Assembly (NCBI GenBank): GCA_036387335.1
Contig: DASVTZ010000134.1
Span: forward strand, 1 to 34,973
Origin: Longimicrobium sp.
GTDB lineage: Bacteria; Gemmatimonadota; Gemmatimonadetes; Longimicrobiales; Longimicrobiaceae
Direction: 5' to 3'
Length of the DNA stretch: 34,973 bases
In this document: in pieces, positions 1 to 34,973 of the stretch
Layout of the letters: the number at the start of each line of letters is the position of its first letter
Position numbering within the stretch: position 1 is the stretch's first letter
Program-made: the position numbers and the translations under genes
Notes under the pieces: generated by a model
What the model was told of the DNA's origin: nothing
The model's input: the letters and a program-made list of their open reading frames with translations, nothing else
Database searches by the model: none

Positions 1-250
1 CCTGTTCCCGCCTCACCGAGGAATTTCGGCCGACAACTCTGGACCCCACCCCCCATCTTGCCGCAAGTCCCGGGGTGCGCTATATGTTGGAAACGGCGAG
101 GAAGGATACCGACTCCCGCCGACACCACGAGGCCCGCGAGGAGACGATCTCCCGCGGGCTTCGTGCGTTCAGGGCCCCACCCGGGCTTGCCTCTTGCACA
201 CCGCCCGCCGCTCGACCGCAGCACGTTGTCCCGAAGCAGGAGGTCCGGAC

Positions 251-976
251 GTGGCGAAGATGGGGGAGCCGCGCAGCGCCGAAACCGGCGCCGCGCGTAC
301 GAACGTTGGAAAGAACGAGCGCATCCTCTCGGTGCTGGGAGGCGGCGCGCTCGCCGTCCTCGGCCTGCGCAGAAGGGGCGTGCAGGGCACCATCCTCGGC
401 CTTGCTGGCGCGACGTTGGTGCACCGCGGCGTGACCGGCTACTGCCAGGTGTACGGCGCCCTGGGTATCGACCGCTCCCACGACGCCGCGCGTCCAAGCA
501 AGCCCGACCCCGACGCCGGGTTCCGCGGCTCGGCGCGCACGGCCATCCAGCGGCCCGCGCGCGAGCTGTACGACTTCTGGCGCGACTTCACGACGGCACC
601 ACGCTTCCGCGACGCCATCACGCGCGTGGAGATCCTGGACGAGAGCACCTCGCGCTGGACCGCCGCGGGGCCGATGGGCCGCTCCTTCCAGTGGACCTCG
701 CGCCTGACGGAAGACCGCCCCGGCGAGTACATCGCGTGGGAGTCGATCGAACCCTCCGACATCCCCAACCGCGGCTCCGTGCGCTTCACCCCGTTCGGCG
801 ACGGCACGCAGGCGGAGGTGCACTACACCGTGGAGATCGATGCGCCGGGCGGCGTGGTCGGCCAGGCGATCCTGGGCCTCTTTCACAGCAGGCCGCAGGC
901 GATGCTGGAGGACGACCTGCGCCGCTTTCGCGAGCTGATGGAGGCCGGGGGGCCGGCGCGGCGCGAGCTGCAGTAA
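251..976 (+). CDS. DUF2892-SRPBCC fusion protein (membrane-anchored cyclase/START-fold protein)
   Basis: I place the start at GTG 251 because AGGAGG lies at 238-243, 7 bases upstream; ATG 260 is the alternative. The product has 241 residues. The first ~70 residues resemble the DUF2892/YgaP-like short membrane hairpin: a GGGALAVLGLRRRG segment, then a second hydrophobic, glycine-rich segment ending near GYCQVYGALGI. The rest, from about residue 90, looks like the SRPBCC/polyketide-cyclase START fold: PARELYDFWRDF near its start, a central beta-rich part with WTAAGPMG and EYIAWESI, and a final helix with PQAMLEDDLRRFRELME. Such proteins are predicted to bind a hydrophobic ligand at the membrane; the ligand is unknown and no catalytic residues can be named. 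A palindromic repeat separates it from the next gene. Family assignment is fairly sure, function is not. Confidence 0.82.
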   Translation: MAKMGEPRSAETGAARTNVGKNERILSVLGGGALAVLGLRRRGVQGTILGLAGATLVHRGVTGYCQVYGALGIDRSHDAARPSKPDPDAGFRGSARTAIQRPARELYDFWRDFTTAPRFRDAITRVEILDESTSRWTAAGPMGRSFQWTSRLTEDRPGEYIAWESIEPSDIPNRGSVRFTPFGDGTQAEVHYTVEIDAPGGVVGQAILGLFHSRPQAMLEDDLRRFRELMEAGGPARRELQ

Positions 977-988
977 CCGACCAAACCA

Positions 989-1070
989 TCACACAGAGGG
1001 CACAGAGGGAACCGCAAGGCGCAGAGAAGCCTTATCTGTTCTCGTTGTGCCCTCTGTGGCTCTGTGTGAG
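989..1070. repeat. Palindromic dispersed repeat (CACAGAG family), possible terminator
   Basis: The left arm at 989-1008 (TCACACAGAGGGCACAGAGG) pairs with the right arm at 1047-1070 (ending CTCTGTGTGAG). The right arm is followed by GCGC and a run of five T at 1075-1079, so it could end transcription of the SRPBCC gene. The same arm sequences recur at 34635-34711. Confidence 0.8.
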
Positions 1071-1082
1071 GCGCTTTTTAAG

Positions 1083-1619
1083 ATGGCCGAATACACATTC
1101 GTAGTCGACAAAACCGGCGAGCTGCGCATGGACGCGGCGGCGAAGGCGGAGCGGTATGCCCTCGTAACCGAGCAGATCCGCGCGACGCTGGAGGGCGAGC
1201 GGGACCTGCTGGCGGGGATGGTGTCCATCGTGTGCCTCCTCCACAACGCGTTCCCGTACTACTTCTGGACGGGCTTCTACCGGCGCGTCGCGGAGCGGAT
1301 GCTGCTCGTGGGGCCGTACCAGGGGTCGATGGGATGCCTCTGGATCCCGTTCGAGCGCGGGGTGTGCGGCGCTGCGGCGCGCGAGGGAAGGACGCTGATC
1401 GTGGAGGACGTGAACACGTTCCCCGGCCACATCGCCTGCGACTCCGCATCGATGTCCGAGATCGTGGTGCCGGTGTGGGACGCGCGGGACCGCCTGATCG
1501 CGGTGCTCGACGTCGACAGCACCATCCCCGCCGCCTTCGACGAGGTGGACCGCGAGCACCTGGAGGCGATCATCGCCCTGCTGCGCGACAAGGAGGCGCT
1601 GCCGGTGGTCACAGCGTGA
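1083..1619 (+). CDS. msrC: Free methionine-(R)-sulfoxide reductase (GAF fold)
   Basis: This enzyme reduces free methionine-R-sulfoxide to methionine in the cytoplasm, with electrons normally from thioredoxin. The 178-residue product is one GAF domain. It keeps the three family cysteines with exact spacing: C85 and C95 in GCLWIPFERGVC, and C119 in FPGHIACDSAS, matching C84/C94/C118 of E. coli YebR. The substrate-site stretch SEIVVPVWD and the end-of-domain VLDVDS also match. A thioredoxin reductase lies 3.2 kb downstream but not in the same operon. No strong ribosome site precedes ATG 1083 because the gene begins right after a palindromic repeat; ATG 1128 is a possible alternative that would keep the whole fold. 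The 3' end overlaps the convergent DUF3667 gene by 11 bases. Confidence 0.95.
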   Translation: MAEYTFVVDKTGELRMDAAAKAERYALVTEQIRATLEGERDLLAGMVSIVCLLHNAFPYYFWTGFYRRVAERMLLVGPYQGSMGCLWIPFERGVCGAAAREGRTLIVEDVNTFPGHIACDSASMSEIVVPVWDARDRLIAVLDVDSTIPAAFDEVDREHLEAIIALLRDKEALPVVTA

Positions 1620-2526
1620 GCAGCGAGATCAACGTCAGCGCCACGATCGTCCCGCCGAGGATGGAGCCGTAGCACACGACCACGGCGGCGTACTTCAGGA
1701 GCGTCTTCGGCCATCCCTGCCCGTACGACACCTTCATCGCCCACAACAGGTACCCGAGCAGGATCAGCCCGACGACGCGGTTGCGCCCCGGCACCGTGTA
1801 CGGGACCATCAGCCCCGCCGCGGCGACGAGAAAGGCGAACGACTGCACGTGGAGCGCGAAGACGAGGTGCTCGACGTACATCTTCCGCCGGCGCAGGTAG
1901 AGGAGGTGCAGCACGCCGGCGAAGGCGGGGACCAGGAAGAAGGTGGCGCGCGGCGCGTTGCGGTTGAAGCTCTCCATCTGCAGACGCAGCGACTCCAGGG
2001 GAGCCATCGCGTTGAGCTTGTCCTGCTGGCGCAGGATGCGCCGGGCCAGCGGGCGCGTCCAGCCGGGCGCACTCAGGGTGTCGAAGCCGAGGTTGATGTT
2101 CTGGGGCCGCTCGCCGGGGTGCTGCGCCTCCCACTGGCGGACGCGCGGGGCGGCGTCGCGCCACATGCGGTCCGCGTTGGCGATGCCCGAGAGCGCCACG
2201 AAGAAGACGACGCTGGAGACCAGGTACAGGCGAAAGGGCGGCAGGTACCGCGCGATTCGCCCCGCCACGTACTCCCGCGTGAGCAGGCCGGGGCGGAAGA
2301 TGAGCGCTCCCAACGTGCGTGGGAGGGCCGCGTTGAGGGCGAGCTGGTCCTCCAGCGTGTCGGTGAGGATGCGGCGCACCGACACCAGCCGCTCCGCGTT
2401 GCGCTGTCCGCAACTCGGGCAGAAGCGGTCGTCCACCCACGTCCCGCAGTTGGGGCACGCCCGCGCGGGAGCGGCGCGCCGGTCAGGCGAGCTCGCTTCG
2501 GGTGCGACGGGAGCGGTCTGGGTCAT
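1609..2526 (-). CDS. DUF3667 zinc-ribbon membrane protein
   Basis: The product has 305 residues from ATG 2526; a TTG at 2550 is in frame but has no better ribosome site. After a disordered Ala/Pro-rich start it has a zinc ribbon with C24, C27, C36 and C39 (CPNCGTWVDDRFCPSCG). A conserved segment with TLEDQLALNAALPRTL and RPGLLTREYVAGRIARYLPP follows, and several membrane helices make up the C-terminal half. This order is typical of DUF3667, whose role is unknown; the short lysine-poor loop after the ribbon gives no hint of an enzyme. It is convergent with msrC and overlaps it by 11 bases. The family call is confident; no function is claimed. Confidence 0.85.
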   Translation of the reverse strand: MTQTAPVAPEASSPDRRAAPARACPNCGTWVDDRFCPSCGQRNAERLVSVRRILTDTLEDQLALNAALPRTLGALIFRPGLLTREYVAGRIARYLPPFRLYLVSSVVFFVALSGIANADRMWRDAAPRVRQWEAQHPGERPQNINLGFDTLSAPGWTRPLARRILRQQDKLNAMAPLESLRLQMESFNRNAPRATFFLVPAFAGVLHLLYLRRRKMYVEHLVFALHVQSFAFLVAAAGLMVPYTVPGRNRVVGLILLGYLLWAMKVSYGQGWPKTLLKYAAVVVCYGSILGGTIVALTLISLLTL

Positions 2527-2607
2527 CGCGGCGCTCGCGGCGTGCGGCAAACGGGTACCCGCCCACCGCAGATGCTGAAGTCGTGCCGCGCCGGACCTTC
2601 GGCTTTC

Positions 2608-3030
2608 TTAGATACCGAACCGCGCCAGGAGCCTGAACTCGCGGTCGTATACCTCTACTGCGTTATCATGCCGGAGCATAGCCCGGCCCGGCGGCACGGG
2701 AGGAGGCGTGAGTGTCACGAAGTACCGGTCGCCGGAGCGGTAGAACGCGAAGGTATAACGCTCAGGGGCCCGGCGGGGCTGCGCTTCCACGGCCTCCCAG
2801 AGCTTACCGCAGAGCGCACGGTCGCTCTCGGTGCGCAATGGCTTCACGGAATCGCGAGACGCACTCCCCATGTCGACATTCGACTGCGCCAGATTGGGAA
2901 GGGAAAGCAGACTCCGGACACGACGCTCGGACTGCTGATCCGTGGGCGGGCACCCGCGCTGCGCCACTGCGGGCGTCGGCGCGAAAGAGTACGACGTGAG
3001 GAGCAGCGCCACCGCGAGGAATGTTCTCAT
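2608..3030 (-). CDS. Small exported protein, family not recognised
   Basis: The product has 140 residues from ATG 3030, chosen because it gives a clean Sec signal peptide: MRTFLAVALLLTSYSF followed by a cleavage site like PAVAQ near residue 24. The mature part has two cysteines (about residues 27 and 73) that could form a disulfide, and a C-terminal region rich in aromatic beta-strand patterns (RYTFAFYRSGDRYFVTLTPP, then AVEVYDREFRLLARFGI). Repeated beta strands ending in an aromatic or hydrophobic residue suggest a small periplasmic or surface domain. I do not recognise the family. It stands alone, divergent from the cupin gene. Confidence 0.65.
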   Translation of the reverse strand: MRTFLAVALLLTSYSFAPTPAVAQRGCPPTDQQSERRVRSLLSLPNLAQSNVDMGSASRDSVKPLRTESDRALCGKLWEAVEAQPRRAPERYTFAFYRSGDRYFVTLTPPPVPPGRAMLRHDNAVEVYDREFRLLARFGI

Positions 3031-3200
3031 GTGATCGACCAGGAATTGAGGGGCGTCGCACTGCCGCACAACGCGGATGCCGGACTCGTGCCATGCGGGT
3101 GCGGGCACGATGCCTGCGCAGGGGCGCCGCACCTTTTCGCCGGCCCCGGCGCCGTCCACGACCGACGGTGGCGAGGCGGGCCCCTGATTGGAGACAGACG

Positions 3201-3542
3201 ATGGGCGACACCAGCGTGATGAAGGTCAGCTCCACGAGCTCGCCAACCGGCGAGCATGGACAGAAGTACCTCGCGACCGGCGTCTCCCTCTCCATGCGCC
3301 TGTGGGAGAACGCGCCCCCGGAGGACGACAAGGAGCCGGTGGCCCGCGACTACGAGGTGGTGGGCTTCGTCATCAGCGGGCGCGCGGAGCTGCACACGGA
3401 AGGGCAGATGCTCATCCTGGAGCCCGGCGACTCGTGGACGGTGCCCCGCGGCGCCACCCACACCTACCGCATCCTGGAGCCCTTCACCGCCCTCGAGGCG
3501 ACCCACCCGCCGTTCCAGGTGCACGGGCGCGACGCGGGGTAG
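3201..3542 (+). CDS. Cupin-domain protein
   Basis: The product has 113 residues from ATG 3201, with a TTGGAGA-like ribosome site about 8 bases upstream. It is a single small cupin: the first motif region contains DYEVVGFVISGRAELHTEG and the second has EPGDSWTVPRGATHTYRI. Only part of the usual metal-binding set is visible (H in ATHTYRI), and the first cupin motif lacks the usual HxH pair, so the metal site may be incomplete. Such one-domain cupins are often regulators or small-molecule binders; no substrate can be inferred. A palindromic repeat follows the stop immediately. Confidence 0.8.
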   Translation: MGDTSVMKVSSTSSPTGEHGQKYLATGVSLSMRLWENAPPEDDKEPVARDYEVVGFVISGRAELHTEGQMLILEPGDSWTVPRGATHTYRILEPFTALEATHPPFQVHGRDAG

Positions 3543-3546
3543 GAAT

Positions 3547-3636
3547 AAAGAAGTGCCAAGTGCCAAGTGCCAAGTGCCAAGTGCTAAGTGAACTTCGCTC
3601 TTCAGGACTTAGCACTTAGCACTTAGGACTTCTTTT
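3547..3636. repeat. Palindromic dispersed repeat (CCAAGTG/CTAAGTG family)
   Basis: The left arm contains five tandem GTGCCAAGTG/GTGCTAAGTG-type steps starting AAAGAAGTGCC. The right arm (AGCACTTAGCACTTAG, ending GGACTTCTTTT) is its imperfect complement. The long hairpin lies between the cupin and the kinase gene; a related element occurs at 9031-9105. Confidence 0.8.
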
Positions 3637-3698
3637 CTCTTCGCGCTTTGCGGCGGGCGGATGTATCTTCCGCGCCGACCCGCACCCCGCGCGCCGCC

Positions 3699-4754
3699 AT
3701 GACCGATCCGCCCGCGACGCCCGGAGCGCGCATCCTGCGCGCGCTCCTCCGCGTTCCGCTCTTCTACAAGATCCTCATCGCCAACGCGGCGCTGGTGCTG
3801 CTGGGCGCCGTGCTGGGGAGCACGCTGACGGCGGCGTACGTGCGCGCCAAGCCAGGGGGCTCCATCCTGGACCTGGCGAGCGCCTTCGCGCTGGCCGGCG
3901 TGGGGGCCACCGTGCTCGTGAACGCCGTCATCCTGCGCCTTGCGCTGCAGCCGCTGGAGCTGCTGGAGCGGAGCGCGGCGCGCGTGCAGGCCGGAGACCT
4001 GGACGCGCGCGCCCCCGTCTCCCCCATGGCGGACCGCGAGCTGGAGCAGCTCACCCGCACCTTCAACGGCTCGCTCGACGCCGCGGCGGCCTACCGCGCA
4101 CGCCTGCGCGAGGTGGCGGCGCGCGCCCTGTACGCGGCCGAGGAGGAGCGGAAGCGCATCGCCCGCGAGCTGCACGACGAGACGGCGCAGCTCCTGGCCG
4201 CGCTCCTCATCCGCATCCGGGTGCTGCGCAACGCCGATCCGGAGGCGCTGGAAAGGCTGCTGGACGACATGCGGCGCGAGATCGGGGCGGCGCTGGAGGG
4301 GGTGCGCCGCTTCGCCCGCGGACTGCGGCCACCCGCCCTCGACGAGCTGGGGCTGGTGCCCGCCATCGAATCGCACGTCCGCTCCGTGTCCGAGATCGCC
4401 GGGCTGCGCGTGCGGCTGGAGGCGGAGCCGGTGGACGGCGCACTGACGCCCGAAGGCGAGCTTGCGGTGTACAGGATCGTGCAGGAAGCGCTCTCCAACG
4501 TCGTGCGCCACGCCGCCGCCACCCTCGCCACCGTGCGACTGCGGCGGGAGGAGGAGCAGCTCGTGGTGACGGTGGAGGACGACGGGCGCGGCTTCGACGC
4601 GGCGCGGGTGAGGAGCGCGGATTCGGGAGGGCTGGGGCTATTCGGAATGAGCGAGCGCGCGTCGTACCTGGGCGGGCGCGTGGAGGTGAAGAGCACCCCC
4701 GGCGCCGGCACGCGCGTCTGCGCCGAGATCCCGCTGGCGGAGGCGCGCGCGTGA
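3699..4754 (+). CDS. Membrane sensor histidine kinase, NarL/UhpB type (HAMP-HisKA_3-HATPase)
   Basis: The product has 351 residues from ATG 3699. Two membrane helices (about 20-48 and 57-82) flank a very short external loop, so it probably senses something in the membrane. A HAMP segment follows (about 83-135). The HisKA_3 box [17 protein letters not shown] carries the phosphoacceptor H159. The ATPase domain has the N box ([13 protein letters not shown]267), G1 box DDGRGF (294-299) and G2 box [10 protein letters not shown] (311-320). Kinases of this class normally act on NarL/LuxR-type regulators; no such regulator gene is next to it or in the window, so it is an orphan here. The next gene, trxB, has its own ribosome site and is 76 bases away. 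Confidence 0.93.
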
Positions 4755-4830
4755 CGGGTGCAGGCGCTTGGCTGCCCCGTTATATTCCAGCATCGCGAAT
4801 GGACGCGGTGCACACTTCCATGGAGGACGG

Positions 4831-5877
4831 ATGAGCGCGGACGGGAAGATCGAGAACGTGGTGATCGTCGGATCGGGCCCCGCGGCCTGGACGGCCGCCC
4901 TGTACGCCGCACGCGCCAACCTGGATCCGCTCGTGATCGAGGGGGAGCCGTCGCCCACGATGATCCCGGGCGGGCAGCTCATGTACACCACCGAGATCGA
5001 GAACTTCCCCGGCTTTCCGGACGGGCTGCAGGCGCAGGAGCTGATGGAGCGGATGAAGGCGCAGGCCGTCCGCTTCGGCACGCGCGTGATCGGCGAGAAC
5101 GTGGCCTCGGTGGACCTCACCGGGCACCCCTTCGTGCTGCGGCTCACCTGGTCCGGCGAGGTGCACGCGCGCTCCGTCATCATCTCCACCGGCGCGCGCG
5201 CCAACTGGCTGGGGCTTCCCAACGAGATGCGGCTGGCGCAGTCGGGCGGCGGCGTCAGCGCGTGCGCGGTGTGCGACGGGGCCCTCCCCGCCTTCCGCAA
5301 CCAGCGCCTGGTGGTGGTCGGCGGCGGCGACACGGCGATGGAGGAGGCCAACTACCTCACCAAGTTCGCCAGCGAGGTGGTGATCGTGCACCGCCGCGAC
5401 TCGTTCCGTGCGTCGCAGGTGATGGCGAAGCGCGCGCTGGAGAACCCAAAGATCAGCGTGCGCTGGAACTCCGCCGTGACGGACGTGCTGGGCGACGAGT
5501 TCGTGACGGGCGTGCGCCTCAAGTCGCTCACCACGGGCGCGGAGGAGGATTTCGAGTGCGGCGGGCTGTTCGTGGCGATCGGCCACACGCCGAACACGTC
5601 GTTCCTGGAAGGGGCGCTCGAGCTGACGGAGCACGGCTACGTGAAGACGCCGCACCCCTGGCGCACGCGCACCAGTGTCAACGGCGTCTTCGCCGCCGGG
5701 GACGTGATGGACGACTACTTCCGCCAGGCCATCACCGCCGCCGGCACGGGGTGCATGGCCGCGCTGGAGGCGGAGCGCTGGCTTGCGCTGCACGACGGCA
5801 TCGGCCAGGACCCGGTGCTGGAGACGGCCGAAAGCTCGATCGCGCAGGCGGACCACGGCGGGATCGCGGTGGACTGA
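4831..5877 (+). CDS. trxB: Thioredoxin reductase (FAD/NADPH)
   Basis: This flavoenzyme passes electrons from NADPH through FAD and a redox disulfide to thioredoxin. The product has 348 residues from ATG 4831, with GGAGG at 4822-4826. The FAD site is GSGPAA (14-19). The redox pair C145/C148 sits in CAVCDGA, a variant of the usual CATCDG. The NADPH site is [10 protein letters not shown] (164-173), followed by the [10 protein letters not shown] segment. The closing FAD motif is [21 protein letters not shown]. It is slightly longer than E. coli TrxB, with an extra acidic/Gly tail. A strong hairpin follows the stop. Confidence 0.95.
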
Positions 5878-5891
5878 GGGGGCGGCGGGGC

Positions 5892-5943
5892 CCCCTCCCC
5901 CGCTCGTTCCTCGCGGCCCCTCCCCCAAACTGCGGGGGAGGGG
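5892..5943 (+). terminator. Candidate hairpin terminator after trxB
   Basis: A perfect 12-bp stem pairs CCCCTCCCCCGC (5892-5903) with GCGGGGGAGGGG (5932-5943). The trailing T-run is short (CGTTTGC), so it may instead be a dispersed palindrome. Confidence 0.5.
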
Positions 5944-5993
5944 CGTTTGCGTGCATTGGTGCCGGTTGCGCGGGGCGGCGCCGGGGAGGGCAC

Positions 5994-6154
5994 GGGCAGC
6001 CACGCGGGGCTGCCCCTACGGATTTTCGGTGCGCGGGGGCGTGGGTCGGGGTGGCGGCAGGGGTGGGCAGACACGCAGGTCTGCCCCTACGGGCATCGGT
6101 GCACCACGGCGGGCGGTGGGGCCGTGGCGGGCACGGGCGCGATGAATCGCGCCC
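5994..6154. repeat. Three hairpins of one family with covarying stems
   Basis: Hairpin 1 pairs GGGCAGC (5994-6000) with GCTGCCC (6009-6015). Hairpin 2 pairs GGGCAGAC (6065-6072) with GTCTGCCC (6079-6086). Hairpin 3 pairs GGGCGCGAT (6135-6143) with ATCGCGCCC (6146-6154). Each starts GGGC, ends GCCC and is followed by CTAC(G/A)G, while the inner stem bases differ but stay paired. Confidence 0.75.
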
Positions 6155-6195
6155 CTACAGGATCCGCGCGGCGCCGGCAGATGCAGAGGACCGCA

Positions 6196-6252
6196 CCATT
6201 CCCCATTCCCATTCCCCATTCCCCATTCCCCATTCCCCATTCCCCATTCCCC
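6196..6252. repeat. CCCCATT heptamer tandem array
   Basis: About eight near-perfect copies of a 7-base unit (CCCCATT, one copy lacking a C) end six bases before the stop codon of the cation diffusion facilitator gene. A simple-sequence array of this kind can change length by slippage. Confidence 0.9.
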
Positions 6253-6257
6253 GCCCT

Positions 6258-7187
6258 TCAGCACCCCGCCAGCGTCACGCACCCGCTCTCCTTGAACCCG
6301 CGCGGCTCCAGCTGGATCGTCAGGTGGTGCAGGCCGAAGCGCTCGTGGAGCATGCGGTGCAGGTCGGCGAGGATGTCGGCGGAGGGGCGGCGCTCGTGGC
6401 GCTCGCCGACGATGACGTGGCCGCTCATCGCCTCCATGCCGCTGGTGATGGTCCAGACGTGGAGGTCGTGCACCGCCTCCACGTCGTCCACCTGGAGCAT
6501 GGCGGCGCGGACTTCGTCCAGGTCGATGTGGGTGGGGGTGCCTTCAAGGAGGACGGAGACGCTTTCCTTGAGGAGACCCCAGGAGGCGTAGATCACGAGA
6601 GCGCCGATGAGGACCGACACCGCCGGGTCCGCCCAGAACCAGCCGAAGGCCCACACGGCGGCGCCGCCCGCGATGGCGCCGACGCTCCCCAGCGCGTCGG
6701 TGAGCATGTGCAGCCAGGCGCCGCGCACGTTCAGGTTCTCGCCGCGGCCGCCGTGGAGCACCCACATCCCCGCCAGGTTCACCAGCAGACCGCCCACCGC
6801 GATCCACATCACCAGCGCGCCCTGCACCGGCTGCGGATGGCTCAGGCGCTGGAAAGCCTCCACGAAGATGAAGAGGGAGATGGCGATCAGCGTGCTCGCG
6901 TTGGCGAGCGCGGCCAGGATCTCGGTGCGGTGGTAGCCGTAGGTGCGGCGCGCGTTGGCGGGGCGGTGCCCGATCCACGCCGCGAAGAGCGAGAGCGCCA
7001 GCGCACCCACGTCGGAGAGCATGTGCCCCGCGTCGGCCAGCAGGGCGAGGGAGCCGGCCATCCAGCCGCCCACCGCCTCCGCCACCATGTACGCCGCCGC
7101 CAGCACCAGCACGACCGCGAGCCGGCGCTGGCTGCCGTGCGCGTGGCCGTGCGCATGCCCGTGTCCGTGGTGGTGTCCCGCGCCCAT
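6258..7187 (-). CDS. Cation diffusion facilitator, zinc type (CzcD/ZitB-like)
   Basis: This inner-membrane antiporter exports zinc and related divalent metals in exchange for protons. The 309-residue product starts at ATG 7187, 11 bases after the lgt stop. The N-terminus is a histidine-rich string (about residues 5-17). Six membrane helices follow. The metal site shows as HMLSD in helix 2 (H55, D59) and HMLTD in helix 5 (H160, D164), the H-x3-D pair typical of Zn/Cd-type members. A C-terminal cytoplasmic domain includes AVHDLHVWTITSG and ends in SGCVTLAGC. It is the last gene of a three-gene minus-strand run with lgt and a TPR protein. Confidence 0.93.
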   Translation of the reverse strand: MGAGHHHGHGHAHGHAHGSQRRLAVVLVLAAAYMVAEAVGGWMAGSLALLADAGHMLSDVGALALSLFAAWIGHRPANARRTYGYHRTEILAALANASTLIAISLFIFVEAFQRLSHPQPVQGALVMWIAVGGLLVNLAGMWVLHGGRGENLNVRGAWLHMLTDALGSVGAIAGGAAVWAFGWFWADPAVSVLIGALVIYASWGLLKESVSVLLEGTPTHIDLDEVRAAMLQVDDVEAVHDLHVWTITSGMEAMSGHVIVGERHERRPSADILADLHRMLHERFGLHHLTIQLEPRGFKESGCVTLAGC

Positions 7188-7198
7188 GGCCGTTCGCG

Positions 7199-8155
7199 TC
7201 AGGTGGAAAGTTGTGCCCGCGGTGCGCGCTTCCTCCACCCCTGCACCACGAGAAAGATCCCCACGGCGATCATCAGGAGGGAGAGCGTCTGGCCCATCGT
7301 AAGCGGGCCGAGCACGGTGCCGAGCTCGTCAGCCTTGTCGGTGAACTGCACGTCCGGCTGGCGAAAGAGCTCGATGAAGGTGCGCGCCACGCCGTACCCC
7401 AGCATGAACACGCCGCCAAAGAACCCCGCGCCCAACGGGTGCCCGCGCCGCGCCGACCAGCGGTACACGAGCCAGAGGATCACCCCCAGCACCAGCCCCT
7501 CGCCGAGCGCCTCGTAGAGCTGCGACGGGTGGCGGAGGGGGACCTGCGCGCGGACCGCGTCCCACCGACCGGACTCGTAGGCGCCGCGGATGACGCGCTC
7601 GCGATCCTGCAGCGCGCCGCCGACTCCTAGGAGCTCGGCCGCCTTGGGATCGGCCGGAAAGCGCACCGCCCAGGGCACGTCCCGCGCGGCGATGCGTCCG
7701 TACAGCTCGCCGTTGACGAAGTTGGCGACGCGCACCGCGAAGATTCCGGGGCACACGCCCAGCGCCAGGGAGTCGCCCAGGTTCAGGAAGCGGGCCCGGT
7801 GCTTCCGCGCGAACCAGGCGCCGGCCACGATCACGCCGAGCAATCCGCCGTGGAAGGCGAGCCCGCCCTCCCAGATGCGGACGATGGAGAGCGGGTTGGC
7901 GGCGAACCTGGAGAAATCGTAGAAGAGGATGTAGCCGAGGCGCCCCCCGAGGATGACGCCGAGCATGAGGGCGAAGATGAGGTCGCCCACCGCGTCGGGA
8001 TCAAGCTTCAGGAAGCGCCTCTGTGCCAGGCGCCGCAGGATGTAGTACGCTACGCCGAACCCGGCCATGTACCCAAGCCCGTACCACCGCACGTCCAGCG
8101 GCCCGGGGAGGTCGATCGCGACGGGATCGATGAAGGGGTAGCGTATCTCCAGCAC
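7199..8155 (-). CDS. lgt: Prolipoprotein diacylglyceryl transferase
   Basis: Lgt transfers a diacylglyceryl group from phosphatidylglycerol to the lipobox cysteine of prolipoproteins in the inner membrane. The product has 318 residues from GTG 8155. The usual start (YPFIDPVAI, then DVRWYGLGYM), the GGLAFHGGLLG segment with the key His, the signature NFVNGELYGR, HPSQLYEAL and a late arginine in GVARTFIELFRQPD are all present. The signature is unusual in its first part: AVRVANF replaces the common GRIxNF. About 45 extra residues sit between NGELYGR and HPSQLYE. At least two lipoprotein genes in this window (18620-20935 and 22859-23887) would need it. Confidence 0.95.
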   Translation of the reverse strand: MLEIRYPFIDPVAIDLPGPLDVRWYGLGYMAGFGVAYYILRRLAQRRFLKLDPDAVGDLIFALMLGVILGGRLGYILFYDFSRFAANPLSIVRIWEGGLAFHGGLLGVIVAGAWFARKHRARFLNLGDSLALGVCPGIFAVRVANFVNGELYGRIAARDVPWAVRFPADPKAAELLGVGGALQDRERVIRGAYESGRWDAVRAQVPLRHPSQLYEALGEGLVLGVILWLVYRWSARRGHPLGAGFFGGVFMLGYGVARTFIELFRQPDVQFTDKADELGTVLGPLTMGQTLSLLMIAVGIFLVVQGWRKRAPRAQLST

Positions 8156-8164
8156 CGGGAGGGG

Positions 8165-8860
8165 CTAGCGGCGCGCCGTCGCGATCTTCGCCTCGGTCTC
8201 GGACAGGCGCATCTCGATGATGGAGCGGTCCATCGTCCCTTCCTTGGTGTCCTTGAGCATCTCGCGGTACAGCTCCGCGGCGCCCTGCCAGTTCCCCGCC
8301 CCTTCCTGGAGGATGGCGGCCTGGTTCAGCGCCTCGGCGCGCTGGAAGTCCATGCGGGCGGTGGCCGCGGCGTCGCGGTACGCCTGGATGGCGCCGGCGC
8401 GGTCGCCGGTGCGGGCCAGCACCGAGCCCAGCATCAGCTGCCCCTGGTACTTCAGGTTCCCGCCGGAACCGGCGACTTCACGGGCGTGCGGCAGCGCGCG
8501 GGCGGGCTGGTTGGCGTCCAGATAGAGTCCGGCGAGCTCCAGGCGCGCCTCCTTCCCCTCGTTGGTGCCGCCGTACTGCGCCACGAACGCCTCCAGCTGC
8601 GTCGTCCGCTGCGGCCCCTGCGCGTTCCCGGCGGAGAGCTCCAGGTACGCCACCGAGGCCCGGGACGCGTTGCTGCGCTGCATGAGGAAGTAGCCCACGG
8701 CGAGCAGCATCAGCACGGCGAGGGCACCCGCCACCGTCACGATCCGGCGGATGTTCCGCTTGGCCCACTCCGCGACTTCGGCGGCGCGCATTGCGAACGC
8801 GTCGTCGGACTGGACAGCGGCGGAGGGGCGGCGGGTACGGGCGACGGAGGGCGAAGCCAT
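8165..8860 (-). CDS. TPR protein with one membrane anchor (YfgM-like)
   Basis: The product has 231 residues from ATG 8860, with GAGG 7 bases upstream. A charged, Ala-rich start precedes one membrane helix (about residues 38-60, RIVTVAGALAVLMLLAVGYF), so the bulk lies in the periplasm. The rest is a helical TPR solenoid (EARLELAGLYLDANQPARAL; GSVLARTGDRAGAIQAYRDA; QGAAELYREMLKD). This resembles YfgM/TPR_21 proteins, which in E. coli associate with the Sec translocon and periplasmic chaperones. Its position 9 bases ahead of lgt supports a role in envelope protein export, which is inference. Confidence 0.8.
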   Translation of the reverse strand: MASPSVARTRRPSAAVQSDDAFAMRAAEVAEWAKRNIRRIVTVAGALAVLMLLAVGYFLMQRSNASRASVAYLELSAGNAQGPQRTTQLEAFVAQYGGTNEGKEARLELAGLYLDANQPARALPHAREVAGSGGNLKYQGQLMLGSVLARTGDRAGAIQAYRDAAATARMDFQRAEALNQAAILQEGAGNWQGAAELYREMLKDTKEGTMDRSIIEMRLSETEAKIATARR

Positions 8861-9006
8861 GCAGTCCTCGGAATGGAGTTGCGGCAGCGGCGCGATTTCG
8901 GCCGAAGCGCCTGGTTGCACCGGAAACGGCGATGGGTGCACGCCGCCACCCGGCGGGTGCACAGAAACCGAAAATTAGCGCCGCGCTTGGACTTGTGTCA
9001 ACCGGG

Positions 9007-9155
9007 AGTGCGTGAGTGCGGAAGTGCGTTAGTCCTGAGTCCTAAGTGCCAAGTGCTGACCCCCGGCCATTCCCCCCCAGCACTCAGCACTCAGGACTTA
9101 GCACTACTTTTCCAACGCACTCACGCACTCACGCACTCACGCACTCACGCACTTC
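9007..9155. repeat. Nested palindrome with tandem CGCACTCA units
   Basis: Outer arms are AGTGCGTGAGTGCGG... (9007-9030) and the five-copy CGCACTCA-type array (9114-9155). Inner arms are AGTCCTGAGTCCTAAGTGCC... (9031-9059) and its complement (9078-9105). The outer right arm supplies the last codons and stop of the antiporter gene. Confidence 0.85.
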
Positions 9156-10409
9156 CTCCCCCACCGCCACCGCCGCATCCCGCCGGATCATCCGCGCCGG
9201 ATAGATCCACTCCAGCAGCGGCGAGGTCATGAAGGTGGTGACCAGCGCCATCAGCACCATCATCGCGAAGAGCGCGGGGGAGATCACGCCGATGTCCAGG
9301 CCGATGTTGAGGATAACCAGCTCCATCAGGCCGCGCGTGTTCATCAGCACGCCGACCGCGCCGGCCTCGCGCCAGGTCATCCCCGTGAAGCGCGCGGCGA
9401 GTGTGGAGCCGCCCCACTTTCCCGCAACCGCCACCAGGATGATCAGCGCGGCGTACCCCCACATCTCCGCGCCCTCCAGCAGCCCGAACGCGGTGCGCAG
9501 GCCCGTGAAGGCGAAGAAGAGCGGGAGGAGGAGGACCACCGTCACGTCCTCCAGCTTCTCCGTGAGGGCGTGGACGAAGCGCTCCCCCTTGGGCATCACC
9601 GCGCCGGCCAGGAAGGCGCCGAACAGCGCGTGGATCCCCAGGTACTCCGTCACCCACGCGGAGGCGAGGCCCAGCAGGAGCACGCCGCCGAGGAGGTCCT
9701 GCGTCAGCCTGCCCTGCCGGTGGAAGGCGCCCTCCAGCCGCGCCAGCACCGGCCGTACAAGTCCGAGCATCACCGCGACGAACGCCGCCGACCCGGCCAG
9801 CGTCACCCAGAGCGAGTGCGCGCCCGTGCCGCTCCGCACCACCGCCACCACGCCGGCCAGGATGCACCACGCCGTCACGTCGTCCACCGCCGCGCAAGCG
9901 ATGGCCACCGCCCCCACGCGCGTCTTCGTAAGCCCGCGCTCGGTGAGGATGCGCGCCAGCACGGGGAACGCGGTCACGCTCATGGCCGCGCCCATGAAGA
10001 GCGCGAAGCCGGTGAACGTGACGCTGTCGTCCGAGAGGCGCGGGTAGAGGAGGAGCGAGAGGAGCGCGCCGAGGAAAAAGGGGGCGACGATGCTGGCGTG
10101 GCTCGTCACCACCGCCGTGTGGCTCTTGCCGCGCAGCAGCTTCGGGTCGAGCTCCAGCCCCACGAGGAACATGAAGATGAGCAGCCCGATCTGGCTGATC
10201 GAGTTCAGGAAGCCGAGCGACGCCGCCGGAAAGAGGCGCGCGGAGATGTCGGGCGCCGCCCACCCGAGCAGCGACGGCCCCAGGAGGATCCCCGCCACCA
10301 TCTCGCCCACCACCTGCGGCTGGTGGATGCGGCGGAAGAGGAGCCCCACCAGCCGCGCCGCCACCAGCACGACGCCGATCTGGACGAGGAGAAGGAGAAG
10401 GTTCGGCAT
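9129..10409 (-). CDS. CPA2-family cation/proton antiporter
   Basis: This is an inner-membrane Na+ or K+/H+ exchanger of the KefB/NapA class, without the TrkA domains of KefB. The 426-residue product has about 12-13 membrane helices. It shows the start QPQVVGEMVAGILLGPSLLG, the ISQIGLLIFMFLVGLELD segment, the ion-site aspartate pair in AVDDVTAW, and the late ALFGAFLAGAVMPKG and NTRGLMELVILNIGLD motifs. The start codon shares its A with the stop of the preceding gene (TGATG), so translation is probably coupled. The last residues (about EVRECVSA) are encoded by the tandem CGCACTCA array, so the C-terminus may vary with array length. Confidence 0.93.
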   Translation of the reverse strand: MPNLLLLLVQIGVVLVAARLVGLLFRRIHQPQVVGEMVAGILLGPSLLGWAAPDISARLFPAASLGFLNSISQIGLLIFMFLVGLELDPKLLRGKSHTAVVTSHASIVAPFFLGALLSLLLYPRLSDDSVTFTGFALFMGAAMSVTAFPVLARILTERGLTKTRVGAVAIACAAVDDVTAWCILAGVVAVVRSGTGAHSLWVTLAGSAAFVAVMLGLVRPVLARLEGAFHRQGRLTQDLLGGVLLLGLASAWVTEYLGIHALFGAFLAGAVMPKGERFVHALTEKLEDVTVVLLLPLFFAFTGLRTAFGLLEGAEMWGYAALIILVAVAGKWGGSTLAARFTGMTWREAGAVGVLMNTRGLMELVILNIGLDIGVISPALFAMMVLMALVTTFMTSPLLEWIYPARMIRRDAAVAVGEEVRECVSA

Positions 10410-10852
10410 CAGTGTCCCCCGCCCTTTCTCCCTGGCTTTGGCGCGCGCGCGGCTTCGAACGGGATCGGCAGGCAGTGCTCGCCCCCGACCATCGCGGCGC
10501 CCTTCATCCGCCCCGGCGCCGTCGTGAGGTCGACGATGGCGCGCAGGGCCGTGCCCCCCATCGGATCACAGTACTCCGCATGGGTGAGGGCAAGACCGCC
10601 GTTCCTCAGCTCGAGCGTGTCGCCGCGAAACCTGCCCCGCAGCTGGATTCCGCCGCTCACCGGCAGCACGAGCGAGAGGTGCTCCCCCGACTGCTGCACC
10701 ACAAAGGTGGAGCCCGCGAGCGGCCCCGCCCCGATCCGCCACTCGCCGCCGATGGCGCGCGGCGCACGCAGGTCGCGCCCGGCGTGCAGCACGCCGAGCA
10801 CCCCCGCGATCGGAATGAACACCATCATCACGTACGTAAGAAGAGACTTCAT
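10409..10852 (-). CDS. Small membrane-anchored protein, family not recognised
   Basis: The product has 147 residues from ATG 10852. It begins with one hydrophobic segment (MKSLLTYVMMVFIPIAGVLG) that could be an uncleaved anchor or signal peptide. The mature part looks beta-rich, with repeated short strands (GEWRIGAGPLAGSTFVVQQS; LRGRFRGDTLELRNGGLALT) and two cysteines (about residues 96 and 128). The C-terminus is basic. The stop overlaps the antiporter start by one base, so both are read from one message; a role in folding or sensing for the antiporter is only a guess from that coupling. Confidence 0.7.
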   Translation of the reverse strand: MKSLLTYVMMVFIPIAGVLGVLHAGRDLRAPRAIGGEWRIGAGPLAGSTFVVQQSGEHLSLVLPVSGGIQLRGRFRGDTLELRNGGLALTHAEYCDPMGGTALRAIVDLTTAPGRMKGAAMVGGEHCLPIPFEAARAPKPGRKGGGH

Positions 10853-11047
10853 CGGAACAGGCGGAATGGTGGGCGCGATTGGCGGCGGGAAAGTGCCCCG
10901 GCCGCGCGCGTGTGTCAACGAGGGGTCCGTAACGAACGCGGGCGCCCAATCGCCGGGGGATGAATCCTCCGGCTGGAACGACGGGAAGCCCGCTGAAGCG
11001 GGCTCGCGCGCGGCGATCTGTGGGGCGCGGCCCTCCCCCCCATTTTG

Positions 11048-11117
11048 TCATCCTGAGCGACGCGCTGCACCGCCCTTGCCCCGGCTCCTCACTCTGGCGC
11101 GGAGCGAAGGATCTACT
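11048..11117. repeat. Dispersed repeat of the GTCATCCTGAGCGA / GCGAAGGATCTACT type
   Basis: GTCATCCTGAGCGACGCGC opens the element and GGAGCGAAGGATCTACT closes it. This pair of sequences is a recurrent intergenic element in high-GC soil bacteria as I recall; only one copy is in this window. It sits in the 390-base gap between divergent genes, which otherwise shows nothing I can name. Confidence 0.6.
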
Positions 11118-11245
11118 ACGCGCGACGAGAGGACGGCGCGCGGGCCTCTAGCCTCGCCGGCCTTGCAGAACCGCCCTCCGGTGCGGTACCCTGCCGATTG
11201 CGGAATGCGATTGCGCAGGAGGAGCCCACCGGTGGAGATGCGTAC

Positions 11246-12031
11246 TTGATCGACTTCCACAGCCACCTCGTTCCCGGCGTGGACGACGGCGCGGCCGACG
11301 TGGAGCAGGCGCGCGCGGCGATCGCCGAGATGCGGGGCCAGGGGGTGCACACCGCCATCACCACGCCGCACCTGAGCGGCGCGCTGACGGCGCACCCCGA
11401 GGAGCTCCGCGCGCGCCTGGACCAGGTGGAGGCGGGGTGGAAGGAGATGCGCGGCATCGCCGCCGCGGAGGAGCCGGCGCTGCGGCTGGAGCTCGGCGCC
11501 GAGGTGATGCTGAACACCGATACCCCCGACCTCTCCGACCCGCGCACCCGGCTGGCGGGGACCCCGTTCGCGCTAGTCGAGTTTCCGCGCATGCTGGTGC
11601 CGGTAACCGCCGAGCAGACCCTTTCGTACCTGCTGGAACGCGGATGGACGCCGGTCGTGGCGCATCCCGAGCGCTACCCGAACCTCCACGAGGAGCTGCG
11701 CGATGCCGCGGAGTGGCGGCGGATGGGCGCGCGGCTGCAGGTGAACGCGGGTTCGCTGCTGGGCCGCTTCGGAAGGGAGCCGCAGGCGCGCGCATGGCGG
11801 CTCCTGCGGCTCGGCTGGGTGGACTACCTGGCGAGCGACTACCACGCGCGCGGCCGGCTGGCGCTGGCGGGCGCGCGCGACCTGCTCCGCTCGCGCGGCG
11901 GCGAGGAGCAGGCCGGGCTCCTCCTGGAAACCAACGCCGCGCGCCTCCTGCAAGGCGAGCCGCCGCTGGAAGTGCCGCCGCTGGAGGTGACGCCGCCGCT
12001 CTGGAAGCGCATCCTGCGGCTGGGCGAATAG
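11246..12031 (+). CDS. CpsB/YwqE-type PHP-fold tyrosine-protein phosphatase
   Basis: Members of this family are Mn-dependent phosphatases that remove phosphate from tyrosine kinases controlling capsule and exopolysaccharide export. I choose TTG 11246 because the protein then begins with the family start (M)IDFHSHLVPGVDDG, with GGTGGAG 8 bases upstream; a TTG at 11198 is also open. The 261-residue product has metal ligands H5 and H7, H42 in TTPHL, E86 in LELGAEV, HPERYP (140-145) and the closing SDYH (197-200). No matching tyrosine kinase or Wzz gene is in the window; polysaccharide genes lie 13 kb away. Confidence 0.9.
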   Translation: MIDFHSHLVPGVDDGAADVEQARAAIAEMRGQGVHTAITTPHLSGALTAHPEELRARLDQVEAGWKEMRGIAAAEEPALRLELGAEVMLNTDTPDLSDPRTRLAGTPFALVEFPRMLVPVTAEQTLSYLLERGWTPVVAHPERYPNLHEELRDAAEWRRMGARLQVNAGSLLGRFGREPQARAWRLLRLGWVDYLASDYHARGRLALAGARDLLRSRGGEEQAGLLLETNAARLLQGEPPLEVPPLEVTPPLWKRILRLGE

Positions 12032-12099
12032 ATCCGCGGGGGCGGGTTGCGGCGTATCGCGGGAAGGCGAGCCCCTCACGACACCCTGTCCGAATCGTC

Positions 12100-12411
12100 A
12101 TGCAGCCATCGACCCGCACTCCCATTCCGGGGTACTCCCTCCATCCGCCCGGCGAGGCGGATGCGCGCGCGGCGCTCCAGCGCGTCTTCGGCGCCGAGCG
12201 CGGCGGCGAGCGCTGGTCCGAGGCGTGCCGCGCGGCCGGCCTGCAGGTGGGCCGCGTGGAGGACGGCTCGCCGTTCGAGCGCGCCATCCAGGCGCTCTCC
12301 GCACAGGGCGGCCCCACCGCTGTCGTCGCGCGCTCGATGGAGATCCGCCTGCGCACCTATGCCCGCCTCGCCGCCAACGGCGCGGCAACCGCCGCCGGAG
12401 CCCCGCGATGA
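12100..12411 (+). CDS. Small soluble protein coupled to GAF gene, not recognised
   Basis: The product has 103 residues from ATG 12100. After a Pro-rich start (TPIPGYSLHPPGEADA) it is mostly helical and Arg/Ala-rich, with EACRAAGLQVGRVEDG and SPFERAIQALSAQGGPTAVV in the middle. No signal peptide or membrane helix is seen. Its stop overlaps the start of the GAF gene in ATGA, so the two are translated together. That coupling is the only hint to function; the protein may act with the GAF protein. Confidence 0.65.
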   Translation: MQPSTRTPIPGYSLHPPGEADARAALQRVFGAERGGERWSEACRAAGLQVGRVEDGSPFERAIQALSAQGGPTAVVARSMEIRLRTYARLAANGAATAAGAPR

Positions 12412-12911
12412 ACGCACACGATCCGCTGTACGACGCCGCGCGGCTCCAGGAGATCGCGGATCTGGACCTCCTCTCGCCAGACATCGACCCGATCCTGGCC
12501 GAGGTGGCCGCGAAGGCGGCGGCCCAGCTGGGACTCCCCGTCTCGCTGATCAGCGTGGTGCTGGACGAGGCGCTGCACGTGGCCGGCTCGCACGGCATCG
12601 ACGGGCTCTGGCTGGCCGAGACGCGCGGGCACCCGGTGGAGTGGTCGTTCTGCGCCACCTCGGTGCGCACCCGCGACGCCTTCGTGGTGGAGAGCGCGAC
12701 CACGCACCCCTATCACGCCACCAACCCGCTCGTCACGCAGGACGGGGTGCGCTGCTACGCGGGCGTCCCGCTGATCTCGTCGCGCGGGCACGTGCTGGGC
12801 AACCTGTGCGTCGTGGGCCTGGAGGAGCGCACCTTTTCGCCCGCCGACGTGGAGGTCCTCCGCGACCTCGCCCGCGAAGCCGTCGCGCGCATCGAAGGCC
12901 GCCGGGCGTAG
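12408..12911 (+). CDS. Stand-alone GAF-domain protein
   Basis: The product has 167 residues from ATG 12408. It is one GAF domain of the type found in bacterial sensor proteins: a helical start (YDAARLQEIADLDLLSPDID), LPVSLISVVLDEALHVAGSHG, a WSFCATSVRTRDAFVVESAT stretch, VRCYAGVPLIS and VLGNLCVVGLEERTFSPADV. There is no output domain, so it must act through another protein or as a simple binding protein. Cys in WSFC and RCY are at positions commonly seen in this family, but the bilin-binding Cys pattern cannot be established here. It overlaps the previous small gene by 4 bases. A strong terminator follows. Confidence 0.85.
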   Translation: MNAHDPLYDAARLQEIADLDLLSPDIDPILAEVAAKAAAQLGLPVSLISVVLDEALHVAGSHGIDGLWLAETRGHPVEWSFCATSVRTRDAFVVESATTHPYHATNPLVTQDGVRCYAGVPLISSRGHVLGNLCVVGLEERTFSPADVEVLRDLAREAVARIEGRRA

Positions 12912-12933
12912 CGGATCTGGCCATCTTGTTGAC

Positions 12934-12977
12934 GAAAGCGGTACGGGGAGCAAATCTCTCCGTACCGCTTTCTTCTG
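12934..12977 (+). terminator. Rho-independent terminator after the GAF gene
   Basis: A 17-bp stem with one G-T pair joins GAAAGCGGTACGGGGAG (12934-12950) to CTCTCCGTACCGCTTTC (12956-12972) across the loop CAAAT, followed by TTCT. It lies 22 bases after the GAF stop. Confidence 0.8.
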
Positions 12978-12990
12978 GAGCCCCGCCGCG

Positions 12991-13440
12991 ATGAGCACCC
13001 CCGCATCTTCCCGCCCTCTGTGGACGTGCCCCGACTGCGGGCGCGCATTCGCCAACGCGGGGCAGCGGCACGCGTGCGGGCGGCACTCGCTCGAGGCGCA
13101 CTTCGCCGGGCGGGAGCCGCGCATCCGTGAGCTGTACGACGCATTCCTGGCGCGGATCAGGGAGATCGGGCCCGTGACCGTGCTGCCGCAGAAGACGCGC
13201 ATCGCCTTCCAGACGCGGATGTCGTTCGCGCAGCTCACTCCCGCGCGCGCCTGGATCGACGGGCACCTGGTGCTGGCGCGGCGTGTGGAGCACCCCGCCT
13301 TCCGCCGCATCGACACCATCTCGCCGCGCAACCACGTCCACCACTTCCGCCTCACCGATGAGGCTGACATCTCCCCCGACCTGCTCGCCTTCCTGCGCGA
13401 AGCGTACGACGTGGGCGAGCAGAAGCACCTCGACCGCTGA
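12991..13440 (+). CDS. DUF5655 protein with zinc-finger-like start
   Basis: The product has 149 residues from ATG 12991. It begins with a zinc-finger-like pattern, WTCPDCGRAFANAGQRHAC (two Cys, then H and C). A helical part follows (IRELYDAFLARIREIGPVTV), then a beta-rich part with KTRIAFQTRMSFAQLTPARA and HPAFRRIDTISPRNHVHHFRL. This matches the DUF5655 family as I know it, often fused to or following such a finger. The domain has a DUF1801-like look and no proven activity. The gene sits alone between a terminator and a palindromic repeat. Confidence 0.8.
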   Translation: MSTPASSRPLWTCPDCGRAFANAGQRHACGRHSLEAHFAGREPRIRELYDAFLARIREIGPVTVLPQKTRIAFQTRMSFAQLTPARAWIDGHLVLARRVEHPAFRRIDTISPRNHVHHFRLTDEADISPDLLAFLREAYDVGEQKHLDR

Positions 13441-13481
13441 TGGAGACGTCCACCCGCCTAGCGTCTCGAGGGACCCAAATG

Positions 13482-13552
13482 TCACGCAAAGGCGCGAAGA
13501 CGCGAAGGAAAGGATGAGATCACTTTCTTTGCGCCTTCGCGTCTTTGCGTGA
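13482..13552. repeat. Palindromic dispersed repeat (GCGAAGACGCGAAGG family)
   Basis: The left arm at 13482-13512 (TCACGCAAAGGCGCGAAGAC...) pairs with the right arm at 13523-13552 (ending CGTCTTTGCGTGA). It lies between two convergent genes; a related version forms the outer arms at 34591-34757. Confidence 0.85.
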
Positions 13553-13580
13553 GACCCTTATCCGTGACTCCGCCCGCGTA

Positions 13581-14153
13581 TCAGAAAAGCATTCCGACGG
13601 AGAGCCGCAGCGTGGGGATCACCAGCTGCGCTTCGCCGCTGGCCGAGGTCACGGGAAAGAGGCGCTTGCCGCCGCCGCCGTAGCCGTAGTAGAAGCGCCG
13701 GTCCACGCCCATCGTGTGGCTCCTCGCCACCTCGAAGCCCACGCCCAGCGCGGTAAAGGTGTCGCCGCCGTCCGGGGCCACGTGGTCGCCGCGCACCCAG
13801 GTGGGCCCGAACGTCACGCCGAACGACACGCCGTTGAGCCCATCGGCGGAGGGGTAGTAGCGCAGCTTGCCTTCCAGCGTGGCGTAGTGGAGCTCGCCGG
13901 TTTCGTACACATCGCCCGGTGCCAGGCCGTCGTAGGTGTAGCCGTCCGCGGAGAAGTAGCTCGATCCGAGCCCCAGCGATACCGTCGGCGCCACCACGCG
14001 CTCGTAGTCGCCCGCGTAGAAGCCGAAAAGGAAGTGGAACGGGAGTATGGAGATCGACTGCGTCCGCTCCGGAGGGAGCGAGTCGTCGATCTGGGCACGG
14101 GCCGGGGCGGCGCAGAGGAGCGCGGCAACGGCGGCGGCAAGGGCACGCTTCAT
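13581..14153 (-). CDS. Outer-membrane beta-barrel protein
   Basis: The product has 190 residues from ATG 14153, which gives a clear signal peptide (MKRALAAAVAALLCAAPARA, cleaved before QIDDS). The mature part is a series of alternating strands with many aromatic and glycine residues (SYFSADGYTYDGL; FYYGYGGGGKRLFP). It ends in LRLSVGMLF, with the C-terminal phenylalanine that marks BAM-assembled barrels. The length suggests an 8-stranded barrel. No specific ligand or family is evident; it stands alone on the minus strand. Confidence 0.8.
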   Translation of the reverse strand: MKRALAAAVAALLCAAPARAQIDDSLPPERTQSISILPFHFLFGFYAGDYERVVAPTVSLGLGSSYFSADGYTYDGLAPGDVYETGELHYATLEGKLRYYPSADGLNGVSFGVTFGPTWVRGDHVAPDGGDTFTALGVGFEVARSHTMGVDRRFYYGYGGGGKRLFPVTSASGEAQLVIPTLRLSVGMLF

Positions 14154-14284
14154 CTTTGGGGCTCGCGTCGCTTGGGAGATCGTGGATGCGCCATGCGCAC
14201 CGAACGCTCCCAAGTTGCCACCCGCGGGGCGATGCCGCTGTACGTCGCGCTACGTAGCGGCGGCGCGCGCAGTACGTAGCCGCC

Positions 14285-15106
14285 TCACCTCCCGCGCAGA
14301 ATCACCGCGTCCTGGTGGTTGTTGATGGCGCGCTCGCGGTACTCCAGCACCTCGAAGTACTTCGACCACTCCCGCAGGATGTAGTCGCGGGTGTGGAAGC
14401 TGTTCTGGTAGAAGTCGGGGAGCCCGTCCGGCTTCAGCATCCCCGTCGCGCCCTCCACGAACAAGACCCCTGCGGCATCGATCTCGGCTTGCCGCGGGAT
14501 AGCTGCGCGCGCGAGCCGCTCGCCGTGCACACTGATGATGAGGATCGCACCCGGCCGCGCGATCCGCCGCAGCTCCTGGAGCCAGGCGAGCTGCAGTTGC
14601 TCGTCGAGGTGCGTGAAGACGGAGATCGAGTAGATCAGGTCGAAGGCCGCGTCGGGGAAGTGCGTCGGCGGATGGTGGCCGTTCACGCTCCAGCGCACTT
14701 CGGGGACGTTCCGCTCGCACCACGCGATGGACTCGGGATCGATGTCGGTGCCGTGCAGCCGGCACGATGCGGGGGCGTCGCGCAGGAAGCGGAGCACCCG
14801 CGCCGGGCCGCATCCGAAGTCGAGGACGTTCTCGAACGAATGGACGCCGCGCCCCAGCGTGCCCAGCAGGTCATCGAGATCGCGCGCCACGTTCCTCCCG
14901 ACGATGAGGAACGTCTGCACGTCCGTGCTCCCGCCCACGCGCTGGCGCAGCCGGGCGGGCGGCAGCGGCGCGAGCTCCGGGTCGCGCAGGTCCCGAACGT
15001 CGCGCACCATCGCCGCCAGCAGCCGCGACTTGAACACCACGAACCTGCCGACATCCCACACCAGCCGCCTGGCGCGGTGCATGGGCGTCACGTCCGCTCT
15101 GGCCAT
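14285..15106 (-). CDS. Class I SAM-dependent methyltransferase
   Basis: The product has 273 residues if it starts at ATG 15106 (MARADVTP), which overlaps the upstream receiver gene by 19 bases; ATG 15082, 5 bases after that stop, is the alternative. The Rossmann core has motif I NVLDFGCGPARVLRFL, the acidic GTDIDPESI and the post-II LIYSISVFTHLDEQLQ. An insert of about 40 residues before the last strand (VEGATGMLKPDGLPDFYQNS) is typical of methyltransferases that modify sugars or lipids. The substrate is unknown. Coupling with the degenerate receiver 15088-15453 is its most striking feature. Confidence 0.85.
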   Translation of the reverse strand: MARADVTPMHRARRLVWDVGRFVVFKSRLLAAMVRDVRDLRDPELAPLPPARLRQRVGGSTDVQTFLIVGRNVARDLDDLLGTLGRGVHSFENVLDFGCGPARVLRFLRDAPASCRLHGTDIDPESIAWCERNVPEVRWSVNGHHPPTHFPDAAFDLIYSISVFTHLDEQLQLAWLQELRRIARPGAILIISVHGERLARAAIPRQAEIDAAGVLFVEGATGMLKPDGLPDFYQNSFHTRDYILREWSKYFEVLEYRERAINNHQDAVILRGR

Positions 15107-15453
15107 TCGTCTTCGATCAAGGGGCGAAAAGAAGTCGGAAGAGCGCCTTCCTGGAGGTCGTCCCAGCCGAGGACGGCCCCGACGGCCGCGGGCAGCGCGT
15201 CCAGGTCGTGCGCGCCGGTGACGAGAAGAAAGGGCGCCTCGCACCCCAGCCTGTGCGCGGCGCGTACGACGTCCATCCCGGTTCCATCGGGGAGAAGGAG
15301 CGACAGCACCAGCAGGTCGTACGCCTCCGCCGCCAGGTGTCCCGATGCGGTGAACACGGTCGCCGCGTCCGTCATTTCCAGCCCGAGCCCGCCCACGATC
15401 GCCGCCAACGCCTGACGCATCCCGGAATCACCATCGACGATCAATGCTCGCAT
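15088..15453 (-). CDS. Degenerate receiver-domain protein (pseudo-receiver)
   Basis: The product has 121 residues from ATG 15453, with GGGAAGAG just upstream. It is a single CheY-like receiver without an output domain: LIVDGDSGMRQALAAIVGGL at the start, YDLLVLSLLLPDGTGMDVV in the middle and PFLLVTGAHD at strand 4. The phosphoacceptor aspartate is replaced by S51 in the VLSLLLP segment, the acidic pair is D7-G8-D9 rather than DD, and the strand-5 lysine is missing. T79 is kept. It therefore cannot be phosphorylated in the usual way and more likely acts as a fixed protein-binding module. The gene overlaps the methyltransferase start. Confidence 0.85.
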   Translation of the reverse strand: MRALIVDGDSGMRQALAAIVGGLGLEMTDAATVFTASGHLAAEAYDLLVLSLLLPDGTGMDVVRAAHRLGCEAPFLLVTGAHDLDALPAAVGAVLGWDDLQEGALPTSFRPLIEDEWPERT

Positions 15454-15569
15454 CTCTTCCCTGGCAGCGGCGGCGGCTTCCTGACGTGAGCGTGGCGCCC
15501 CCGCGAGCGGAATGCCACCGCCGGTTCCTCACACGACGTAAATAGCAGGGGAACGGAATGCGAGGTGTC

Positions 15570-15710
15570 TCAGCCGCCGGACCAGAGCTGGTCGTACACG
15601 GCCCGGATCTGGCCGGCGGCCTCGTCCAGCTCCTCGCGCGGCGGATGGATCGTCCAGTCGGCCACGATCTTGAAGGGATGTGGAAGACCTCTTGAGCGGC
15701 GGCCGCGCCG
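15570..15710 (-). pseudogene. Possible 3' remnant of a truncated gene
   Basis: Between stops at 15711-15713 and 15570-15572 the minus strand is open for 46 codons with protein-like composition: PHPFKIVADWTIHPPREE, then an amphipathic helix LDEAAGQIRAVYDQLWSGG before the stop. There is no ATG and the reading frame is closed upstream, so it looks like the end of a gene whose 5' part is gone. A GTG could give a 31-residue peptide. I cannot name the parent family. Confidence 0.4.
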
Positions 15711-15767
15711 TCACGAACGCAGTCTCACGCATCCCATGCCGATCGGCAACCCTCCCGTCCGGAGCCC

Positions 15768-16265
15768 ATGAGCGAGCCCACACACCCGCGCGCCCGCGAG
15801 CTGGTGCGCATCCTCGGCCTGCAGCCGCACCCCGAGGGCGGCGCCTTTCGCGAGGTCTTCCGCTCTCCCCTGGCCGTGCGTCCCGCCGACGGGCGCCCGG
15901 AGCGGAGCGCGCTCACCGCCATCTACTTCCTCCTGGCGGACGGCGGGGCCAGCCGCTGGCACCGCGTAAGCTCCGACGAGTCGTGGTGCTGGCTGGAGGG
16001 CGACCCGCTGGAGCTGTGGTGCATGCCGGATGCGGGAGGCCCCGCCCGCCGCCAGACGCTGGGCCCCGTGGCCGAGGGCGTTCACGCGCTGGGCATCGTG
16101 CCCGCCGGCGAATGGCAGGCCGCGCGCACCCGCGGGGCGTACACCCTGGTGGCGTGCATGGTCGGCCCCGGCTTCGACTTCGCCGACTTCCAGATGCTCG
16201 CCGACCTCCCCGCGGATGCCGAGCGGGCGCGCGCAGCCGGCGGCGAGGTGGCGGCGCTGGTGTGA
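15768..16265 (+). CDS. DUF985 cupin-fold protein
   Basis: The product has 165 residues from ATG 15768 and is a single DUF985 (cupin_5) domain. It shows the family pattern in order: LGLQPHPEGGAFREVFRSP, SALTAIYFLLADGGASRWHR, VSSDESWCWLEGDPLEL and VPAGEWQAARTRGAYTLVA. Related proteins include plant and bacterial members of uncertain role; the fold suggests a small-molecule or sugar binder, and the His and Glu of SRWHR and DES may form a metal site. It is complete and of normal length. A 12-bp hairpin follows the stop. Confidence 0.9.
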   Translation: MSEPTHPRARELVRILGLQPHPEGGAFREVFRSPLAVRPADGRPERSALTAIYFLLADGGASRWHRVSSDESWCWLEGDPLELWCMPDAGGPARRQTLGPVAEGVHALGIVPAGEWQAARTRGAYTLVACMVGPGFDFADFQMLADLPADAERARAAGGEVAALV

Positions 16266-16273
16266 CGATGGCG

Positions 16274-16306
16274 CGTCCACTGAACCCGCCATGCGTTCAG
16301 TGGACG
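16274..16306 (+). terminator. Hairpin terminator after DUF985 gene
   Basis: A perfect 12-bp stem pairs CGTCCACTGAAC (16274-16285) with GTTCAGTGGACG (16295-16306), 8 bases after the stop. Only TTCG and a weak T-rich stretch follow. Confidence 0.55.
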
Positions 16307-16452
16307 TTCGATGTTCCATGGGCGGCGCACCGGCGATTCGGCTCAAGTGGTTGCGGACGTAGGAGATACTGGCGTCGGGCAAGCCGGGGCGCTCTTTGCC
16401 TGTACGAAGATCCGGTTTCCTCATCCGCCACCTCCTACTCCGGCAGGCTTCC

Positions 16453-16791
16453 ATGCGTCGCTTTCAGATCTTCGCCACCGTCGCGCTCGTGCACGCCATC
16501 GCCACGGCCGCCGCCGTGACCCTCACCATCTCCGATGTCGGGCGCAACTTTCCGCACAGCCCCTCGCTCGTGGGCCGCGCGCTGGGCGGTCTGGCGTACC
16601 TGCTGGGTTTTCCGGTGGTGAGTGGGGCGCTCTACACGGGGAGCTTTCCGTTCTTTGGGCCCGCCTGGCAGTCGTACGCGCTGCTGGCGGCGAACAGCGC
16701 GCTCTGGGGCGTGGCGGCGGCGCTCCTGTGGCGGGGCTCGCCCGACCGATCGACACACACGGGCCGTCGCATGGCCCAGCTCAGGGGTTGA
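16453..16791 (+). CDS. Small three-helix membrane protein, not recognised
   Basis: The product has 112 residues from ATG 16453 (MRRFQIF). Three hydrophobic stretches are visible: FATVALVHAIATAAAVTLTI (about 7-27), LGGLAYLLGFPVVSGALYTG and SYALLAANSALWGVAAALLW. The C-terminus is short and basic (SPDRSTHTGRRMAQLRG). An upstream in-frame ATG at 16396 is possible but would add a non-hydrophobic leader. I do not recognise the family and see no residues suggesting an enzyme or transporter. Confidence 0.6.
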   Translation: MRRFQIFATVALVHAIATAAAVTLTISDVGRNFPHSPSLVGRALGGLAYLLGFPVVSGALYTGSFPFFGPAWQSYALLAANSALWGVAAALLWRGSPDRSTHTGRRMAQLRG

Positions 16792-16917
16792 TCGGAGGGT
16801 ATCTTCATCGAAATCCCGCAACACCTCCGGGCCCGCGCACGATCGAAACTCACGTGCAGGTGCGGCGTACGGGACCGTGCCCCCTGGCCAACTCTCCCCG
16901 ACTTCGAGCCGCGTCAT

Positions 16918-17118
16918 ATGAGCCGTCCCTCGAATCCGAACATCGCGGTTTACACCGCCCTGGTTGCACTCGGAACCTCCATCAACACGCTGGGCATCGT
17001 ACTCCAGAGTCTCGGCTGGGCCCGCTTCGTCCTCATGGGGGCCGGGATACTGATGATGCTCATCGGGATCGTCAAACTGGTTGCTACGCACGCCTCGGCT
17101 GATAAGACGCCGGAGTAG
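16918..17118 (+). CDS. Small two-helix membrane protein, not recognised
   Basis: The product has 66 residues from ATG 16918. Two hydrophobic segments (IAVYTALVALGTSINTLGIV and FVLMGAGILMMLIGIVKLVA) make a hairpin with a short Gly/Trp turn; the ends are polar. It resembles many lineage-specific small membrane proteins and cannot be assigned. It lies 126 bases after the preceding membrane-protein gene. Confidence 0.5.
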   Translation: MSRPSNPNIAVYTALVALGTSINTLGIVLQSLGWARFVLMGAGILMMLIGIVKLVATHASADKTPE

Positions 17119-17429
17119 CGCGGCGTCACGCGCGCAGGCACCCTGGCGGGACGGGGCACAACCGTGGTGGACGGGGGTACGGTAAAGTAGAACGGCCTTG
17201 CCATCCTGCGGGAGAGAAACAACGAGAAGATGCCGGGTGGGAAACCGAAAACCGCGGGGCGTACCAGGGCCGCTCCTCGGTCCTGGATGTGCAGGGGTGG
17301 TGTTCGTGCGTTTTCGTCCGCCCATGGTACGTGGCTCAGTCGGCGGCGGGCCGCCGTCCGCCGGCCGGACGCGCAGCCCACGGGGCCGGAACCTGCAGGT
17401 GCGTGCTCTCTCCTCTCCGCGCGAGCCGA
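17119..17429. other. Intergenic stretch before the PqqD-like gene
   Basis: This 311-base gap holds no gene I can support. I searched both strands for a precursor peptide with the YxxP leader motif because the next genes are RiPP-like, and found none. An open frame from ATG 17230 is Arg-rich, lacks the motif and runs into the PqqD start, so it is probably chance. Confidence 0.5.
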
Positions 17430-17687
17430 ATGTACGCCAGGAATCCCCGCGTCATCGAAACGCACCTGGATCGCGAGCTGATCCTGCTCGATCCGGGCAC
17501 GGGCGAGATGTTCAGCCTCAACGACACGGGCCGCCGCATCTGGAGTGCGCTTCCCGCGGAATCGGTGACCGCCGCCGCACGCGAGCTCGCTGCCGTGCTC
17601 GACGTCGACGTCGCGACGGCTGAGCGGGACGTGCGCGGCCTCTTTGAGCGGCTGCGCGCCGCGGAGCTGATCCGCGTCTCCACATGA
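17430..17687 (+). CDS. PqqD-like RiPP recognition protein
   Basis: The product has 85 residues from ATG 17430. It fits the PqqD / RiPP recognition element fold: strands LDRELILLDPGTGEMFSLN, the conserved LNDTGRRIWSAL turn, then helices and a winged-helix-like end with DVRGLFERLRAAELI. Family members bind the leader of a ribosomal peptide and hand it to a modifying enzyme; in lasso clusters the B1 protein of this fold reads the YxxP leader motif. Its stop overlaps the HPr-kinase-like gene by 4 bases (ATGA), so the two act together. A fitting precursor gene lies at 20981-21148. Confidence 0.87.
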   Translation: MYARNPRVIETHLDRELILLDPGTGEMFSLNDTGRRIWSALPAESVTAAARELAAVLDVDVATAERDVRGLFERLRAAELIRVST

Positions 17688-18595
17688 CGGAGTTCTCCGT
17701 GATGGGCCGCACCGTGCAAACGGCGAATCTCCCGCCCAGCCTGGAGCAGTGGCTGCACGCACACTGGCGGTTCGACGAGCACGAGACGGGCAAGGCGGGG
17801 TTCGACATCGTCGTGGCGCGAGGTGCCCGGCCGCGCACCCCGCTCCCGGCTCCCGGACCCGTGGTACGCATTCCCCGCATCGAGCTCCCCTGCCGGACCC
17901 TGGGGGAGGATGACTGGATGATCGGCGACGAGGCTGCGGGCGTCCGGCTGGCGCTCGGCACCGCGGGAAGCCGGATCGAACCGTACGGGCTGGAGGAGGA
18001 GTCGAGGAGGGAGCTTCTTCGCGGAGCGCTTTTCGTGGCCCTGTACGAGTCGCTACGTGCGAGCGGGCTGGTGCCGCTCCACGCGTCCGTCATCGCCCGG
18101 AACGGCGAGGCCACCGCGCTCCTGGCCCGCAGCGGAACCGGAAAGAGCAGCACGCTCGTCCAGGCGGTGCGCGGCGGGTGGGACCCGGTCGCGGAGGATT
18201 TCGCCTGGCTGGACCCCGTCACCCTCCAGGTGTACGGCTGGGACCGCGGGGTGCACCTGTGGCCCGACGCACGGCGGCGCTTCGCCCCGGACCTGCCCGG
18301 GCGGATGGGGGCGGACGGGAAGCTGTTCATCCCCTGGGACGCGCTGGGCGGGGCGCGGCCCGGGGGGGCGCGGCTCGCGAGCGTGGCGCTCCTCTCCCGC
18401 GACGCGAACCGGCCGTCCCAGTGGGAGGCGCTGCCGGAGCGGGAGGCGGTGCGGGCGCTGTGGGAGAGCATCGGCGTCCCGCTCTCCGCCGCCTCGCGCG
18501 CGGCGGTCGCGGAGCTGATCCCCGCCCTCCTCCGCCGCGTGAGGACGCGGCGGCTCATCCTGGGCGGCACCCCGCTCCCGCTGGCGGGCCCGTGA
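17684..18595 (+). CDS. HPr-kinase-like protein (lasso-type peptide kinase family)
   Basis: The product has 303 residues from ATG 17684. It resembles the C-terminal part of HPr kinase/phosphorylase: GLVPLHASVIARNGEA (His133), the P-loop region ALLARSGTGKSSTLVQ (K154, S155) and an acidic VAEDFAWLDP segment (E171, D172). The first P-loop glycine is alanine (A148). The family includes ThcoK and PadeK, which phosphorylate the C-terminal serine of lasso precursors. True HPr kinases differ in being tied to sugar-phosphotransferase genes, absent here. The gene is coupled to the PqqD-like gene and convergent with the RCC1 lipoprotein gene. A peptide substrate is inferred from context. Confidence 0.8.
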   Translation: MTEFSVMGRTVQTANLPPSLEQWLHAHWRFDEHETGKAGFDIVVARGARPRTPLPAPGPVVRIPRIELPCRTLGEDDWMIGDEAAGVRLALGTAGSRIEPYGLEEESRRELLRGALFVALYESLRASGLVPLHASVIARNGEATALLARSGTGKSSTLVQAVRGGWDPVAEDFAWLDPVTLQVYGWDRGVHLWPDARRRFAPDLPGRMGADGKLFIPWDALGGARPGGARLASVALLSRDANRPSQWEALPEREAVRALWESIGVPLSAASRAAVAELIPALLRRVRTRRLILGGTPLPLAGP

Positions 18596-18619
18596 GGCGG
18601 GGAGCATCGCTCCTCCCCT

Positions 18620-20935
18620 TCACGGCTGCTTGAAGACCACCCCGCCGGAGATCGCCACAGGTGCGGGGTAGATCGTGCCGGGACTGCCACCCGACTGGCC
18701 CGAATAGTCTCCCCACCCGTAGGCCGCGCCCGCGGAGGTCACTCCGATCGACGTGTAAAACACACCCGCGCCGATGCTCGTGAACGTCAGCCCGCCCGAG
18801 ACCGGCACGGGCGCGGTACGGTCCGTGGTCGTGCCGTCGCCCAGCGATCCGCGGAAGTTGCCTCCCCAGGCGTAGGCCGCGCCCGCCCGGGTCAGCGCCA
18901 ACGTGTAGTGTCTGCCCGCCGTGATGCTGGCGAACGTAAGCTCTCCGGAAACCGCCACCGGCGCGGCGCTGTTCGTGGTGGTGCCGTCGCCTAGCTGGCC
19001 CACGGAGTTGCTCCCCCACGCGTAGGCCTTGCCCGAGGCGGCGAGCGCCACCGTATGGGACGCGCTCGTGGAGATGCTCACGAACGGCCGCCCGCCCGTC
19101 GGCACCGCCATGGGTGCGGCGCTAGCGATGCCGCTTCCCCCCCACTGGTATACCGCACCCGTGGAGGTCAGCGCAACCGTGTGGAAGAAGCCCCCCTCAA
19201 CCCTCGCGAAGCCGAGCCCGCCGGTGACCGCCACCGGCGCGGTGCGCAGGGTGTCCGTGCCGTCGCCGAGCTGGCCCTGCTGGTTGCGCCCCCAGGCGTA
19301 GGCCGCACCCGTGGAGGTAAGCCCCACCACGTGAAAGCCGCCCGCGCTGATGCTGGCGAAGGTCAGCCCGCCGGAGACCGCCACCGGCTCGGCGCGGTTC
19401 GTGGTGGTGCCGTCGCCCAGCGCGCCCTCGTCGTTGCTCCCCCACGCGTAGGCCACTCCCGAGGAGGTCAGCGCCACCGTGAAGGCGAAGCCCGCGCTGA
19501 TGCTGGTGAAGGTATGCCCGCCTGCGACCGCCACCGGCGAGTCGCGGTCCGTGGTGGTGCCGTCCCCCAGTTGGCCCCCGTAGTTGGCCCCCGAGCAGTA
19601 CGCCGCACCCGAGGGGGTCAGTCCGCAGGCGTGGCTCGTCCCGGCCGTCAGGGTCGCCGCCCTCAGCGGCTCACCCGCAAGGGTGGCCGTTCCGCTCTTC
19701 CCGCCCGCGGCGGCAGTGATCGTGGCCCTGCCCGCGCCCGTAATGGTCACCAGCCCCGTGCCGCTCACCGTCGCCACCGCGGAGTCCGAGCTGCTCCACG
19801 CGATGCTCGCCCACTCGGCGGGGCCGCCGTTGGCGTCCGTGGCGGCCGCGGTCAGCTGCACCGTCTGCCCCACCAGCTCGCTCGCCACGTTCACCAGCCG
19901 CACCGCGTCCGTCGGGCTCACCGCCACCGATGCGATCGCCGGGCAGGGGGAGAGCGTGGCTGCCGGATTCCCGCTCTCGCCCGCGGTGCGCACGCCGCAG
20001 AGCATGCGCTTCGCCGCGCTTCCCGCGTACGCGCCGCCGGGGAAGAGCGTGACCCCCGTGGCGGCCAGCGCGGCGGCCCGCGCCTCGAACGCGCTGCGCC
20101 CCGCCGCCGCCTGCTCCTCCGGCGCCTGCGTCACGCGCGTCTCGCCGTCCTCCACCGCCACCGCCAGCACCGAGATGGTGAAGGGGTCGTCCGCCGCCGT
20201 GGCCGCCAGCGGGATGCGGTACGCAAAGGTGACGCGCCCGTCGAACTGGTCCGCCGCCGGGGTGGGCGCCAGCGTCCGCGTGTCCGTTGCCGTGGCGTGC
20301 CGCACCACGAAGCCGTAGGGAAAGCGGTTCGTCACCCCCTCCGGCATGCCGATCGCATCCGCCTCGGCCTCGGTGAAGGCCTGCAGAACGTCCGGGTACT
20401 GCGAGGCCGGCGCGCCCCCCGCGTCCAGCGCAACCGCCCCGGTGGGCCGCAGCTGCGCCGCCAGCGCGGAGTCCGCGGCGCCGCCGTCCTGCCTGAGGAA
20501 CCGCCGCACGGGTGTGCCTGGGATGGTGCCCGCGGTACTCACGGGAACGAAGGCCACGTTCCGCCGCTGCGTGGCGTAGGCGGTGCCCTGCGCATCCGCG
20601 TTGCGCACTTGGAAGACGGCCTGCAGGTAGCGCTGTCCCCCGGCCCCACGCGTACCCACGTCCACCGTGGCGGCGCTCACGTGGCGCACCTGGACGGTGC
20701 CCGCGGGGCTGCCGCCCGGCACCGGGGTGAGGTCCCCCCGCGCGCGCTCCAGTGGAAACACCGCGGCGCTCATCTGGGCGGTGCCGATGCCGCTGATGCG
20801 GATCTCCACCAGGCCGAGCGCGCGCGGGGCCTCCGGAGCGGGGTTTGCGCCGCCCGTGCCGGTGACGTCGTCGGTGCACGCGCCCAGGAGTCCGGCGCCG
20901 AGCAGGGCAAGGGGGCAGCAATGTTTGAACCGCAT
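18620..20935 (-). CDS. RCC1-repeat lipoprotein with Big2 domain
   Basis: The product has 771 residues from ATG 20935. A lipoprotein signal ends in the lipobox LLGAC (C20), so Lgt would attach it to the membrane, probably facing outward. Residues about 35-330 are a large unknown region with two Cys near its end. A bacterial Ig-like (Big2) domain follows (about 334-418, AWSSSDSAVATVSGTGLVTI). The rest is a run of about seven RCC1 propeller repeats of roughly 50 residues (YAWGSNDEGALGDGTTTN type), also repetitive in DNA. RCC1 propellers bind proteins; no ligand can be named. It starts 45 bases after the stop of the lasso-leader peptide gene on the same strand. Confidence 0.9.
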   Translation of the reverse strand: MRFKHCCPLALLGAGLLGACTDDVTGTGGANPAPEAPRALGLVEIRISGIGTAQMSAAVFPLERARGDLTPVPGGSPAGTVQVRHVSAATVDVGTRGAGGQRYLQAVFQVRNADAQGTAYATQRRNVAFVPVSTAGTIPGTPVRRFLRQDGGAADSALAAQLRPTGAVALDAGGAPASQYPDVLQAFTEAEADAIGMPEGVTNRFPYGFVVRHATATDTRTLAPTPAADQFDGRVTFAYRIPLAATAADDPFTISVLAVAVEDGETRVTQAPEEQAAAGRSAFEARAAALAATGVTLFPGGAYAGSAAKRMLCGVRTAGESGNPAATLSPCPAIASVAVSPTDAVRLVNVASELVGQTVQLTAAATDANGGPAEWASIAWSSSDSAVATVSGTGLVTITGAGRATITAAAGGKSGTATLAGEPLRAATLTAGTSHACGLTPSGAAYCSGANYGGQLGDGTTTDRDSPVAVAGGHTFTSISAGFAFTVALTSSGVAYAWGSNDEGALGDGTTTNRAEPVAVSGGLTFASISAGGFHVVGLTSTGAAYAWGRNQQGQLGDGTDTLRTAPVAVTGGLGFARVEGGFFHTVALTSTGAVYQWGGSGIASAAPMAVPTGGRPFVSISTSASHTVALAASGKAYAWGSNSVGQLGDGTTTNSAAPVAVSGELTFASITAGRHYTLALTRAGAAYAWGGNFRGSLGDGTTTDRTAPVPVSGGLTFTSIGAGVFYTSIGVTSAGAAYGWGDYSGQSGGSPGTIYPAPVAISGGVVFKQP

Positions 20936-20980
20936 GGGTGCCGTTCCGTCAAGGGAGGTGCCGCGGTGGAGACGGCGGGG

Positions 20981-21148
20981 CTACTTCTGGTCGTTCTTCA
21001 GGTACTGGGTCCAGGGCTGCTCGTCGGCTACCACGAAGCTCTGCTGGAGCGTGAGCGCGGTCCACCCCCCCAGATCTTCAAGAAGCGGCGGAACGTACGG
21101 CGCCCGCGCGGCGGAAGGCGCGGGAGATGGCGGATCGGGTGTCTGCAT
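20981..21148 (-). CDS. Lasso-type leader peptide (RiPP precursor candidate), 55 residues
   Basis: This gene is too short to be found by usual ORF cut-offs. ATG 21148 opens 55 codons ending TAG at 20981. After a Pro/Ala-rich start (about 1-16) the product reads PYVPPLLEDLGGWTALTL, giving Y18, P21, L23, G27 and T33: the exact lasso leader pattern YxxPxLxxxGxxxxxT. By family rules the leader would end after T33-L34, leaving a 21-residue core that begins QQSFVVADEQPW and ends in lysine. A normal lasso core starts with Gly, Ala, Ser or Cys, so Q35 argues against classic ring closure; acids D42/E43 sit at core 8 and 9. Only a weak AGGG ribosome site is visible. The RCC1 lipoprotein gene follows by 45 bases. 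Confidence 0.7.
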   Translation of the reverse strand: MQTPDPPSPAPSAARAPYVPPLLEDLGGWTALTLQQSFVVADEQPWTQYLKNDQK

Positions 21149-21878
21149 CGGCGGAGAGCCCTGTGGCGGTGGAAAGCAAAAAGAACGGCCCCGCGTGCTG
21201 ATCGCCGGGCGATCCGGGACGCGTTCCCCGGCCGGAAACGCAGCTTCGGTCTAATGGAGATGTGCGCAGCGGCGTGCGCACCGGTTCGGGACGGGGGAGC
21301 ACGGGCAGGGGCGCGGGCCGGCTGGTGCGTGCCTCAATGTACACTAGGCCGGAACAAAAAGCGATCATCTTTGCAAACACCTTATGGACGCTCGCTTTAG
21401 CGGCGGTGGCCCGGCGGGTGGCCACGAGCCCGACATTGCAGGTGCAAGACGAAACTTGCGTGATGGTGCGAAGCTGATCGCCATGCGCGGAGGCGCGTGC
21501 GCAACGCCCGGGGACGGTCGGTCGGAGTTGGCGCGGGCGCTTGAAGCGAATCTCGGCCAGGAGACGCCACCGGTGCACTGTTTCGAACCACAAACCCAGC
21601 ACCACCAATACCCGGTGGATGCTGGGTTTCTCTATAGTGCCCCGCGCGAGACCGCCAGGTGGTCACTCGGGCTCCACCGCAGGTCCCTCGTTCGCCGCGA
21701 GCCCCGAAAATTCGCCCCGGCGCGTCCCTCTATCAACTCACCTCGCGCCGCACGCCCCCCGATGCGGCCGCAGGGGCGGCTCTCCCGGGCCGGGCGCCTC
21801 CCCTAAGCACCGAATGCTTTCACGGTGTACGGTGCCCTGCACCATCCCGCCCTTCCCCGTACTGAAAAGGAGGAACCC
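21149..21878. other. Gene-free 730-base stretch with a symmetric hairpin
   Basis: I see no supported gene here. A good hairpin lies at 21592-21629: AAACCCAGCA pairs with TGCTGGGTTT, plus a CCACC/GGTGG inner stem with one bulged A. Flanking A and T triplets would let it end transcription in either direction. Promoters for the peptide gene (minus) and the 21879 gene (plus) should be in this gap but are not clear by eye. A 46-residue open frame at 21337-21477 (plus) is unconvincing. Confidence 0.5.
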
Positions 21879-22382
21879 TTGGCAGCAGACGGCGACACCC
21901 CGACCCCCAAGCCGGAATCGGACGAATCCATCCGCAGCTGGGTCATGATCGGCCTCACCGCCGTGTTCGTGGCGCTCTACGTGGCGGCCCTCTTCAACGT
22001 GATCCGTCCGTTGGCCGACGACCGCGTGGTCATGCGCCTGGAGTCCATCGTCGGCGTGATCATCGGCTACTACTTCGGCCGGGTGCCGGGCGAGAAGAAC
22101 GAGAAGACCCTCAAGGAGGAGGTGAACCGCCAGGCCGGAAAAGCGAAGGCGGAAGAGCAGAAAAAGGAGCAGGCGCAGCGCGAGAAGGGCGCCGCGGAGC
22201 AGCGGAACGGAGCGCTGGAGATGAAGGTGAAGAGCATCGGGGCCGTGCTCTCGCCCGCCCCTCACACGGTGCGGGAGGGGGATCACGGCAAAACGTTCAC
22301 CCCCACGGACCCCTCGCCCGTGGACGTGAGCGGGCTCCGGCATACCCTGGCCGCCGCGATCAGGGTGCTGGACGCGGAGTGA
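21879..22382 (+). CDS. Membrane-anchored coiled-coil protein, not recognised
   Basis: I choose TTG 21879 because AAAAGGAGG lies at 21865-21873, 5 bases upstream; an in-frame GTG at 21825 has no such site. The product has 167 residues. An acidic start leads to one or two membrane helices (SWVMIGLTAVFVALYVAALF; IVGVIIGYYFGRVPG). A highly charged Lys/Glu coiled coil follows (EKNEKTLKEEVNRQ through QAQREKGAAEQ, about residues 70-110). The C-terminal part is small and polar, ending in LAAAIRVLDAE. This looks like a cytoplasmic or periplasmic scaffold tethered to the membrane; I cannot name a family. Confidence 0.7.
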   Translation: MAADGDTPTPKPESDESIRSWVMIGLTAVFVALYVAALFNVIRPLADDRVVMRLESIVGVIIGYYFGRVPGEKNEKTLKEEVNRQAGKAKAEEQKKEQAQREKGAAEQRNGALEMKVKSIGAVLSPAPHTVREGDHGKTFTPTDPSPVDVSGLRHTLAAAIRVLDAE

Positions 22383-22457
22383 CGACGGAAGCGTAAGATC
22401 CGGAGAGATCCGGACGAGGAAACGTCTGCCGCAGCGCCCTCGTGTGTGCGTGGGGAC

Positions 22458-22499
22458 AAAAACGAACCGCAGCGTGGCGCGTGGCCATGCTGCGGTTCG
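22458..22499 (-). terminator. Rho-independent terminator of tRNA-Arg
   Basis: On the minus strand an 11-bp perfect stem, CGAACCGCAGC (22499-22489) with GCTGCGGTTCG (22473-22463), is followed by TTTTT (22462-22458). It starts 11 bases after the tRNA 3' end. Confidence 0.88.
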
Positions 22500-22509
22500 C
22501 TCGGTTCAG

Positions 22510-22583
22510 TGCCCCCGGCGCGACTCGAACGCGCGGCCCCAAGATTAGGAATCTTGTGCTCTATCCACCTGAGCTACGGGAGC
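22510..22583 (-). tRNA. tRNA-Arg (anticodon CCU)
   Basis: The 74-base cloverleaf pairs fully: acceptor GCTCCCG with CGGGGGC (one G-T pair), D stem GCTC/GAGC, anticodon stem CAAGA/TCTTG with loop TTCCTAA (anticodon CCT, reads AGG), 5-base variable loop, and T arm GCGCG-TTCGAGT-CGCGC. A73 is the discriminator; CCA is not encoded. It has its own promoter and terminator, so it is a single-gene unit. tRNA-Arg genes are common sites for integrated elements, but no integrase is seen. Confidence 0.96.
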
Positions 22584-22595
22584 CAAAGCGGGTCG

Positions 22596-22624
22596 AATCT
22601 AGCAAAACACGCGGGGACGGTCAA
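22596..22624 (-). promoter_or_regulatory. Sigma70-type promoter of tRNA-Arg
   Basis: On the minus strand TTGACC (22624-22619) and TAGATT (22601-22596) are separated by exactly 17 bases. Transcription would begin within a few bases of the tRNA 5' end at 22583. Confidence 0.8.
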
Positions 22625-22692
22625 TCGAACCACGGCTTGCACGCGAGCGTTCGCAACTGCGCCCGCGCCCGCCCGCCTCGCGATGTGGTGCG
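22613..22692. repeat. 80-bp duplicated segment, copy 1 (tRNA upstream region)
   Basis: This segment starts in the spacer of the tRNA promoter, includes the -35 and extends upstream of it. It aligns without gaps to 24364-24443, about 68 of 80 bases identical by eye, with the ends (GGGGACGGTCAATCGA and GATGTGGTGCG) perfectly kept. Confidence 0.85.
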
Positions 22693-22858
22693 CTGGCGGC
22701 TTTGGAGCGACAGACGCGGCTGGGACTTGACGCCGCATCCAAACAGCCCCTAATTCGCCGTCACAAGCAAACCGCTGGGAGAAGATCAGTCGCTCTATGC
22801 CGGATGGGGCCGCCTCCCCTCGTCTGTTGCGTCAAACCTTTCACGTAAAGTTTTTATA

Positions 22859-23887
22859 ATGCCTTGTAAAGCACCCGGGACGCGCGTCGTTTGCGCCGTA
22901 CTACTCGCGTTGACCGCCTGCCGGGATCTCCCTACGGCTGTCGCACCATCAGCGCCCGCGCGGAGTACCGGAGCGCGAGCTGCCGCTGAAGGAGGGCTGC
23001 ACCTCGGGCAATCCCCGCTGGTATGTGTGCTCGGCCGCCCGGCACCCGCGCCCGCCAACGGGTGGCAGACTCGACGTGATACCATCTTCCTCCCCCGCTC
23101 GGAATACGACGCGCGCGGCCCGATGGTGCGCTACTTCTTCTGGCGGTTGGCGCCGGGTGGCGGGATCGCTCACACGGCGAGCTGCATGGTGCCGTACTCG
23201 GAGGCAGCGCTGCGCCGCGTGGATCGCCACTTCGGCGTGGAGCGGGGCGGAGGGGCGGACCAGTTCCTCGTGCGCCAGGCGATGTTGACGACGCAGAGCT
23301 GTGTCGAGGACGAGAACACCAACGCCTGCGTGTTCGACCCGCTCGTGGTCACGGCGCCTCCCAGGGAGAACTCAGACCCGTGCGAGGCAAGGCCGACTGA
23401 GTGCACGAACAAGTTTGGGAGTGGGTCAGAGAATTGGTGGAGCGACCCCAACTCGTGGAGTGGTGGCGGGGGCGGGGGTGATACCGGGGGTGGAGGTGAT
23501 ACCGGCCTGCCCGGCGACGACGATGACGACGGGGACACCTTGGATGAGGGCCCCATTGCCTATACCCTCTGTATAGCGATCAAACTCGGCGCCGGCGGGT
23601 GGTCTGCGATTGGCGGGACTGTCGTGAGCGCGACGTTGGCATGGGATGCCCGGAAAAACACGCGCGAGGCGTATGACGCGTGGGACGGCTATCGACGGAA
23701 TACGCAGGCCGGGATCATCCCGTACGACCTGTCGATCAACGACCTGTACTACAAGCGCTGGAAGGACGCCGAACATCAGGAGCATCTTCTCTATGGAACC
23801 ACTGCTGTGGCAGGAGTCTATGCTGTGTGGGAGATCGTCCAAGCAGCGGCCTTCTGTGCGCCCTATGGGGCGGCGCCCGTGCCGTGA
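22859..23887 (+). CDS. Lineage-specific lipoprotein with Asp-rich linker
   Basis: The product has 342 residues from ATG 22859. A lipoprotein signal (VVCAVLLALTAC) puts the lipidated cysteine at C21. The N-terminal domain (about 45-180) has several cysteines in conserved-looking places (CVLGRP, ASCMVPY, TQSCVEDENTNACVF). A low-complexity linker follows: a Gly-run around GGGGGGDTGGGG and an acidic DDDDDGDTLDEG stretch that could bind calcium. Two hydrophobic segments near the C-terminus (about 238-262 and 313-338) are odd for a lipoprotein. The next gene, 18 bases on, encodes a small two- or three-helix membrane protein. I do not recognise the family. Confidence 0.7.
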   Translation: MPCKAPGTRVVCAVLLALTACRDLPTAVAPSAPARSTGARAAAEGGLHLGQSPLVCVLGRPAPAPANGWQTRRDTIFLPRSEYDARGPMVRYFFWRLAPGGGIAHTASCMVPYSEAALRRVDRHFGVERGGGADQFLVRQAMLTTQSCVEDENTNACVFDPLVVTAPPRENSDPCEARPTECTNKFGSGSENWWSDPNSWSGGGGGGDTGGGGDTGLPGDDDDDGDTLDEGPIAYTLCIAIKLGAGGWSAIGGTVVSATLAWDARKNTREAYDAWDGYRRNTQAGIIPYDLSINDLYYKRWKDAEHQEHLLYGTTAVAGVYAVWEIVQAAAFCAPYGAAPVP

Positions 23888-23905
23888 CTTCAGGAGAAGC
23901 GACAA

Positions 23906-24196
23906 ATGTCGTTTGAACGCAAGGTGTACTTGGTCTGCCTCATCGTGTGCGTGTCAGTGGCGTTCGGTGCACTGGCAGCGCTGTACTGGATGTGGAGCAT
24001 TGGCGCGCCGGCCTCCCTCCTCGTGGGTCTCGGCTTGGGGATCGTCGGCAATCTGTTGGTAGGCTATATGGTCTGGCGCGCGCTGAACGGCACTCGGCCT
24101 GTCGAGGGCGATCCAATTTCGGTTGCCCTGAAGGTTTTGAGCGTTGGGATCCTCTTGGCACTCCTTCCACGTATCTGGGCTGCGCTCAACCGATAA
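23906..24196 (+). CDS. Small membrane protein, paralog of 25003-25290
   Basis: The product has 96 residues from ATG 23906, with AGGAGAAG 8 bases upstream. It has a short charged start (SFERKVYLVCLI) and about three hydrophobic segments (VSVAFGALAALYWMW; LVGLGLGIVGNLLVGYMVW; LSVGILLALLPRIW), with a polar loop RALNGTRPVEGDPIS between the last two. It shares the ERKxYLVCLI start and the WRAxxGxRPxxxDPxxxAL loop with the gene at 25003-25290. It is probably read with the lipoprotein gene before it. Function is unknown. Confidence 0.7.
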   Translation: MSFERKVYLVCLIVCVSVAFGALAALYWMWSIGAPASLLVGLGLGIVGNLLVGYMVWRALNGTRPVEGDPISVALKVLSVGILLALLPRIWAALNR

Positions 24197-24363
24197 AATG
24201 CAGGCCGGGGCCGCGAGTGATCGGTGAGACACCTGGGCGAACGCGTGAGCCGCGCCAGCGTTGCGCCTGTGTGGGCGTGGCTTCCCCTAGGGATTGCTCG
24301 TAGTCTTCTGGGCCGTTCGTCGGCCGGAGTCTCCGGCGCGGGAACCAAGGCCATCCGGACTCA

Positions 24364-24443
24364 GGGGACGGTCAATCGAGCCAGGGCGAGCACACGGGCC
24401 TTCGCAACTACGCGCCCGCCCGCCCGCCTCTTGATGTGGTGCG
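24364..24443. repeat. 80-bp duplicated segment, copy 2
   Basis: This is the second copy of 22613-22692. It keeps the TTGACC -35 equivalent on the minus strand but has no -10 at the right distance and no tRNA beside it, so it looks like a leftover of a duplication. The rest of 24197-24507 shows nothing else I can name apart from a short GCCGGAGTCTCCGGC palindrome near 24317. Confidence 0.85.
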
Positions 24444-24507
24444 AACCCGCCTCGTCTGCGCCAGGGGCGTCGACTGTGGCCCCAACCCCCTGGAGGAGGT
24501 CGTGAGC

Positions 24508-24808
24508 GTGAGAGAAATGCCGCGTACGGCCCGGCGCCAGGAGATACAAACGGCTTCTTGCGATCATCTGGATCGCAGCCATCGTCGGAATCACGCTGTC
24601 CGCGCGTGCGATGCTCGTCGCGATCCTCGATGCGCCATTCGTCCCAGCCGAGCGGCTGTGGAGGAGCGTGGCGAAGCAGGCGCTTTTCATCTGCGGGGGC
24701 GCCATTATGCTTTGGATCGCTCATCGGGGCACAAGTAGGAACCTTGCTCCACCGGAGTGGCTACTGCTGGTGCTCGTGCTACTCCAATCGCTTGCGATCG
24801 TGCTGTAG
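24508..24808 (+). pseudogene. Frameshifted small membrane-protein gene
   Basis: A strong ribosome site, GGAGGAGG (24492-24499), sits 8 bases before GTG 24508, which opens a frame reading VREMPRTARR. From about 24540 the protein-like reading moves to the next frame, RRYKRLLAIIWIAAIVGITL, and stays open to TAG at 24808. That second frame holds three hydrophobic segments (the last WLLLVLVLLQSLAIVL) but has no start codon of its own before ATG 24611. A one-base insertion between 24530 and 24545 would explain this. A sequencing error or a real break are both possible; a short product from ATG 24611 (65 residues) cannot be excluded. Confidence 0.5.
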
Positions 24809-25002
24809 GTATTTCTGTTGGCAGTTCGATTAGAGGCTTGGGCGTGTCCCCCCTGGCGAGGGAGCGGGCGCTGAGAACCGGGAGTTTCTGCTCTCGTGGC
24901 GACAGCGCGTCAGCGATTTACACCGGCACTGAAATCTTCACGGCCGCGGTTGCCTGATCTCCGTACGCCTTAGCACCTGTATGAACCCGGTGAGGTGGAA
25001 TG

Positions 25003-25290
25003 ATGACCACAGAACGCAAGATTTACCTGGTCTGCCTCATCGGTACGGGGCTGTTAACCCTGTTGAGCGTGTTCCTCGCGTTCGGGAGCTGGAACATGGG
25101 AGTGCCGCCCTCCCTGATGGCTTCCCTGTTGTTGTCGATAGCGGCAGGCTCGCTGACCGTGTCGATCGCGTGGCGCGCGTTTCAGGGTGTACGGCCTACT
25201 CCCCGTGATCCTGCCATGATCGCTTTGGATCTGCTCACGCCGGTGGGTCTGATCCTCATCTTCATCACGCTCTGGGAAATTCGAAGGTAG
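25003..25290 (+). CDS. Small membrane protein, paralog of 23906-24196
   Basis: The product has 95 residues from ATG 25003; GAGGTGG at 24992-24998 favours it over the ATG at 25000. It begins TTERKIYLVCLIGTG, has three hydrophobic segments (LLTLLSVFLAFGSW; LMASLLLSIAAGSLTVSIAW; LTPVGLILIFITLW) and the loop WRAFQGVRPTPRDPAMIAL. The start and loop match 23906-24196 closely, so the two arose by duplication. No lipoprotein partner precedes this copy; the frameshifted gene lies upstream instead. Function is unknown. Confidence 0.7.
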   Translation: MTTERKIYLVCLIGTGLLTLLSVFLAFGSWNMGVPPSLMASLLLSIAAGSLTVSIAWRAFQGVRPTPRDPAMIALDLLTPVGLILIFITLWEIRR

Positions 25291-25343
25291 CGGTGCCTCC
25301 CCGTCGGCTGCGGAAGTTCAACCACGATCAGATTCGAAAAACG

Positions 25344-25371
25344 GAGGGGCGGCTCGCGCGAGCCGCCCCTC
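25344..25371. terminator. Perfect 28-base palindrome, likely terminator
   Basis: GAGGGGCGGCTCGC and its exact complement form an uninterrupted palindrome. AAAAA precedes it on the plus strand, giving TTTTT after it on the minus strand; on the plus strand the following bases are not T-rich. It lies 53 bases after the 25003-25290 stop and ahead of the sugar gene cluster, so it probably insulates the two. Confidence 0.6.
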
Positions 25372-25512
25372 TGCTTGCGCGTCCGTCGGGAATTGAGGGT
25401 GCACGCGATGTGACTCCAGACGGCGATGATGCGTGATCAGGTGGCGATCTTGGCCGCGCATCGCTAGTCTATCACGTACGTCCTTGCACGCACCCCCTCC
25501 AGCCCATCCCCG

Positions 25513-26856
25513 ATGGCACTTCCGACCCCCCTCCAGACGGTTGAGGCACGCAGCGATGTGACGGATGGCGGAGCGGCGGCTCTCCCCGCCCTGCTCGGGG
25601 GAACCCCGACCGTCCGCATCCCCGGCCCGCACTTCCGGTGGCCTCTCATCGAAGCGGACGACGAGGAGGCGGTGCTCGCACAGCTGCGCAGCGCCGAGCT
25701 CTCGTACCATCGCCGCGCGGGCGTCGTGGCGGAGCTCGAGGACGCATTCGCGGAGTTCCACGGCGTTCCCTTTGCGATGTCCGCCAATTCGGGGAGCGCG
25801 GCGCTGCACGCGGCGTTCTTCGCGCTCGACCTGGAGCCGGGGGACGAGGTGCTGGCGCCGGCATACACGCACCTTTCCACGGTGCTCCCGATGCTGCACT
25901 GCCACCTCGTTCCCGTTCTGTGCGACGTGGACGAGGAAACGGGGAACCTGGACCTCGCGGATGCGGAGCCGCGCATCGGCCCCCGAACCCGGGCCATCGT
26001 GGTCACGCACCAGTACGGCCACGTGTGCGACATGCCCGCCGTGCTCGCCTTCGCGCAGAAGCACGGGCTGCGCGTGGTGGAGGACTGCTCGCACGCGCAC
26101 GGGGCCACGCTCGACGGACGGCTCGCCGGCACGTTCGGGGACGCGGGGTGCTTCAGCCTGCAGGCCCACAAGGCGGTGCCCGCCGGCGAGGGCGGGGTGC
26201 TGATCTGCAGCGATCCGCGGGTGATGGAGCGCGCCGCGCTACTGGGCCATTTCCGGCAGCGCACCCCCGCCACCACCGACGCGTACGCGCCCTTTGCGGA
26301 GACGGGATACGGCCTCAAGAACCGGCTCCACCCCCTGGGCGCGGCCCTTGCCCTGTCGCAGCTGCGCAAGCTGCCGGCGCGCATCGAAGCGCGGCGCGCG
26401 AACCTGCAGTACTTTGACGAGCAGCTGCGCGGCGTTCCCGGGGTCCGCCCTCTCGCGACGGCGCCGGGGGTGTCGCGCGGAGGGTACTTCCGCTACCTGG
26501 TGCACTACGACGCGGCGGAGCTGGGCGGGCTGCCGGCGGCGCGCTATGTGGAGGCGCTGCGGGCCGAAGGCGTGCAGGAGGTGAACCCGGGGAGCCTGGC
26601 CAGGCCCCTGCACCTCACCCCCATCTTCCAGACGCTCGACGACCGCATGTACCGCAACGGATGGCCACGGCGCGGCGCGCACACCGACCGCGCCCTCGTG
26701 TACGGCCCCGGCGACTTTCCCGGCGCGGAGCGGTTTTCCGCGACCACGCTCCAGTTTCCGGCGTTCACGCAGCCCAGCTTCCACATCATCGACGCGTACC
26801 GCGAGGCGATGGTGAAGGTGGCGCGGCATGCATCGCTTCTGGCGGAGGGCGCTTGA
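25513..26856 (+). CDS. DegT/DnrJ/EryC1-type PLP aminotransferase
   Basis: Enzymes of this family transfer an amino group to keto-sugars in glycan or antibiotic sugar pathways. The 447-residue product starts at ATG 25513. It shows MSANSGSAALHAAFFALDL (90-108), DEVLAPAYTHLST, the PLP aspartate in VVEDCSHAHGA (D191) and the PLP lysine in SLQAHKAVPAGEGG (K220). The C-terminal substrate domain is complete. About 40 extra N-terminal residues precede the usual start. It opens a four-gene run: its stop overlaps the next gene in TTGA. The substrate sugar is unknown. Confidence 0.92.
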   Translation: MALPTPLQTVEARSDVTDGGAAALPALLGGTPTVRIPGPHFRWPLIEADDEEAVLAQLRSAELSYHRRAGVVAELEDAFAEFHGVPFAMSANSGSAALHAAFFALDLEPGDEVLAPAYTHLSTVLPMLHCHLVPVLCDVDEETGNLDLADAEPRIGPRTRAIVVTHQYGHVCDMPAVLAFAQKHGLRVVEDCSHAHGATLDGRLAGTFGDAGCFSLQAHKAVPAGEGGVLICSDPRVMERAALLGHFRQRTPATTDAYAPFAETGYGLKNRLHPLGAALALSQLRKLPARIEARRANLQYFDEQLRGVPGVRPLATAPGVSRGGYFRYLVHYDAAELGGLPAARYVEALRAEGVQEVNPGSLARPLHLTPIFQTLDDRMYRNGWPRRGAHTDRALVYGPGDFPGAERFSATTLQFPAFTQPSFHIIDAYREAMVKVARHASLLAEGA

Positions 26857-28142
26857 GGACGGTGATCGCGGGGGGAGGCGTGGCAGGGCTCGCCGCCGCC
26901 CGGGCGCTTCGCTCGCGCGGGCTGGGGTGCACCATCCTGGAAGGCACGGGCGAGCTCGGGGGGCTGGCGTCCACGGACCAGTCGGAAGGGTTCAGCTTCG
27001 ACCGCACTGGGCACGTCCTGCACTTCAGCCGGCCGGAGGTGCGGGCCGAGGTCGAGGCGCTCGGCGTGCCGCTCACGCGCACGGAGAGGCGCGCCGCGGT
27101 GGTGGTACGCGACGCGGTGGTGCCCTACCCCTTCCAGTTCAACCTGTGGGCGCTGGGCGAGCCCGGCCTCGCCAGGCGGGCGCTGGACGGGGCGCGCGAG
27201 GCGCACGCCGGCCGCGACCCGAACCCCGCCACCTTCGCAGGCGTGCTGGCGGGGGCGTGGGGGGAGACGATGGAGACGCTCTTCTTCAGGCCCTACAACG
27301 AGAAGCTCTGGGGAAGGAGCCTGGAGGAGCTGCCGCCGGACTGCGCGGGCGACTTCCTCCCCGATCCCCAGCTCCCCCTGGTGGAGGAGGGCATCCTGGG
27401 GCCGACCGGCTACACGGGGTACAACGCGCACTTCCTCTATCCCGCGTCCGGGCGGCTAGGCGACGTCGTCGATGCGCTGGCGCGGCCCCTCCTGGAACAG
27501 GTGCGCCTGCACAGCACCGTCGCGTCAGTGGACCTGGAGCGCCGCACGGCCGCCACCCGCGACGGACGGGAGTTCCCGTTCGACCACCTGATCAGCACGA
27601 TGCCGCTTCCCGCGTTGCTGGCGGCCGCGAAGCTCCCCCACCCCCCGGCCGGGCTCCTGGACGCGACCAGCGTGGGCAACGTCCGCGTCCGCATCCGGGG
27701 GCGGATGCTGAGCGACCTCCACTGGATCTACACCCCCGATCCCTCCGTCGTCTTCCACCGCGTGGGCTTTCCGGCGAACCTGAACCCCCGCACCTGTCCG
27801 CCGGGGTGCATCAGCCTTTCCATCGAGCGCACGATTCCGCGCGAAGGGGAGCGGCCCGGCACGCGTGAGATCGCTGCGTCGGCCGTGGAGTACCTCGTGC
27901 GCGTGGGGCTGATCGAGGTGGAGTCGTGGGACGCGGAGGAGATCGTGCTGTCGCCCGCGTACGTGGTGTGGCGGGCGGCGGGGCGTCCGTGGTTCCGCGA
28001 GATGGCGGAGCGCCTGCGCGAGCACGGGGTGGTGCTCGCCGGCCGCTTCGGCACCTGGGAGTACCTGTCGCTGGAGGGCGCCTTCGCGTCGGGGATGGCC
28101 GCGGCGGAAGACGTCGCGGGGCGGGAGGTGGCGCGTGTCTGA
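26853..28142 (+). CDS. FAD-dependent amine-oxidase/UDP-galactopyranose-mutase-like flavoprotein
   Basis: The product has 429 residues from TTG 26853, which lies within the upstream stop (TTGA overlap) and follows GGAGGG. A dinucleotide fold opens the protein (RTVIAGGGVAGLAAARAL; GGGVAG at 7-12), with an acidic LEGTGELGGLAST segment holding the FAD ribose. It continues in the protoporphyrinogen-oxidase/NAD(P)-binding style (FRPYNEKLWGRSLEELP; YPASGRLGDVVDAL) seen in glycan-cluster flavoproteins. The end (AGRFGTWEYLSLEGAFASG) is the typical FAD-closing motif. In this context a role in sugar modification is likelier than in heme synthesis. Confidence 0.87.
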   Translation: MRTVIAGGGVAGLAAARALRSRGLGCTILEGTGELGGLASTDQSEGFSFDRTGHVLHFSRPEVRAEVEALGVPLTRTERRAAVVVRDAVVPYPFQFNLWALGEPGLARRALDGAREAHAGRDPNPATFAGVLAGAWGETMETLFFRPYNEKLWGRSLEELPPDCAGDFLPDPQLPLVEEGILGPTGYTGYNAHFLYPASGRLGDVVDALARPLLEQVRLHSTVASVDLERRTAATRDGREFPFDHLISTMPLPALLAAAKLPHPPAGLLDATSVGNVRVRIRGRMLSDLHWIYTPDPSVVFHRVGFPANLNPRTCPPGCISLSIERTIPREGERPGTREIAASAVEYLVRVGLIEVESWDAEEIVLSPAYVVWRAAGRPWFREMAERLREHGVVLAGRFGTWEYLSLEGAFASGMAAAEDVAGREVARV

Positions 28143-29073
28143 CGTGCGGCGCGTGGTGATCGTGGGCGGGTGCGGGTTCATCGGGAGCCGGCTCGCCAAC
28201 GCGCTCGCCGCGCGGGGGGCCGACGTCACCGTGGCAGACATTGCCCCTCCCCCCGCCGACCTGGACCCGCGCTGCCGTGTGGAGGAGCGGGACGTCCGCC
28301 GGGCCTCCGAGCTTCGCGGGGTGACGCGTGGCGCGGAGGCGGTCTTCGCGCTGGCGGCGAAGCTCAAGAAGACGTGCGAGGAGGATCCCGCCCGCGGGTG
28401 GCAGACCAACGTGCTGGGGATCGCCAACCTGCTGGAAGAGGTGATCGCCTCCGGCAGCCGGCCGCGCGTCGTCTTCACCAGCTCGGGCGGGGTGTACGAT
28501 CCCGACGGCACCGTGTTCCCCACTCCGGAGTCGGGGGCTCTCCGGGCGGTGGGGCTCTACGCGGCGTCGAAGCTCGCCGGGGAGGGGATGGTGGCGGCCT
28601 CGGCGGCGGCGGGCGGCTTCTCCGCCGTCATCTTCCGCCCCTTCACCGTGTTCGGCGCGGGGCCGGCGGCGGGTGAGCGGGGGCACTTCATCGCGCACTG
28701 GCTGGAGCTCGCCGCCGCCGGACGCCCGCTGACGCTGCACGGCGACGGGTGCGGCACGGTGGACCTCACCTGGGTGGGCGACGCGGTGCGCGCGCTGGAG
28801 ATGGCGGCGCGCGCCCCCATCCCCGCGAGGGAGTGCCGCACGTACAACCTGGGCGGCGGAACCGAGACGCCGGTGTTCGAGGTAGCCCGCTGGATGCGCG
28901 ACGCCGATCCGTCGATCACGGTGACGCACACGGCCGCGCCGCACCAGTCGCCCTCGCGGCAGTCCGCGGACATGCGGCGCATCCGCGACGAGCTGGGATA
29001 TGAGCCGGGGGTGCACCCGCGCGACGAGATCCGGCGCCTGGTGAAGACCCGGCTGCACGGGGCGGCGCGGTGA
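28135..29073 (+). CDS. NAD-dependent epimerase/dehydratase (extended SDR)
   Basis: The product has 312 residues from GTG 28135, 8 bases inside the previous gene. The NAD site is GGCGFIG (11-17), the active site T115/S116-S117 in VVFTSSGGVYD and YAASK (Y142, K146). The substrate-domain segment FRPFTVFGAGPAAGERG is typical of enzymes acting on nucleotide sugars or steroid-like sugars. Its end overlaps the next start in GTGA. Substrate cannot be named, but together with the aminotransferase it would make an amino-deoxysugar or modify one. Confidence 0.9.
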   Translation: MSDVRRVVIVGGCGFIGSRLANALAARGADVTVADIAPPPADLDPRCRVEERDVRRASELRGVTRGAEAVFALAAKLKKTCEEDPARGWQTNVLGIANLLEEVIASGSRPRVVFTSSGGVYDPDGTVFPTPESGALRAVGLYAASKLAGEGMVAASAAAGGFSAVIFRPFTVFGAGPAAGERGHFIAHWLELAAAGRPLTLHGDGCGTVDLTWVGDAVRALEMAARAPIPARECRTYNLGGGTETPVFEVARWMRDADPSITVTHTAAPHQSPSRQSADMRRIRDELGYEPGVHPRDEIRRLVKTRLHGAAR

Positions 29074-30005
29074 GCACGGCGCTGACGGGGGGACTCCTGG
29101 CGGCGGTGCTGTGCGCCGCGCTCACGCCGCTCGCGGGTCGGCTGGCTACGCGGCTGGGGATCGTGGCGGGCGCCAACCCGGACGTGCCCACGCACACCCG
29201 TCCCGTGCCCCTGCTGGGGGGCGTCGCGATCGTGGCGGGAGTGGCGCCCGTGCTGGCGATGGCCGCGGCGGCGGACCCGCGCTGGAGGGCCCTCGTCCTC
29301 GCCCTGGTTCCCCTCGTGCTGCTGGGGCTCTACAAGGACTGGGCGGAGCGCCCGCTCTCTCCCATCCTGCAGCTCGTCGTCCAGGGCGTGGCGGCGGGGG
29401 TTCTGGTGTGGGGCGGACTGCGCCTCGACGTGCTTCCGCATCCCGCCGCCGACGCGGCCGCCAGCGTGTTCCTCTGCCTCTGGATCGTCAACAGCTGGAA
29501 CTTCATCGACGTGATGGACGGACTTGCCGCGAGCGTGGCGGTGGTCTGCGCCGTCACCTTCGCGCTTGCCGCGGCCCACCTGGGTGACCGGACGGCGGCG
29601 GCGGTCTCGCTTGCCGTCGCGGGGGGCGCGCTGGGCTTCCTGCTGCACAACCGGCCGCCGGCGCGCATCTTCATGGGCGACGTCGGCTCGTTTTCGCTGG
29701 GGCTTTCCTTCGCCGCGCTGGTGCTGGCGATGTCCAGCGACGTTGGCTCGGGAGCCGGCGCGCTCTTCCTGGTGGCGGTGCCGCTGGCGGACGTCGCGTT
29801 CAGCTCGCTCGTCCGCATCCGGGCCGGGCGCTCGCCGCTCGCGGGCGGGGCCGAGCACCTGTGCCTCCGCCTGCTGGCGCGGGGGTGGAAGGGACCGGTG
29901 ATCGTGGCGGCCGCGTCGCTCGCGGCCGCGGCAGGGGGAACGGCGGGGCTCTTCCTGCTTCGGCAGGCTTACGCGCCGCCGGCCGCGACGACCACCACCG
30001 AGTAG
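29070..30005 (+). CDS. WecA/MraY-type polyprenyl-phosphate sugar-1-phosphate transferase
   Basis: These membrane enzymes start glycan assembly by linking a sugar phosphate to undecaprenyl phosphate. The 311-residue product starts at GTG 29070 and has about ten membrane helices. It shows LLGLYKDWAERPLSP (D90, one of the usual two aspartates; the other position is K), NSWNFIDVMDGLAAS (N144, D147, D150) and RIFMGDVGSFSLGL with the conserved MGD. Its 3' end overlaps the convergent methyltransferase by 37 bases. Being last in the run of sugar genes, it fits the lipid-linked first step of a surface glycan. Confidence 0.9.
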   Translation: MSTALTGGLLAAVLCAALTPLAGRLATRLGIVAGANPDVPTHTRPVPLLGGVAIVAGVAPVLAMAAAADPRWRALVLALVPLVLLGLYKDWAERPLSPILQLVVQGVAAGVLVWGGLRLDVLPHPAADAAASVFLCLWIVNSWNFIDVMDGLAASVAVVCAVTFALAAAHLGDRTAAAVSLAVAGGALGFLLHNRPPARIFMGDVGSFSLGLSFAALVLAMSSDVGSGAGALFLVAVPLADVAFSSLVRIRAGRSPLAGGAEHLCLRLLARGWKGPVIVAAASLAAAAGGTAGLFLLRQAYAPPAATTTTE

Positions 30006-30688
30006 GGAAGGAGCGGGAGGCGCTGCTCGCGGACGATGCGCAGACCCTGCTCCTCCGCCAGGCGACGAACGGTGCCGGGGCTCTGGTGGACGTGGTTGAT
30101 GCACACGTAGGCACGCCCGCCGGGGCGCAGGCGCGGCCCCACCCCGGCCAGGAACCGGCCCAGCACCTCCCATCCCATCTCGCCTCCGCAGGTACGGACG
30201 GCCTGGCGGCGGCGCTCCTCGTCGTCGCTCAGCCCTGTATCGCGCATCTGCATCTCGAACACCGCGCGCGGCGTGAAGGGCGGAACGAACCACGCCACGT
30301 CAAAGGTCCCCTCCACACCCTCGAACAGATCAGTGCAGCGGACGTCGACCGGGAGTCCGTTGCTCTCCGCCGACTGCCGCGCCCAGCTCGCCCATTCCTC
30401 CACCAGCTCCGTCGCCACCACCTCCAGCCGCCACCGGCGCGCGGCCCACAGCGCCAGCGTCGCGTACGGGCCCGTGCCCACCTCCACCACGCGCATCCCG
30501 TCGCGCAGGTCGCGGGCGAGCGCCTGCCGGATGGCGAGCGTGCCCAGCTCCCAGAAGCTGGACGCGCCGCACGGGCGCAGGGTGGAGCCGAAGATCAGTC
30601 GGGTCGCGGCGGGCGACCGGTAGACCGTGCGGCGCACCGCCCGGTTCGCGGCCGACAGCAGGCGTACCCCCACCGAGGTGGTGCTCAT
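29969..30688 (-). CDS. SAM-dependent methyltransferase, HemK-like
   Basis: The product has 239 residues from ATG 30688, which overlaps the upstream glycosyltransferase stop by 4 bases. Motif I is VVEVGTGPYATLAL (67-80), followed by VVATELVEEWASWARQSAES and TFDVAWFVPPFTP. The VPPF motif stands where HemK-type N/Q-methyltransferases have NPPY, so the catalytic Asn is replaced by Val. A C-terminal half with CGGEMGWEVLGRFL and the final strand LLPYSVVVVAAGG completes the fold. It probably methylates a product of the glycan cluster; that is inference from coupling to the glycosyltransferase. Confidence 0.85.
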   Translation of the reverse strand: MSTTSVGVRLLSAANRAVRRTVYRSPAATRLIFGSTLRPCGASSFWELGTLAIRQALARDLRDGMRVVEVGTGPYATLALWAARRWRLEVVATELVEEWASWARQSAESNGLPVDVRCTDLFEGVEGTFDVAWFVPPFTPRAVFEMQMRDTGLSDDEERRRQAVRTCGGEMGWEVLGRFLAGVGPRLRPGGRAYVCINHVHQSPGTVRRLAEEQGLRIVREQRLPLLPYSVVVVAAGGA

Positions 30689-31863
30689 CTTCCTTCGTCT
30701 CCCGGAGAACGGATGGCCAGCAACTCCTCGTACACGGCGAGCGTTTCCCGCACCACCTGGTCCGCGCCGAACTCCGTCTCGGCGGCGAGGCGCGCGTTGG
30801 AGCCGAGGGTGCGGCGGAGCTCGGGGTCGTTCAGCAGCCTCGCCAGGGCTCGCGCGAGCGCGGCGGGATCGCGGGGTGGCACGAGGATGCCCGTCTCGCC
30901 GTCGATCACCAGCTCGCGGCAACCCGGCACGTCCGTGGCCACCATCGCCTTGCCGCACGCCGCCGCTTCCAGCAGCACCTTGGGGAGCCCTTCGCCGTAC
31001 CACGACGGGAGGCACACGACGGCGGCGGAGCCGATCACGGCGGCCATGTCGGCGCGCGCCCCCCACCACTCCACCTCGCCCGCCCCAGACCACGCCCGCA
31101 GCGTCTCTTCGCTCAGCGAGCTGCGATGCGCGGGGTCCGGCTTGCCGACCAGGACGAAGCGCGCGGAAACGCCGCGCGCACGGAGCTCCCGTGCCGCGGC
31201 GGCGAAGTCACCGACTCCCTTTTCGCGCATCATCCGGCCCGCGTAGAGCACGACCGGCGCGCCGCCGGGCTCCGGCACCGGCGCGAACGCCTCCAGGTCC
31301 ACACCCGACCCACGGATCACGGCGGAGCGGCCGGGCCGGGCAGCGCCCGCGCGCGTCAGCAGATCCAGGTCGTCGCGATTCTGGAAGATGATGCGCGCGC
31401 GCCGGTGCCCCGCAGCCAGCCGCAGCAGCAGGAGGATCAGGCGGCGCAGAAAGGGGGCCTTCCACGAACGCGAAGTGAACGCCATCCCCAGGCCGGTGAT
31501 GGTGTTCGCGCACACGGCCCGACCGCTGAGCCGCGCCGCGATCCCGCCGTAGATCACCGGCTTCAGCGCGAAGTGGTGCACCAGGTCCGGCCGATGACGC
31601 CGGTACGCGGCGAGCACCTGCGCGAGGCTGCGCAGCTCCGTCAGCGGGTTGATGCTCCCCCGCGCGACGAACCAGGGGATGATCCGAAATCCGTCCGCCA
31701 CCTCCTCGGGCATACCGCCGGTGTCCATCATCACCGTGACGTCGGCGCCCGCTTCTCGCAGCACGTGGGCGAGCGCCAGCCGGTTTCGGCGGAAGTCATC
31801 CCAATCGAGGAGGAGGAACAGGAACCGCACCCCAGCCAAGCTCGCGGGCGCCGAGGTGCTCAC
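30685..31863 (-). CDS. Group-1 (GT4) glycosyltransferase
   Basis: I start at GTG 31863, with GGAG 8 bases upstream; GTG 31830, nearer the Rossmann start, is the alternative. The 392-residue product has the GT-B fold: an N-terminal domain (VRFLFLLLDWDDFRRNRLAL; HHFALKPVIYGGIAARLSG) and a C-terminal nucleotide-sugar domain (VLYAGRMMREKGVGDF; SWYGEGLPKVLLEAAACG with the E-x7-E motif; TDVPGCRELVIDGETGILV). It resembles WbpH/PglA-like transferases that add sugars to lipid-linked glycans. It is coupled to the methyltransferase after it and 22 bases from the acidic repeat protein before it. Confidence 0.92.
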   Translation of the reverse strand: MSTSAPASLAGVRFLFLLLDWDDFRRNRLALAHVLREAGADVTVMMDTGGMPEEVADGFRIIPWFVARGSINPLTELRSLAQVLAAYRRHRPDLVHHFALKPVIYGGIAARLSGRAVCANTITGLGMAFTSRSWKAPFLRRLILLLLRLAAGHRRARIIFQNRDDLDLLTRAGAARPGRSAVIRGSGVDLEAFAPVPEPGGAPVVLYAGRMMREKGVGDFAAAARELRARGVSARFVLVGKPDPAHRSSLSEETLRAWSGAGEVEWWGARADMAAVIGSAAVVCLPSWYGEGLPKVLLEAAACGKAMVATDVPGCRELVIDGETGILVPPRDPAALARALARLLNDPELRRTLGSNARLAAETEFGADQVVRETLAVYEELLAIRSPGDEGR

Positions 31864-31885
31864 ACGACCGGCTCCGGAATAGCGG

Positions 31886-32881
31886 TCAGGCTCCGCCCTC
31901 GCGCCGCCCGTGGCCGTAGCCGAGCACGAATCCTGTGACCAGCAGCCCGAGCGCGTCGCCGGAGCCGCCCGCCAGGAAGGCGCCGGGGTCGTCGCGCAGG
32001 GCGCGGGCGATCGACTCCAGGCGGTCCGCGACCTCGCCGTATGCCGATGCGTCGGATGCGGCGACGGTCTGCGTGGCTGCCTCGGGCGCGAGGGGAGACT
32101 CGTCGGGAGCGCTCTCTTCGACGACGGGCGCGTCGTGGGCGAAGAGCGCCTGGGCGGGCGGCGCCTCTTCCGCCTCCGCGATGAACGGTGGCCACTGGGG
32201 CTCGGCGGATGACGCGGCTTCGGGCGCGGAGTCGCCCCACGGACCCGCTTCTTCTGCAGAGGGCGTCTCGGCCCACGGCGCCACGTCGTGCGGCGCCGGC
32301 TTTTCGGCCCATGGCGCGGCCTCGGCGGGAGCGGGCGACTCGACCCAGGCGCCGGCTTGCTCGGGCGCGGGGGTTTCGGCCCACGGCGCTTCGTCGGCCA
32401 CGGTCGTTTCCGTCCATGGCGCGGTCTCCTCGGCGGCGGCCGGCTCGCTCCACGGCTCGTCGGCGGAGGCCCACGGCATCGCCTCGTCGGGCGCGGCGGT
32501 GTCCTGCGCGGCTTCCTCGGAGGCCGGCTGCGCGCCACCCGCGTCCCATCCGGCCCATCCCGCCATCTCGTCCGCATCGGCGACGGGCTCGGCGGCGTGG
32601 ACGCGCGGGCCCCCGGCGGGCATCTCCAGCCAGGGGAAGTCCTCGGCGGCGGGGGGCGCGGCGGCCTCCCACTGCTGCGCTCCCGCCTCTTCCGCGTCGA
32701 AGCCGTGCTGCGGAAGGTCGCCCTCCGGATCGCCTGGGTCGTGGGCGGGGAGCGGGACCTCCATCGTGAACTCGTCCGGCGCGGGCTCCGCGGGGGCGGA
32801 GGGCGCGGAACGCGGCGCCGGCGGCATGAACGGCGGAAACACGAAGGCGTTGGGCGCGGAATCGCCCGGGAGTGCGCTCAT
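31886..32881 (-). CDS. Acidic low-complexity protein with PW-x-E repeats
   Basis: The product has 331 residues from ATG 32881. The first 125 residues are Pro/Ala/Glu-rich. The centre has six or seven tandem units of about 12-13 residues built on APWAETPAPEQ (Trp, then Glu, then Pro-rich), the clearest between residues about 135 and 230. The last 45 residues are different: an amphipathic helix (YGEVADRLESIARALRDDP) and a Gly-rich hydrophobic end (GLLVTGFVLGYGHGRREGG). No signal peptide is seen. Such acidic Trp repeats are rare and suggest a multivalent linker or scaffold; it is the first gene of a three-gene run with the glycosyltransferase. The family is not recognised. Confidence 0.75.
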   Translation of the reverse strand: MSALPGDSAPNAFVFPPFMPPAPRSAPSAPAEPAPDEFTMEVPLPAHDPGDPEGDLPQHGFDAEEAGAQQWEAAAPPAAEDFPWLEMPAGGPRVHAAEPVADADEMAGWAGWDAGGAQPASEEAAQDTAAPDEAMPWASADEPWSEPAAAEETAPWTETTVADEAPWAETPAPEQAGAWVESPAPAEAAPWAEKPAPHDVAPWAETPSAEEAGPWGDSAPEAASSAEPQWPPFIAEAEEAPPAQALFAHDAPVVEESAPDESPLAPEAATQTVAASDASAYGEVADRLESIARALRDDPGAFLAGGSGDALGLLVTGFVLGYGHGRREGGA

Positions 32882-33005
32882 GGAGGCTGCCCGAAAGAGG
32901 AGTTGAGGCGGGGCCGTGCGTGGGTGGATTCGCACGGAACGTACGTGCTGCGGCGGCGCGTTGTCAACGACGCCGGTGCCCCCGCGGGAGCGCTGGCGCC
33001 AGGGA

Positions 33006-33671
33006 TCAGCCGCCGGGCGGACGCTCGTCCACCCACCCGAAGCGTCCCAGGAGCGGTACAAAGGTGCAGTCCAGCACCTCTTCCGTCGTCACTTCCCCGC
33101 CTCGCTTGGCCACCAGCACCAGCCGCTGCGCCTCCCGCGTCCCCACCGGCACCAGCATCTTGCCGCCGTCGGCGAGCTGGTCCACCAGCGGCTGAGGGAC
33201 GTCCGGCGCGGCGGCGGCCACCAGGATGGCGTCGTACGGCGCGTAGCGGCTCCACCCGATCGTGCCGTCGCCCACCAGGATCGCCACGTTGGAGATCCTC
33301 ATCCCGTCCAGCGCCTCTCGCGCGCGCGCCGCCAGCTCGGGGATGCGCTCCACCGAGTACACGCGGTCCGCGAGCTGCGCCAGCACCGCCGTCTGGTGCC
33401 CGCTCCCCGTGCCGATCTCCAGCACCTTGTCGCGCGGGCCGATCTCCAGGAGCTGCATGTACATCGCCTGCAGCGACGGCTGCGACGCCGTCTGCCCGAA
33501 GCCGATGGGCACGGGCGCGTCCTCGTACGCGCGGTGCGAAACCGCGTGCGGAACGAAGGCGTGGCGCGGGATCTGGTCGAAGGCGCGCAGCACTTCCAGG
33601 TTGCGGATCCCCTTCTCCTGCATCCGCCCGATCAGCGCCCGCCGCTGCGCGTTGAAGCGCTCCGTGCTCAT
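33006..33671 (-). CDS. pcm: Protein-L-isoaspartate O-methyltransferase
   Basis: Pcm methylates isoaspartate residues that form in ageing proteins, so that they can return to aspartate. The 221-residue product starts at ATG 33671. It has the family start (RRALIGRMQEKGIRNLEVLR), the HAFVPHAVSHRAYEDAPVPI and GFGQTASQPSLQAMY segments, motif I VLEIGTGSGHQTAVLAQL and the late DAILVAAAAPDVPQPLVDQL. Length and order are normal. The start overlaps the surE stop by 4 bases; surE-pcm is a common bacterial pair. Confidence 0.96.
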   Translation of the reverse strand: MSTERFNAQRRALIGRMQEKGIRNLEVLRAFDQIPRHAFVPHAVSHRAYEDAPVPIGFGQTASQPSLQAMYMQLLEIGPRDKVLEIGTGSGHQTAVLAQLADRVYSVERIPELAARAREALDGMRISNVAILVGDGTIGWSRYAPYDAILVAAAAPDVPQPLVDQLADGGKMLVPVGTREAQRLVLVAKRGGEVTTEEVLDCTFVPLLGRFGWVDERPPGG

Positions 33672-34420
33672 GCCGTGAGCTCCCACTCGGCCACGTTGCG
33701 CAGCAGGGCGTGGTTGGTGAGGTCCAGGTGGAGCGGCGTCACCGAGATGTACCCTTCGTCGACCGCGTGGTAGTCCGTCCCCTCCAGCGAAGTCCACTCG
33801 ATGCTCCCGCCGCCGATCCAGTAGTACGGCTTGCCGCTGGGGTCGGTGCCCTGCGTGAGTGAGTCGCTGAAGACGCGCCGCCCCAGCCGCGTGACGCGCA
33901 CCCCCTTCACCTGCTCCGCCGCGATGGCGGGGAGGTTGACGTTGAGGAGCGTTTCGGCGGGGAAGTCGTCGCGCTTCACCAGTTGCGCCAGCAGGCGGGA
34001 CAGGAGCGGCCCGTACGACGCCAGGTGCCGCTCGTCCGCGCGCCCCGCGTACGAGATGGCGACGGCGGGGATGCCGAAGATGGTCGCCTCCATCGCCGCG
34101 GACACGGTGCCCGAGTAGAGGACGTCCTCCCCCATGTTCATCCCGTGGTTCACGCCGGAGAGCACCACGTCCGGGCGGCGCGGGAGGATGGCCTGCACGC
34201 CGAGCATCACGCAGTCCGTGGGGGTGCCGGTGACGGAGTGCCAGCGCTCGCGCACTGAGCGCGCGCGCAGCGGCAGGTGCATGGTGAGCGAGTGGCTCGT
34301 GGCGCTCTGCTCCCGGTCCGGCGCGACGACGTGCACCTCGCCCAGCCCGGCCGCCGCTTCCGCCAGTACGCCCAGACCCGGCGCCATGTACCCGTCGTCG
34401 TTGGTGCACAGTATCAGCAT
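33668..34420 (-). CDS. surE: 5'-nucleotidase SurE (survival protein)
   Basis: SurE is a cytoplasmic metal-dependent phosphatase that acts on 5'- and 3'-nucleotides and short polyphosphate. The 250-residue product starts at ATG 34420 and opens with LILCTNDDGYMAPGL (metal ligands N7, D8, D9). APDREQSATSHSLTM, GTPTDCVMLG and the signature SGVNHGMNMGEDVLYSGTVS follow. The end has the family's DYHAVDEGYISVTPLHLDLT. Length is normal. It is coupled to pcm. No clear Shine-Dalgarno site precedes the start. Confidence 0.96.
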   Translation of the reverse strand: MLILCTNDDGYMAPGLGVLAEAAAGLGEVHVVAPDREQSATSHSLTMHLPLRARSVRERWHSVTGTPTDCVMLGVQAILPRRPDVVLSGVNHGMNMGEDVLYSGTVSAAMEATIFGIPAVAISYAGRADERHLASYGPLLSRLLAQLVKRDDFPAETLLNVNLPAIAAEQVKGVRVTRLGRRVFSDSLTQGTDPSGKPYYWIGGGSIEWTSLEGTDYHAVDEGYISVTPLHLDLTNHALLRNVAEWELTA

Positions 34421-34590
34421 CGCGGAAACACAACTCCTGTCGTGGCTTGCCCTCGCACGCGGCGCGCGCCGCCGTGCGCGGACAAACTGCGCCCGACGCA
34501 CCCCTCGCGCCACCCCCGCGGGGGAGCGGAGGGGCGGAAAGGCGCGTCGGCTGGTGTCGTGGTGATGCGGGTGGCGCGGAAGGGGCTTTT

Positions 34591-34757
34591 CTCACGCGGA
34601 GACGCGGAGGCGCGGAGAAAACAACAGCAAAAGCCTCACACAGAGAACACAGAGGGAACTACAAGCCACAGAGGAAGCCTCAAGTTTGGTCTCTCTGTGT
34701 CTCTGTGTGAGCCATGCTGTCGCAGTTCTCTCTGCGTCTCCGCGCCTCCGCGTGAGA
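34591..34757. repeat. Nested double palindrome (two repeat families in one)
   Basis: Outer arms are CTCACGCGGAGACGCGGAGG... (34591-34618) and its complement (34729-34757), followed by five T, so the element can act as a terminator. Inner arms are CTCACACAGAGAACACAGAGG-type (34635-34655) and CTCTCTGTGTCTCTGTGTGAG-type (34691-34711). The inner pair belongs to the family at 989-1070; the outer pair resembles that at 13482-13552. Confidence 0.85.
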
Positions 34758-34801
34758 TTTTTCGTTACGGGGCTTCGCACGAACCTGGACGACGAATGGT
34801 C

Positions 34802-34973
34802 TCACTTGGTGGTGATCAGGATGGCACCGGCGCCGTGATCCAGCCCGAACCGCTCCGACGCTTCCGCCGGGGTCAGGCGGCGCACCTCGGCCACGTCTTC
34901 CACCTTGATGTTACGCAGCGCCGCCTTGGCGCCCACGAGCACGCCGTCGCGGTACACCATCACGTGGTTGCGC
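34802..34973 (-). CDS. TonB-receptor-plug-like protein, 3' end only
   Basis: The gene enters from the right edge; only the last 56-57 codons are visible, stop TGA at 34802-34804. The visible end has VMVYRDGVLVGAKAALRNIK, then VEDVAEVRRLTPAEASERFG and GAGAILITTK at the C-terminus. This is the closing motif of the plug domain of TonB-dependent receptors, here ending the protein, as in small Gemmatimonadota/Bacteroidota plug-only proteins. Whether a lipoprotein signal or a carboxypeptidase-like domain precedes it cannot be seen. Confidence 0.75.
   Translation of the reverse strand, partial: RNHVMVYRDGVLVGAKAALRNIKVEDVAEVRRLTPAEASERFGLDHGAGAILITTK

Follow-up and report, generated by a model that had tools for sequence, protein, structure and literature searches.

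A candidate linear, kinase-modified RiPP precursor with a lasso-type leader in Longimicrobium, and its counterparts on Deinococcus plasmids

The described systems closest to the locus studied here combine an RRE or PqqD protein with an HprK-like protein. The linear polyphosphorylated peptide (LPP) system of Paenibacillus alginolyticus (lpp cluster), which was described in 2026 and is restricted to Bacillota as reported, has a YxxPx[V/L] leader, a discrete RRE, an HprK-like kinase and an NTP transferase but no macrolactam cyclase, and its kinase LppK phosphorylates Ser3 of LppA (PMC13381572). D70 of its RRE, LppB, forms a hydrogen bond to the leader Tyr. In the bsf cluster of Bradymonas sediminis (BsfA/B1/B2/K), which is described as a lasso cluster, BsfK phosphorylates Ser3 of BsfA in an RRE-assisted manner (PMC10368454). 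Paeninodin-type lasso peptides have an RRE, an HprK-like kinase, an NTP transferase and a B2 protein, together with a WxxP leader, a cyclase and a modified C-terminal Ser, while the SynChlorMet cassette (TIGR04249-TIGR04251) couples PqqD and an HprK-like protein with radical SAM enzymes. Lasso peptides in general are characterized by a YxxPxL...T(-2) leader for a discrete B1-type RRE, an Asn-synthetase-like macrolactam cyclase in the cluster, and an Asp or Glu at positions 7-9 with a threading tail.

The DNA analysed in this study, referred to as the window, is a stretch of 34,973 nucleotides from Longimicrobium sp. (contig DASVTZ010000134.1) and contains the following features:

17208..21582, no strand assigned: block of exactly four genes (peptide, lipoprotein, kinase and RRE)
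17430..17687, plus strand: discrete RRE of the PqqD family, lasso-B1-like, 85 aa
17684..18595, plus strand: HprK/PEPCK-fold precursor-kinase-like protein, 303 aa; its ATG overlaps the RRE stop
18620..20935, minus strand: lipoprotein-like protein, 771 aa, starting 45 bp past the peptide stop
20981..21148, minus strand: precursor peptide gene, 55 aa, product MQTPDPPSPAPSAARAPYVPPLLEDLGGWTALTLQQSFVVADEQPWTQYLKNDQK plus stop
Residues 1-34 of the product: leader, with the RRE motif Y18xxP21xL23, then G27, W29, T33 and L34
Residues 35-55 of the product: predicted core, QQSFVVADEQPWTQYLKNDQK
21038..21040, minus strand: codon of the invariant Ser37, core residue 3 if T33 is -2, predicted phosphorylation site

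We consider it probable, at roughly 60%, that the product of the small gene is the precursor to a linear, kinase-modified RiPP with a lasso-type leader and no lasso cyclase. What the sequences themselves establish is a conserved coding frame, an RRE and an HprK-fold kinase that match in phylogeny and co-occurrence, a next gene for a predicted lipoprotein with a shared novel N-terminal domain, and no cyclase at the loci. As in LPP, there are a YxxPx[V/L] leader motif, a discrete RRE, an HprK-like kinase and, in relatives, an NTP transferase, with no macrolactam cyclase, and a Ser stands at core position 3 if T33 is -2. However, the SipW-like peptidase and MsbA-like exporter of LPP are not seen, no SipW-like signal peptidase being noted among the genes around the loci, and the relatives have instead a B2-type peptidase fused to the NTase. 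In LppA the Ser stands at T+3 with cleavage after T-1, whereas here it stands at T+4, so that the LPP leader consensus ...FETxxS is replaced by TLxxS with the Ser one residue further from the Thr. Furthermore, LppB is not the nearest solved RRE, and a lipoN surface protein is the partner here. The system would thus work like the LPPs but, because peptidase, leader ending and RRE relatives differ, is not filed as a member. With bsf it shares an HprK-like kinase that is predicted to act, assisted by the RRE, on core Ser3, and an identical H-K-D spacing, but there is no cyclase here, and the penultimate leader residue is Thr rather than the Ile of BsfA. Radical SAM enzymes set the SynChlorMet cassette apart; its ScmC is the best NCBIfam match of the window kinase, sub-threshold, and all SynChlorMet matches lie below the curated cut-offs. 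From the lasso pattern the leader and a B1-type RRE are present, the latter in a clade separate from the local lasso B1, while the cyclase in the cluster and the ring acid with threading tail are not features of these loci.

A preliminary description of the window, made from its letters alone, had proposed a hidden 55-residue minus-strand product with Y18, P21, L23, G27 and T33 in YxxPxLxxxGxxxxxT spacing, and the motif is indeed exact in the translation. Across all six reading frames of the window it appears a single time, with a mean of 0.02 in dinucleotide shuffles of the window, 4/200 (2%) of which contain at least one; by itself the motif is suggestive and only moderately unlikely by chance. 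GC by codon position in this frame is coding-like (0.71/0.49/0.80). The peptide matches no NCBIfam or Pfam model, and a search for a sigma-70-like promoter upstream, which is uninformative for this lineage, found none. It is conservation that decides, and it shows that the hidden small ORF is a real gene, as had been claimed. The frame is kept in three relatives, G006 (E 1.2e-33), G005 (E 5.9e-8) and G021 (E 6.4e-6), and also in several Deinococcus species. G006, of the same genus, encodes an identical peptide with 2 nucleotide differences, both at synonymous third positions. Over 25 codons, differences at the three codon positions number 5/4/11 between the window and G005, 3/6/14 between the window and G021, and 4/7/15 between G005 and G021, an excess at third positions that points to purifying selection. 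Scans of genome contigs with the peptide and with the kinase gave no confirmed relative. A second Y-type copy in G005 (L058 6859-7245, minus strand) has a frameshift in the leader and no nearby start, and its own lipoN gene follows.

In an alignment of 13 homologues from the window's relatives and Deinococcus (12 Y-type and one F-type), P21, G27, T33, L34 and S37 do not vary, and Y18 and W29 hardly do. Conservation of the core holds only in part, for about 8 residues past T33, and not for the remainder. The G021 peptide ends 8 residues past Thr-Leu, giving a core of 8 aa, and several F-type members end 5-8 residues past it. An acid at ring position 7-9 is present in the window copy, where D42/E43 occupy core positions 8/9, but is not conserved across the family. 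Core residue 1 is Gln, an unusual residue for lasso cyclisation; this puzzle is largely gone if no macrolactam is made.

The leader had been read as one for lasso B1 proteins, and a lasso-B1-like RRE does lie in the same window. The earlier picture of the machinery was nevertheless incomplete, since this RRE and a precursor-type kinase, 3.3 kb away, had been missed, as had the lipoprotein gene next to the peptide. The RRE matches NF033530 (E 3.7e-13) and PF05402 (E 1.3e-16); the closest curated models are lasso PqqD proteins, with scores below the cut-offs of those models, and the best solved relatives are the leader-binding lasso RREs TbiB1 and TfuB1. Its D67 aligns with LppB D70, a position that is Asp in 7/7 Y-type RREs. 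The family profile of the kinase matches HPr kinase, and PEPCK and HprK/P are structural matches of its predicted model (mean pLDDT 83.9), each at a probability of 1.0. In alignment H133, K154 and D172 have the same spacing as the conserved BsfK motif, and A148 and E171 stand at the BsfK Gly and Asp positions. A kinase of the window type is found in 4/117 relatives, the same 4 that carry a Y-type peptide. As stated before, no lasso cyclase or B2 protease is present among the window ORFs; cyclase matches in the same genome lie on other contigs only, and both B2 and NTase are absent at the window and G006 loci, which leaves these two loci without a candidate of their own for leader removal. We rejected a cyclase just beyond the contig edge, because the G006 locus lies inside a 188-kb contig without a cyclase or B2 match. 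The lasso B2 leader peptidase is present in G005 and Deinococcus. In G005, B2 adjoins the kinase and RRE (C32), and an NTase stands at the end of the contig bearing its peptides and lipoproteins (C43); by analogy with the Deinococcus fusions, these may be the two ends of one NTase-B2 gene.

The lipoprotein consists of a signal peptide ending ...GACTDD, an N-terminal domain of ~340 aa that we call lipoN, a Big_2 domain and RCC1-type repeats. For lipoN, neither a Pfam family nor a solved structure was found by sequence or fold, and a Foldseek search of its model (mean pLDDT 70.7) against the PDB gave no significant match. The block 17208-21582 is 98.6% identical in G006, with a syntenic left flank mostly 90-94% identical and a right flank that is not syntenic and is unrelated, a pattern as expected if the four genes had been exchanged as a unit. 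At most peptide loci a lipoN-type gene follows the peptide gene immediately. This pairing is common without being strict: no peptide was found at lipoN loci L133 and L134, and in the G021 genome, where peptide, RRE and kinase are all present, a lipoN gene was not found.

The window's phylum contains many related short ORFs, of which three kinds are separable by context. W-type peptides (WxxPxV..LPRLTDLTLQTG.pI.GGG...GGSTVF) often precede a radical SAM gene and at better-preserved loci are accompanied by lipoprotein, RRE, B2 and kinase. F-type peptides precede a lipoN protein, most of them beside a kinase, and Y-type peptides, the window's included, have their own RRE and kinase. The Y-type RREs (100/99) and likewise the Y-type kinases (98/97), drawn from Deinococcus and four related genomes, each group into a single clade that is distinct from the lasso and radical-SAM paralogues of the same genomes; as the RRE tree has 85 columns and several long branches, its Y grouping alone is relied on. 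Membership of the peptide in the radical SAM-linked family was considered and rejected for this locus on the grounds that its RRE and kinase belong to a different clade. The W-type precursors at L021 (contig C80 of the same genome) 8948-13570 and at L108, L109, L114, L117, L119, L122-L124, L135 and L137 form a large family whose members end in a conserved GGGSTVF-like core. In most cases the gene that comes next encodes a radical SAM protein of ~340 aa, and RRE, B2 and HprK-like kinase are present without a cyclase; this looks like an undescribed radical SAM RiPP family.

Another finding from this study is that plasmids of Deinococcus also carry the lipoN domain and peptides of the Y type. Most Deinococcus lipoN proteins score between 1e-38 and 1e-65 against a lipoN profile made from the window's relatives, and in 346 genomes of the window's phylum, Gemmatimonadota, that profile found nothing outside the taxonomic family of the window; the two lineages thus belong to different phyla. 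On plasmid MP1 of D. radiodurans R1, two precursors, MSEHCQKTAVKPEPRPYQAPAVQDLGPWKAMTLIYSLPIGPGGSRPTGGNSNVW and MQISEAKPQANFSEEAEKTSLASKYEAPQIKDLGSWKTMTLLYSLPIGPGGRSTHQDGPLY, containing ...TLIYSLPIGPGG... and ...TLLYSLPIGPGG..., precede an extracellular nuclease and an Ig-like protein, with an RRE (DR_RS15815), a kinase (DR_RS15810) and an NTase-B2 fusion (DR_RS15790) nearby. The stop of one precursor overlaps the start of the nuclease, DRB0067, which is the only extracellular nuclease of D. radiodurans, bound to the hexagonal layer and released after irradiation (PMC3554781). The N-termini of the nuclease and Ig-like protein match the window lipoN weakly (E 5.6e-4 and 1e-6). Some records list MSEHCQKTAVKPEPRPYQAPAVQDLGPWKAMTLIYSLPIGPGGSRPTGGNSNVW as a hypothetical protein while others leave it unannotated, and a literature search for Deinococcus with lasso or PqqD, or for DRB0068-DRB0070, found nothing. 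NTase-B2 fusions occur in the Deinococcus loci, and no cyclase or radical SAM protein is annotated in those examined. By sequence, what appears to be the same peptide system has gone unrecognised in a radiation-resistant model organism. 'Tail fiber' proteins were also seen in the Deinococcus loci, at the place corresponding to that of the secreted proteins described below.

As to mechanism, we propose that the RRE would bind the leader through Y18xxP21xL23, D67 contacting the Tyr hydroxyl, and would present the C-terminal part to the kinase for phosphorylation of the invariant Ser37. Such phosphorylation on a linear peptide is predicted because two characterised RRE/kinase pairs, those of BsfK and LppK, modify core residue 3, the position that Ser37 occupies when T33 is counted as -2. 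In relatives that keep NTase-B2, a nucleotidyl-type group may be added and/or the leader removed after Thr-Leu; in the window organism this step may be missing, or may fall to another B2 acting in trans. Made together with the surface or secreted lipoN protein, the short product would probably act with it at the cell envelope. This is the weakest step of the proposal, and it is the gene order that suggests the partnership.

That the ORF arose by chance could be argued from its shortness and from the 2% of shuffled windows that contain the motif, but a frame conserved between phyla with coding pattern and gene context leaves this a negligible probability. The preliminary description had suggested a new RiPP-like class or a derived lasso peptide; a non-lasso RiPP class is possible, while the second option is disfavoured. 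For a derived lasso peptide, ring closure would have to come in trans from the lasso cluster on contig C147 of the same genome, which has B1, B2 and a cyclase; the leader fits the lasso rules exactly, with D42/E43 at suitable core positions. We regard this as very improbable, because the loci, including the Deinococcus loci examined, have no cyclase, the ring acid is not conserved, several members end 5-8 residues past Thr-Leu with G021 at 8, the core is unconserved past position ~8 and begins with an unusual Gln, and neither the RRE nor the kinase groups with those of lasso systems; the peptide is thus probably not a lasso peptide. Modification in trans by a radical SAM enzyme, the peptide being an outlying member of the W-type family of the same genomes, could be argued from the leader and TLTLQ stretch shared with W-type peptides adjoining radical SAM genes, and from the radical SAM loci on C80 and C26 of the same genome. 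Since Y-type loci have no radical SAM gene, none being annotated in the Deinococcus loci examined, their cores lack the conserved GGGSTVF-like end, and their RREs and kinases form separate clades, it is quite unlikely.

It is also conceivable that the peptide is not matured to a small molecule and serves instead as a phospho-accepting chaperone, translational leader or regulator of the downstream lipoprotein. The presence of a lipoN-type gene immediately downstream at most loci (45 bp away in the window, and with its start overlapped by the peptide stop in the case of the D. radiodurans nuclease), the hypervariable tail and a window without peptidase would suit such a role. The RRE motif and the B2/NTase partners, however, are RiPP hallmarks, G021 has peptide, RRE and kinase with no lipoN found in the genome, and no peptide was found at the lipoN loci L133 and L134, so that we hold this explanation to be unlikely.

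If the reading as a linear phospho-RiPP is right, such RiPPs would no longer be confined to Bacillota and would be linked to exported proteins. Genome mining that takes a lasso leader as the mark of a lasso peptide would misclassify this family, as the same leader and RRE here appear to feed a cyclase-free system. We further speculate, while considering it doubtful, that this is a cross-phylum class dedicated to one co-encoded lipoN-domain exported protein, as its cofactor, tether or release signal. The exported proteins would then be, no less tentatively, the RCC1 lipoprotein in the window and the radiation-responsive extracellular nuclease in D. radiodurans, and the RiPP would serve a specific exported protein rather than being a free natural product. 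As D. radiodurans R1 carries the full set next to DRB0067, both chemistry and function are testable in a tractable organism.

Several other loci were observed during this work. L020 (contig C147 of the same genome) 7087-13931 is a complete lasso-type cluster with B1, B2, cyclase, a second PqqD and a kinase, whose likely precursor ends GGAGTVYDFTVYAGSV. At L065 (G005:C172) 3073-6996, a precursor carrying two cysteines in its core stands ahead of an RRE, a B2, a kinase and a pair of ABC-2 permease and ATPase, again with no cyclase. Several peptide loci have nearby a secreted protein with a SDILLRLRSGSP..DRFRVDS-like start, which by eye resembles trimeric-fibre/S74 proteins (L022 10167-11285; L119 12065-14360; L114 10093-11238; L116 9278-10429). 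In the window, 25513-31900 is of polysaccharide type, with a DegT aminotransferase, an FAD amine oxidase, an NAD epimerase, and family 4 and group 1 glycosyltransferases. CpsB/CapC lies at 11198-12028, and the LPP clusters of Bacilli are likewise found near capsule loci.
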